Assembly: GCA_001972305.1 (NCBI GenBank)
Contig: BDDD01002122.1
Coordinates: 1-64,000 of the forward strand
Origin: Cephalotus follicularis
Lineage: Eukaryota > Streptophyta > Magnoliopsida > Oxalidales > Cephalotaceae
Direction: 5' to 3'
Length of the DNA: 64,000 nt
Shown: piece after piece, positions 1 through 64,000 of the stretch
How the letters are laid out: each line of letters opens with the position of its first letter
Position numbering within the stretch: the stretch's first letter is position 1
Position numbers and translations under genes: made by a program
The notes under the pieces: generated by a model
Seen by the model: only the letters and a program-made list of their open reading frames with translations
Told to the model about the DNA's origin: nothing
The model's database searches: none

Positions 1-308
1 GTTTCTATACCCTAAACCGCTTTTTAATTATATTTTCTCTTTAGTTTTATTTATTGCTTTAATTAGTTTTAATTTACACGTGTTACTTTCAATTATTTTA
101 GTCTGTTATTTTATTTTATTTATTTCTTGTTTTCAATTGTTTTATTACTTTTTGCATAATTAGGAGTAGTTTTTGGTAGTTTATTTCAAATTTGGTATAC
201 TTCGCTTAGGTTGGATAGATTACAACTAGTTGACGTTTCCCTGCGTTCGACCCGTTACTGCATGATCCGTGCACTTGCGGCTATAAATTTTAAAACATTC
301 TTTTAACA
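1..308 (+). mobile_element. 3' end of an LTR (Athila-like), truncated by window edge
   Basis: AT-rich DNA ending in a segment with 'cctgcgttcgacccgtta' and 'gtgcacttgcggctataaa', wording typical of the ends of Athila-type plant Ty3/Gypsy LTRs, and finishing in ...ttttaaca at about 308. The neighbouring E1 gag homology begins at about 318. It could be the end of a solo LTR inserted into E1 or a remnant abutting a truncated E1. The family name is from memory of typical LTR endings, so confidence is modest. Confidence 0.4.
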
Positions 309-317
309 GTGAACAAG

Positions 318-1456
318 GGTCACGTGTTTCTAGCAGGGCTAGGAACATTGAGGATATGGAGCAAGCGATGAACAGGAGGCTTGCCGAAGTGGAGAGGAGG
401 CTCTGAGGAGCCAAAAAGCCAAGGGGATATTTGTCAGAGGTACGCAACCTTAGCGCCCACCCCTTCATAGCCAAGATCATGACAGAGCGTATCCCCAGTG
501 GATTCCGGCTCCCCAGCCTTGATAAATACAATGGATCCACGGATCCCATCCATCATGTGCGCACCTACATTCAAAATATGTTGGTGCACCAAGCCTCAGA
601 TGCCACACTTTGCTGAGGATTCCAGGCCACATTGGCTGGGGCTGCCCAGTCATGGTTCTCTACCCTGGCTTAGAGGTCAGTGAAGGATTTTGACCAGATT
701 ACGGAGCTGTTTGTCACTAAATTCCTCAACAGCACCACGTAGAGGAGAAACTCCACCCACCTGATCAATGTGGTGCAGGGAAGAGATGAGTCATTTAGGG
801 ACTACCTCACCAGGTTCAACAGGGAGTCTCTCACAGTGAAGGACCTTGAGTCGTCTTTTGCCCTGGTAGCGTTGAACAGTGGGCTGAGGAACAACTCATC
901 CTTCACCTTTTCTATTTTAAAGAAACCCGCGTTGGACATGGAAGATTTGCTGAGGAGAGCAGAAAGGTATGTCAATGTCGAGGAAGAGATGGCAGCCAGG
1001 AAACAAAAAGCACCCTGGTCAGGCCATCAGAAGGAGAAAGGGGAGCATTCATGAAATTCTCCCGGGAAGAAGAAGAAGAGGAAGGAGAGGTCTAACCTGC
1101 CAAAGGACGACCTCAGATATAAGCTATCCAGGAGGGGAGATTCACCCAGGAGAGGGACGCCTGTCCCGACCCACAATAACTTTGCCCCCCTCCTAGATAC
1201 ACACACCAGAATATTTGTTGTGGAGCAGGATAAAATCCCCATCCAGTGACCCAAGAAGATGACGTCCCCAGCAGAGAAGAGGGACACTGAAAAGTACTGC
1301 CGGTACCATCGAGACCACGGGCACGATACTGAGGAGTGCCTGCAATTGAAGAATCAGATCGAGGACCTGATTCAGAAGGGGCACCTACGTAAGTATGTAG
1401 ATAGAGATGCTTCCCAGGGAAGAAGGGAGCAAAGGCAAGAGGCTCCTCGACAATAG
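318..1456 (+). pseudogene. gag: E1 gag, broken by in-frame stops
   Basis: A single reading frame (codons starting at 431, 770 and 1259 are in phase) carries a retrotransposon gag domain. Visible signatures are 'RIPSGFRLPSLDKYNGSTDP' near 490-545, followed by 'DYLTRFNRESLTVKD' near 800-845, and a histidine/cysteine cluster 'CRYHRDHGHDTEEC' near 1298-1340 that acts as the nucleic-acid-binding region in this lineage. Stops at about 614, 679, 738, 1052, 1247 and 1454 break the frame; several look like CGA or CAG changed to a stop. The start codon is not present: E2 and E4 show that the missing N-terminus begins with M-PPRRNN. Confidence 0.8.
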
Positions 1457-1486
1457 GAGGAGCAACAACAACAGCAGCCCAGGGGT

Positions 1487-2390
1487 GTGATCCACACCAT
1501 CTCTAGGGGGGTCGCATCTGGTGGCGACCACAAAAATGCTAGAAAAGCCTATGGAAGGCAATCTCTTACTGTGCAACAATTTCACCACCGCAAAAGTCTG
1601 AGAACAGGTGGAGATGATGAGGTAATATCCTTCTCGGAGGTGGACTACGAGGGAGTACATCGCCCTCATGATGTCCCAATGGTGGTAACCCTGCTAGTGG
1701 AGCTTTTCACCATGAAGAGGATCCTTGTTGACAGTGGCAGCTCGACCGATATACTGTAAAAATATGCATTTGATCAGTTGAGGATACCAGTCGACCAGAT
1801 GAAGCCTGTGAAGACCCCATTGGTTGGCTTTGCAGGGGAGATGGTCCATCCTCTGGGATCCATCGACCTGTCCATGGTTGTAGGCACGGCTCCACGCCAG
1901 ACCCAGGTGCAGATGACGTTCCTGGTGGTTGATACACCAAGCCCATACAATGCAATACTCGGGCAACCAGGGCTCAACCTAATAGAGGCAATAGTGTCAA
2001 CAAGACACTTGCTGATGAACTTCTCCACAAGGTTTGGCATGGGGGAAGCTAGAGGATATCAACAGGAGTCAAGGCAGTGCTACAAGACTACCGTTATGGA
2101 CAAAGAGAAGGACAAGGTACTTCCAATTGCAAATGTGGAGCTCAGAGGGGACATGGAACCTGAGTGCCCACAGCCTGTTGAAGACGTGATCCAAGTGCCC
2201 CTGGAGGAGGGCAACTCTAAGAGAGTCTTCCAAGTTGGCTCACAGCTTGGAGAGGTGGAGAAGGGGGAATCAATAACATTCCTCCAAAACAACAAAGACG
2301 TGCTTGCCTGGTCGGCAGAGGGGGTCCCTGGGATTAGCCCAAATGTAATGGTTCACAAGCTAAGTGTGGATCCAATGAGGCCCCTGACCA
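1487..2390 (+). pseudogene. pro: E1 aspartic protease region
   Basis: The gag frame continues into a retropepsin. The active-site motif 'ILVDSGSSTDIL' lies at about 1721-1756, interrupted immediately afterwards by a TAA at 1757. Downstream 'TFLVVDTPSPYNAILGQPGL' (about 1919-1975) is the flap and C-terminal part typical of Tat/Athila proteases. A linker then leads to RT; 'NNKDVLAWSAEGVPGI' near 2290-2335 is the conserved RT lead-in. A frameshift near 2390 moves the frame before the RT core. The catalytic Asp is present but the protein is broken. Confidence 0.75.
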
Positions 2391-3055
2391 GGGCAAGCAA
2401 TAGCCGAGGAGGTGAACAAGCTCATGCAGGCAGGGTTCATAAGGGAACTGCATTACTCAGACTGGCTGGTGAACCCAATCCTAGTCAAAAAAGCAAATGG
2501 CAAGTGGAGGATGTGCATTGACTTCACAAACATCAACAAAGCTTATCCCAAGGATCACTTCCCTCTCCCAAAGATAGATCAGTTGGTGGATGCGACCTCG
2601 GGCTACAGAATGTTGAGCTTCTTGGATGCCTACTCAGGGTATAATCAAATCCCCATGTATGGGCCCGACTAGAACAAGACAACCTTCATTACAGACCGGG
2701 GGATGTATTGCTATAAAGTCATGTCTTTTGGTTTGAAGAACACAGGGGCCACCTACCGACGACTGGTCAACAAAATCTTTGAGCCTCAGATTGGGAGAAA
2801 CATGGAGGTCTACATCGATGACATGCTCGTCAAGACCCCAGCCAGGAGCCCCCAAATCAAAGACTTGGAGGAAACATTTGAGGTGTTGAGGGATCACAAG
2901 GGATTTTCCTGGTCGGACGAATGCCAAACAGCCTTCGATAAGTTGAAGGAATGCATGGCTTCCCCTCCTCTGATCTCAAAACCTAAGGACGAGGAAGACT
3001 TGTATTTGTACCTTGCAGCCACCTCGGGCGCAGTGAGTGCAGTGCTAGTTAGGAG
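2391..3055 (+). pseudogene. pol: E1 reverse transcriptase, internally deleted
   Basis: Ty3/Gypsy RT in a frame shifted relative to protease. Visible motifs are 'NPILVKKANGKWRMCIDF', then 'FLDAYSGYNQI' with the first catalytic Asp, and 'VYIDDMLVK' (about 2808-2835) with the catalytic Asp pair. A TAG interrupts after 'YGPD' at about 2670. After 'DLEETFEVLRDHKG' the sequence jumps straight to 'FSWSDECQTAFDKLK'; some 70-80 residues of RT thumb/connection usually found between them are missing, so this looks like an internal deletion near 2895. A second frameshift near 3054 leads to the RNase H. Confidence 0.85.
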
Positions 3056-3318
3056 GTGGAGAAAGTTCAAAAGCCATTGCACTATGTGAGCAAGGCTTTG
3101 AACTCTGCTGAGGGGAGGTACCCAGAGGTGGAGAAGTTCGCCTATGCTCTGGACATAGAGGCCAGGAAATTATGGCCATATTTTCAAGCCTATACAATCA
3201 AGGTTCTGACTGACAAACCACTCAAACAAGTTCTTGCGAAGCCTGAGACCTCAGGTAGATTAATCAAGTGGTCAGTTGAACTAGGCGAGTATGAGGTGAA
3301 GTTTGAAGCCAGGCTAGC
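3056..3318 (+). pseudogene. pol: E1 RT-associated RNase H fragment
   Basis: 'LHYVSKALNSAEGRYPEVEK' and the following residues match the C-terminal part of the RT-linked RNase H of plant Ty3/Gypsy elements. The frame stops at 'KFEARLA', where a 1.3-kb insertion (3319-4601) splits the gene; the continuation 'QVLADFVGDN' resumes at about 4614. Confidence 0.75.
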
Positions 3319-4601
3319 TGTCACACCCCGCCTTACACTTAACAGTCGACTGGATAGGGTTGAGTAGTCGACTGTCATGAAGAACAGTCGACTGCTTCTG
3401 CCCAGAAATGCAGGCAGTAGTAGGTTTGTATATTCCAATGTCTAATACAATTCAATCAGTGCATGCAATCAAGCAGAAAATAAACATACATGACATGCAT
3501 ACTCATATCTTCCAAAATATGTCATTACCCCTACCTCAATTGCTTTCCCGCAGAATCAATCTATACAATGCATGTTTGGAGATTCAGTCACTTAATCAGT
3601 AGGTTAACTAATTATCCAGCTACAATTGCTATTCTAACAGTGGTTCATCAATAATTCATTAAGCCTCATAATTATCCTTTTTACCACATCTCTATGAACC
3701 TTGTGTCAATCCACTTCAATCCCAGATTCATTGACCTTAAACGTGTGGACAGAAGGTGTGTATATATATACTTAAGGGAATCAGTAAGCTTATATCATGA
3801 CAACTAACAACAACTACAATCCAATTTAGAGGTTATAATCTCCACTTTACTTGAACCATTTACCACTTTCCATTTCAATTCTAGAAGTTGTTAACCTTAA
3901 CCATGTTAACAGAAGATATTCAACACTCTCCTAGTTACATTATCATCACATTAGCAGTGAGTTCGGATTGAAAACTTACCAAGAAAATCTAAAGCCTCAA
4001 TTCCCTCTTTGAGCTCTAATCCATCAACATGCAAGCTCCATCAATTTCCAGCCACTCTCCTCTATCTCCAGTGTTTTCTAACACTCACACACAGTTCTAG
4101 TAGTTGATATAAAGGCTTAGGGATCTTTGAATTCGCCAGATTACCATAACTCAGCCCTCTCCATCACATGCACTTCCCTTTCTCTCTTCTTTCTATCTCT
4201 TTCTCACCTTTCTCTTCTTTCCATTTTGTTTTGCAGGTTGCAGGTCTGCAGAGAACATGCAAGCACTCCATTTTGCATGCTCTGGCAGCTACTGTCACGC
4301 ATGACACCTGCCCTTCATGCAATGCCTTTTGATTCAGTCACACAGGCATGCACAGACACCTGCTCTGTACCGATCCAGTCGACTATCTTCAACAGGCAGT
4401 CGACTGTCATACCACGCATCAGACAGTCGACTGTTCCCCTGTAACAGTCGGCTGTCGATGGCTGCTTTTGGTTATTTTTGGCCCATTTGCTCAAATAAAC
4501 TAACAACCACAACTGTATAATAATTGGACATTAAATTCAAGTAAGTGCACATTTTATTCATCGGTATTACAATGTACACGAATTGAATTTGCAGTTATTA
4601 C
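3319..4601 (-). mobile_element. LTR-like insertion splitting E1 pol (probable solo LTR)
   Basis: The insert begins TGTCACACCCCGCC and ends ...TTATTACA. Read on the minus strand this is TGTAAT...GGGGTGTGACA, the form of plant chromovirus LTR ends; compare the 34134-36908 LTR, which runs TGTAAG...GGGGCGTGACA. It lies inside a conserved pol segment, so the borders are set by loss of the coding frame. The flanks ctagc and acagc match at only three of five bases, so the duplication is decayed or the edges are off by a few bases. No coding capacity is seen. It contains seven copies of a cagtcgactg-type palindrome, some imperfect, in two clusters (3342-3394 and 4376-4455). Confidence 0.6.
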
Positions 4602-4613
4602 AACAGCAATCAA

Positions 4614-5181
4614 ATCACAGGTCTTGGCCGACTTTGTTGGAGATAATACACCTACGGAGTGTATGGAGGAGGATCCCTCCGAGAGCGAGAGGGAATTGTG
4701 GAAGTTGTCATTGGATGGCTCTTCCTGTATCGCTGGCAGTGGAGCAGGACTGGTATTAATGAGTCCAAGTGGGTGGACGTTGGAGTATACTCTGAGGTTC
4801 GGATTTAAAGATAAAAACAACGAAGCTGAGTGGGAAGCTCTGATAGCTGGGCTGACAATTGCAAAGCACTTGGAGGTACAAAAGATAGAAGCCTCCAGTG
4901 ATTCTCAACTAGTGGTTAGCCTGGCAAGTGGAGAGTATGAAGCCCGAGAAGACTCAATGGAAAAATATTTATCACACTTCCAGAGTTTGAAGTCAGCCTT
5001 CGAAGTTCTAAGAGTTTTGAAAGTACCTAGAGCAGAAAACGCCCGAGCAGATCAGTTGTCAAAACTAGCCGCTGCAAAGGAGTTAGAAAAAAATCAAACC
5101 GTGCTAGCAGACTACCTGGACAGGCCCACTATTTTTGAACTAGACGTGATGGACATAGACATACCAGAGGAGCCGAACTAG
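4614..5181 (+). pseudogene. pol: E1 second RNase H (archaeal-type, aRNH)
   Basis: An open stretch ending in TAG at 5179-5181. It carries RNase H catalytic signatures: 'LDGSSCIAGSGAGLVL' (first Asp), 'NNEAEWEALIAGL' (Glu), 'SSDSQLVV' (Asp) and 'ARADQLSKLAA' (last Asp). A second RNase H between RT-RH and integrase is a known feature of Tat-lineage elements and helps place E1. All four acidic positions are visible. It is joined in phase to integrase except for the stop at 5179. Confidence 0.8.
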
Positions 5182-6412
5182 ATGACCCCTTTCATCAACT
5201 GGCTGAGGAATGGCATTCTACCCGAGGACCCCGTGGAAGCAAGGAAACTTGTGTACAGGGCAAACAGATTTCAGCTCCGAGATGGGATCCTCTACAAAAG
5301 GTCTTTTTCTTTTCCTTGGCTGAGATGTTTAACTCCCTTAGAGGCCGATTATGCTCTAAGGGAAGTCCATGAAGGAGTTTGTGGCAACCACAGTGGGGGC
5401 AGGACATTGTCCCACAAGCTGTTAAGGCAGGGCTAATACTGGCCGACCATGCATCAAGATACTATAGACTAGGTGAGGAAATGTGATAAATGCCAGAGGA
5501 ACGCAAATATAAGCAGACGACCCTCTTAACCTCTGACATCTATCACGGCCCCCTGGCCCTTTGCACAATGGGGAATGGACTTCATCAGACCACTGGCTAT
5601 GGCAACAGGCCAGAGGAAGTCCCTCATTGTAGCTGTGGACTATTTTACCAAGTGGGTAGAAGCAGAACCCCTGGCCACGATTACAGAGAATAATGCGGAA
5701 AGCTTTGTATGGAAATCCATCATCTGTAGATTCAGAGTCCCGAGGACAATAGTCTCAGATAATGGTAAACAGTTCGACTGTCAGGCCTTCCGTGACTTTT
5801 TCAAATAGTGGAGAATAGAGCATAGGCTTGCTTCAGTAGCCTACCCCCAGGGCAATGGTCAAGCAGAGGTGATAAATAGAGAAATCATCTCGGGCTTGAA
5901 GAAACGCCTTGAAGACAACAAAGGAAGATGGACAGAGGAGTTACAGAGTGTACTATGGGCGTATAGAACCACTCCTCAAACCACAACTGGTGAGTCCCCA
6001 TACAGCCTTTGCTTTGGAGCTGAAGTTATGATACCGGTGGAGATTGGTGTACAATCACCAAGGGTTGTACACTTCAATAAAGAGAACAATGATGAAGAAC
6101 TCATATGCCTCCTTGATCTAGTCAAAGAGCTCATAGATAAGATAGCTATCAGAGTTGCAGCCTATCAACAGAGGGTGAGCCGTTATTATAACAAAAGGGT
6201 TAGCCCCAAACCACTAAGACAAGGAGACCTATTCCTACGCAACTCAGTTATCGCAGACCCAACCGGTACAAGAGGAAAACTTGCTCCCACCTAGGAAGGA
6301 CCACACAAGATCAAGAGAGTGCTCCGCCCAAGAACATTCAAACTTGAAACTCTGGGTGGAAGGGAGATTGTCAAAACTTGGAATGCCGAGCATTTGAGAA
6401 AATACTATCAGT
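5182..6412 (+). pseudogene. pol: E1 integrase, broken by stops
   Basis: One frame runs to the TGA just after 'EHLRKYYQ' near 6410. The zinc-binding part shows 'HEGVCGNHSGGRTL' and later 'CDKCQ'. The catalytic core shows 'WGMDFIRP' (first Asp), 'TIVSDNGKQFDC' (second Asp) and 'GNGQAEVINREI' (Glu), so DDE is intact. The C-terminus retains 'RVLRPRTFKLETLGG'. In-frame stops occur at 5434, after 'DTID' near 5470, near 5526, at 5806 and at 6292. The last falls where a Trp is expected, consistent with TGG to TAG decay. Confidence 0.85.
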
Positions 6413-6584
6413 GATCTGGTGTAGGTTGTACAAATTCAAGATAGCAATAAAGTTGATTTTTTTCAAAATACTTGTTCAAGATCATAGTTCCAAGTTTGGA
6501 AGGGACCGGAGGACCATTGTTCATGTCCTTAAACTTCTGAACAGCTACCGATCAACTCCCTCAAGTCCCAGAAAGCCTCCGAGC

Positions 6585-7190
6585 CAGGGGAGCAATAAAG
6601 TTTCCCCCAGGGGAGCACCAAAAAGCCTCCCCCAGGAGAGTGCCCTAAAAGCCTCCCCCAGGGGAGCACCAAAAGCCTCCCCCGAGGGAGCACCAAAAAG
6701 CCTCCCCCAGGGGAGTACCACAAAAGCCTCCCCTCCAGGGGAGCACCAAAAGCCTCCCCGTCGAGGGAGCAAAAAAAGACCCCCCAGGGGGCATTACAAA
6801 AAGACCCCCCCAGAGGGGGATTCCAAAAAGACCCCCCTTGGGAGCATTACAAAAAGCCCCACCTGGGGGCATTCCAAAAAGACCCCCTAGGGGACATTCC
6901 AAAAAGACCCCCTAGGGGACATTCCAAAAAGACCCCCTAGGGGGCATTACAAAAAGACCCCCCTAGGGGGCATTCCAAAACGACCCTCCAGGAGAGAACT
7001 TAAAGACTCCTCCAGGGGAGCACCCAACAAAGCCTCCTCCAGGGGAGCACTTAGAGACTCCTCCAGGGGAGCATTCAACAAAGACTCCTCCAGGGGAGCA
7101 CTCAACAAAGCCTCCTCCAGGGGAGCACGAAAAGACCCCCCAAGGGCAGTTCTAAAAAGACTTACAAGGAAGCAATAAGACTCCCTAGGG
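6585..7190. repeat. Minisatellite between integrase and antisense gene (E1)
   Basis: About two dozen imperfect units of roughly 22-26 bp with the pattern ggggagcaccaaaagcctcccccag, drifting rightwards into gggggcattccaaaaagaccccc and then ctcctccaggggagcac. Long open frames here on both strands are repeat artefacts. The same position in E2 (15672-15915) holds a related array (gactccttccgaggagcac), so this is a standing part of the family. Confidence 0.85.
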
Positions 7191-7870
7191 AGCACACTCT
7201 GGTCGGCAATACCATGGGAACTTGTTCGACCAGACCTAAAATCGTGTCTTGAAAGGCGAATCCATGGGAACTCACAACGATCAAGCTCGTTGTACTGAGC
7301 ACTTTGAAACAAGTGCCCCTACGAGGACTACAAGCTCAGACGACCTGGTTCAAAACATGATGAACCAGACGATATCTTGCTCGGTAAATCCATAGGAACT
7401 TGCCCGAGCAGACCAAAAACTTAGTCTACGAACACAACAGATATCGTAAAGACTAAGTCTCTTTGCCTAAGCGCCTTTGAGATAAGGTGTCCTAAGGGGA
7501 TTATAAAGCTTAGGTAGTTAAGCCTAAATATTGTAAGGCAGCGATTCGAAGTCTACCGATCAGACTAACTTGTAGTCCCCAAGGGGAGAAATGGCGTTCA
7601 AACTGAAGTTCAAGTTCTATTACTTATGCTAAATTATCCAAAGGGAATTATGCTCGCCCAGGAAGAGCTCGAGCATAGCATACAAGCAAATAAAGCAAGG
7701 AAAGCCCGGGGAGAAGAAGCTTAATTCCTCGCAAGTACTTGGTGATATTTCAAAGCGAAAAAATAATGCCTACAATGGAGAGATACCAAATACTTCATTT
7801 TTATTGATTAATAGAAGATTACATTGCAAAGGAAAAAAAAAATTACAAGTCAAAACAAGCAAAGATCTAC
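7191..7870. other. Non-coding spacer of E1 between minisatellite and antisense gene
   Basis: No coding signal is seen. It holds recurring phrases such as 'tccatgggaactcacaacga', 'gagcactttgaaacaagtg' and 'cctttgagataaggtgtcct' that recur at 15930-16189 plus 18329-18480 in E2 and, inverted, at about 49040-49400 in E4. It is therefore a conserved non-coding part of the family, probably the common 3' region of the sense and antisense transcripts. Confidence 0.6.
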
Positions 7871-7871
7871 T

Positions 7872-10800
7872 CTAAGTTCTCATCCCTGGAAGGGACGTCG
7901 TACACGACCGGAGGAGGAGGAGGATCCTGAGGAGTTGGATCAGTAGGAAAGGGCGCGGAGAACCTTTAGCCAAGCTCCCCAGAGGAGCGTCCTTGGCCAC
8001 GAGCCCAGGTGAGGGTTCCACAATCTTGGGATCCGGGGGAGGGTTCTCAACGAGAATTGTGAAGAGGGGTTCCGCATCCGAAGGCTCAGCATCAGGCCCC
8101 CCGGCATCACCCGTGAACATGACAACATCGCGCCCCTCGGGCGTCCACTCAGGGTCCCAAGTTGGGTCCTGACCCTTGTCAAAGGCTTGGAAGGCCCACT
8201 CCTCGGCTTCATCAACCCCGTTAGGGATGAAGTCGTAGTCATCCACCTGAGGCCCGCAGACGATAGACTTCAGTGGAAGCTCAGGATGAAATTCCACAAT
8301 GTTTCAATAAAAGTAAAACCCCCGATGAAAAAGGACTAAGGACTTCTTGAAGACCTCTTTGTTGAAGTCCTCTGATGCTTTGAAGTTCTCCACAGCCATG
8401 TCCTGAGCGTTCTAAAACTCCTCAGAGGCCTTAAAGTTGTCCACTGTCCTGGACATAGCGTCTGGGTACTCCATAGAGGCCTTGAAGTTGTCCACAGCCC
8501 TGGTCAGGATATCCTGGAACTCCGCTGAAGCCCTGAAGTCAAGAATGGCCCTCTCTACAGCTGCTTTGGTACAGAATCCCTCGAGTTCTTTGTACTCCAC
8601 CAGCCTCTCACCATAGGCCTTCACCTTATCCTCGAGGAGGGCGATCCTCTGAGCCGTCGCCAGCCTTATATTCTTCTCTCTCTCAAGATCCTGGAGGGCT
8701 ATGTCCTTCTCGGCGGTGAGGCCCTCCTGGACCCTGATCACGTCATCTAGTTGGGCCCTCAGCACATCCTCCTTCCTCTTGAACTCAGCGTTTTCAGCCC
8801 CAAGTTGTTCGAGGAAGGCACTCTCCTGCTCGGTCCTCTCCTTCACAAGCTGGGCATCGTTCATGAGCTGAGAAGAGGAGGTCAAAAGAAAGTAGGGGAT
8901 GCGCAGATATCAAAAGATCAAGAAAAAGTTTACTAACCCTAAAGCAGCTCTGGAAGAGATAAGTCCAGAGATGGGGAGTGTCCCAATCCTCTCTCAACTC
9001 CACTTCGCGGGGGAAGAGACCAGCCTTGCCCAAGGTGATAGCGACCCCAGATGTCTTCAAATTAATCCCAGCCTTGCCAAGCTTGGTGAGGATTTTGTTG
9101 ATTTGTTCAATTTCTTTAGCAGGGAACATGAGGATAGGATCTTGGGAGCCCTCCTCAATAGGCTTGATCCTTGGTGCATCCCCCTCCTCTGTCCTCTGCC
9201 TCCTCGGTAGATGGTCAAGCTCCTCAACAGTAGTCTGCTTGCCCATGGAAATCTCAGCCCTCCTCTCTTCAGTCCTGGTATCAATAACCACATTGGTCTC
9301 TGCCATCTTGTAAACCCTGACTGGGGTGCCAACGGCCTCCTCGGTCCCGGCCCTGGTCTCCTCATCTGCCTCGGTCCCGGCCCAGGTCTCCTCGGCCACC
9401 TCAGTCTTGATCCTTGCCGCCTCGGCACTTTTGGGAGCCCTCTCCTCGGTAGCCTTAGCCCGGGCCCATGCCTCCTCAGCTCTCTTCCGAGCATGCTTGT
9501 TAGCCCTGGCCCTGTCACTGGGCACCTTGGAGGCTCTTTTCCTGGCCCCGGTAGTAGACTTCCTCCTCATGAGGGCCTTTTTCTTCGATGCGGCCTCTCG
9601 CCTCTGCTCCTTGGGGTTATGAGCCCGGACCTGCTCCCGGGCAGACCTGACAACATCCAGAGTTGATTCTTGATTTTTCATCGCTGCACAAAGGCGTAGA
9701 AGGGCAGTAAGAAGAACATTTAAAGCATAGATGAAGGAAAACAAAAAATATATATGATAATAAATGATGATCCAAAGGAAAACATAGTACGGCTCTCTCC
9801 TTGGCCAGTTGCAATGGATTCAGGTCCATCTCGGGCAACCGTGATCCTCCCTCTCTTAACTCCCACAGCCAAGGATCCAGGTCTGTCTTGGGCATCCAAG
9901 CCCCCTTCAATCCTAATCCCCATGGGGATCTCCTCAGCCAGGTCCGAGCTAGCCCTACGTCCACGAGACATGCTAAGCCCATGGGTTTGCAAGCTTATCT
10001 CAGAGACCACCACTAACACCTCCTCGGGAGCAAGTGTCAGAAGCTTGTCCAGGCCAACCTTCTCTTCCCTGCTCAGGGGCACCCTTAGGCTAAGGGCCAC
10101 AGTGTCCAAGGTATCGCTCCACGGGCTCGGCGTGAAGCCAGGAAGGTTCTTGATCAAGAAGTACTTCTCCCTCCAATTTTTGACCAACCTGGTGTTTTCG
10201 GCCAGTAGTTTGTGACGGCCCGTACTAGACTTGAAGTAGAAGCCCCGCTTATTTGGGGAGGAGGTTATGGTGTGGAATTCCTTAAACAGCCCAACAGTGG
10301 CTGTCACCCCCGCCTCTAGGCACCTAACCAGAAAGCCCATGATGAACCCCCATGACTGGGCCTAGAGCATCGAGGGGTGGACCTGGTAGTGTTCAAGGAT
10401 GGTAACGGCAAAGGGAGGCAGAGGAAACCTCAGCCCATGTTCCAGAGCATCTTGGAACACCACGAAGCTACCCGGTCGACACTCTATGACGGCCCTGGGG
10501 TTTGCAGGGATTTCAAAGTCGAGGCTGCTGGGGATGTAGTACTCCTTGACCAGCTCCGCCAGCTTCTTGGGGTCTATCTTTGTTCGGTTAAAGAGGGTCT
10601 CAGCAACTTGAACCCCAGCCTCTACGACCGCCAGGTTGGGATTCCCGGCAGTGGAAGCCCCCATCTCCAACTCCATGTCGAGGGGGTGCTCGGCAATAGA
10701 TGTTCGAGGAAGGCACTCTCCTGCTCGGTCCTCTCCTTCACAAGCTGGGCATCGTTCATGAGCTGAGAAGAGGAGGTCAAAAGAAAGTAGGGGATGCGCA

Positions 10801-12666
10801 GATATCAAAAGATCAAGAAAAAGTTTACTAACCCTAAAGCAGCTCTGGAAGAGATAAGTCCAGAGATGGGGAGTGTCCCAATCCTCTCTCAACTCCACTT
10901 CGCGGGGGAAGAGACCAGCCTTGCCCAAGGTGATAGCGACCCCAGATGTCTTCAAATTAATCCCAGCCTTGCCAAGCTTGGTGAGGATTTTGTTGATTTG
11001 TTCAATTTCTTTAGCAGGGAACATGAGGATAGGATCTTGGGAGCCCTCCTCAATAGGCTTGATCCTTGGTGCATCCCCCTCCTCTGTCCTCTGCCTCCTC
11101 GGTAGATGGTCAAGCTCCTCAACAGTAGTCTGCTTGCCCATGGAAATCTCAGCCCTCCTCTCTTCAGTCCTGGTATCAATAACCACATTGGTCTCTGCCA
11201 TCTTGTAAACCCTGACTGGGGTGCCAACGGCCTCCTCGGTCCCGGCCCTGGTCTCCTCATCTGCCTCGGTCCCGGCCCAGGTCTCCTCGGCCACCTCAGT
11301 CTTGATCCTTGCCGCCTCGGCACTTTTGGGAGCCCTCTCCTCGGTAGCCTTAGCCCGGGCCCATGCCTCCTCAGCTCTCTTCCGAGCATGCTTGTTAGCC
11401 CTGGCCCTGTCACTGGGCACCTTGGAGGCTCTTTTCCTGGCCCCGGTAGTAGACTTCCTCCTCATGAGGGCCTTTTTCTTCGATGCGGCCTCTCGCCTCT
11501 GCTCCTTGGGGTTATGAGCCCGGACCTGCTCCCGGGCAGACCTGACAACATCCAGAGTTGATTCTTGATTTTTCATCGCTGCACAAAGGCGTAGAAGGGC
11601 AGTAAGAAGAACATTTAAAGCATAGATGAAGGAAAACAAAAAATATATATGATAATAAATGATGATCCAAAGGAAAACATAGTACGGCTCTCTCCTTGGC
11701 CAGTTGCAATGGATTCAGGTCCATCTCGGGCAACCGTGATCCTCCCTCTCTTAACTCCCACAGCCAAGGATCCAGGTCTGTCTTGGGCATCCAAGCCCCC
11801 TTCAATCCTAATCCCCATGGGGATCTCCTCAGCCAGGTCCGAGCTAGCCCTACGTCCACGAGACATGCTAAGCCCATGGGTTTGCAAGCTTATCTCAGAG
11901 ACCACCACTAACACCTCCTCGGGAGCAAGTGTCAGAAGCTTGTCCAGGCCAACCTTCTCTTCCCTGCTCAGGGGCACCCTTAGGCTAAGGGCCACAGTGT
12001 CCAAGGTATCGCTCCACGGGCTCGGCGTGAAGCCAGGAAGGTTCTTGATCAAGAAGTACTTCTCCCTCCAATTTTTGACCAACCTGGTGTTTTCGGCCAG
12101 TAGTTTGTGACGGCCCGTACTAGACTTGAAGTAGAAGCCCCGCTTATTTGGGGAGGAGGTTATGGTGTGGAATTCCTTAAACAGCCCAACAGTGGCTGTC
12201 ACCCCCGCCTCTAGGCACCTAACCAGAAAGCCCATGATGAACCCCCATGACTGGGCCTAGAGCATCGAGGGGTGGACCTGGTAGTGTTCAAGGATGGTAA
12301 CGGCAAAGGGAGGCAGAGGAAACCTCAGCCCATGTTCCAGAGCATCTTGGAACACCACGAAGCTACCCGGTCGACACTCTATGACGGCCCTGGGGTTTGC
12401 AGGGATTTCAAAGTCGAGGCTGCTGGGGATGTAGTACTCCTTGACCAGCTCCGCCAGCTTCTTGGGGTCTATCTTTGTTCGGTTAAAGAGGGTCTCAGCA
12501 ACTTGAACCCCAGCCTCTACGACCGCCAGGTTGGGATTCCCGGCAGTGGAAGCCCCCATCTCCAACTCCATGTCGAGGGGGTGCTCGGCAATAGTGACCC
12601 CCATGGACACCTGGCCACCTCCTCAGGGCGTCTAACAAGCCTCTTTGTCTGTTTGGTCCTGGCCAT
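7872..12666 (-). pseudogene. E1 antisense accessory gene (H3-tail start, Transposase_28-like domain, coiled coils), broken and partly duplicated
   Basis: Begins at 12666 with M-ARTKQTKRLVRRPEEVA, whose first residues copy the histone H3 tail. A one-base frameshift near 12610 and a TAG after 'VHPSML' at about 12257-12259 (matching CAG elsewhere) break the conserved domain, seen as 'VVFQDALEHGLRFPLPPFAV', 'GFLVRCLEAGVTATVGLFKE' and 'SSPNKRGFYFKS'. Intron 1 is GT-AG (11579-11685 in one unit, 9684-9790 in the other). Exon 2 is rich in Lys/Arg, then Ala/Glu. Intron 2 is GT-AG (8868-8937). Exon 3 is a coiled coil with repeated 'VDNFKAS' units and an acidic tail. A 1895-bp duplication repeats most of exon 1 to the start of exon 3. 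The domain resembles the Pfam family called putative gypsy type transposon. Biochemical function is unknown. Confidence 0.75.
8809..12598. repeat. 1895-bp direct tandem duplication inside E1 accessory gene
   Basis: 8809-10703 and 10704-12598 appear identical over their length: every translated segment in the first recurs unchanged 1895 bases later. The junction at about 10697-10704 joins 'ctcggcaatag' (exon 1) to 'tgttcgaggaagg' (exon 3) with one extra base. Perfect identity in an otherwise heavily mutated element means either a very recent duplication or an assembly artefact. Confidence 0.9.
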
Positions 12667-12774
12667 GGTGCTTTCAGAGAGAGAGGAAGACGAAGTCGAA
12701 GTGGACATGGAAATACTTTGTTAAGTAAAAGGGATTGTGAATGCGTAAAGAACATCCTCAGAATGGAAGAGGGG

Positions 12775-12783
12775 TATTTAAAG
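12775..12783 (-). promoter_or_regulatory. Putative TATA-like box of E1 accessory gene
   Basis: Minus strand CTTTAAATA about 110 bases upstream of the accessory ATG (12666). The other three copies of this gene have CTTTAAAT at a comparable upstream place: 37621-37628, 45868-45875 and 60345-60352. The shared box suggests an internal promoter reading opposite to gag-pol. Confidence 0.5.
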
Positions 12784-13200
12784 ACCCTGGGAATGAATCC
12801 AGACCGTAAATCCTGATTGATCTTAACGGTGGAGATCCTCCTGCCAGATCAGGAGCAGCAAACAAAGGGTTTTAAGCACGGGCATCGAAGCGTCAGGCGA
12901 TCAAAATTCGTAATTTACAGTGCAATGATGGATATTAATTGAATGGGTATGGCGTGAAATGACATCTGTCACGTCATATCTTATCAGAAATTGGTTTGGG
13001 CCATTAGGTTGGGCTCGCGTATGTTGAATTGGGTGCATCTACAAACGATCAAGCCCGACTCGGGTCCATGTAAGCCTTTTTTTACCTCTTCCCATGTCAG
13101 TTTGTATCCATCCCTGCTAGGGAGCTCTGCTCGGGTAAGAACTCTCAACTCTGCTCCTCCTTCTCTGCCAAGGCCAGAGAAGAAGGACAAGGGGGGCATA
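12784..13200 (+). other. E1 leader of antisense gene and polypurine tract
   Basis: Non-coding stretch between the antisense promoter region and the 3' LTR. It ends in the purine run acaaggggggcata (13187-13200), the likely plus-strand primer for LTR synthesis; E2 has the same ending (aggggggcata) just before its 3' LTR at 37944. Confidence 0.6.
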
Positions 13201-13756
13201 TGATGTGGAGAATTTTCTATTTACAAGTATAACGCCACGTGTCCCCAAGAGAGGAGGACATATGCCTTGTCTAGGCCTGGGCACGTGGCCAAGCATTATG
13301 AATTTAAACCATTACCGCGCCGCTAGCCTCGGGCGTTGCCAGCCCATGACCATTGACGTGCACGGTACTACGTCCTAAAGGGAAAGTGCCACCAAATCCG
13401 ACGGAAATCAGGGGAAATGCCCGGGCTCCTCGGGCATTTTCCTTATGGGCAACCATCAAATCCTATTTCTACACTCAACATTTACATTGGAGGTCTATAA
13501 ATACAAAATCAAATGACTTCAACCAGGTCAGCCACTTGAGCATTCAAAAGAACCTAGTATTCTCTGTGCAATTACTAACTTGAGCGTCAGATTGTCCCCG
13601 GGAGAACAACCTATTGAACCTTCAACCTTTGTGCTCTTATTGTGCAGGAATCGTCAACCATCAAACACCCCTTTCTCGGACAGATTCCAACGTTTCCATT
13701 ACAGATCAAAGCCCTCCACATAGGGTATTGTTGAAGGAAGGTTTTCTGCATCAACA
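13201..13756 (+). mobile_element. E1 3' LTR
   Basis: 556 bp beginning TGATGTGGAG immediately after the polypurine tract and ending ...ctgcatcaaca. It shares blocks with the E2 LTRs: the 'cacgtgtcc' G-box-like phrase, 'gtctataaatac' TATA region near 13493, 'gtcagccactt', and 'gtccccgggagaa'. The following five bases are ctaac; the matching left duplication is not in the window. Confidence 0.85.
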
Positions 13757-13898
13757 CTAACAAAGAAAAATCATCTCTTTTTTTATATTAATATTATTAA
13801 TCATAAGTAAAGTATCATCATAATTATATTATTTTTTAAATATTATTAATGATATTTTAATTTTTAATAAAATCATAAATCATAATATTTTAATAATT
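13757..13898. other. Short AT-rich unique stretch between E1 and E2
   Basis: About 140 bases of A/T-rich DNA with runs of taatattattaat. No gene or element is seen; it is the pre-insertion landing site between two retrotransposons. Confidence 0.6.
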
Positions 13899-13903
13899 TA
13901 GTG

Positions 13904-14417
13904 TGATATGGCAAAAATTATACCCATAAAAAGTGTCACTTGTCCTCAGGAGAGTACGCCAAGTGTCCTCCAGGGCTACAGACACATGGTCGGGAGTTAC
14001 TATTCTAAATCTGGCAAGATAACGCATACTAACGTCATGGCGCCAAATCCGGTGGAGAATTGGAAAATGCCCAAGATTCTCGGCATTTCCTTAGGGGAAC
14101 GCAAGTCATTTCCAAAAATTGAGCAAAGACAGTTGCAAACAATCTCTATAAATACCAGAATCAAAGACTTTACACAAGTCAGCCATTTTTGCATACTAAA
14201 GCACCTTGCTATTGTCTTCTCTGTCTTTTACTAACTTAAGCATCAGAGTGTCCCCGGGAGAAAACCCTCATGGACCCACGAGTATTTTGCATTCTTTGTG
14301 CAGAGAGGACGATTCAACACTTTATCAATCCTCCCTTTGAGGCATTTAAAGCTTTCCCAGTTATAAATCAAACCTCTCTACATCAGAGGACTGTTGAGGA
14401 GATTTTCCGCATCAACA
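13904..14417 (+). mobile_element. E2 5' LTR
   Basis: 514 bp, TGATATGGCAAAAATT ... ccgcatcaaca. It matches the 3' LTR 37944-38458 closely over its whole length, with scattered substitutions. It contains 'ctctataaatacc' (about 14149-14161), a TATA-like box, and 'gcatcagagtgtccccggg' near the end. The two LTRs can be aligned to date the insertion. Confidence 0.9.
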
Positions 14418-14437
14418 GTTGACGCCGTCTGTGGGAA
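14418..14437 (+). other. E2 primer-binding-site region
   Basis: The sequence directly after the 5' LTR is gttgacgccgtctgtgggaa. E4 has the same site on the minus strand (gtttacgccgtctgtgggaa, just before its 5' LTR). Its position fixes it as the tRNA primer site; which tRNA it pairs with was not determined. Confidence 0.6.
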
Positions 14438-14463
14438 GCGCAACAAAAAGCTATTAAGAATCA

Positions 14464-15372
14464 TGCCTCCGAGGAGAAACAACAATTCTGGATCCACTGG
14501 CAGCCGAGCACTCGAGGTTTCACCTCCTGATGCCGGACAACTTGCGGCTCCCAAGCAAGCTCCCATCATTGGCGAGCAATTTAGTCAGTTCCTCCAGGGA
14601 ATGGAGCGCCTAACCAACTTGTTGGCAAATAATTTGGCCAACCAAGATCAGGTCGGACATGCCCGACCAATCATCCCAAAACAATATGGTCCGAGCTGGC
14701 CGGCCTAGGAGAACCAACACCCCCATGGGCAGAAGCGAAACCCGCCGAGGAGGGTCATGCTCTGCCCAAGGCGGTCAGGGGTTGATACATCCATGAGGAG
14801 GAGACCAGAGATTAATACATATCTAAGGGCAAAGTCATCAACTGCCAAGGATCACAACAACGATCCTCGGCCCTAGCATCCCAAACAGGATCCCATCGAA
14901 GTGGGTCACCCAACGGGTGCCGAGGAGGCCCGAGCACATTCCCATGCATCACGCAGGACCGAGATGGTGCGTGGGAGTAGGTTAGCACGTTCAGCCACTT
15001 TGGCTGGGCAGTCACATGTTTCTAGCAGGACTAGGAACATAGAAAATGTTGAGCAAGCCATGAATAGAAGGCTTGCGGAGATGGAGAGAAGGCTCCAAGG
15101 AGCCGAGAAGTCAAAGGGGTACCTATCTGAGGTACGCAACATCAGTGCCACTCCCTTCACATCCGAGATCATGAAGGAACATATCCCTAGGGGATTCCGA
15201 TTCCTGAGTCTCAAGGAATATGACGAGTCCACAGACCCAATTCAGCATGTGTGCTACTACACCTAGGTTATGCTGGTGCACCAGGCCTCGTACGCTATCA
15301 TCTGCCGAGGATTCCCAGCAACACTGACTGGAGCTTCCCAGTCGTGGTATTCTACCCTGACAGGGCTCCAGG
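14464..15372 (+). pseudogene. gag: E2 gag N-terminal part, truncated
   Basis: Starts M-PPRRNNNSGSTGS at 14464, 46 bases after the 5' LTR; E4 starts with the same M-PPRRNN. It includes 'PIIGEQFSQFLQGMERLTNL', a stop near 14706, then in another frame 'VEQAMNRRLAEMERRLQGAE' and 'VRNISATPFTSEIMKEHIPR', up to 'PATLTGASQSWYSTL' where homology to gag ends at about 15365. Everything from central gag to the end of integrase is missing from E2. Confidence 0.8.
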
Positions 15373-15620
15373 TAGAGAGAAAGAGAGAGGGAGAAGAGTG
15401 AAGAATGAAGAGATAAGAGTGAGAAATTGACTTATATAGTCAATTCGACCAACTCTCCGAAACTCAGCCCAGAATCTCGACTATACATGCATATGATCAA
15501 TACAGTATCAATAGGTATAAGAATACCTCAATTCAATACGGTTCAGTACGGTCCAATACGGTGCAATACGCTACGATGTATGCATGAACAGTACAAAAGG
15601 GAATTCGGGTCGTCACAACA
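15373..15620 (+). mobile_element. Fragment of another LTR at the E2 deletion point
   Basis: Sequence unrelated to the Tat family replaces pol. It starts in a gagagagaa-rich stretch and ends 'gaattcgggtcgtcaca', the style of the chromovirus-type LTR ends seen at 56661 and 36908. Left border unclear and no duplication seen, so it is a remnant. Confidence 0.4.
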
Positions 15621-15671
15621 TAAAACTCCCAAGGGAGTAAATATAAATAAAGGCTAAAGTCTTGAATAGAC

Positions 15672-15915
15672 CGAGTTCTAGAATCAAGAAAGACTCCTTC
15701 CGAGGAGCACTTAAGACTCTTTCCGATGAGCACTAAAGACTCCTTCACAGGAGCACTAAAGACTCCTTCCCATGAGCGTTAAAAGACTCCTTCCGAGGAG
15801 AGATAAAACATTCCTTCCGAGGAAGACTCCCACCCAAGGAGCGCCTAAAAGTACAAGTACATGTACAAAAGACTATTAAGAGAGCAAACTTAGAAAGACT
15901 CCCAAGGGAGCAAAC
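15672..15915. repeat. E2 minisatellite
   Basis: Eight or nine imperfect units of about 23-25 bp of the type gactccttccgaggagcac. Same position in the element and same general motif (pyrimidine half, purine half, agcac) as the E1 array at 6585-7190. Confidence 0.75.
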
Positions 15916-16329
15916 AATGGTCAACAATTCCATAGGAATATTCCCTACCAAACCAAAATTGAGTCTTGAGAGGTGAATCCATAAGAACTCGCAACGATCA
16001 AGTTTGTCAGACTGAGCACTTTGAAATAAGTGTCCCTATGAGGACTGCAAACTCAGACGACCTGGTCTAGAATATAACGGATCAGACGAGATCCTGCTCG
16101 GCAATCCCACAAGAACTTGTCTGAGCAGACTTAAAACTTGGTCTGCGAACACACAGGAACTCGCAAAGACTAAGTATTACTGCCTAAGCTGTAACGACCC
16201 GATCCCGAACCCAAGCCATTACAAGGATCTGGCATGACTTTAACCATAACCCATGGCCCAAACTGGTCATATCGATTTCCTTCTCTCATCTTCTCCTTCA
16301 TAAATTTTTTTTTTTTTGCACAGCATGAG

Positions 16330-16530
16330 AGTAGAGGTGCCAGACAACAAGCCAAACCACAACCTCTGGAAGGTACCAGACAACAAGCCAGACCACAACC
16401 TCTGTAAGGTGCACGACAACAAGCTAGACCACAACCTCTGCAAAGTGCTAGACCACAACCTCTGCAAGGTACCAGACAACAAGCCAGACCACAACCTCTG
16501 CAAGGTCCCAGACAACAAGCCAGACCACCC
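16330..16530. repeat. Minisatellite in the 16.2-kb insert
   Basis: About six units of 20-35 bp built on 'agacaacaagccagaccac' and 'aacctctgcaaggt'. The last unit runs straight into the captured Copia LTR segment at 16528. Confidence 0.8.
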
Positions 16531-17020
16531 TATGCACAAGACATCTAGTAACGGCTCATGTCTAAGGACCACATAAACTGTTGTAAAACTAGAATTCTGT
16601 CTGACATGTAAGTAAAACTCCATACAGATATTCTATCAACGGTCTCCTTCAGCGAACTCATTAAATGAGCACCCACGTAGTTGTCATAGCATCATCCATG
16701 TGAGTGAGTGTGAGATCAGTCACCCTCTGCTTACCGATCTGACAGTACGTGTCGGTCTATCCGGATTGATCATGCCCTGAGTGTCAATCCTGTGAGCAGG
16801 AAGATTCGAAATAAAGTATACCGAGATTCCAACTCTCACATCATGATCTGATCATGAACTTGGTTCTCTAACTTTATTCCAGGACATTTATTTACAATAA
16901 AACTTGTATTAATGAAACGAACTCATAGCCATTGATAAAACATAAACATCTTTATTGAATTTATAAATTGTTTATACAAGATAAAGTAAATACAAGCTCG
17001 ACACTGGCTCACAGCACTTC
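16528..17020 (-). mobile_element. Captured internal piece of a Copia LTR
   Basis: Nearly identical, with only scattered single-base differences, to 22161-22652 inside the Copia LTR 20811-22662, and partly to 36909-37131. Both breakpoints are internal to that LTR (starts 'ccctatgcac', ends 'cagcacttc'), with no LTR termini or target duplication. It therefore arrived by recombination, conversion or template switching rather than by its own insertion. Confidence 0.8.
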
Positions 17021-18328
17021 CAGAGCACCGCATGAACATCGATAGAAGGGCTACGCAAGCACTCCATCCTCGACAATCACACGTTTGGCGCACCTCACTA
17101 CATGAAGATCGATCGAGGGGCTACGCAAGCCCACCCCCGTCGGCAATCACGAGCTCAGCACTACACCATATGAACATTTATCGAGGAGCTACCTCGTCAG
17201 CAATCACGTAGCGTTAGTTTCGTCCAAGGGGCCTGCGAATCACCGCTCAGCCACTACCAAGGAGGCACTTCAACTGGTAAATACTCAAGAAGATGCTTGA
17301 CATGCACTGCTAACCAAGGGACGCCCGACATGGACTACTCTGCAAGGAAAGCTTACATGCACAGCTTGGCAGGGGATGTTCATCAAACTGACTCCTCTGC
17401 CAGGACACACATCACACTAACTCCCTGGCAAGAACACGCATCTTACATGGCCATAACAGCTGTATTTGTCACATAAGATCTGAGAAACCTCGTCTGCCTA
17501 GAATCTAAATGCTAAAACACAAACTCACAAAGCACCTCAACACAAAATGGTTAAGTTAGTATAACCATAAACGAAAGCACAGTAAAACGTCACATACCTG
17601 GGTCTCTCAATACCAGCTCCGGTAACGCTTACCAGTTCCTTGGAACTCCGAATCCACCCCACTGGATTCTTCATATTCCCATAACTCGAACAGCACACCT
17701 AGTGCTTCGAATCTACCAACGGATCCACTTTTCGCCATCTCAAATGTCAAACACACCAGGGATACCAACTCACTGCTCAGTGTACTGAGGAACTCTGAAT
17801 CCGCCATACCACACTCGGGTAAGGACATCAAAGACCAGTGAGAATCACCTTCAATCACGTTTGACTACAGAAGAAATGGAGAAGAAGAGAAACAAGACTT
17901 GTAGAGGAGATACTCGGTCACGCTAGAAGTAAGGATCCAATGAAGAGGAAGCTTGAACCTCATAGGGAGTACTCACAACTCACCCAGACAGAGTTCACTC
18001 GGCATCTTCCCTTTTCTTCCTTCTTCTTCCTACCTACTTCTCACTGACTTCCTCTCTTTCTTCCTTCTGCTCAAGGTGCCAGGTATATCACTTCATACAC
18101 TCTCCCTGACACACGTCCTTTCACATTGGAAATGTTAGCTTCCCTTGTAAGCTTCACATATGGGCTTAGTCAAAATAAATGACTCTTCCCAATAAACGCC
18201 ACTTTGGGCCTTAATATTGCACAAGTGAGGACTTCCTAATGGCTCAAGGAAAATAATAAAACCCAAACCAGGCCTTAACAAGCAGATAACAAAGAGAATC
18301 TTTTGCAAAACCATACCTGGGTATTACA
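17021..18328. other. Non-coding remainder of the 16.2-kb insert
   Basis: Begins with three loose repeats of 'catgaacatcgat...ggggctacgcaagc' (17028-17220), then 'ggacacgcatc'-type phrases. No convincing gene on either strand. Confidence 0.5.
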
Positions 18329-18649
18329 TAAGTGCCTTTGAAATAAGGTTTCCTAAGGGGATTAGAAAGTTTGGGCAATTAGGTCTGAAAATTGTAAGGC
18401 CATAACACAAAATCTATAAGTTCGACTAATCTAAAGCCCCCAAGGGGGACAATGATGCTCAAAGGAAGCAAAAGTCCTATTACTTACATTCAATTATCCT
18501 CAGGGAGTTGGAAGTATTAGAATGGAGTTCAAGCGTTCAAATTGAAAAATAAAGAAGATCCGAGGGGCAAAAGCTTTTTTTTAATCACAAAAAGGGATTG
18601 CATTATAAAAGCAAAAACACAAGGCAAAAAGAAGGAATTTCTAGCCTAA

Positions 18650-20805
18650 ATTTAGTCCTCTGATGGGACATCATGTACAATGGGGGAATTGGGCATAACG
18701 GTATCGAGAGGAGGAGGCTCAAGATATGATCTGTGGTAGCTTCAGAGAATAGCACGAGGGCTCTCGATTGTTCATCCCTTGTTTGGTCCTCGGCCTCCTG
18801 AGCCAAGCGTTTCTGATCCTCATAGGTAGCTCAGGTTTCTAGCTCTTTGTCATCAACCCCCTCGGAAAAGAAGTCAAACTCGCTCATCCCTGGGCAGCAA
18901 ATGATAGAGTCAAAAGAAACACCTAATTGCCGAGCAACCAGGTTCCGGCAACTGTAAAAGCCCCGATAGTAGAGCACAGCAGACTCCTCAAAGATTGCAT
19001 CCTCAAAAGCAGATAAAGTCTTGAAGTCCTCCACGGCGGCGTCGATTATTGCTTGGAGTTCATCTGAAGCCTTGAATTCCGAGAGGGCTTTATCCACCGC
19101 CTCCTTGGCCCGAGCCTCTTCTCCGTCTCGGTAAGCGAGGAATTGTTTCTCAAGGTCTCAGTGTAATTTGTCCACGCGCGAAAATTCATGCTCGAACCTC
19201 ATCCTCTCAACCTTTTCTTTAGCCAAGGCCTCAAAGGCCTACCTTTTCTCCTCCAGGACAGACTCTTGAGCCCTGACCACTTCCTTCAGTTGGGTGCTAG
19301 CTTCGTTAGAAGATTTTTTAAGCTCAGCATTCTCTGTTTGAGGCCGCCTAATCTCTGTACAGGAGTCCTTGGCATCCTTGAGCAGGAGGTAAGCATCGCC
19401 CATGGCCAGGAAAAGAACACTCAAGATTAAAAGAGAGTAAAGCATCTACATGAAGAAAGAATAAGCAAAAGCCACTAACCCTAAAGCCACTCTGGAATAG
19501 ATGAGTCCATATCTGGTTGACTGACCAACCCTCCCTTGCCTCTACCTCGGCGGGTAAGAGTCCTAGCCTTCCAAGTTAGACGACTACCCCCGGAGTTTTC
19601 AGGCTTACACCCAATCTGCAGAGCTCGGAATATATCTCATTTACCCGACCGAGTTCCACAGGAACGTCAGGGCAAACGGATTGCCAAGGGGTCACCTCAA
19701 CAGCGTGATCCCGAGAAGGACCTACCTTATATTTCCTCATCTTTTGTTTCTTGGAAGGACGAGGTGGTAGATCTTTGGCCTTGCGCTTGCTGTAAGCAAT
19801 CTCAGCCCTAGCAGCCTCAGTCATAGCATTAGCAGTTGCAGCAGCAATAGCCTTCTAGGCTTCACGTCTCTCTGCCTCCTTGGCAACCTTACGAGCAACC
19901 GTCTCCTCGGCCCTCCACCTTGTGTCCTCAGAAGGGACCCTTATTCTCCTCTGAGCAGTCCTCAAAACATCATCAATAGAACGACGATGAGCCATTGCTG
20001 CACACGATAATGAAATCAGTTAGTCAAAGGCATAGGTTATAGAGATAAGAGAAGACTAAGCAAAGAGCCATAATTGGAGGAGATGAAGGCTTAATACGGC
20101 TTTCGCTCTCAGCTTTGGACCGAGTTCCAGGTTCTTCACAGCAACTATCAACTCCCTCTCTCTCACTCCCCACGGGAATCTCTTCGTCTATCTCCAACAG
20201 AACTCGCCGACCAAGGTACATACTCAACGCAATGTCGCGCTAGCGATCCTCGCTGATGACATGATTGACTTCCTCAGGATCCAGAGGAGAGAGCTTCTTC
20301 AAGTCATCTTTCACAGCGGTGGACAAAGTCAGCCTCTGATTGAGTAGAGAAACATTCAAGGAGTCACACCACTGGCCGGGAGTGAATCCGGGGAGGTTCT
20401 CAACAAGAAAATACCTCTCCCTCTAACCCTTCACAGACTTGGTGGGCTCCACCAACAGCTTCTTGGTCAGACTAACGCGGGACTTGAAATAGAACCCGCG
20501 CTTACCGGGAGAAGTAGCTAGAGCGTAGAACTCCTTGAAAAGCCTCACTATTGCCGTTGCTTTGACCTCCAAACATTTCACTAAGAATCCAATGATGAAG
20601 GCTCAGGATTGTGCCTGCAACAGAGAGGGGTGGATCTGAAAGTGCCTCAACATTGCTATGGAAAAAGACGGTAGGGGAAGCCTCAAGTCGTGCTCCAGAG
20701 CATCGAAGAACACCACAAAGAGGCCAAGCATACTCTCAGTCACCTCCTTGGAATCTTGGGGGAGAGAGCACATCAAATTGCTCGAAAATCCGTACTTCTC
20801 GGCCA
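18650..20805 (-). pseudogene. E2 antisense accessory gene, 3' part
   Basis: Continuation of the gene that starts at 37374, displaced by the Copia insertion. On the minus strand from 20805: 'LAEKYGF', then a degraded Transposase_28-like domain ('FKEFYALATSPGKRGFYFKS', 'KKLLVEPTKSVKG'), intron 1 (19998-20097, GT-AG, same place as in E1 and E4), a Lys/Arg-rich stretch, intron 2 whose acceptor is TTCCTGG where E4 has TTCCAGG so the AG is lost, then a coiled coil with 'FKASDELQAI' and an acidic tail ending about 18650. Several stops and frameshifts. Confidence 0.7.
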
Positions 20806-20810
20806 GTTTC

Positions 20811-22662
20811 TTTTGGAACCTTATGGCGATTAAGCAATAAAATATCTAGATACATAAAACCCTAAAACATATATTGTGTGATCATCTCATGAATATCAAG
20901 CCATATGGTCCGTTTCCAGAATCTTTTGAGCATACATTTATAGTTAGATACAAAACAATAGGGAGGAGCAGACGGAATTACTCACATGATTGGAGCGGCT
21001 CCTTCCTTCTTCCAATGAGTCTTCTTGCTTCAAAAAACACAGCTACTTATTGAATGGATTACACGGTTCTAGCTTCCAAGTATAGAAAGCCTCCAAGGTA
21101 TCCACACCAAGCTTTAATTTCTAACACCAGGTTTCTCAAATATTCAACTCTTGATTGTATATGAGAGAAAGGAGAGAAGATACCAAGAGATAGAACAAAA
21201 ACATCCAACAACAACTACAACAACAACTCTTAATAGGAAGGGGTGTGTGTTCTATATATACTTGCTGCTAGACAATCATATTAGAACACGAACTCTTATC
21301 CTATCATGCTTAGGGTTTCCTAATGCATTCAAGATTCTTCCTTAGATAGTCTTTCTCTCCTTTTTGACTTGTACTTTCCTTAATCTCATTAAGGATAATT
21401 AATCTCATTAATTATATATATATATATATATATATTTAATCTCATTAAATATATTTATATATTTATATATTTAATATATTTAAATATAATTAGGAAATAA
21501 CATCCCAATTATTTTTCTCTCATCAATGTGTTAGAAATATCTGCCCGTATTGTGTGTGACCCTATGGGTTCACTATTACGCTAGTCGTAGTATTAATATT
21601 GTGATGCTCACAATTATACAATTAAATATTTATTATCTCATAAACAATATTGTCTTGAATATATCGAATTCAAACTCTTTTAATTCTTTTTCTTCCAAAA
21701 TTAATTTATTAATTTAACCTCGGGCATCCTACTGGTCGACATCGACATCTAGTAATGCATAACGACCCCCAGGTAATATGAATCATTTGTGAACCACTAT
21801 TTACAGGTACATGCACGTATAGTCCTTCCATTGACAATACTCTAATTAAATCTAGGGTACGAAATATTTCAGACCCCAATAATTTAATCTTTAGGCTCGT
21901 GACTATTTTTCATTAGCCTAAATAATATTAGAGGTGCCCCTCTAATATGCAACCAATGATATCACACTCTTGATATCGTGGCTAGCCTGGCCAGGCGTTT
22001 AATTGCTAGCGAAAATCATCCTGGGCATAATATTCTTTTACTAGACACAATGGATTCGTTGTTGCCAGTTCACATGCCTCCATACATAAACGTACTATGT
22101 CCAACTAATGCATGTATACACTTCATTGAATATGTATTTAAGCATCATCAAAACACAGCACCCTATGCACAAGACATCTAGTAACGGCTCATGTCTAAGG
22201 ACCACATAAACTGTTGTAAAACTAGAATTCTGTCTGACATCTAAGTAAAACTCCATACAGATATTCTATCAACGGTCACCTTCAGTGAACTCATTAAATG
22301 AGCACCCACGTAGTTGTCATAGCATCATCCATGCGAGTGATTGTGAGATCAGTCACCCTCTGCTTACTGATCTGACAGTACATGCCGGTCTATCCGGATT
22401 GATCATGCCCTGAGTGTCAATCCTATGACCAAGAAGATTCAAAATAAAGTATACTGAGATTCCAACTCTCACATCATGATCTCATCATGAACTTGGTTCT
22501 CTAACTTTATTCCAGGACATTCACTTACAATAAAACATGTATTAATGAAACAAACTCATAGCCATTGATAAAACATAAACATCTTTATTGAATTTATAAA
22601 TCGTTTATACAAGATAAAGTAAATACAAGCTCGACACTGGCTTGCAGCACTTCGTCTCTAAC
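20811..22662 (-). mobile_element. Copia 3' LTR
   Basis: 1852 bp. The right end ...ctctaaca abuts a minus-strand polypurine tract (actgggagat). The left end TTTTGGAACC fits TGTTGGAACC with one change, giving inverted ends TGTTrGA/TCyAACA. Minus-strand GTATATATAGAACAC (about 21245-21262) is a plausible LTR promoter, leaving about 1.4 kb U3 and 0.4 kb R-U5. The length and TGTTGG termini recall Angela/BARE-type elements; lineage is tentative. Confidence 0.7.
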
Positions 22663-24110
22663 AATCTCCCAGTAAGTGCTAAAGCCAGTTGCCATAGTGT
22701 TTCACACCCATAGCATCAAGGTGTCTATCAAATACCGCCTTTGGTAGTGCCTTAGTAAGTGGGTCTGTAATATTGTCTTCACTTGGAACTCTTTCCACTT
22801 TTATATCTCCATTATCAAAGATCTCATGCATAAGGTGGTATCGCAATATATTCAGCTTATGTCACTGATTTCGCAGTGGTAGGCTGCTTGGAACTCTTCT
22901 AGCTCACTGCTCCACCATTTAAGGTGAACACAAACCCCGATGTTGATTTCAAATCATCCACATCTGTCTGAAAATTAGAGTCAGTAAAACCCTCAATTTT
23001 CAAACCTTTTCCTCCATACATTAAGAACAAATCCTTAGTCTTGTTAAGGTACTTGAGGATATCTTTGATAGCCTTCCAGTGACTCTCACCTGGATTTGAC
23101 TGATATCTGCTTGTAACACTTACAGCATAGGCGATATCTGGTCAAGTGCAAAGCGTAGCATACATGACGCTTCCAATTGCTGAAGCATATGGAATGTGCA
23201 TCATCCTTTGTCTTTCTTCAACTTCTTGGGAGACATTTTTTCAGAAAGATAAATCCCATGACATAGAGGTACATAACCTCTCTTGGAATTTTCCATGCTA
23301 AACAGTTTAAGCTCTCTGTCAATGTACAAAGACTGGGATAACCCTATCATCCTTTTTTATCTATCTCTATAGACCTTTATTCCCAGGATATAGGAAGCTT
23401 CTCCCAAGTCTTTCATGGAGAAAACTGTAGATAACCAAGCCTTTACGTTCGACAACATGATCACATCATTTCCTATAAGGAGTATGTCGTCTACATACAA
23501 GACCAGGAAAGTAACGGAGCTCCCACTAACCTTTTTATAGACACATCATGTCGATTCGTAATGAAATCAAACTCTTTGATTGTCTCATCGAATCAGATGT
23601 TCCAACTTCTCGAAGCTTGCTTTAGTACATAAATGGACTTCTGAAACTTGCACACTTTCTGGTCCTCACTAGTGGATATGAAACCCTCAGGTTGAGTCAT
23701 ATAAATATCTTCATCAATGTTTCCATTAAGAAAAGCAGTTTTCACATCCATTTTCCATATCTCATAGTCAAAATGTGCAGCTATAGCAAGTAAAATCCGA
23801 ATGGATTTAAGCATGGCTACGGGAGAGAAAGTTTCCTCATAATCAATCCCTTCCAGTTGGTTGTAACCTTTGGCTACGAGCCTAGCTTTGAAGGTCTTCA
23901 CCTTTCCATCATCTCCAATCTTCCTTTTGAAAATCCATTTACAACCTAAGGGTTTAACCTCTTCGGGTGCATCCACTAGATCCCAAACTTTATTGGAGTA
24001 CATGGATTCCATTTCGGAATTCATGGCATCAAGCCACTTCTCTGAGTCCATATCGTATATGGCTTCTTTGTAGCTTACCGAATCATCATTCATGAAATTT
24101 ACCTCTTGGG
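22663..24110 (-). pseudogene. pol: Copia reverse transcriptase and RNase H, decayed
   Basis: RT is best preserved at 23593-24093: 'EMESMYSNKVWDLVDAPEEV', 'KWIFKRKIGDDGKVKTFKAR', 'DYEETFSPVAMLKSIRILLA' and 'WKMDVKTAFLNGNIDEDIYM' are textbook Copia RT. The catalytic 'YVDDILLIGND' is visible at about 23463-23495 in a shifted frame. RNase H follows to about 22690 in fragments. Multiple frameshifts and stops make it a pseudogene. Confidence 0.85.
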
Positions 24111-24479
24111 TACCTTCAGTAAGAAAACTACCATAGTATCTCTCAGGTTCCCAGGGTAATCAGGTAGTTCTACACAGAGGTTGTGTATCTGTGGTAGCTG
24201 ACATTTCAGGAACATCAATTTGAATAAGATTGGTTAGGTCCTCAAGTTAGGGTTCTTTAGATCATTCATCTAGCTCTATCACACTCCCACTACTATCTTC
24301 CAATAGGAAGTCCTTCTCAAGAAAAGTAGCATGTCTGGCCACAAACACTTTGTTGTCAGGTGGATAATAGAAGTAATATCCTCTTGTTTCTTTAGTATAT
24401 CCCACAAGTTTACATTTAATTGACCCAAATTCCAACTTATCTGTTGCTGCCTACTTAACATATGTAGGGAAACCCCATA

Positions 24480-25068
24480 TTCTTAGGTAACTAAGTTTGG
24501 GTTTCTTCCCATTTCATATCTCATATGGGGTCTTGGGAGCAGATTTCGTTGGAGTCCTGTTCAATAAGAGAACAGGAGTCTCTAAAGCATAACCCCAGAA
24601 AGATAGTGGAAGTCCAACATCGCTCATCATGCTACTCACCATGTCAAGCAAGGTACAATTTCTCCTTTCAGATAGATCACTATGCTGTGGTGTTTTCGGA
24701 GGGGTCCACTGATAGATAATCCCATTATCTTTGAGATAAGTTAAAAACTCAGTAGAGAGATACTCACCACCTCGATTTGATCGAAGAGTCTTTAAACTTT
24801 TACCAGTATGTTTCTCTACCTCATGTCTGAAGTCTTTGAACTTTTCAAAGGCTTTAGATTTGTACCACATAAGGTAAAAATAACCAAAACGAGATTGATC
24901 ATCCGTAAAGGTTATGAAGTAGGAATATCCACCTCTAGCGTCAACTGTCATTGGTCAACGTACATCAGTATGTACTAGACCTAGCAGTTCTAGGGTCCTT
25001 TCCCCTTTCCCTGTGAAGGGAGATTTGGTCATTTTACCTTTAAGACAGGGTTCACAAGTTGGAAACGG
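24480..25068 (-). pseudogene. pol: Copia integrase with altered catalytic residue
   Basis: 'GGYSYFITFTDDQSRFGYFY' is the core with the first Asp. The second catalytic site reads 'LRSNRGGEYLS' (codon AAT at 24775-24777) where Copia integrases have Asp, so the triad is broken by one base. 'TPQHSDLSERRN' shows the Glu region, normally with Asn-Gly-Val before the Glu. The C-terminal part continues to about 24290 in fragments. Confidence 0.8.
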
Positions 25069-26517
25069 TTAATACGTTGAAAAATCAAAGTATCCATCCG
25101 AGATCAACATGTAAACTCTTTTCTCACTTATATGACCAAGTCTGCAATGCCATAGGTAGGATTGATTAACTTTATCTCTCTTTCTGTTATTGTCTTTTTG
25201 CATATTGAAAACAGTCTCATGTTTACTCAATATATATAATCCATCATGAAGGAAACATTTTGCATAACTCATATTATTAAATAAAATAGAACAACACTTG
25301 TCTTCAAAAATAATATGAAAACCTTCAGCATCTAATGCTGGAATAGAAATAATATTATACAAAATGTGAGGTGAATAAACACAATGTTTGAGTTCTAATC
25401 TCTGGCCCGAAGGCAACAAAATATAAACTGGTCCTATGGCTATGGCTTCAACTATTGAACCATCCGCAAGCCGTAGATTTCCCTCACCCTTCTCAAGGTT
25501 TGTTCTGTCCGTGAGGGCCTGTAAATTAGAACATATGTGAATACCACATCCGCTGTCTAATATCCAGGAGGATGAATTAGTAATATTCATATTCACCTCT
25601 ATATAAGACAAATAGGGTATACATTTGCCAATTGATATAAGGAATGTCTCACAGTTCCTTTTCCAATGTCCTAGCTTCCCACAGTGGAAGCACGGTCCCT
25701 TAGCAGGACCTTCTGAGGCACACTCCACAGTAGGTGCAACTCTTGCGACAGTGTCCGGCACAGCAACAGCTTGCTGGTTTGTCTAATTATGTGGCCTAGC
25801 TTTCACTGGTTTGAAAGAAGCCGGTCGTGGTGGTATCGTCCCATTTTTATTCTTCCCCTTCTCAAGGTTGGATTTGCCCTTTCTCTTGGGCCTACGGGAC
25901 GATCCTACCATCATGACTGGTGCCTTGACCTTATTCATGTTCACTTCGGCTTCCCTCAGCATGTTTAGAATATCAGGCAGAGTAGCTGATATCCTATTCA
26001 TGTTAAAATTGGTGATGAAACCAGAGAAGGAAGGTGGAAGCGAATGAAGGATCAGATCAGTGCTTAATTCAGCATCCTGAATGATGCCAAGAGCAGTAAG
26101 ACGTTCAATCACATTGATCATCATAAGCACATGATCATTAACAGAAAACCTTCAGCCATTTTAGTGCCATACAGCTCAAAGCTGGAACCGAGCATTCCTA
26201 CTAGTCTCTCCGTATAGCTCGCGGAGATGTAGGAGAATTTCCCTAGAATCTCGCATCGATTCATGCTGGACTTGTAGGGCATTGTTCATCGATGCCATTA
26301 GGTAGCTTCTGACTTTCTTTTCATCAGCTACCCATTTCTTATAAATGACACGATCTTCGGTTGAGGCATCTTCAGCAGGCAGTGCTGGCATAGGGGCCTC
26401 TAGGACATACTCTATGTCCTCGGAATTTAGAACTATTCTGACATTCCGCATCCAGTCCACATAATTTGGACCTGTCAACTGATTCTTCTCAAGAATTACA
26501 GTGAGGGGGTTTGTCAT
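25069..26517 (-). pseudogene. gag: Copia gag and protease, decayed
   Basis: Starts M-TNPLTVILEKNQLTGPNYV at 26517, a Copia gag N-terminus, and continues in a second frame at 26130 ('LSTDLILHSLPPSFSGFITN'). The zinc knuckle 'CFHCGKLGHWKRNC' is intact at about 25660-25702. The protease shows 'WILDSGCGIHICSN' with its catalytic Asp, and the integrase zinc region begins with 'LWHCRLGHISEKRVYML'. Frameshifts near 26150 and a stop near 25760 break it. Confidence 0.8.
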
Positions 26518-27179
26518 TGTGACTTCTGCAGATATAAAATAAAGACAATATTGATAAGCATAAAAATGTGTGATTTTAATGATATATTTATTATATTTTT
26601 ATGCTTGGAATAGACTACTGTGGTGGTGTTTATTTGATTTTCAGGTATTATTTAATTATTGCGGGATGAGAGAAAATAAAGCTAAAACGCTACTTTTCGA
26701 GCTAAAGTGGTTTGAAGTCAACGATCGGTTAAAGAGTGAACCCACTTAAACGAGACAAGTCAAAATTTAAGATTCGGAAGATATTGAATATTGGGCTCAT
26801 TTTGTTCATAAAATTATTTGGAGCACTTTTAGTTCTTGGGCTGACTCATTTTGAAGATCCGACGAAGAGATATTGTAAAAAAACAAATGTTGAAGCATGT
26901 AGAGCCCACTGATTGCATAATCATGACATCACTCTCCAATGTTACAATCTTTTGCCGTGTAAAGACCACAACTTTCATAATCTGCCGAATCAAAGCACAT
27001 GCTTCATCCATGCATACAATATCAAGCAGCCCATGCGTCCATACCCATCAGCAGCCCAGCATCCAACATGCAACAAATTCTGCCGAGTCTTCACACATGC
27101 GCCAACGCCACGAGTCCATACATCAGCAGCCCAACATTCACGTGCATACAAGCCCATGCGCAAAATACGTGTTTAATTA
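26518..27179. other. Unassigned stretch at the left edge of the chromovirus
   Basis: Should hold the Copia leader, primer site and 5' LTR U5, or the start of the chromovirus 5' LTR, but neither can be recognised. Phrases such as 'ttgggctcattttg' and 'tcttgggctgactc' faintly recall the chromovirus LTR start at 34134. No gene seen. Confidence 0.4.
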
Positions 27180-28019
27180 AATTAGGTTTAAGTCGGCTGG
27201 GGGGCATATATATATATACACTGTATAAAGAGAAGAAAAGGAGAGGGGGAGCTGCAACGAATTGAGGTAGCAGTAGCTGCAACGCAAGACAGTACGAAAA
27301 CGCAAACCTGCTGATGGTAAAGAAGGAGAAAGAAGACAAGAGGAAGGCTCTGCAATCTATAAATATCCACTTCATGGGAGTAAAGGGAATAAAGCAAGAG
27401 CAAGAGAAAGAGACCACTTGAAGTGTGGTGATCCTTGGCAAGGAAGGAAGTCCAGGGATTGAGGAGCAAGAGGACGATCTCCGTTTCCAACCACCTCCAG
27501 GTAGGTTGCTCCTTATCCGAGTGCCTACCAGCATGTATGTATTTGTGATTGTTTTGTGTGTATGCATGCCTTCTCTGCTTGTGTTATTGTGTGCTGTTAT
27601 GCTTGATTATAGGCAGAAGACATATATACATATAAGTGCTAAATAAGGGATTACTTGGTATAATAGCAGTCTACCTATATATGTATATATATTGCAATAT
27701 TGAGAGGAAAGAGAAATAGAGTAGACGCACGAAGGCACCATCTCTGCTACTCGTTCAAGAACGCACCAGCCAAGTGCAGGGAGTACCCCGTCCTCTGCAA
27801 GCGCTCCCCACCACTACCATAACCACCCACGCGTCCTGGTGTCAATAACGCTGCCGAGGACGCCAAGTTGGGTTCCTCATTTTCCCCTGCATGTAGTGGC
27901 ACCGGGCTTTCACTGTGAAGACGCCAGAGGTGCCAAACGCAGAGGAAGCCTTCGTCCTTTGTCCTCTGCTCGCGTCTTCTCCACTGAGTGCCCGGGGACC
28001 ATGTCAGACGAGCCATTTC

Positions 28020-28700
28020 TAGGAGATGCATGCGTTACCCTTCACCGCATGTGCCTCGCCCCACTGTGACGACCGAGATGAAACACCTGAGGAGCAATGG
28101 CTGTGGAGTGACGCCCGTGGTACCAAGCTCCCATGTCCGAGCCGAGGTGCCATGCCGTACGCATCAGCAAGTGCAGAGGACCCCATTCTCCTATGCCTGC
28201 GTCCCATCCTCTGCAAAGTCTGTGGATCCATGCCTGTGGAGCCAAGACACCGAGGTGCCACACCCTATGCCATGGTAACATTGTGAAGACGCGTCCGAGG
28301 AGCCAGGCATGCGTCCTCAGCATGCCAGGCGTCGAGCTCCCCCACTGACCTCTGCAAGCGGGATGTGCGTGCCATGGCATTAAGGAGATGAGGCGTTGAG
28401 CTCTCCCTGGCCACCCAAGGATGCGTTGCAGCTCCCATGCACGCACCAGATGGTCCTCTGCCATGCGCCCACTGCATGCGAGCTCACCCCCGTCCCCTGC
28501 ATGCTCCTTCACCCACGCTGATGCCGAGGACGCCATTTCCCTACATGCACACTATCCACTGCCACCGTGAGCCGAGGTTCCATAGGGCGTGCCTCCATGA
28601 CGCCAGAGTCCACCTTGCCAGGCGTCCGAGGTTGCGCCAGTGAAGGGCGCTTTTGTTGTTGCAAGCGTCGAGGACGCCAATGTGTGGGAAATGCCATGGT
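28020..28700. repeat. GC-rich repetitive block within chromovirus LTR
   Basis: Unusually GC-rich compared with its surroundings, with frequent 'ccgagg', 'gcagaggac' and 'gaggacgcc' words; the homologous block is 35030-36110. Many apparent open frames here have no recognisable protein and arise from lack of stop codons in GC-rich repeats. Confidence 0.6.
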
Positions 28701-29035
28701 TTAGTGTATGTGTTAAGTGATGCATTGCATGCATACGGGGGAGGGGGTTGTCTGATGAAGGATGGCATGGGCTATGGGCTCACAGTGCCAACAACCCCTG
28801 TACATGCATTAAAGGCAAGGAATATATTATATGTAAGTGATATGATGGCAATAGTAAGAAAGGATTATATTAATGGTTGATAAGTGCAGGAGTAGTGATA
28901 AGTGCAATGGAAAATGTGGAAGAAAGAAAAAGGGGATTAAAAGAGATGATAATGATGGAATTAAAGAATGGTGTTTTAAAGGTTAAAGGAAATAAATAGA
29001 ATTAGTAAAGGAAATTTAAGGATAATACCAAGCTG

Positions 29036-29270
29036 GTGAGCCCGACTAGGGAGAATTCCGCCGAGCAGGTGAACCCAAGGGGTGAATACCGCGAGGCAGG
29101 TGATCCTCGGGCGAATCCGCTAGTGGTGAACCTAAAGGTGAATTCCGCCAGAGCTGGTGATCCAAAGGGTGAACCGTCAGAGCAGGTGAGCAAAGGGCGA
29201 ATTCCGCTCGGCAGGTGAACCCGGAGGAGAATTCCGCGGGCAGGTGAGCCTAAAGGTGAACCATATATAT
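29036..29270. repeat. Tandem repeat 'caggtga-acc...gaattccgc'
   Basis: About eight imperfect units of 28-30 bp, each with a 'gcaggtgaaccc' part and a 'gggcgaattccgc' part. Absent at the equivalent point of the downstream LTR (about 36427), so the copy number has changed since the LTRs diverged. Confidence 0.8.
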
Positions 29271-29815
29271 ACTGACATGACCATAGGATGACCGGACTAG
29301 ACTCCTCTGTGATATGATGTATGATTTGAGTAGAGTAGTCCGAGGATAAATGATGATGATGATTATGCTATGGACTATGATTTGTATGAATGCACATTTA
29401 TATTTATATTATTTTCTCCTCTGCTTGTATTTGTTTGTTCCTCTGGTATGTGCCCGTGTATGGGGTGACCTACACAACCCTCAGGGTTGCTGACCCATTC
29501 TTTTGAATGGGCCAGGTACAGGTACAGGTAGTGGAGGCACATCGCAGCAGCACTAAAGACAAAGAATTATTGTGTAAGTACCTCCTCGACAGTACGCTTC
29601 CATGGACGCAATTGCAGAAAATAAATTATGTATTTATTTTATTCTGGTTCATGATGATGTAATTTATATGATTTGAACTGGGTCTGTAATCCACACATTA
29701 AATAAAGGATATTGATTTTATTGATTTTGATTTTATTTATTTAAGTTTTAAATTTTATGCTTATTTACATGATGATTGTACGGATTGCCACGTGTCGAAC
29801 CGTGGGGCCCATCCC

Positions 29816-31499
29816 ACTGTTAAATCGTTTACCTTCATCCCTAGCAAGGGTGCTTCTCGACTTTCCTTTACGATATTTTTATTTGGATCCTACGGTGATT
29901 TGTTTTTATTGTTTATAATTTAATTTAATTAGATTCGATCGTTACGTTTATTTATTTAATTTTCTACTAACTAAAACTTAATTTGATTAAATTACTTTTT
30001 TGATTTGTTAAGTTTAATTTATAGATTGCATTTGATTGTTTTATTTATTTATTTTTATTATTATTATACTTTGTCGTTAGGGCATCTACACTCTTAGGGG
30101 CGTACATATATATATATATATAAGTTTAAGTACCGTGTACAAAGTCAAATCGCGTTTTTAAATGGCTTAATTTCTGACAGAAACTAATTATGTTCGTTTG
30201 ATCACTAAAACGGATCCATGTTGGATAGGACAGTGTGGAACTATGAGAGTTTTCCGACTAACCAATTTCTGACAGTAACCAAGTTAGTGTATTTTTTTTA
30301 TTTATATAACGTACAGTAATTGTGTCTAAAATATATAATTTTTAATAAGAGTAGTTGCAACAGTGATGCAATTGTTCTTTTTAACAGAGTGTTTGTACGT
30401 TAATTTGAATTTTGGTTTTAATTTTATATATATATTGTACCCAAGTAGATGTAGATCCCTAATTTTATGAATCGGCTTGTACTGCTATCTCCGTGTTTAT
30501 TAGAAGTTATTTAAGAAGGAGAAAAGGTAACGGCCGACGATAACGCAAAAGCATGACAGAACGCAACGTCGATGACGATGGAGTTAAGCAACGTCGAGGG
30601 GGAGAGGAAAAGAAGAGAAATACGTCACATATATATATATACGGGGTCGGCTGAATTTGGATTAAATTAATTTGTGCATAAAACGCGTACCCGAACATAC
30701 GTACACTTACAACCCGACGACTACATACCTGAGCACCGCAACCGCGTACACACTTCTGAGCCGTCTTAAACAACGTACAACCTACGACCCGACGACTACC
30801 CATACCTGCGTACCCGACGAACTACAACATACGTACCTACTTCGTACACGAAACTAAGCCGTCTAATACTTTCAACACCAGAAATGTGCCGTTTTCTAAT
30901 ATTGTAACCTCTCACTACAGTACTAATACGTTAGTCACCCGAGATGTACGAAGTTGTAAACAAAAAAACGTTATAGAGAAGCAGCCTAGAAGTTTTACTC
31001 AGTCGGGTTCTTGATTTTCACGAGGTTTATTAAAATACTTGTTTTACTCGGGTTATAAGTTATAGAAGGCTTAGAATTTAAAACTGAACAGAGCAAATTC
31101 ACCCAAGTGAGAAATTGACTAGCAACTGAAGTTTGGTGAAATCGAGCTTTTCATCGCAAAATCGAAATAAAAGAGAGTAGGGCGTTATTAATTTATTATG
31201 GACTTTTAGTTTATTTGTAGTGGTGTCATCAGATAAGGTTCGTATTTTTATATTATTTATATAGTAATTTTAGTGTGTAAAAATACGAATAGTTTATGGG
31301 GGTATGAATGGGAAACGAACAGGAGTTCGTTTATTTTTAACTTTCGATTTTTGTTCTTGTATTTTTGATTTTGATTTTGTCGTTTGTATTTGTTTTTGCA
31401 TTGAGTGAAAGCATCCTTAGTGCTAACGTAAATCGTGTACGTTGTTCGGAAATTTGGGGATCCACCGGGATCACCTGCTCAAAACAGTGCGGGGCTTTG
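29816..31499. other. Non-coding AT-rich DNA up to the assembly gap
   Basis: 1.7 kb with no recognised gene. The gag and protease expected upstream of the chromovirus RT are not found here. It contains a (ta)n run at about 30107-30122 and TATA-like stretches. It may be LTR or leader of a different element joined across the gap. Confidence 0.45.
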
Positions 31500-31524
31500 N
31501 NNNNNNNNNNNNNNNNNNNNNNNN
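31500..31524. other. Assembly gap (25 N)
   Basis: Twenty-five unknown bases. A round-number N run that interrupts RT coding sequence usually marks a gap of unknown true size; the first part of RT and everything upstream of it may be missing here. Confidence 0.95.
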
Positions 31525-34096
31525 TCCCTCAGAATGTGTATCGATTACCGGCAGTTAAACAAAGTGACAATCAAGAACAAGTATCCACTGCCACACATCG
31601 ACGATCTGTTCGATCAACTTAAGGGATCTTCAGTATTTTCTAAGTTGGATCTGAGATCAGGATATCACCAGCTCCGAGTTAGAGCGGAAGATATTCCCAA
31701 GACTGCCTTCAGATCACGATATGGGCACTACGAATTTGTAGTAATGCCTTTTGGGGTGACCAACGCCCCTGCTGCATTCATGAGCTTTCATGAGCCTGAT
31801 GAACAAGATATTCAGCCCATATCTTGACCAGTTCATAGTGGTGTTCATCGATGACATCTTGATATATTCGAAGTCTATGGAAGAACATGGTGAACACCTA
31901 CACTTGGCATTACAGACTCTCAGAGACCATCAGTTGTATGCCAAGTTTAGTAAATGTGAATTCTGGTTATCAGAGGTGACATTCCTTGGTCATGTTATAT
32001 CCAGCGCAGGATTGTCAGTAGATCCTACAAAGATCGAAGCAGTGAAGAGCTGGAGACAACCAACGAATGTGACGGAAGTCCGGAGCTTCCTTGGCTTGGC
32101 AGGATATTACCGTCGGTTCGTAGAAGGCTTTTCAAAGATAGCAACACCTCTGACTAGATTGACGCAGAAGAATGTGGCCTTTGTTTGGGATGATGCTTGT
32201 GAACGGAGTTTTCAAGAATTAAAACATCGTCTGACTACTGCGCCAGTCCTAGCCCTACCAGAAGGCAACGAAGGCTTTGTCGTATACAGTGACGCATCAG
32301 GCAGTGGCCTGGGTTGTGTCCTTATGCAGAATGGAGGAGTGATCGCATACGCCTCACGAAAGCTTAAGCCTCATGAAGAAAACTATCCCACTCACGATCT
32401 TGAGTTGGCAGCGATAGTATTTGCCCTACGTAAATGGAGGCATTATCTATATGGTACAAAGTTCGAAGTGTATACAGATCACAAGAGCCTTAAATACTTG
32501 TTCTCACAGAAGGACTTGAATATGAGACAGCGCAGATGGATAGAGTTGCTGAATGACTATAACTGTGAAATACAATACCATCCAGGCAAGGCTAATGTGG
32601 TTGCAGATGCTCTTAGTCGCCGTTTAGCTTGCCTAACCATTTCTCATATTCAGACACGTCCATGGCTAATGGACCGAATCCGTGAAGCTCAGAGCCACGA
32701 TGGTGATCTTCTTAAGCTAGCTTTGAGCAATGATGGAGGTTTAAAACCGGATTTTTCTGTACAAGGTGACGGATTAATCCGATACCAGGGCAGAATATGT
32801 GTTCCTAATGATAAAGAAGTAAGGGATGAACTGTTGTCACAAGCGCATCGTTCTAGCTTCTCCGTACATCCAGGAAGTACCAAGATGTACCGAGATCTAA
32901 AGCTGGACTATTGGTGGAACAACATGAAACGGGAGATAGCTGAATATGTGGCTTCCTGTTTGACATGCCAACAGGTTAAAACAGAACACCAAAGACCAGT
33001 AGGATTGTTACAGCCATTGCCTGTGGCACAGTGGAAATGGGAACACATAACGATGGATTTCGTGACAGGACTGCCTGGAACAAGGAATGGCCGTGATGCT
33101 ATATGGGTGATCGTCGATCGCTTTACTAAGTCTGCTCATTTTCTCGCAATCAAGACGAACTTTTCTCTGACACGGCTGGCCAATATGTATATTGCTGAAA
33201 TTGTGAGACTCCATGGAGTACCAATCAGTGTGGTGTTTGACAGAGACCCCCGTTTTACATCGCGGTTTTGTAGGAAACTGCAAGAAGCTTTTGGTGCTCA
33301 GTTAAATTTTAGCACAGCTTTTCATCCTCAGACTGATGGACAGTCTGAGAGGACCATTCAGACTCTGGAAGACATGCTACGAGCATGCGTTTTGGATTGG
33401 GGAGGTAGCTGGGAAGACCATCTACCGCTGGTAGAGTTCTCGTACAACAACAGTTTCCACGCCAGTATTGGTATGGCGCCGTTCGAGGCTCTTTATGGAA
33501 GGAAGTGCAGAACCCCAATCTGTTGGTTCGAAGTGGGAGAACAGAGTCTTGTGGGACCCAAGCTTGTACAAGACACAGTTGAGAAGGCAAAAGTTATCCG
33601 GGAAAGACTCCGTACAGCACAAAGCCGACAGAAAAGCTATGCAGACCACCGCAGGCGAGAATTGGAGTTCGCTGTGGGCGATCATGTATTCCTTAAAGTC
33701 TCTCCGACTAAAGGAATTATGAGGTTCGGCAAGAAAGGAAAACTGACTCCTCGGTTTATAGGACCTTTTGAGATCCTTGAGAGAGTGGGTCCTGTTGCTT
33801 ATCGACTTGCCTTACCACCCAGCCTGGCGGATGTGCACAACGTGTTTCATGTTTCGATGCTACGAAAGTACCATCCCGACCCTTCTCACATCTTACACTG
33901 GGAACCTCTAGAGTTGAGAACGGATCTGAGTTTCGAAGAGATGCCTATCCGAATTCTCGACCGACGAGTTAAGCAATTGAGAAATAAGACCATTCCGTTA
34001 GTGAAGGTGTTATGGCAATACCACGGAACGGAAGAAGCCACGTGGGAAAGAGAAGATGATATGCAGGCTAAATACCCCCAGCTGTTTTCATCCTAG
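31525..34096 (+). pseudogene. pol: Chromovirus (Tekay/Del-like) pol: RT, RNase H, integrase, chromodomain
   Basis: The frame starts inside RT with '[20 protein letters not shown]'. A 10-bp tandem duplication (31776-31785/31786-31795, tcatgagc) shifts the frame in the 'APAAFM' motif. From 31790 the rest is open for 768 codons: '[12 protein letters not shown]' (catalytic Asp pair), RNase H '[16 protein letters not shown]' and '[11 protein letters not shown]', integrase zinc site '[11 protein letters not shown]'...'CLTC', core '[11 protein letters not shown]', '[13 protein letters not shown]' and '[10 protein letters not shown]' (D, D, E present), and a C-terminal chromodomain-like part '[19 protein letters not shown]'. 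Only the gap and the 10-bp duplication are seen to break it, so it is young compared with the Tat copies. Confidence 0.9.
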
Positions 34097-34120
34097 GAAA
34101 TCTCGGGACGAGATTTCTCT

Positions 34121-34133
34121 AAGGAGGGGAGGA
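34121..34133 (+). other. Chromovirus polypurine tract
   Basis: aaggaggggagga directly before the 3' LTR, 25 bases after the pol stop codon. It is the expected plus-strand primer site. Confidence 0.8.
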
Positions 34134-36908
34134 TGTAAGAACCCTAAATATTATAAAATATTTTTATTGGGCCTTGTAATCATTTTCTCACTTTTTGGGC
34201 CGGACCCGAATTTATGATGTAATTATTGGACCTTAACGGGGTGTAAATTATAATTTTGGGCTTAAGAATTATTTTATTCATTGGGCAAAGATTATATGAT
34301 GCAAAGTAAATGGGGCTTAAAATTTAAGAAGGAAAGACCAATTGAAGAAGAAGAAGGGAACCTAAAGACCAAAGCCCAAATCAAATAGCTTGCAATTGTT
34401 GGAAAATACATGAGGAAGTCCACCAAGCCCAAAAAGATTTGCAATGTCTTGAGTGTTCTAGATTTTTCGGCTAGGGAGTATAAAAGGAGAGAAGTGGCCA
34501 TAATATATGCTTTGGCATTCTTCACAATTATGGATTCCAGAAGAGTCGTGAGAAGTGAGGAAGTGGAGAGTGGGGACCTGCTGTTTGGAATAGGAGGAAG
34601 AAGACAAGGGAGAAGGGTCCCTGCCTACATATATATATATATATATATCTTTGTTGAAAGTGTGTGCCATCTCCTGGGAAGTAAGGAAGTAGAGCAAGTG
34701 TGAAGGAAAGAGATCACTTGAAGTGTGGTAGTCCTTGGCAAGGAAGGAAGTCCAGGAATTGAGGAAGACCATCTCCGTTTCCAACCACCTCCAGGTAGGT
34801 TGCTCTATACCTGGGTACCTACCGGCATATTGTGTGTGTGAATGTCTGTTATGCATGTTTTACTATTTGTTTTGTTTGCTGGGTGCATTCTATTATTGTC
34901 TGTTGTGTGGATTGTGTGTGCTATGGTTGTTAAATGTATTAACTTTTATACCGAGAAGAAATTAGTCCCAATTGTGTAATCCTTTAGCCAAACCGTACGT
35001 TGCCCATGGCCAACTTCCCCTTCACCATTTTATACATCCCTGTTGCACAACAGTGCACTACGCACACTGGCGCCATGGGAAGAGATGCCAGGCCGAAGTG
35101 AGCCTCCCTAGCCATGCGGACTGAAAGGAGTGATGTCCGAGCTCCTCACCAGCAAACGCCGAGCCCTCCACCTCGCCGGCGTAATCCAAGCATGCACCTT
35201 AGCATGCCATGAAGTGCCCATGTTTCCCTACCAGGACTGCCCAAGCTCCTCTGCCGCTATCGGGGAGCCATGTGCTGAGGTGAAAAGAGGCCCAGGGATA
35301 CGGGGAAGAGACGCCAGAGGTGCCATGGTACCAAGTGCAGAGGACGCTTTACTCCTAAGCACGCCTACCCCCCCTTTGTGCATGCCCGAGGACACAAGCG
35401 CAGAAGACACCATTGTCCTCTGCGTGCGTCCCATCCTCTGCAAAATCCATGGATCAGTGCCTATGAAGCTAAGACGCCGAGGTGACCTGCTGAGGTGCCA
35501 CCACCCGAGCACACATGCAGTGGCGCACGCCATGTGCCATGTCCGAGAGTGAAGCAGAGGACGCATCAGCTAAGTGCAGAGGACACCACTCCTATGCATG
35601 CATCCCATCCTCTGCAAAGTCTGTGGATCAACGCCTGTAGAGCCAAGAAGCCGAGGTGCCATACCCTGCGCCATGGTATCATTGTGAAGGCGCGTCCGAG
35701 GAGCCAGGCATGCGTCCTCAGTATGCCAGGCGTCGAGCTCCCCCACTAACCTCTGCAAGCAGGATGTGTGTACCATGGCATTAAGGAGATGAGGCGTTGA
35801 GCTCTCCCTGGCCACCCGAGGATGCGTTGCAGTTCCCATGCACGCACCCAATGGTCCTCTGCCATGCTCCCATTGCATGCTCCTTCACCAACGTTAATGC
35901 CGAGGACGTCTGCAGGGAACGCACCAGGGTAATGCGCCTTGTTGCCATGCGTGAGTGAGGGTACGCATCCGAGGATGCACCCGTGCAGTGTTCATGGCTG
36001 CCATGCCCCTCATACCCAAGCATGCCTTATAACGTGTCCTCTGCCATGACGTCCACGGGTTCCAGATGACGTCCAAGCACGTCCTCCATGTATCTGTGCA
36101 TGCACCCTCCATCGTCGGACGTCCCCCAGTGCTACTTCGTGCGCCATGGCTCTAAGATATGTGATGACCGGGATGGCTTTGGCACAAGCAGAGACGCGCC
36201 CTGGGCATGCATGCGAGCCTGCGAATGGGAAGGGATGAATGAATAGTGACAAAGAAAAGGCTTGGCGCCAATATTTAAGTGTCCTGGCATGCATGTAACC
36301 AACGAAGAAGAAGGAATTTAAAAACAAAGGCAGTACGGTGCGTTTAGAGGAAACACCCAATGCATGCGTTTTATTTGTGCTTTAGTGGCGTTTTGTTATG
36401 CTTATAAAGAAGGAAATTAAAGAATGGTGAGTCCGAGGATAATTGATGATGATGATTATGCTATGGACTATGATTTGTATGCATGCACGTTTATATTATT
36501 TTTCTCCTCTGCTTGTATTTGCTTGTTCCTCTGGTATGTGCCCGTGTATGGGGTGACCTACACAACCCTCAGGGTTGCTGACCCATTCCTTTGAATGGGC
36601 CAGGTACAGGTACAGGCATTGGAGACACATCGCAGCAGCGGCAAGGATAAAGATACAGTAAGTTTCTCCTCCTCGACGATACGCTTCCGTGGATAAATTG
36701 TAAAAAAATAAATTATGTATTTATTTTATTCTGGTTACTGACGATGTAATTTATATGATTCGAACTCGGTCTGTAATCCACACATTAAATAAAGGATATG
36801 GAATTATTTATTTTATTAAGTTTTAAATTTTATACTTATTTTTATGATAATTGTACGGATTGCCACGTGTCGAGTCGTGGGGCCCATCCCACGATTCGGG
36901 GCGTGACA
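34134..36908 (+). mobile_element. Chromovirus 3' LTR
   Basis: 2775 bp, TGTAAGAACCC ... gattcggggcgtgaca. The left border is fixed by the polypurine tract; the right by the switch to Copia LTR sequence at 36909. It contains a TATA-like 'gagtataaaagg' (about 34477-34488), a (ta)n run (34628-34648), a GC-rich block (35030-36110) and a conserved 3' part (36425-36890). No coding region recognised. Confidence 0.85.
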
Positions 36909-37142
36909 CAGGAAGATTCAAAATAAAGTATACCGAGATTCCAACTCTCACATCATGATCTGATCATGAACTTGGTTCTCTAACTTTATTCCAGGACATT
37001 TATTTACAATAAAACATGTATTAATGAAACGAACTCATAGTCATTGATAAAACATAAACATCTTTATTGAATTTATAAATCGTTTATACAAGATAAAGTA
37101 AATACAAGCTCGACACTGGCTCACAGCACTTCATCTCTAACA
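36909..37142 (-). mobile_element. Remaining piece of the Copia 5' LTR
   Basis: 234 bp matching 22428-22662 of the Copia 3' LTR, ending 'catctctaaca' next to the target duplication gtttc. The chromovirus 3' LTR abuts it on the left, showing that the chromovirus inserted into this LTR. Confidence 0.85.
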
Positions 37143-37374
37143 GTTTCTTCATCTTCTCGGGGCCTAGTTTGCTTTTGTCAAAATGGGTCCTAAAAACTTG
37201 GACCCCAGCTTCCGTGGGAGCAGCGTTGGGAGCGCCCGCGGCAGCAGCCTCCACCTCAATATTAGTAACGAGAGGGCGCTCGACGACAGTTCCCAGGTCA
37301 TTGATGCGCTGGATCGCGACAGAAGAGATTGGTTGGGAGCCAGCAGGTCTGGCAGTTTGCTTGGTTCGAGCCAT
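37143..37374 (-). pseudogene. E2 antisense accessory gene, 5' part with H3-like N-terminus
   Basis: Starts at 37374 (minus) with M-ARTKQTARPAGSQPISS, identical to residues 1-8 of mature histone H3, followed by 'VEAAAAGAPNAAPTEAGVQV' and 'FRTHFDKSKLGPEKMKK'. It is split at 37143 by the Copia element; the continuation is at 20805. The start is chosen because the same M-A-R-(T/S)-K-Q-T begins the gene in all four copies. This part has no stop or frameshift and has the longest H3 match. Confidence 0.8.

Positions 37375-37378
<4 letters not shown>

Positions 37379-37427
<49 letters not shown>
37379..37427. repeat. (GA)n run in the 5' untranslated part of the E2 accessory gene
   Basis: About 24 GA dinucleotides, so (CT)n on the coding strand, ending five bases upstream of the ATG. 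Pyrimidine-rich tracts here would lie next to the acceptor of the putative 5'-UTR intron (donor ggtgagttatcc on the minus strand near 37490). Confidence 0.8.
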
Positions 37428-37431
<4 letters not shown>

Positions 37432-37620
37432 GGAGCCGCTTTAACCGATCCAAATAGATCCGAAGATGAACAAAAGAAGGATAACTCACCAAATTCCTTT
37501 TACAGTGGGTTTTTTAGGATGGTTTGAATGAGAAAAGTTTTGAAAGATTTTGGACAGTAAGAAACTTTCAAATGCAGATGAATATCAAGGCGCAAAATTT
37601 TCCTCAAGATGGAAAAGAAG

Positions 37621-37628
37621 ATTTAAAG
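37621..37628 (-). promoter_or_regulatory. Putative TATA-like box of E2 accessory gene
   Basis: Minus strand CTTTAAAT about 250 bases upstream of the ATG. It is preceded by gagagtgatctttatc, also found immediately before the box in E5 (60329-60344). Confidence 0.55.
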
Positions 37629-37943
37629 AGATAAAGATCACTCTCTGTCGTTAGATCTCGGCAAGATAAACGGTGGAGATCAAGCAATCATGACTGTTAC
37701 GGAAACCGAAGCGTCCTTTCTCTGCAATTGAAGGGACGTGGGCGGCAGATACGCTTGCTTAGCCATGTGTCAAAACCGGTTAAATGTCAAGGCCCAACAA
37801 GCGAACGTGTTTACTTTACGCTCGGGCAGCAAGCCCAACAACCTAGACAGGCTCAGAAAGTACAGTGGAGCACTGTTCAAACGCCGGCCTCAAATGGTCT
37901 CCACCCTCTGCCAAGCCTAGAAAATAAAGACTAGGGGGGCATA

Positions 37944-38458
37944 CGATATGGCAAAAATTCTGCCCATAAGAAGCGTCGTGTGTCCTCAAGAGAGTAGGCC
38001 AAGTGTCCTCCAAGGCTACAGACACGTGGTATGGCATTACCATTCAAAATTTGGCAAGATAACGCATACTAACGTCATGGCGCCAAATTCGGTGGAGAAT
38101 TAGGGAAACGCCCGAGATCCTCGGCATTTCCTGAGGGGAACGCAAGTCACTTCCAAAAATTGAGCAAAGGTAGTTACAAACAATCTCTATAAATACCAGA
38201 ATCAAATACTTTATACAGGTCAGCCATTTTTACATACTAAAGCACCTTGTTATTGACTTCTCTACTTTTTACTAACTTAAGCATCGGAGTGTCCCAGGAG
38301 AAAACCATCATGGACCTATGAGTATTTTGCTTTCCTTGTGCATGGAGGAACATTCAACACTTTATCAACCTTTTTTTTTTAAGCATTTAAATCTTTCCCA
38401 ATTACAAATCAAACATCTCAACGTCAGAAGACTGTTGAGTAGATTTTCCGTATCAACA
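37944..38458 (+). mobile_element. E2 3' LTR
   Basis: 515 bp, CGATATGGCAAAAATT (TG changed to CG) ... tatcaaca, preceded by the polypurine tract aggggggcata and followed by cagtg. Partner of 13904-14417. Confidence 0.9.
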
Positions 38459-38463
38459 CAGTG

Positions 38464-39003
38464 TGATGTCACTAACTTGTAATTAATAAGATTAGTCTCT
38501 CGTTACCTTACACGCAATTTTTTATTTATAAATATTACTAAGTACCTCAAACCCCAAAGCACATTGAAAAGCATGAAGCATGTAAACAATCAACTTAAAT
38601 AAACAATAAATAGAGAAACCTACCTCTCTCTCTCTCTCTCTCTCATACATCACTTGTTAATGTTATATATATTATTTCAAAACCTACTTAGCCATCGAAT
38701 ATGTGTGTATATGTATTAGTATGCTACCATATAAAATAAAGGGTTTTTATTTTCTTTTTTAAACCAACAATTTGAAGATTAAAACGGAGAAAAATGTTCC
38801 TTTCACCAGAAATTTCTGTTGTTTTTGGTTCCCACAGTGATTGAGACTTGAAAGCGCCCATCTTTTCTTGTCTAGTGACACTGATAGTTGATACATCAAT
38901 TGGCTTGTTCATGTCCTCTTTTGACCCTCTATTTCTCTTTATCATTGTCAGGCGCTCCATTGAACTAGAATTAAAGTTGAGCTTACAAAAACACAAAGAT
39001 AAA
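38464..39003 (+). other. Upstream region of the kelch gene
   Basis: Unique DNA between E2 and the gene. It includes a (TC)n run at about 38624-38643, common in plant core promoters, and short AT-rich stretches. The transcription start cannot be fixed. The start codon 39004 is preceded by 'cacaaagataaa'. The E2 LTR ends only about 545 bases upstream of the ATG. Confidence 0.5.
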
Positions 39004-42000
39004 ATGGGTTCTCTAGGAGGTGAAACTGCAAAGAAGGCAATGTGGCTCTATCCAAAAGTTTTAGGATTTAATCCTTCTGAAAGATGGGGGCACTCTGCTT
39101 GCTATTCTCATGGAGCTGTTTATATTTTTGGGGTATGTAAAATTTCCTTCAAGAAAATGAAACTTGCTTGCCATGTTTTTATATCATGTATTTTCATATT
39201 CATATGGCCATATATTTATAATATCTCTTTGTAACTAACTCTACTTTTTTATTTTGGTATTTGAGTCCAACATTTTAGAATTATTCTTTTGAGGCCTCAG
39301 CATGAAGCACAAACAGTACAGATTCCTCTGGATGGTTGTTCTGTAACTACCAGTTCACTTGTTTTGTTAAGTTTCGTATTTTGTTGTGTGCCAGTGTAAG
39401 CCATTTTTTGGTTGAAAACCTTTGAGACTTGTACTTTAATAAGATCCCAGTATCCAAAATAGCCATTTTTATCTACTTATTTATGTTTTGTACCACAAAA
39501 ATATGATAACTTTGGCTAAGAAGAGGCACACTTTTTTCATTGGTATTACTTCTTTCCTGTTTTCTCTTCTTCTGTTTGTTGTTGGTATATTGCTCTAGGT
39601 TTCGTCTGGTCTTAGATTCATATCTTAGTAAGACATGCAGTTGTCTTGTCGCCTGCTGGAATCAACATTTTATGCGTTCTTCATGTATTTCTTTCCACTC
39701 CTTCATTTTCTCTGATCATATTTTGTCTTCAATCCTCCTTTTATACATTAATTAATATTACATACATACTCCACATAATATATGTATATATATCTTGCTA
39801 AGAAAATAATGTCACTCCAGCTGGATAATATAATAACTTCATGCCAATATCCTGCTGTGTCACGAAATAAATGAATAAAAAAAATCAAATTTTTTTTTTC
39901 ATTATGAAATTTACAAAAAAAAAAAAAAAAAAAAAGTGTCTCTGCCTATGCTTAAATACTTTGCTTTCTTTTTCCATTTTTGTTTTGGCGTTTAGTTTTT
40001 GTGCTACCTTCGTTGTAATTTTCCTCTCAAAACTTGAGTTCCAAATATTAGAAGAGATAAACCAATAAAAGACAATAGTTGGAAGAGGAAGAAGAAGACG
40101 AAGAAAGCTCTTTAGCTCTCCTGTATATCAATGTGTCTTAACACGCACTTCTTTGTTTGTTCTCCTCTCATGACATGACTTTTTGGAGTTATATTTAACC
40201 TTCTCTAAGAAAGTTGGATTGAAAATGTGCATACATCAATTCACTGCAAAGGCAACAGAGAGAATTGGGGTTGGGGGACTTAAAATACTTCAATATGTAG
40301 CTCAATGGATCTCATAGTTCCATAAAATTGAAATATCATACAAAGAAAGAACGAAAAAGCATAATCTTACCTCAAATTACTTTGCCCTTAGCTCCTTCAA
40401 TAAAACCCTGTAAAAAAAATTTCCCAAATTGGAACATCTAAAACATGCAGTCCACTGTTTGGCCAGTATGCAAACAAAGTGAAACAGAATCCTATGTTCT
40501 TAATTTGTCCCAAGCTTATATTAGGTGACTTTAATTTGTAATGTACTATTTACTTGTTTCATACCGTGAAAGAAATGGAAACTGTAAGATAAGGTAATTT
40601 TGATTCTTTTTTCTTCTAAATAGGAGAATTAAGAGCAACAGTACTATTATTTAACGAGATTTCAATTGCATTCCTATACTACATTTTGATATATTCTCTC
40701 CGCCTGCCACTTCAGGGATGTTGTGGGGGTCTGCATTTCAGTGATGTTCTTGTACTAAATCTTGACAGAATGGTTTGGAATACTATTGCAACCACCGGCC
40801 AAGGTCCTGGGCCAAGGGATAGCCACAGTGCTGTTCTTGTGGGGCATCACAGAATGATAGTATTTGGGGGCACCAATGGTTCTAAGAAGGTAAATGATCT
40901 TCATATATTGGATCTTGGGACCAAACAGTGGGCACGGGAGGAATGCAAAGGTACTCCTCCAACCCCTCGTGAAAGTCACACCGCCACGCTTGTTGGTGAT
41001 GATAAAATGGTGATATTTGGGGGTAGTGGAGAAGGTGAAGCAAACTGCTTGAATGATTTGCATGTTCTAGACCTTAAAACAATGAGATGGACTTCTCCTG
41101 AGGTGAAGGGTGACATTCCTGTTCCCAGAGACAGTCACAGTGCTGTTGCAATAGGTAACAAGCTTTTTGTCTATGGTGGGGATTGTGGTGATAGGTATAA
41201 TGGAGATGCTGATGTGCTTGATATGGACACATTTACTTGGTCAAGGGTATCAACTTCACTTTCCTCTGCTTCACAAATCCAGTGTTATGAAGTTAAATGA
41301 TCTATTAATATATCATGTGTATAATAAACGGGTTGGGGTGCTAATTATTTTTTATTTTCTTCAGTTGGCTGTCCAAGGGTCCACACCGGGTGTTCGAGCA
41401 GGACACGCTGCTGTGAATATTGGAATGAAGGCAAGTAATGTTTCTAAAATAATGGTTTTATAAGTGAGATGAGTTTCTTTCTTTGGCATTTAAAGTGGGT
41501 TTCCATTTTATAGCGTAAATGAGATCTATCCTCCAAATAAGATGACAAGATTATATCCCAGTACAATCTTCAGTGATTGCTATTTGAGTTTATGGTTTTG
41601 CAGGTTTATGTCATTGGTGGGGTTGGAGACAACCATTACTACAATGATGTTTGGATCCTTGATGTGACCACTTGTTTGTGGGCTCAGCTTGATATACGTG
41701 GCCAACAGCCACAAGGGCGATTTTCTCACACGGCTGTTTTCACAGCCTCTGACATTGCCATATATGGAGGGTAGGTTTCTATCATATGTTATAGGTTACA
41801 TTTCCCCCATCTTATTAGCTAATTTGCATCCCTGTTCTCATTTGGGTTCAGTTTTTCCTCTCTGAATTTGCAGTTGTGGAGAGGATGAACGTCCCCTCAA
41901 TGAACTGTTGGTCTTGCAGCTTGGAGCCGAGCATCCTAATGGACGATACAACATTTCCATGTGCAAAATCTTTGGAAACCATTGGAACCAACAAAAAGGA

Positions 42001-43339
42001 AGATTATCAAGAGAAACAGATGATAGATCGGTAATGAAATTATTATAGAAATTAAAAATGACTTCTTTGAGTTACTACTCTGTCTTTGTGGATAGGAGGA
42101 GCTTATTATTTCTGCTTTGTTGCAGAAATCTATGCTGTTTGGGAGTTGTGTAGTAAGAAAAGGAGCTCACGAGGCAGATTTAGAATCGAAAACTTTTCGG
42201 TTCAGTTCAGGTTGATTCTAATCATCATTATTTTTCCTGGAGTCCTCAAGTCAAGGAGATGTATAATTGACTTATAACTCTTTGTTTCTTAGATACTTTG
42301 CATCCAAAGAGGAGAAGAGCCACAAATTCAAAGGCATGGGAGGTTGAATCAGAACAAGAAGAGCATTCGCTTTCGCTCTCCCAACATTCATCTCCATCAC
42401 AGTCTGATCAAGAACAAGGAACACTTCAAAAAGTTAATGATTCTGTGAAAGGCTCTCCAGAATTTAATTTGTTTAAGCAGTTAAGTAAGATTCGAAGCAA
42501 CTGCCAGCCTAATGATGTTTCAAGTAATCAGAAAGAATCCAGGATTATGGTCCAGAGAAGTCCACAGGATATTCAGTTTTTAAGGGAACAGCAAAAACAT
42601 CCAAAACCCGATGAGTATTTTCATTTTGTTAATAAAGGTAGACAAGGAACAAACTACCCACCCGCAGAAGAGAAATCCTTGGAGGGAGGACCTATTCAAA
42701 ACTTGGTAAATAATCATCAACACATTCTCATCATTTGCAATGGGTGTTAACCTTTTTTCTTAGTGTTTGTTTCTATTTTCTTTTCTTTTCTTTTCTTTTC
42801 TTTTCTTGTGCATATTAATTTGTTTTTTTTTTTTTCTGTGTGTGTGTGTGCTTAGATTGGTGCTGAGGTGAAAGGTAAAGTTGATGGAGCCTTTGATTCA
42901 GGTTTCTTGATGACTGCTAATGTTAATGGCAATATTTTTAGAGGGGTCTTATTTGCACCTGTAAGCTTCCAAAGCTTAATTGTGGAATACTTACTCATAT
43001 GGCAGTCTGTTCAAGCCTTTTAACTTGCTTGTGGAACTTAATCTTCAAAACTAGGGACCTGGAATCATCTCAAGAGGAGCTGTTCTTTCTCAAAGTCCAT
43101 CAATGAGCCATGTCGCTGCTGCTCAAGCAATGCCAAACTCAAAACCTTCTCTGCAGCCAATGACATTTCCTGTGCCTGAGTCTGGTCGCAGCTATCAGCA
43201 TCCTCAAGTGAACAGACAATATCCAGTTGTAAGAGCCAGTCCATCTCTAAGCAAAGAGCCAAAACTGAGAAGTGATCTTCAAGGTGTGATACTAACACTA
43301 GGACCTGCAGCAAGTGGAAGTGGGAATGGTGGACCATAA
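39004..43339 (+). CDS. Kelch-repeat (galactose oxidase/kelch superfamily) protein, nine exons, 645 aa
   Basis: Exons 39004-39132, 40716-41246, 41365-41430, 41604-41770, 41874-42030, 42126-42210, 42293-42705, 42856-42960 and 43055-43339 sum to 1938 bases, an exact multiple of three, with no stop until TAA at 43337. The N-terminus is M-GSLGGETAKKAMWLYPKVL. Six kelch units follow, recognisable by 'RWGHSACYSHGAVYIFGG', 'RDSHSAVLVGHHRMIVFGG', 'RESHTATLVGDDKMVIFGG', 'RDSHSAVAIGNKLFVYGG', 'VRAGHAAVNIGMKVYVIGG' and 'GRFSHTAVFTASDIAIYGG'; they should fold as a six-bladed propeller for protein binding. The rest is Ser/Gln-rich, ending 'LGPAASGSGNGGP'. Partners are unknown. It is related to plant kelch proteins without F-box or other added domain. 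Intron 1 is 1583 bp; no retroelement is recognised in it. Confidence 0.9.
41431..41603 (+). other. GC-AG intron in the kelch gene
   Basis: Exon 3 ends ...gaatgaag and the intron begins gcaagtaatg, ending ttttgcag before exon 4 (gtttatgtc). Using gc as donor keeps frame and restores the conserved kelch sequence 'NIGMKVYVIGG'. The donor matches the strong AAG|GCAAGT consensus of the rare GC-AG class. Confidence 0.75.
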
Positions 43340-44800
43340 AACTTAACAGTAACTTGACTTCTGTTCGAAATCTTACTAGAAATTTTTACCATATTGCTTT
43401 TAAGATGACAGTCCAATTCAGGCTTTAAGAGTTGGGTATTTAGTTGGCCTGAATTCGGTTTTAAATTTACCATCCAATCTCTGTCCGTCATTCCATGTAA
43501 TATTAAGTGCTTCTTCATTATCTCATCGCTAGCTACTAACTTCAACTGTTGATCGACTGAAATATTATACATGCATATATTAACTATTAAGTAGATTATC
43601 AATCTCTTAAATGTATCAAGAACCAATCTCTGTCCGTCATTCGATGTAATATTATGTGCTTCTTCATTATCTCATCGCTAGCTACTAACTTCAACTGTTG
43701 ATCGACTGAAATATTATACATGCATATATTAACTATTAAGTAGATTATCAATCTCTTAAATGTATCAAGAACCAAAATTAAACCAAAGGAGGATGGCAGT
43801 TAAATAAGAAATGCCACAATTAGCATGGTACCAAGGCAGTAAGACATCGTACTCATCATTGCAATTTTTTTCATGTTCACTGCAATTAAACATGAGGGCT
43901 GAGTTATATAGTGAGTTTAGTTTCACTTTGGTTACTTCAAAACGTATCAAATAGTTTAATTGCCAATTACTATCGTGCTTATATCTGGGATTAAGAGATC
44001 TATAAGAGGTAGATGATATTTTTGTTTTTCTCACTTATGTGGTTTATTTTTAGTTATTGGTTTTCAATCAAATGACTGATACTAAAATCATTTTACCTGC
44101 AAGCAGAGGATTCTCCTTAATTTTATAATCAATGCTTGAATGCACGAAAGATTTTAAATAGCCTAATGATATGTCATTAAATAAACGATGATACAGAATA
44201 TATGAAAGAACAAGAAAAATGTAGAAAGTGCTACAGAACAATTACCAAGAAAGTGTGACGAAACTTGCAAGGTCATGGCTCGGGAAAATTTTGGAGTAAT
44301 ACATGGTACTACTGGGAAAATTTTCGTGTAATACATGGTACTACTGTTGTCGTTGTCGTTGTCGTTATATCATAATGTATAAATTGAACCTATCTTAATT
44401 GAGAGTAATGAGAAGTAGTAACAAGTCTTAATTTTGTTTTAAGGTATACGATAAACAAATAAATGTTAGTGAAATGTAAGCGTTACACAAAAAAGTTTAA
44501 ATAAAATAAAATAAGTCTAAATTTTATTATTATTTTTTTAAAATATGCGATATTATACGTTAAAAAATTAAAAAGAAAATTTCACTTAAGTAATACCAAA
44601 ATCATAAATGGGTTAAATGATATAAGTTTTTGTAAAGGAACAGCAAGTCCTAGTCCAATTATCCGAATATAATAATCTAAACTTGATATTAGGAAGACTA
44701 AATGAACGAAAAAGTTATCTCTTCTTTTAAATTTAAAAAAAAAAAAAAAGCGCTACGGTTTACTTATGATATGGAACAATTAGTGTTTAAAAAAACATAC
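43340..44800 (+). other. 3' flank of the kelch gene and unique AT-rich DNA
   Basis: The first few hundred bases should be 3' UTR. A 149-bp tandem duplication lies at 43475-43772. Beyond it is AT-rich sequence with 'gttgtcgttgtcgttgtcg' at about 44347 and poly-A runs. No gene seen. Confidence 0.5.
43475..43772. repeat. 149-bp tandem duplication downstream of the kelch gene
   Basis: 43475-43623 and 43624-43772 differ at only a few positions (for example ttccatg/ttcgatg and attaagtg/attatgtg). Each includes 'ctgtccgtcatt' and 'catgcatatattaac'. It lies in the likely 3' UTR or just after it. Confidence 0.9.
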
Positions 44801-45535
44801 TGTTGATGTAAAAATTCTCTTCTCAACAGTCCTTTACGTGGAAGGATTTGATTTGTTAGGAGAAACGCTGTGAATGTTCCGAGAGAATGGAATCCCCCTG
44901 CCCCCTAGAGTTTCGAGTTTGAATATTCTTGTCCGGAGCACTGTCTTCAAAAGATAGTATGGATTACTCCTCTGACTTGTTGCTCTTCCTCCTGTTGCGG
45001 AGCTTCCTTTTTGCGTTCCTTTATTCTCTGAGGAGCATCTCTGTCCACATATCTCCTCAACAGTCCCTAACGTGGAAGGGTTTGATTTGTTAGGAGAAAC
45101 GCTGTGAATGCTCCGAGAGAGTGGTGTTGATGGTTTTCCCTGCACAAAAAGAACACAATAGTCGGAGGTCCATGAGAGTTTTCTCCTGGGAACACTGCGA
45201 TGCAAAAGTCAGTAAAAGGCAGCGAAAACAATCTTAGGGTGCTTTAGTGTATACAAATGGCGGACCTGTGTTATGTATTTGATTCTGGTATTTATAGGAG
45301 ATGGATTGTAACTGTCTTACTTGACTTGCGGAGGTGATGTGCGTTCCCCTAAGGAAATGTCGGGTATCTCGGTATTTTCCTGATTCTCCACCCAATTTCG
45401 CGTCTGAGCGTTATGATTCGTTATTCCTCCAATCTTGTAACGTCCGACCACGTGTCTTTGGCTCTGGAAGACACCTGGTTTGTTTTCCTGAGGACACGTG
45501 GCACCAGAGGTTGAGGTTGAATTTTTTCAATATCA
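44801..45535 (-). mobile_element. E4 3' LTR containing a piece of the element interior
   Basis: TGTTGATGTAAAAATT ... ttcaatatca. Compared with 58054-58553 it has about 180 extra bases (44890 to about 45050) which match 52967-53125, the gag-integrase deletion junction of E4. The first LTR bases from 'ctcaacagtcc' to 'ccgagagag' therefore occur twice, on either side of the extra piece. The polypurine tract on the minus strand follows at 45536. Confidence 0.8.
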
Positions 45536-46101
45536 TATACCCTCCTGATCTTCATTTTCTGGACTTGACGGAGGATGGAGACCATGTGTAGCCTAGCTTC
45601 GGATGAGGCTCGTTGTCCATGCATGAAATGGACTAATTCCCTGGTTGAGCCTGATTACTCGGCCCAGGTCGGGCATCTAAGAAGATGTGACACGACATAG
45701 GGCGCTTCAATTAATGCTAATCATGACGCGGAAGTGGAAGAGTTTTTCACGCCTTTGTCTCTTCGATTCCCGCGAATAGACCATTCGTTTCTCGTACCTG
45801 ACTTGACAGGCTAATCTCCACTGTTTTGATCAATAGAGATCCAAAGGTCAGAGAGAAATCCAAGGTTCTTTAAATTCCCCCCTCTCTTGGTGAGAAACTC
45901 TTTACGCTTTCTTACTCTTTGAAACTTTGAAAATTATCTGCTTTTCCAATCTTCAAACCCAAACTTTTCTTTGTTTCTTCACCACCAAAAATCCCAGGTA
46001 AACTAATTTTCTTCGCTTGTTTTTACCTTTCTGTTTGAGTTCCCAAAGGTTTCTCTCGACCTCTGTATCCCTGTCACACACACTGTCTCACAGAAGCTGC
46101 A
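45536..46101 (+). promoter_or_regulatory. Promoter and 5' UTR region of the E4 accessory gene
   Basis: Contains CTTTAAAT (45868-45875), then a pyrimidine-rich leader. 'aaatcccag' followed by gtaaactaat (about 45996) and 'ctcacag' just before 'aagctgcaatgg' could be the donor and acceptor of a 5'-UTR intron; E5 (ctggtgagtca ... atcag) and E2 (tttggtgagtt) have a donor in the same place. The start is the ATG at 46102. Confidence 0.5.
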
Positions 46102-48860
46102 ATGGCTAGAACCAAACAAACCAAGAGATTCATCAGATCTTCCAAGGAGGTAGCACAAGCATCAGGAGGGGTTACCATAGATGAGCGTCCCCTTGATGCC
46201 GAGGTGGAGATGGAGGTCAATACTGCAGGTGCTCCCGATATTACATCCACTGAGGCTGGGGTCTAAGTATTTAGGAGCCATTTTGACCAGAGTGTGTTAT
46301 GCCCGAGGAGGGTGGAGGAGTCAGTCGAAAAATACTCCTTCCCGAGCATCCTAGAATACGAGATTCCCGACGATCCCAAGGTGGTCATAGAGAACAAACC
46401 TAGTCATTTTGTAGTTTTCCTAGATGCTTTGGAGCACGGACTAAGGCTTCCTCTGCCGTCCTTTGCTATAACCATCCTGAGGCATTACCATATCCACCCG
46501 TCGATGCTTCAAGCTCAGTCCTTTGGGTTCATCATCGGCTTCTTGGTGAGGTGCCTGGAGATAGGGGTGATAGCCACGGTGGGGCTATTCAAAGAGTACC
46601 ACATTGTGAATTCCTCTCCCAATAAGCGTGGCTTCTACTTCAAGTCTCGCGTGAGTCAGACCAAGAAATTATTGGTGGAGAACACCAAGTCAGTCAAAGG
46701 CTGGAAGGGGAGGTATTTTATGGTCAGGAACCTTCCTGGCTTCACTCCCTGTTCATGGTGTGACACTTTGGACACCGGGAACCTTAATCAGAGGATGATT
46801 TTGACCGAGGCCGAGAAGGCCGACTTGGAGAAGCTCTTTACTCTAGCACCCAAGGATGTGACCTCCGTGGTCTTTGAGGATCGTTTGGACCTAGTTGGGC
46901 TAAGCATGTCCCCGGGTCATCGGGTTAGCCTGGAGATGGAAGAGGAGATCCCCATGGGGATTGTGAGAGAGAGGGACCAGGATACCCGAGATGAACCTGC
47001 ATCCTCTGCTATTATCGAAGGAGAGATCCGTATTATGCTTTCCTCTAGATTCTTGTCTTCAATTTTATTTCATACCTTATTTTTGATGTGTTTCTAACCA
47101 TTTCTTTGTGATTCCTTGCAGCGATGGCATCTCGGGAACCAACAATGGATATCATAAGGGCTGGACGGGAAGTTGCCTGAGCTGCTAACACCGAGGAGCT
47201 AAGGCAAGAAGCTCTTAGGAAGAAAAAGGCTTATGAGAGAACTGCCGCTGCGACGAGGAAGAAGGTAGCTAAGCAAGTTGCTGCTGCTAAGTCCAGAGCC
47301 GAGGAGCAAGCTCGGATTGAGGTTGAGGAGGCCATGACTGGGGCCAAGGTTGATGAGGCCGGGGCTTGGACCGAGGCGGTCGGGCTGTTGAGGCTGAGGT
47401 GGCAAGGACCAGGGCTGAGGAGGTCGAGGCTGATGTGGCCGAAGAGGCCAGGGCTGAGGACGTCGATTAGGCTAGGGTCGAGATTGCTCGTGGCAAGAGG
47501 CATGCCTTAGATTCACTACTTCATCCTTCCAAGAGGCAGAGGAGGGTAGAAGAGGTAGATGCTCCTCGGGATGGGACCACCGAGGGGAGCTCCCAGGACC
47601 CCGAGTTCCCTGATCCGCCCGAGGAGCTCAGGCAAGTGAGACAGTTCCTCCAAGAGCTAGGCAGCTCGGGTATTAATTTGAAGACGCCAGGGGTTGCCAT
47701 TGAGCTTGGTAGTTTGGGGCTTTTTCCCCATGAGATCGAGGTGAGGGAGAATTAGTCCATTGGCCAAATTTGGGCTCACCTGTTCCAAAGCAACTTCAAG
47801 GTATGCGGACTCTTCCCATTTTCCCTTTTTTTTGAAGAATCTTTACTCCTTTTCTAACCTTGTATTTATTTTTTCCAGGCCATGGGTGACGCCTGTTTCC
47901 TACTGGAGAAAGCTAAGGAAGATGAGGCCTTGGTCAAGCAACTCGGGGCTGAGAATTCCGAGCTTAAAAGGTCATTGGACACAGCCTGTGCATAACTAGA
48001 GGAGGTGCTCGGGGAACAAGAATCCATCCTCGAGGAGATGAGGAAGGCTCTTGAGGAGCTGGCTATGGAGTAGAGGACCAAGCAGGCTGCCATCCACCAT
48101 AACATCATGCTCGAGAATAAGTTGATGGCTATAGTGAAAAGCTTGAAAAGTTTCATGAACTTGAGGATGCTCGGTCCAGTGCGGCAGTGGAGAGAGCCAT
48201 CTTGAACTTCAAGGCTTTCTCGGAGTTCCGAGATGCTCAGGCCAAGGCTGTTGAGGACTTCAGAGCTTCCTCAGAGTTCCGAGATGCTCAGGCTAAGGCC
48301 GTAGACGACTTTAGAGCTTCCTCGAAATTTTAGGATGCTCTGACCAAGGCTGTGGAAAACTTCAAGGCCTCTCTAGATTTCAACAAGGAGTCCTTAAGGT
48401 GTCCTCAGCCCTTTGTCGTCCGGGATTTTATACCTGCCGAAACATGGTCGGATGTCATCCGAAGCTTCCACTGGACTCCATTATTTGTGTCCTTTGGTGA
48501 CTTAGTACGACTTCTTTCCTGATGGTGTTGATGCTGCAGAGGAAGAAGCTCTTCGGGCCTACGACGAGGAGCAAAGTCATGCTCGGGAACCTGAGTGGTC
48601 GCTTGAGGGTCATGACATGGTTCTATTAATTGATCCTCCCGAGGAGCCTAACCTTCAACCTTTGGCCGTGGATACCCATATGGAGCCTTCGACTGAGGAT
48701 CCTCCACTTGAGCTTTTGGCTGTGGATCCCCGTGATTAGCCTGCGACCAAGGATCCTCCACCTGTGCCTATGGCCGAGGATCCTCTTCTTGAGCCTATGG
48801 CTGAGGATCCTCCTCCCTTTGTACTTGACCTCCCTTCCGGGGATGGAGCATACAGTAGAT
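46102..48860 (+). pseudogene. E4 antisense accessory gene, best-preserved copy
   Basis: Starts M-ARTKQTKRFIRSSKEVA. Exon 1 (46102-47029) has one premature TAA at 46264 where E2 has CAA. It holds the Transposase_28-like domain: 'FVVFLDALEHGLRLPLPSFA', 'GFIIGFLVRCLEIGVIATVG', 'SSPNKRGFYFKSRVSQTKK' and 'YFMVRNLPGFTPCSWCDTLD'. Intron 1 is 47030-47121 (GT-AG). Exon 2 is Lys/Arg then Ala/Glu rich, with a TGA near 47179 and a frameshift, ending 'GINLKTPGVAIELGSLGLFP'. Intron 2 is 47801-47878 (GT-AG). Exon 3 is a coiled coil with 20-residue units such as 'AVEDFRASSEFRDAQAKAVD', then a Pro/Glu/Asp-rich tail. It is transcribed opposite to the element's gag. Function unknown; chromatin association is a hypothesis from the H3-like start. 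Confidence 0.8.
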
Positions 48861-49634
48861 TTTTCTCTTTCTTTTTCCTTGTACTTTTTCTTCAGCAATG
48901 TAATTCTTTTGTGATCAATAAAATACAAATCTTTTGGAAGCTCGGTACTCTTCGTTATGATCTTCCATTGTTTTTTTGCATTGTATGCTCGGGCTCTACT
49001 AGAATACTTACAATTCACTCAGGATAATTTAATGTAAGTAATAGGACCTGATTTGTGCTTTACTTGAGGATTATAATTCCCCTTAGGAACTCTAGCTCAG
49101 TCTGACTTATAGACTTTTTATATTGTGGTCTTAAATTTTTCAGACCTAATTACCCAAGTTTTCTATTCCCCTCAGGACACTTTGTTTAAAAAGTTCTTAG
49201 GCAAAAAGACTTAATCTTTACGAGTTCTTAAGTGTTCGTAGACCAAGTTTTATGTATGCTCGGACAAGTTCTTACGGAGTTCCCGAACAAGATCTCCGTA
49301 AGTGCTCAGTACAACGAACTTGATCGTTGCGAGTTCTTATGGATTCGCCTCTCAAGACACGATATTAATCTGGTTGGACAAGTTCTTATGGTGTTGCCGA
49401 TCAGCATTTGATCCCCTGGGGAGTCTTATTGCTTCCATAGAAGTCTTTTTAACTTTATCCTTTAGGTGCTCCTTGAATGGGAGTCTTTAGCGCTCTTCGG
49501 AAGGAGTCTTTGTTGATTTGAGACCTTGGTCTGTATTTGCTTTACTCCTTTAGGAGTTTTATGTCTTCGTAAAACTTGGAGAGCTCGGTTCTGTATCAAG
49601 GCCTGCTCTGATTGCTCCCTTGAGAGCATGGTTG
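48861..49634. other. E4 spacer with remnant minisatellite
   Basis: Inverted counterpart of 7191-7870 in E1: 'acgaacttgatcgttgcgag', 'ttcttatggattcgcctctcaag', then units of 'gggagtctttagcgctcttcggaaggagtc'. No coding signal. Confidence 0.55.
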
Positions 49635-49639
49635 GACAT

Positions 49640-50064
49640 TGTTGGGGTTTAATCTCAATCCCGAGTTTTAATGATTACAAAAATGCATTTAACATGTTTG
49701 CTTAATGTGCAAGATATTAGAATGTTTGTTGTCAAGGCAAAAATCTTCTGCAGAGCAAAAGACATTGACCTTCCAGAAAAAACGTCGACGTCCGTACAAA
49801 AGAAGTCAATCCCTATAAGGAAGACATCGACGTCTTTTGAGCCCAAAGTTACAGGACAAATTCTGGTGAAGACATCGATCCATACAGTCAAAGAAGTCGA
49901 CGTCGCACGGATTTGCCGAACCACTATAAATTTGTTTGCACACTCTCTATCCCTTATCTCTTTAATTTAGTTGTTCAAGTGTGCTTGTTTATGTTCATTG
50001 CTTAATTTGTTATTTCCGCAAACAAATCTTTTTTGATATTTAAGGTTGCCTTACATTACTTTCA
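49640..50064 (+). mobile_element. 5' LTR of the gag-only Copia element
   Basis: 425 bp, TGTTGGGGTTTAATC ... acattactttca. It contains several 'gacatcgacgtc' and 'gtcgacgtc' words (49785-49910) and 'cactataaatttg' (49921-49933), a TATA-like box. Confidence 0.95.
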
Positions 50065-50065
50065 A

Positions 50066-50077
50066 TTGGTATCAGAG
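50066..50077 (+). other. Primer-binding site (initiator tRNA-Met)
   Basis: ttggtatcagag begins two bases after the 5' LTR. tggtatcagagc is the standard complement of the plant initiator tRNA-Met 3' end used by Copia elements. Confidence 0.9.
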
Positions 50078-50121
50078 ACAGGTTATCTCATTATTCTTAA
50101 TTGTTAGAGATATAAAGATCC

Positions 50122-51777
50122 ATGGCAAACCATATGAACATAGGATTAGAAGGTTCCTCCATTACTAGACCTCCGTTCTTTGACGGAATTAACTATAGTT
50201 TTTGGAAAACTAGGATGACTATTTTTTTACAATCCCTTGATTATCAATTGTGGCATATAATTGTAAATGGTCCTAGGATGCCCACTAGAACAATAGAAGG
50301 AGTAGTCTCTCCTAAACCCGAAAATGAATATAATGATAATGACTTTAGGATGCTCCAATTAAATTCTAAGGCTAAACATGTTTTATTTTGTGCCGTTGGC
50401 CCTAATGAATTTAATCGGATATCCTCTTGTGATTTGGCAAAGGAAATGTGGGATTTATTAGAAGTCACATATGAAGGCACGAATCAAGTTAAGGAATCGA
50501 AAATAAGCATGCTTGTACATGAGTATGAATTATTTGTGATGCATGATAATGAGTATATTAGTGATATGCTTTCTCGATTTACTACTATCATTAACTCTCT
50601 TAAGAATCTTGGCAAATCATATTCTAACCAAGAACTTGTGAGAAAAATTTTAAGGTGCTTGCCAAAGAGTTGGACTCCAAAGGTGACGGCAATAGAGAAG
50701 GGCAAAGATCTCTCCATTCTCCCTGTTGAACAACTTCTAGGTTCCTTGATGACACATGAGACAACAATGAAGAATCATGAGAATGTGGAAGTCAAGAAGA
50801 AGAAATCAATCGCTTTTAAAGCCTTAAAGGAAGAAAGCGAAAGTGATGAAGATGGAGATATTGCACTCATAACTTCCCAATTCAAAAGGTTTCTCAAAAA
50901 TCAAAAAGGGAAGAAGACTTTCAAAAAGAATTTCCCTCAAGATGGCAAAAGGGAAGAACCAACATGCTACGAATACAATAAGCCCGGCCACTTCAAAAAC
51001 GAGTGTCCAAACCTTAAGAAGAAAGAGCAATTCAAGAAGAAGAATAAATACTTCAAGAAGAAGAAAGCTATGGTAGCCACATGGTCGGATAGTGATCCCT
51101 CAAGCTCCGAAGAGGAAAGCGATGAAGATGTTGCACACATTGCTTACATGGCAATTGAGGATGAGGAAGAAAATGAGGTAAATTTTACATTTGATGAATT
51201 GCAAAATGCTTATGAAAATTTATATGTTGAATATGAAAATGTTTGCTTAAAAAATAAGACCCTAAAGAAAAATGCTATTTCTATGACTAACGGATTAGAA
51301 ATTCTAAAGAATGAAAATAGCAAATATGTGAACGAAATTGAATCTCTAAAGGATAAGAATAGCTTCTATGAAAATGAAATTGAGATTTTAAATGTTTCTT
51401 CAAAATTGTCTATTGATTTTATGGAAGAAAATGAAAAACTAAAAATTGAACTTGATGCTTTGAAGAAATCATTTTCTACTTTTTCAAATAGTAGTGCAAA
51501 ATTGGATAATCTATTAGGATTACAAAGATGTGTTTTTGACAAAACCGGTCTTGGCTTTGAAGAAATGAAAAATGTCAAACATTTTAAGAATTTCTTTGTT
51601 AAGAAAAGTGAGCCAAAAATGTCTTGCAATTATTGTGGTAGATTAGGACATATATCTACTTCGTGCATTTATAGAAATAATCTTTGTCATGGTAAAACTA
51701 AGAAAATTTGGGTTCCGAAAGGAACGTTTGTGACTAACTTGCAAGGACCCAAATTCAAATGGGTACCAAAAGCTTAA
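50122..51777 (+). CDS. gag: Intact gag of the Copia element, 551 aa
   Basis: Uninterrupted from ATG 50122 (58 bases after the LTR) to TAA 51775-51777. The N-terminal 'RPPFFDGINYSFWKTRM' (about residues 15-31) and 'MWDLLEVTYEGTNQVKESKI' are the Copia gag (UBN2-like) domain that forms the particle shell. 'CYEYNKPGHFKNEC' (residues 282-295) is a zinc knuckle whose second Cys has become Tyr. The central part is very Lys- and Glu-rich with a predicted coiled coil ('NEIESLKDKNSFYENEIEIL'). A second, intact knuckle 'CNYCGRLGHISTSC' lies at 502-515. The long acidic/coiled-coil insertion resembles SIRE-lineage gag proteins. It ends 'LQGPKFKWVPKA', where an autonomous element would continue into protease. 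Confidence 0.9.
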   Translation: MANHMNIGLEGSSITRPPFFDGINYSFWKTRMTIFLQSLDYQLWHIIVNGPRMPTRTIEGVVSPKPENEYNDNDFRMLQLNSKAKHVLFCAVGPNEFNRISSCDLAKEMWDLLEVTYEGTNQVKESKISMLVHEYELFVMHDNEYISDMLSRFTTIINSLKNLGKSYSNQELVRKILRCLPKSWTPKVTAIEKGKDLSILPVEQLLGSLMTHETTMKNHENVEVKKKKSIAFKALKEESESDEDGDIALITSQFKRFLKNQKGKKTFKKNFPQDGKREEPTCYEYNKPGHFKNECPNLKKKEQFKKKNKYFKKKKAMVATWSDSDPSSSEEESDEDVAHIAYMAIEDEEENEVNFTFDELQNAYENLYVEYENVCLKNKTLKKNAISMTNGLEILKNENSKYVNEIESLKDKNSFYENEIEILNVSSKLSIDFMEENEKLKIELDALKKSFSTFSNSSAKLDNLLGLQRCVFDKTGLGFEEMKNVKHFKNFFVKKSEPKMSCNYCGRLGHISTSCIYRNNLCHGKTKKIWVPKGTFVTNLQGPKFKWVPKA

Positions 51778-52289
51778 ACCTTGTTTTATAGGCGTACTTG
51801 GAGTTAAATTTCAAATTGTTCAAAGTACACAAATATGGGTGAGAAAGCTTTTGTTGAGGGGGAGGTATTGATATTATTGATGTTTCTTTCAAATTCTTTA
51901 TTTAGTATCAATTTATCCAACAAATGGTATCTTTCAAATTTCTTTAAAGATATGATATTGATATTTTAACTTTCATTGGATTGAATTTCAATTGGTATCT
52001 CTCAAACTTTTTTTTTATATTGTTTTATTCTATTGGTATCCCTTTAAAACTATTTTAATTGGTATCAATTTTTTTTACATAATCTTTTTGATGCTAACAA
52101 AAAGGGGGAGAATGCTTATGATTATGAAAAATTATTGATAGCCTATGTTAAGGGGGAGTTTATTTTTTTGAAAATGAAAATTAGATATCATATTAAGGGG
52201 GAGTATATCTAATGTCTTTATATTGCTTTGAAATGTCATATTTTTTCCATAATGAAGCAAATTTTTGTAATCATAAAAAAGGGGGAGAT
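51778..52289 (+). other. 3' non-coding part with five polypurine-like motifs
   Basis: Five gggggag-type tracts: ttgagggggaggta (about 51854), aaaaagggggagaatg (52099), aagggggagttta (52151), aagggggagtatatc (52196) and aaaaaagggggagatt (52275-52289). The last abuts the 3' LTR and is the working polypurine tract by position. Several such tracts are characteristic of SIRE-type elements. Confidence 0.8.
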
Positions 52290-52737
52290 TGTTGGGGTTT
52301 AATCTCAATCCTGAGTTTTAATGATTACAAAAATGCATTTAACATGTTTGCTTAATGTGCAAGATATTAGAATGTTTGCTATCAAGGCAAAAATCTTCTG
52401 CAAAGCAAAAGACATTGACCTTCCAGAAAAAAAGTCGATGTCCGTACAAAAGAAGTCGATCCCTATAAGGAAGACATCGATGTCTTTTGAGCCCAAAGTT
52501 ACAGGACAAATTCTGGTGAAGACATCGATCCATACAGTCAAAGAAGTCGACGTCCGTACAAAAGAAGTCGATCCCTTGCACGGATTTGCCGAACCACTAT
52601 AAATTTGTTTGCACACTCTCTATCCCTTATCTCTTTAATTTAGTTGTTCAAGTGTGCTTGTTTATGTTCATTTCTTAATTTGTTATTTCCGCAAACAAAT
52701 CTTTTTTGATATTTAAGGTTGCCTTACATTACTTTCA
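52290..52737 (+). mobile_element. 3' LTR of the gag-only Copia element
   Basis: 448 bp, same ends as the 5' LTR. It is 23 bp longer because a 'gtccgtacaaaagaagtcgatccc' unit is present twice. Confidence 0.95.
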
Positions 52738-52899
52738 GACATGCTTGTATTAAAGCTTCTTGATTGTGGGAGTTGATCGATGGTTGTTCAAAGGTTTAAG
52801 GACTTGAACATTGAGCCTTTGGTCCCTTGCAAACTCAGAATTTGTAATCTTGAAAATGCTTTCTTTGAGTAAAAAATTCAATTTTATTGATATCTTTAA

Positions 52900-53418
52900 T
52901 TTGTACAACTTAGAACGATTACCGGTAGTATTTCCTCAGATGCTCGGCATTTAAAACTCTGGGAATCCCCCTGCCCCCCAGAGTTTCGAGTTTGAATGTT
53001 CTTATCCGGAGCACTGTCTTCAAAAGATAGTATGGATTACTCCTCTAACTTGTTGCTCTTCATCCTGTTGCAGAGCTTCCTTTTTGCGCTCTTTTATTCT
53101 CTGAGGAGCATCTCTGTCCTCATATTCCCTCAAATGTCCCTTACGAATCAGGTCCTTTATCTGAGTTTTTAACAGCCTACATTCCTCCATGTCATGCCCA
53201 TGATCTCGGTGGAATCGACAATATTTGTCTGTGTTCCTCGTGTTCGCTGGGGACCTTAAGGGGGCTGGCCATTGGATTGGAACTTATTCTTTTTCCACCG
53301 CTAGTATTCTGGTCCGAGACTCGAGGAGAGGGTGGGTGAAAGTTTTGTAATTGAGAATTAGCGTTCCCCTTTTTGGGGATTCCTCCCTTTTGGGGAGTTT
53401 ATGCCTAAGGTTGTTTTT
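52900..53418 (-). pseudogene. gag: E4 gag C-terminus fused to integrase C-terminus (pol deleted)
   Basis: On the minus strand 53250-53040 encodes the gag His/Cys region ('CRFHRDHGHDMEEC' and following), and about 53015-52905 encodes the integrase end ('TFKLETLGG', 'LNAEHLRKYY'). Nothing of protease, RT, RNase H or the integrase core lies between. The junction is near 53020 ('aagatagtatgg'/'agcactgtcttc'). The same junction sequence sits inside the E4 3' LTR at 44890-45050. The right part continues at 56662 after a solo LTR. Confidence 0.75.
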
Positions 53419-53579
53419 TGTAACGCTCGAAATTTCCATTTAATGTATTAATGGAAATTCTTTTGTGACTAAATGATGAATTAATGAGAATTATGGATTT
53501 CAACTCATGGAGTTGGATTTGCAATGAAAAGTGTTAAGAAATATGGTGTTGGAAAGGGAATGCAAAAACAAGGGCATTG

Positions 53580-53997
53580 AGTGTCGACGCCAAGAGATGG
53601 CGTCAATGCCAAAGAAGGCACACTGCGTTTAAGGCTTCAATCTTGAAAACGTCGACACCGTGAAGTGACGTCGATGCCAAGTAATGAAGGGAATGCATAA
53701 GGCTCCTTGCCTTGAGACGTCGACGCCAAGTGATGACGTCGACGCTCACCGATTGATAACTAAAGGGGTTCACAAAACCTATCAGAGCCAAGGAAGAGAG
53801 TTGACACGTCGACACGCATGGTGAACGTTGACGCCTAAAACTGTCGGCATAATAAAATAAAGCACTGACAGAAGATGCGTGGAGTACAAGTGTGAGACAC
53901 TTTATCTCTTCCCCATGCTCTGCAATGATAGAAAAAGAGGAAGTGATTGAGGGGTGTCACATCGACAGAGAGAAGAAGAAGAAGAAGAAGAAGAAGA

Positions 53998-54045
<48 letters not shown>

Positions 54046-55020
54046 CTTGAGGCACCATGAAAGCGGGTGAGAGGAGAGAGAGAAACTCCTCCATAAAACA
54101 CTATTTTCCTCCTCCTTCAACCAACACCCGATAGAGAGAAAGACAGAGAGAAAATAGGCGAGAAACGTAAAAGAGAGGAGCCATATTTCCTCCATTGTTG
54201 AGCCGGTGTAAAAGCTTGAAGGCTAAGGAATCGGGAGCTCGAACTTGGAGCTGCTATACCGGACTTGGGAGCGCGAAGCTACTGGCCGGTGGGACTCAAA
54301 GAGGTGGACTTCAGTTCCTAACGTGGGATCTAAAGTAGGGACTATATACTTGTATTTTGAGTTCAAAAATAGTGGATGTTCATTTGGTGAAATGCGTGAG
54401 TGTTGGATTGTGACTGTGCATGTTGAGGTATTCCATAACGTGTATGCATGGCATGACCTGAAGTGAGAATGGATTGATTTGCATGTGTTGTATGCATGAT
54501 TCCTACTGGTTTGATACACTGGCACGTTGTGGTATTGTTCTAGTTCGACAGACGTCGACGCCTAGAGGGAAGACGTCAACTCCTTGGCCTGTAATACAGG
54601 GAAGAAGACGCTTTAAGCATTGACGCCATGAGGAGACGTTAACGCCTTACTGAGATAATCGATAGTTTACCCATTTGTGTTTGATTCTCATCGATGCCAA
54701 AGAAGGATAACGTTGACGTTTAAAGCTACTGCTTTAGAAAACGTCGATGCCAATAAGGAACACATTGACACGTAAGGTTACTACCTTACCACGTCGACGC
54801 AAAAGAGAAATGTTAACGCTTAAGGTTCCTACCTTAACGCGTTGGCGTCTAGTGATAACGTTGATGCTTTTATACACGTTGACGCCTACGATACACATTA
54901 ACGCTATACTGGATCAGTGAAGGTTATTCTGTTTAGGCGCTGTTACACATTAACGCCAAGAGAAGGAACATGTTGACGCCTATATAGACGTCGACGCCTA
55001 AAGTGCACGTTAACGCCATC
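53580..55020. repeat. Array of dispersed gtcgacgcc words in the solo LTR
   Basis: More than twenty copies of (a)cgtcgacgcc and its one- or two-base variants (acgttgacgcc, cattaacgcc, gtcgatgcc) at irregular 15-50-bp spacing in two blocks (53580-53835 and 54545-55015). Variation is mainly C to T and G to A, as expected of methylated cytosines decaying. Confidence 0.8.
53966..54044. repeat. (GAA)n followed by (GA)n microsatellite
   Basis: About twelve gaa triplets then about twenty ga pairs, inside the solo LTR. Similar GA tracts lie in the 60399-63232 insert (62905-62975). Confidence 0.9.
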
Positions 55021-55439
55021 CTACACCGGTGAATATTATGCATTGTTTATGCTTGATTGTATTGCGTATTGAATCCTTGAACTGATAGTGTTAATGTTAT
55101 GCAATCATATATTGCTATTGTTATAGATATTGCATGTCTATCAAGTGTTTTATAAAGACTATTGTTTCAAAGTGATTTCAAGGATTTCAATTATCGAATG
55201 CTATATGCATAATTTAAGGTTTTCAACTATTGTTTTAACGAAAACCTAGTGTTATTGAACTGATTTCTCCAAGTATGAATTATTGAAGTGTTTTATTGTT
55301 TCTTAAATAAAACTCAATGCAATGTTACTGTTCTCTAAAAAGGGAACTTGGTGAAGTGTTTTACTGTTTTCTCAAATGAGATTCTACCAACGTGTTTTAT
55401 CATTTTCTCTACCAAAGGATGGATTGAATTGATTGATTG

Positions 55440-56190
55440 GTTACAAATCACAGAGTGTAATGTAACCGGATACAAAACATAAAGTGTACATATCCCTTGA
55501 CTGATTGATTGATGGACTGTGATGGCAATTCCGCATTAGTTACTAAACATAGAGTGGAAGTAACTAGGAATTTCACATGAGTGAGCTGCTAAACATTGAG
55601 TGAAAGCGGCTAGGGTTTCCCGTACAGTGGTTACTAAAGGTAGAGCGGAAGTAACCGAGCTACTAAACACATAGTGGAAGTAGCCAAGGATTCCCACATT
55701 AGGAGATTACTAAACATAGAGCGGAAGTAACTGGGTTACTAAACACTTAATGGAAGTAACCGGATGCTAAACACAGAGTAGAAGCATCCATGGATGGACT
55801 GATTGACTGATTGATTGTTGTCCCTTGTGACATGAGTGATTGATTGTTTGTGGCAGTTACCAAACGCAAAGCAGAAGTAACTGGGTTGCTAAACACAGAG
55901 TGGAAGTGACCGGGTGCTAAACGCAGAGTGGAAGCATCCCCGTATAGAGTGTTGTCCTTTGTGGCATGATTGAGTGACTGTTGTCTTTGTGACATGAATG
56001 ATTGAGTGATTGTTTTTCTTTGTGACATGATTGATTGAGTGACTGTTGTCCTTTGTGATATGATTGATTGAGTGACTATTGTCCTTGTAACATGATTGAT
56101 TGACTGACTGTTGCCCTATGGGACATGATTGACTGGATTTGATTGTTTGTCTTTGAGACATGACTGATGGATTGCATGGTTGTAGCCACT
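55440..56190. repeat. Two tandem arrays in the solo LTR
   Basis: First array (55440-55945): units 'ctaaacatagagtggaagtaac' in varied spacing, about a dozen. Second array (55795-56185): 'gattgattgagtgactgttgtcctttgtgacat', about eight units. Open frames here are repeat products. Confidence 0.85.
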
Positions 56191-56661
56191 TGGCCTGGTT
56201 GCTTACCTATTGGCTGATACATAGACATATATATATATATATATTATTTATAGCATCACAAAGGCATTCGTCACATGACCTTCATTATAATTGATCACAA
56301 GTGCATTTATATTTTCTCTATTTAGCCTGTGGCTTGGCTAACCCCTTACAATTTCAGATTGAAGTGAAGGATCGTACGAGCTGCTGAAGCTGTAACTTTG
56401 AGAGCTTCTAGTTTGACTAAGGTTGTTAAGTGTATTGTAATAATCATGCCCCGTTGTGTTGTATTTACATTCCCGATATGTAAAATATAACGTGTATTGT
56501 AATGAGTTAAGCATGTAGTATGGGCTGCATGCGATTACTAATTGAATAATCCAGTATACTGAATGCTTCCGCAAAGTTTTAATTTTATTGGGATTTTTGA
56601 TAAGGCTGGATTATTAACTGATAACCATATATATGCTGTTATTGGAAAACGGGGTGTGACA

Positions 56662-57999
56662 TCTTTGGCCAGCTCTGACCTCTCCTTCCTCTTTTTCTTC
56701 TTCCAAATATCACTTCGTGAGTGGTCCTCTTTTTCCGCCTGATGGCCCATCCAGGAAGTCTTCTGCTTCTGAGCTGCCATTGCCTCTTCGGCATTGACGT
56801 ACTTCTCTGCTCTACTCAGTAGGTCAGCCATATCCAGAGCCGGTTTCTTCATGAAAGAGAAAGTGAAGGGAGAGTTGTCTTTTAGTCCGCTGTTCAGAGC
56901 TGCTAGAGCAAAGGATGGCTCCAGGTCTTTCACTGTCAGAGACTCCTTGTTGAATCTGGTGAGTTAGTCTCTTAGTGACTCATCTTTCCCTTGTAGCACA
57001 TTGATCAAATGAGTTGAATTTCTCCTTTACGTGGTGTTGTTAAGGAACTTGGTAACGAACAGTTTCGTAAACTGCTTGAAATTCGCCACAGAACCCTCTG
57101 GTAGGGTCGCATAGCACGACTGGAAGCTCCAGTCAGTGTTGCCGGGAATCCTTGACAAAGGATCTCGTTCAAGGCTTGGTACACTAACATGACCTGAGTG
57201 TAGTAGCGCACATGTTGGATGAGGTTCGTGGACCCATCGTACTCCTTGAGACTCGGGAACCGGAATCCCCTAGGGATACACTCCTTCATGATCTCGGATG
57301 TGAAATGAGTGTCACTGATATTACGTACCTCGGACAGGTACCCCTTGGACTGCTCAGCTCCTCGGAGCCTTCTCTCCATCTCGGCAAGCCTCCTGTTCAT
57401 GACTTGCTCCACATCCTCAATGTTCCTAGTCTTGCTAGAAACTTGAGACTGCCCAGCCAATGTGGCTGAATGTGCCGACTGACTCCCACGCACTGTTTCA
57501 GTCCTGTGCGAAGCACGGGAGCGTGGTCGGGTCTCCTCGGCATATATCATGCGATCCACTTCCATTGGTTCATCCTCAATATGCTCCGACCGAGGATTGT
57601 TACTATGACCTTGGCACTTGAGAACTCTACCCTTAGAGATGTCTTAATCTCTAGTCTCCTCGCTAGGGGTGTATTAACCCCTGACCGCCTGGGGGGGCAT
57701 GCTCCTCCTCGGCGGGTTTCGCCTTGGCCCTCGGGGGCGTTGTACCTCACGGCCGGTCTACTCGGACCAGATTGCTCTCGGATCATCGGTCGGGCAGGTC
57801 CGACCTGATCCTGGTTGGCCAGATTGGTTTCCAACATGGTAGTGAGACGCCCCACTTCCTGGAGCAGCTGGTTGAATTGCTCCCCTGTGATGGGAGCTTG
57901 CTCGGTTGTGGCAACAACCTGGCCGGTGGCAGGTGGTGAATTCCTAGTTGAAGCCTGGCTGTCATCAGCCGCAGAGCGGTTGTTTCTTCTCGGAGGCAT
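56662..57999 (-). pseudogene. gag: E4 gag N-terminal and central part
   Basis: Starts M-PPRRNNRSAADDSQAST at 57999, 55 bases inside the 5' LTR. It continues with 'APITGEQFNQLLQEVGRLTT', in another frame 'VEQVMNRRLAEMERRLRGAE' and 'SEIMKECIPRGFRFPSLKEY', then 'MKDLEPSFALAALNSGLKDN' and 'DLLSRAEKYVNAEEAMAAQK'. Frameshifts near 57560 and 57010. The counterpart of E1 318-1080. Confidence 0.8.
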
Positions 58000-58033
58000 G
58001 ACTAAAAGATCGTCTGAGAGCTTTTCGAAGCGT

Positions 58034-58053
58034 TTCCCACAGACGGCGTAAAC
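58034..58053 (-). other. E4 primer-binding-site region
   Basis: Minus strand gtttacgccgtctgtgggaa directly inside the 5' LTR, matching the E2 site at 14418 except for one base. Confidence 0.6.
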
Positions 58054-58553
58054 TGTTGATGTAAAAATCCTCTCATTAACAGTCCCCTATGTAGAAGGGT
58101 TTGATTTATTAGGAGAAACACTGTGAATGCTCTGAGAGAGTGGTGTTGATGGTTTTCCCTGCACAAAAAGAACACACTAGTCGAAGGTGCAGGAGGGTTT
58201 TCTCTCGGGGACACTCCGATGCTTAAGTCAGTGAAAGACAACAAAAACAATCTCATGGTACTTTAGTATATATAAATGACGGACCTGTGTCATGTTTTTG
58301 ATTTTAGTATTATAGGAGATGGATTGTAACTGTTTTGCTTGACTTGCGGAGGTGATGTACGTTCCTCTAAGGAAATGTCGGGTATCTCGACATTTTCCTG
58401 ATTCTTTACCTGATTTTACGTCTGAGCATTATGATTTGTTATTCCTTTAATCTTGTAACATCTGACAACGTATCTTTAACTCTGGAAGATACCTGATTTG
58501 TTTTTTCGAAGACACGTAATATCAGAGATTGAGGTTGAATTTTTCTGGTATCA
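58054..58553 (-). mobile_element. E4 5' LTR
   Basis: 500 bp, TGTTGATGTAAAAATCC ... tctggtatca on the + strand (minus-strand TGATACC ... CATCAACA). Collinear with 44801-45535 apart from the extra block there. Contains minus-strand 'ctataatactaaaatc', a decayed TATA region, near 58303-58318. Confidence 0.85.
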
Positions 58554-59546
58554 CGTATGATTGTGAAAAGATTAAATGAAAAATTGATTAGATTATATAA
58601 TTACACGACATCATTGATGTTTCTCTCCTTAAAAAGTGAAAGAGGTCGAATCCAAAAAGAGAAGGCAGCCATATCGTTAATAATAGCCTAGTGTGCCACT
58701 AATAATAAAATACCTAGTACAGTTAGATACAAGTAGATGTTAGTAGCGTTGAAACCCTGTTAATGCGGGGACCCATGCAGTATTAGATATGTGCGGGTGA
58801 CATGAGGGATCAAATCACAGAGACAAAAGCAACCCGCGCATCCACCGCGATACTGTCTTAAAAGGGCAAAAGAGAGGGGCCACGTCATTCACCAACAACA
58901 AAAAGCTGTTGGTGATTTGATTTTTGATGATAATGTTATGATTGATGGGAGCTTGGTCACTTTTTTAAGAAATACCGAGTGAAAGAGATAGACCGAGAAA
59001 TTGGGTCAATTCTAATGTCACTGGTCTTTATCATCAGAATTGACCTCTCTTCTGATGTTTGCTGCGTCATCCACGTGTCCTGTCTGACTGCCTCATCTCT
59101 CTATCTAGGTTCCTAGTCCACTTTGTTGTGGACCCCAATACTATTTACAACGTGTCGATCTTGTAATGGAACCTCGTATTTATTGTCCAAGAATTGATGA
59201 TTGTATTGTATTTGTGGGTGGTGTAATGAGTCTTTCTTTGATCAGCCGGTTGAAATACCGGACTCTTATTATTTTTACCCTGACGATCAGATTTCATTTA
59301 ACCTCCTCAGCAAAATCGGTACTTTCAGTTACTCATTTAATGAGAGCATTCAAAATTAGAATGATCTGTTTTCACGTGTGAAGAGAAAGAATGTCAATTT
59401 GGTTGAAATCCTGTTCAAGAAGGGCACGTATTTAGAACATGTATAATTTATTATTTTTCAATCAATCTATTTAAATCAAAATTAACCCGTAATTAATATT
59501 GGTTATTTAAAACATGATTCCATTATCAACATGTTTATATAATTTA
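58554..59546. other. Unique stretch between E4 and E5
   Basis: About 1 kb, AT-rich, with no gene recognised. A short open frame at 59166-59381 has no visible homology. Confidence 0.5.
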
Positions 59547-60022
59547 TATTGATGTAAAAATCATCTCCTCAACAGTTTTTTACGTGAAAGGGCTTGATTT
59601 ATTGAGAGAAACGTTGTAAATGCTTCGAGAATAGGTGTTGGATTGATTTCTCTTCACAGAATGAACAAACTCGACGAAGGTCCAAGAGATTTTTATCCCG
59701 GGGACACTCCGATGCTAAATTCAATGATAGGCAGAGAAAATAATATTATGATGCTTTGAGTGTATAAGAATGACGAACCTGTGTTAAGTCTTTGATTTTG
59801 GTATTTATAAGAGAAGTATTGTAACTGCCTTGGCTTGACTTGCGGAGGTGACTTGCGTTCCCCTAAGGAAATACCGAGTATCTTGGGCATTTCCCTGATT
59901 CTCCACCAGATATGGTGCCATGCCATTACTATGCGTTATCTTGACATATTTTGAATAATAACGCCCAATCTGTTCTCCTGAGGACACGTGACAGTATTTT
60001 AACGGAAGATTTTTTCATATCA
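59547..60022 (-). mobile_element. E5 3' LTR
   Basis: 476 bp, TATTGATGTAAAAATC (one change from TGTTGATG) ... ttcatatca, followed by the inverted polypurine tract 'tatgcccccatgg'. Includes minus-strand 'cttataaatacc' at about 59800-59811. Shares 'cttgcggaggtgac' and 'cccctaaggaaat' with the other family LTRs. Confidence 0.85.
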
Positions 60023-60344
60023 TATGCCCCCATGGTCTTCATTTTCTGGGCTTGACAGAGGATGAAGATCATTTGTGGCTTGGCTTTGAGCGTGGCTTTA
60101 ATGTATCAACTGAGCTTGTTTTGATTATCGGGTTTGTTGTCCGAGTGCAATGCATACCGTCTCACATGTTAGGCCTAAATATTTAACCCAATTCTGATTT
60201 TAATAAGTGGCTTGGCGATCGCATCTCCTGCCCACGTATCTTTAATAGCAGAGCAAGGACGTTTTGGTTTCCGTAACAGTCATGATTACTTGATCTCTAC
60301 CGTTTATCTTGCTGATATCTAACGGCAGAGAGTGATCTTTATCC

Positions 60345-60352
60345 CTTTAAAT
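60345..60352 (+). promoter_or_regulatory. Putative TATA-like box of E5 accessory gene
   Basis: CTTTAAAT preceded by agagagtgatctttatcc, nearly the same phrase as upstream of the E2 accessory gene. It is now separated from its gene by the 2.8-kb solo LTR at 60399. Confidence 0.55.
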
Positions 60353-61489
60353 CCCCTTTTCCTTTTTGAGGAAAACTTTTCGCTTTGGTATTCATTTGTG
60401 TAACACCCCCGATTCGGAACCGGGATCACTCTCGATTCAGGATCGGTGTGTCACACAAAACTGAACTAAAATATATCAATGATCTTAATCTTAATCTTAA
60501 TCTTAATCATCATCAATACGTGGTGGTTCTAAAAATCTGAAAACATGTATAATCATGAAACATAAACTGAATCTGAAACATAATCTGAAAACTTTGTCAT
60601 AAACCAAAATCACAATACTGTTTAGATAACTGGCCTATACACGACCATAACACTACTAAGAACATAGCCGGATCAAACTCCTAGATGATCCTCTGACATA
60701 GGGTAACTCTCTCATCACACTTGCCCATGCTGCCCCTGAAAACCTGCCGCATGGAAAAACAAAACGCGGCTGAGCAAACCTCACTACAGATATAGAATCA
60801 TAAAACAGTTTACGAACAGTTTATGAAACAAATCAATTACAAAATAACATAAATACGAATCAAAACATATACGAATCGAAACAGAATGAAACAAAACCAT
60901 ATCTGAAACAATACAGTTTACCAAAATGAAACGGTATCCGAAACAAAACAATATCATGCTCAATACAGTACGTGAAACAAACACGATGCGATACAAAACA
61001 TTTTACGAAACGAACACTCTACGAAACAGAATAGAACAATTTACGGAACAAAAGAATACAGTTTCTGAACAGTAAGAAACAACCAGATTACAGAACAAAA
61101 CAAAACAAACAGTAAACGATAATGATAATTTAAAAGCAGTAAGATTTCAAAGTTAACTCAAAACAGAAATCTTAAGCAATAAATTAGTTTACACATTCTT
61201 TGAAGTCACATATGAACTTTCATAAAAATCAAATCCATAACTTTCAAAACGTATGACAAACCTTTCAAAACATAAGTTCCATACTGAGCCACATAACATA
61301 TCACATATCAGAACACATATAGCAAGAAAGAGATGATCATTTCATAACGTATCATAGCATAAGAATAATAAAGTCGAGAACATTCAAATTTTATAAAATG
61401 TCAAAAACCGACTTTATTTTCGAAACATATCGAAACCATAAAACACAATCGAGTTCATAAACCGAAAGAACATAGCATAAAAACAAAGC

Positions 61490-61990
61490 TGATTTTCGTT
61501 CGATAAAATCAGATAGCCAAAGAGTGATAGTGTTCGTACATATCCATTAGGCAATAAAACAGGTTTATTCAATCAAAACCGATCGATGATAACCAAGAAA
61601 GGAGATCCATACCAAATACAGAATCTGAAATTATCTCAAATAAAATCAGAAGGATAGCCAAGGAAGAAGGACATCCGTACAAAAGAAAACATAACCGGCT
61701 TTATTTCAATAAAACCGACAGAGAAATCCAAAGCAAAGATAATCCGTACAATAACGAAAGATAAAGCTGAAATTTATTCTTTAACAAACCAGTAGGAGCG
61801 TATCAAAGAAAGAGTTATCCGTACATAATCATTAAACAGTAAAATTGACTTTATTCAAATAAAATCGAAGGGAGTATCCAAGAACGAAAGAATAATCCGT
61901 ACATTAATCATAAAAGTGAAACTAGATTGTTTCAATAAAATCAGATAGTCAAAGAATGATAGAATCCGTACCTCATGCAATCACCAAAAC
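61490..61990. repeat. Tandem array of about 85-95-bp units in the E5 solo LTR
   Basis: About six diverged units, each with 'ttcaataaaaccgac' or 'aaataaaatcaga', then 'gccaaagaaagat', then 'aatccgtaca'. The phrase 'atccgtac' marks the period at about 61673, 61750, 61818, 61893 and 61968. Confidence 0.75.
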
Positions 61991-62904
61991 AACCTCAAGA
62001 ACATATATATCGAGACTTCTCTAGACCGCTCCTCGGTTGTTGCAAATATCTAACAGAAATAAAATCGTTCTCATAAGGACTTGAAATAAAATCAGACCTC
62101 AACTCATGGGTCAATGTACACTGATCATGACCATATAAGATAATAATAGGTTTGCTAAGTCCAATTTGCATAAACCACATCTAAACATAATTTCAAATTC
62201 ACTAAGGTAAGTCCAAGTTGTCCAATTCATCCAATTTCGAATCATAATACTAGTTCAGCTCATAATATCATAAAACGATTACATAAATACATAATTCAAC
62301 CAAATACAGAATTTAACGGAGTAGGATTCAGAGTTTACCAAAAGCAGACGGAACAGATAACAGAGCCAGAATCATGCCGCGAAATTAGAGAGGATCACAC
62401 CTATGCAGAGAACGGAGTCGGAAACTGTCCAAAACGTGTCGCCGAAGACAGTTGCGCGTGGGTTCACGCTTCGCCACTGGCCGACGCCTGTCTGTCACGC
62501 GCGGTTGACCAGTAGCAGTGAGGGTCTGATCTGGAGCGTTTGAGGCCGGGGATCACATATCCAGGGCGCGTTTGCCACAACGACGCCGTATTTGGCCATA
62601 ACAGACGCTTTTGACCGCGGTTGACTTTGTTGCCGATATGCTCTTCCGGCATCGCCAAGGGTCGGGGCTGGTCGGGTTCGCTTTATCTCGACACCAGGAT
62701 GCCGAATATGACCTTGGCTTGTCGTGCCAATCACCGGAGCGGGAGAATCGATGCCAAACAGATGTGGGAGAGAGAAGACGTCGCGCACGCTGAAGGAGCC
62801 GTTGTCCGGCGCAGGGGTTGGGTCCGGTGGACTCAGGAGATCATGGGGGTTCGACCGGTGTCTTCGCCAGCGCCATATCGGTACCGACGCCGATGACAAT
62901 GGCT

Positions 62905-62975
62905 AAAGGAGAGAGAGAGGGAGAGAGGGTGGCGGGAGAGAGAGAGAGAGTGAGTGGCGGGAGAGAAAGAGAAAT
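62905..62975. repeat. GA-rich tract
   Basis: gagagagagagg and ggcgggagagagag units, close to the minus-strand start of the likely LTR transcript region; comparable tracts occur in 53966-54044. Confidence 0.8.
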
Positions 62976-63417
62976 TTAATGTAAAATAGGGTTTTTGATT
63001 ATTAAAATGGAGAAATGGTTTTTAACAAATAAATAAATAGCCAAAATTTGTTTTATTTATTCATGGACTTAATATCAAAACCCACTAGGCTAAGGCCAAA
63101 ACCCGCTTAGCCTAGCCAAAAGCAAAACAAACCGAAAAAAATGGGCAGACCACAAATCGAAAAAAAATCGACAGCCCACATGAAACAAATCGAATAGCCC
63201 AAAAATTCTATACGGAAAAACGGGATATTAAAATTTGTGCCTGAAAGTTTCTTGCCATCCAAAACCTCTCAAGCTTCCCTATCTTCGAATCAACCTAGCT
63301 TCAAAATCCATTGCTAAAGAATTCTGGTGAGTCATTTTTCTTTTGCTCATCATTTAAAGGGTTGTTCTCGGCTTTTGAACCTCCGTCTCTCTCTCTGTCA
63401 CCTTTATCAGTCTTCTA

Positions 63418-64000
63418 ATGGCCCGGAGTAAGCAAACCGTCCGACCTACTGGCTCCTAACCAATCTCTCTGGCAGCGATTCAACATGTCACTGAACTGGT
63501 GACTGTAACCGAGCGCCCTCTCGATGCAGATGTCGAGAGGGATGCTGCAGCCACGGGCACTTCGAACATTGCTTCCACTAAAGCTGGGGTCCAAGTTTTT
63601 AGAACTCATTTTGAAAAAAGCGTGCTCTGTCCCGAGAAGGTAAAGGAATTGATCAAAAAATATGTATTCCCGAGAAGCTTGGAATGGTCACTTCTTCGAG
63701 ATCCCAAGGAGGTGACTATGAGCAGACCTGGTCTTTTCGTAGTGTTTTTGGATGCTTTGGATCATGGCTTGAGGCTCCTTCTTCCACCATTTGCTATATC
63801 AGTATTGAGGCATTTCCATATTCATCCCTCACTGCTACAAGCACAATCCTGGGGCTTCATCATAGGGTTTTTGGTGAAGTGTTTAGAGGTCGGAGCAATG
63901 GCTACTGTGGAGCTTTTCAAGGAGTTCCATTCTCTGGCTGCTTCCCCCAGCAAGCGCAAGTTCTATTTCAAGTCCCGTGTTGGTCTGACCAAGAAGTTGT
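63418..64000 (+). pseudogene. E5 antisense accessory gene, 5' part, runs off window
   Basis: Starts M-ARSKQTVRPTGS at 63418, then TAA at 63457-63459 where E2 has CAA (Gln). The frame continues: 'VQVFRTHFEKSVLCPEKVKE', 'LFVVFLDALDHGLRLLLPPF', 'SWGFIIGFLVKCLEVGAMAT' and 'SPSKRKFYFKSRVGLTKK' to the window edge. A 5'-UTR intron is likely: donor 'ctg|gtgagtcatt' near 63326 and acceptor 'ttatcag' just before 'tcttctaatgg'. Apart from the single stop this part of the domain is open. Confidence 0.8.

Follow-up and report, generated by a model that had tools for sequence, protein, structure and literature searches.

A histone H3-like N-terminus kept by selection on the antisense TRP28 protein of a Retand-type retrotransposon family in Cephalotus follicularis

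Why should the accessory protein of a plant retrotransposon begin like histone H3, and does such a beginning mean anything? The question is raised by a 64,000-nucleotide stretch of the Cephalotus follicularis genome (contig BDDD01002122.1; hereafter, the window), where four copies of an antisense gene (aORF) open with M-ARTKQT or a close variant of it. The original prediction placed these starts at 37374 on the minus strand (M-ARTKQTAR, copy E2), at 12666 on the minus strand and 46102 on the plus strand (M-ARTKQTKR, copies E1 and E4) and at 63418 on the plus strand (M-ARSKQTVR, copy E5), and stated that nothing after about residue 9 resembles H3. Reading of the sequence confirmed all four positions exactly, and in none of the four copies does the resemblance extend beyond residue 8. 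Across the whole window, a degenerate DNA pattern matched these four starts only when no mismatch was allowed; with up to three mismatches seven matches were obtained, against a mean of 2.5 in shuffled sequence.

In this aORF we recognise the TRP28 (PF04195) accessory gene that Ty3/gypsy retrotransposons of the Retand/Tat type carry in antisense. At E1, pol pieces on the plus strand, opposite to the aORF, encode the reverse transcriptase and first RNase H (RVT_1, RT_RNaseH and RT_RNaseH_2; 2673..3364) and, downstream of RT_RNaseH, a second, Tat-like RNase H (RVT_3; 4504..5178, plus strand, E 9.1e-16), and the TRP28 gene occupies 7875-12666 on the minus strand. E1 has an antisense Transposase_28 ORF between pol and the 3′ LTR, with a tandem array of ~25-nt units (6584..7162, plus strand) between pol and the aORF and, from 13905 on, beyond the aORF, repeats that are common to the regions beside the other aORF starts. 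No integrase was found in the E1 pieces scanned with Pfam. The pol of angiosperm Ogre and Retand elements carries a second RNase H (aRH) between RH and INT (PMC6317226), and the E1 layout, with pol on the plus strand, TRP28 on the minus strand, the array and the repeats, matches that of Retand elements within the Tat clade (PMC11963269, PMC6317226). The TRP28 ORF described for Retand (Vicient 2025, PMC11963269) likewise lies antisense between pol and the 3′ side and carries PF04195, in elements with tandem repeats in this region, a TATA-like upstream region belonging to the gene itself and a long internal region. According to the same account, the antisense gene, whose function is not known, occurs in 97% of the Retand clusters with recent activity; TRP28 is predicted to be a possible DNA-binding domain, and the antisense protein of Grande is nuclear. 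The aORF differs from this account in its H3-like N-terminus, of which the available part of the paper makes no mention (PMC11963269).

All four window copies are decayed, their frames being broken shortly after the start. The start codon and H3-like residues 1-8 of E2 (37348..37374, minus strand) open a 96-aa frame (37087..37374, minus strand) that is aORF-like to about residue 80 and has no TRP28; near 37147 the frame enters an unrelated repeat, the TRP28 part being lost, and the repeat joined there to the truncated E2 occurs in three places (16797-17035, 22430-22668 and 36909-37147). Upstream of the E1 start (12640..12666, minus strand) an in-frame ATG, absent from the original prediction, is found at a distance of 42 nt. 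The TRP28 piece of E1 (12260..12622, minus strand) lies in a different frame from this start and contains the first half of PF04195 at 25.8 bits, just under the Pfam cut-off of 26.2 bits. The frames of E4 (start at 46102..46128, plus strand) and E5 (63418..63444, plus strand) are ended by TAA codons at 46264 and 63457, respectively. Their downstream pieces contain PF04195, at piece residues 49-114 in E4 (46267..47094, plus strand; E 2.4e-8, 34.5 bits) and at piece residues 94-159 in E5 (63460..63999, plus strand; E 6.6e-8, 33.1 bits), the latter piece being cut by the end of the window. A fifth aORF remnant (20455..20813, minus strand) shows homology to the TRP28 region only and, having lost its 5′ part, is uninformative about the N-terminus. 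TATA-like TTTAAA sequences lie upstream of the starts of E1 (12777..12782, minus strand), E2 (37622..37627, minus strand) and E4 (45869..45874, plus strand).

The window holds further traces of mobile elements. The E1 antisense gene contains a 1,895-nt tandem duplication of 99.9% identity (8803-12594, minus strand), which has given rise to a 404-aa chimeric ORF and appears to be recent. A second tandem array, of ~23-nt units, lies at 15689-15823; like the first, it invites comparison with the repeats found in Retand elements and with the targets of VANC proteins. A chromovirus pol fragment at 31784-34093 (plus strand) consists of a 770-aa open frame that encodes reverse transcriptase, RNase H, integrase and chromodomain. 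Ty1/copia elements are represented by a 553-aa gag open frame (50116-51774, plus strand) and by pol and gag pieces (23596-26598, minus strand), and a Kelch-repeat coding piece (40620-41297, plus strand) is probably a fragment of a host gene. A tRNA scan found none.

The abundance of the motif was established in the Cephalotus follicularis assembly (1,577,397,061 bases in 9,746 contigs), where exact MARTKQT starts numbered 2,551, against 2 for a reversed-pattern control; the degenerate DNA pattern used also allows Ser at residue 2, which was Arg in 50 of 50 copies examined. Residue 8 was R in 46 of these 50 matches and the TRP28 region was present in 46 (27/30 and 19/20), and none of the 50 continued as histone H3 (KSTGGK). 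Histone H3 genes were therefore rejected as the source of the genome-wide matches, and the aORF itself falls outside the histone H3 family, the downstream pieces of E4 and E5 being TRP28.

Two samples of copies were then considered that had been picked by downstream protein motifs, blind to the N-terminus, and that are less decayed than average owing to this choice of an intact downstream motif. Sample 1 was defined by EAGVQVF, 50 codons away (492 sites, the first 90 in listed order read), and sample 2 by QAQSWGF, 136 codons away (1,431 sites, the first 60 in listed order read), with at least four copies in common by position. A start was called recognisable when at least five of the eight motif positions matched. 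Such starts were present in 81/90 copies of sample 1 (exact MARTKQT in 23/90, no recognisable motif in 9/90) and in 54/60 of sample 2 (exact in 29/60, none in 6/60). In sample 2, the motif was found in 0/60 cases on the opposite strand and in 0/60 in shuffled sequence, where the best scores never exceeded 4. Among the 81 starts of sample 1, the expected residue was kept by 56 (A1), 64 (R2), 66 (T3), 77 (K4), 71 (Q5, with five stops), 81 (T6) and 76 (R8); the corresponding figures among the 54 of sample 2 were 44, 50, 47, 52, 53, 52 and 50. Residue 7 was K in 37, R in 21 and A in 13 copies of sample 1, besides others, and K or R made up 58/81 and 51/54 in the two samples. Across the family the N-terminus reads [A/P]R[T/V]KQTxR, which in most copies is identical to H3 residues 1-6 plus R8, and the possibility that the motif is confined to four loci or occurs at chance level is ruled out for this one genome.

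Protein searches for TRP28 relatives returned Cephalotus follicularis proteins only (13 distinct), the database seeming poor in plants for this family; the motif stands at the start of none of the listed Cephalotus TRP28 proteins, whose models open further downstream. When 25 residues of E2 were compared with the PDB sequences, nothing was matched, H3 peptides included, and the test is too weak to inform. An AlphaFold model of protein P0001 from a 13-row alignment was unusable (pLDDT 37, pTM 0.30). Viral contigs yielded 33 phage or viral MARTKQT matches, which fall into about six families of ORFs of at least 80 aa with no relation to one another, so that the heptamer alone is no proof of mimicry; chance or some other cause may lie behind these phage starts. 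Protein P0001 had no match in the viral contigs, and among 115 stretches obtained by a degenerate-motif scan of them, run as a chance control, none showed TRP28 similarity.

If translation began at an upstream ATG, the H3-like peptide would not be N-terminal. No in-frame ATG separates the nearest upstream stop from the MART methionine in 44 of the 81 copies; the remaining 37 have one before a stop is reached (27 at -36 to -45, 6 as MM, 4 other). A stop codon directly precedes the MART ATG at 4 of 30 loci, and 76 of 81 copies carry TTTAAA between -330 and -60. One large clade carries a serine-rich in-frame leader (MSTASSSSSLSE..., -42 to -1) before MARTKQT. In the same 33 copies, pN and pS were.230 and.260 for this leader vs.099 and.556 for codons 1-6, indicating that the leader evolves like non-coding DNA; it was rejected as the real N-terminus because it shows no amino-acid constraint. 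We favour the MART codon as the start, the clade with an upstream ATG being a real uncertainty.

Constraint on the peptide was measured by comparing non-synonymous and synonymous differences. Among the four window copies, pN over codons 2-7 was 0-0.075 and pS 0.64-1.29 in all six pairs. In the E4-E5 pair, 11 of 184 seven-codon windows had a pN as low as the start window, which is therefore not unique there and indicates that the TRP28 domain is conserved too. For 67 copies in register and matching at least five of the eight motif positions (23/90 dropped, a selection that favours a low ratio), pN/pS was 0.20 in codons 1-6 (bootstrap 0.17-0.24) and 0.57 in codons 9-34 (0.52-0.61), the former being lower in 25/25 replicates of a bootstrap that comprised 25 replicates only. 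The lowest six-codon windows among the first 50 codons of these copies were at the start. The ratio for codons 1-6 was 0.22 when all 70 in-register copies were kept, and 0.51 vs 0.69 downstream when all 90 were taken at a fixed offset, frameshifted ones included; the codon analysis ignores mutation bias, and C to T decay is evident. By codon, pN and pS were.050 and 1.361 at K4,.047 and.851 at Q5, 0 and.382 at T6 and.044 and.828 at R8. Among codons 1-6, A1 and T3 varied most (pN.310 and.296). The values at the free positions were.484 and.799 at x7 and.574 and.710 at codon 9, and residues 9-12 are free to vary. Constraint starts at the MART ATG and not in the leader, and it stops after residue 8.

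When 84 copies (81 sampled and 3 from the window) were placed on a tree by their downstream region, ARTKQTxR recurred throughout, with one V3-rich and one P1-rich clade, and the scattered N-terminal changes of single copies look like decay. Genome-wide, the variants T3V, A1P and Q5R numbered 568, 313 and 156, and K4R 8, one or more of these with Ser2. The near absence of K4R, although an A-to-G change of the same kind gives Q5R, points to a lysine-specific reader over charge alone, with the reservation that the two counts are unmatched for mutation, codon or ancestry and that Q5R includes repeated identical sequences resembling sublineages. Across the family in this one genome, purifying selection on the protein maintains the N-terminus [A/P]1-R2-[T/V]3-K4-Q5-T6-x7-R8. 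Where the original prediction described the H3-like start at four loci, it now proves to be widespread among the antisense TRP28 genes of this genome and maintained there by selection, with K4 retained even against arginine. A strict ARTK reading of it is weakened by the amplified V3 (568) and P1 (313) subfamilies.

That a selected H3-like peptide exists is well supported, and the aORF agrees with known H3-tail mimics in having H3-like residues at the ORF start that are kept by selection. Functional H3-tail mimicry of some kind by this N-terminus is, by a narrow balance of the sequence evidence, probable. An A or P at position 1 permits removal of the initiator Met, and its removal would leave the TRP28 protein exposing an H3-tail look-alike. 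This look-alike could dock into a host protein that reads or modifies the unmodified or K4-methylated H3 tail, the likeliest partners being LSD1-like or JMJ-type H3K4 demethylases, or H3K4me0 readers feeding RNA-directed DNA methylation (RdDM), because K4, Q5, T6 and R8 are the most constant residues and Pro is accepted at position 1, a feature of the SNAG peptides that block LSD1. Such partners would be occupied at the element by the predicted DNA-binding TRP28, and silencing of the element would be lowered. The maintenance of RdDM depends on LDL1, LDL2 and JMJ14, and SHH1 is a reader of the H3K4 state (PMC3820799), so that a decoy for them would protect the element. The N-terminus may in this way recruit or titrate chromatin factors, as the original prediction supposed. 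Even if H3 mimicry is granted, the partner class and the anti-silencing direction are conjecture, with a real but minor chance of being right. We regard as doubtful the fullest form of the idea, a Retand H3-tail decoy in which the TRP28 protein, on its own DNA, would occupy H3K4 demethylases or H3K4me0 readers and block RdDM, lineage-wide in flowering plants and as the function of the accessory gene.

The SNAG N-terminus reads MPRSFL, the family pattern being P-R-S/G-F-L-V. The aORF is not a SNAG-domain protein, P1-R2 occurring in one subfamily and K4-Q5-T6 standing in place of F-L-V. It resembles the SNAG domain of GFI1 and SNAIL in being an extreme N-terminal peptide whose mature residue 1 may be Pro, and SNAG acts on the K4 demethylase LSD1 as an inhibitor and H3-tail mimic (PMC5896174). 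Position 4 of SNAG is not a lysine, whereas the aORF motif keeps K4-Q5-T6-R8. The SNAG mutation P2A abolishes LSD1 binding (PMC5896174), and A1 and P1 need therefore not be interchangeable. Another counterpart is PAF15 (PCLAF), which is no histone but carries the H3 residues R2-T3-K4 at its mature N-terminus; its 2-VRTK-5 is bound by the UHRF1 PHD finger in the manner of H3 1-ARTK-4 (Kd 2.2 vs 1.5 uM; PMC7060239). PAF15 belongs to the host, acts in the cell cycle and has V as residue 1; its binding was established by ITC and a crystal structure, that of the aORF product being a proposal. The N-terminal tail AKER of Sgo1 is bound by the Survivin BIR domain like H3 (PMC9253516), a free H3-like N-terminus serving as docking peptide as is proposed for the aORF, although Sgo1 is a host protein and only A1 and the charge pattern are in common. 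By analogy, PAF15-UHRF1, Sgo1-Survivin and SNAG-LSD1 make the docking step physically reasonable. For what such docking might achieve, the VANC proteins of VANDAL transposons offer a model: they are anti-silencing and act on non-coding regions forming tandem repeats (PMC10398659). Like VANC, the aORF product is an accessory protein of a plant mobile element, and the tandem array beside the E1 aORF is comparable to VANC targets; unlike it, VANDAL is a DNA transposon, the protein is unrelated, and VANC activity has been shown whereas that of the aORF is conjectural. We know of no H3-like peptide in VANC.

Several observations count against mimicry: A1 and T3 are the least constant positions, residue 7 is mostly K or R so that the motif is also simply basic, all window copies are broken, unrelated phage families start with MARTKQT by chance, and the data come from one genome. 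A short basic signal, for nuclear import or for binding of nucleic acid or of partners among the element's own proteins, selected on its own account and with convergence on H3 in the absence of mimicry, is rather unlikely, yet it deserves attention. The basic residue 7, the amplification of the V3 and P1 subfamilies, the MARTKQT starts of about six phage ORF families and the nuclear location of the Grande antisense protein (PMC11963269) would all suit it; it does not account for the uncharged Q5 and T6 being as constant as the basic residues (T6 in 81/81 and 52/54), for the near absence of the charge-keeping K4R (8) beside 156 copies of the charge-adding Q5R, or for the freedom of residues 9-12. 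Improbable, in our view, is a start elsewhere or a conserved DNA signal, regulatory or for processing, that would make the peptide internal or incidental: the 37/81 copies with an upstream in-frame ATG, E1 among them, speak for it, but amino acids are kept while synonymous sites vary freely, the leader shows no amino-acid constraint (pN.230, pS.260) and the 44/81 copies with no such ATG, the stop directly before the ATG in 4/30 and TTTAAA in 76/81 agree with a start at MART.

A tether to H3-binding proteins that served integration targeting or the recruitment of activating chromatin, and not inhibition of silencing, would be consistent with the peptide data as well. That chromatin can guide targeting is shown by the chromodomains of other plant Ty3/gypsy elements, and one chromodomain element lies in the window itself (31784-34093); the aORF is, however, antisense and outside the integrase polyprotein and is not known to enter particles, which leaves this account a slight chance. 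Least probable of all is a captured histone H3 exon carried along as a relic. Many copies match H3 exactly at residues 1-6 and 8, but a passively carried sequence could not retain its amino acids as its synonymous sites drift apart, and the H3 continuation was found in 0/50, so the passive relic was rejected; capture of an H3 exon followed by selection may still be the origin of the N-terminus.

H3-like N-terminal peptides are already known, and what is new is the presence of one on a retrotransposon accessory protein, an unexpected place. A literature search covering titles and the beginnings of abstracts, with few subscription papers, found no earlier report of an H3-like retrotransposon N-terminus. 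The H3-like N-terminus is a genuine, selected feature, with which the element may imitate H3 to handle the chromatin machinery of its host. As such, it provides the first concrete, cheap handle on the function of the TRP28 gene. If the mimicry reading is true, a retrotransposon protein would be seen to mimic a histone, and plant mobile elements would have, in addition to VANC, a second means of countering silencing. The thousands of natural copies would then also amount to a mutational survey of what H3K4 binders tolerate, V3 and P1 being accepted and R4 almost never.
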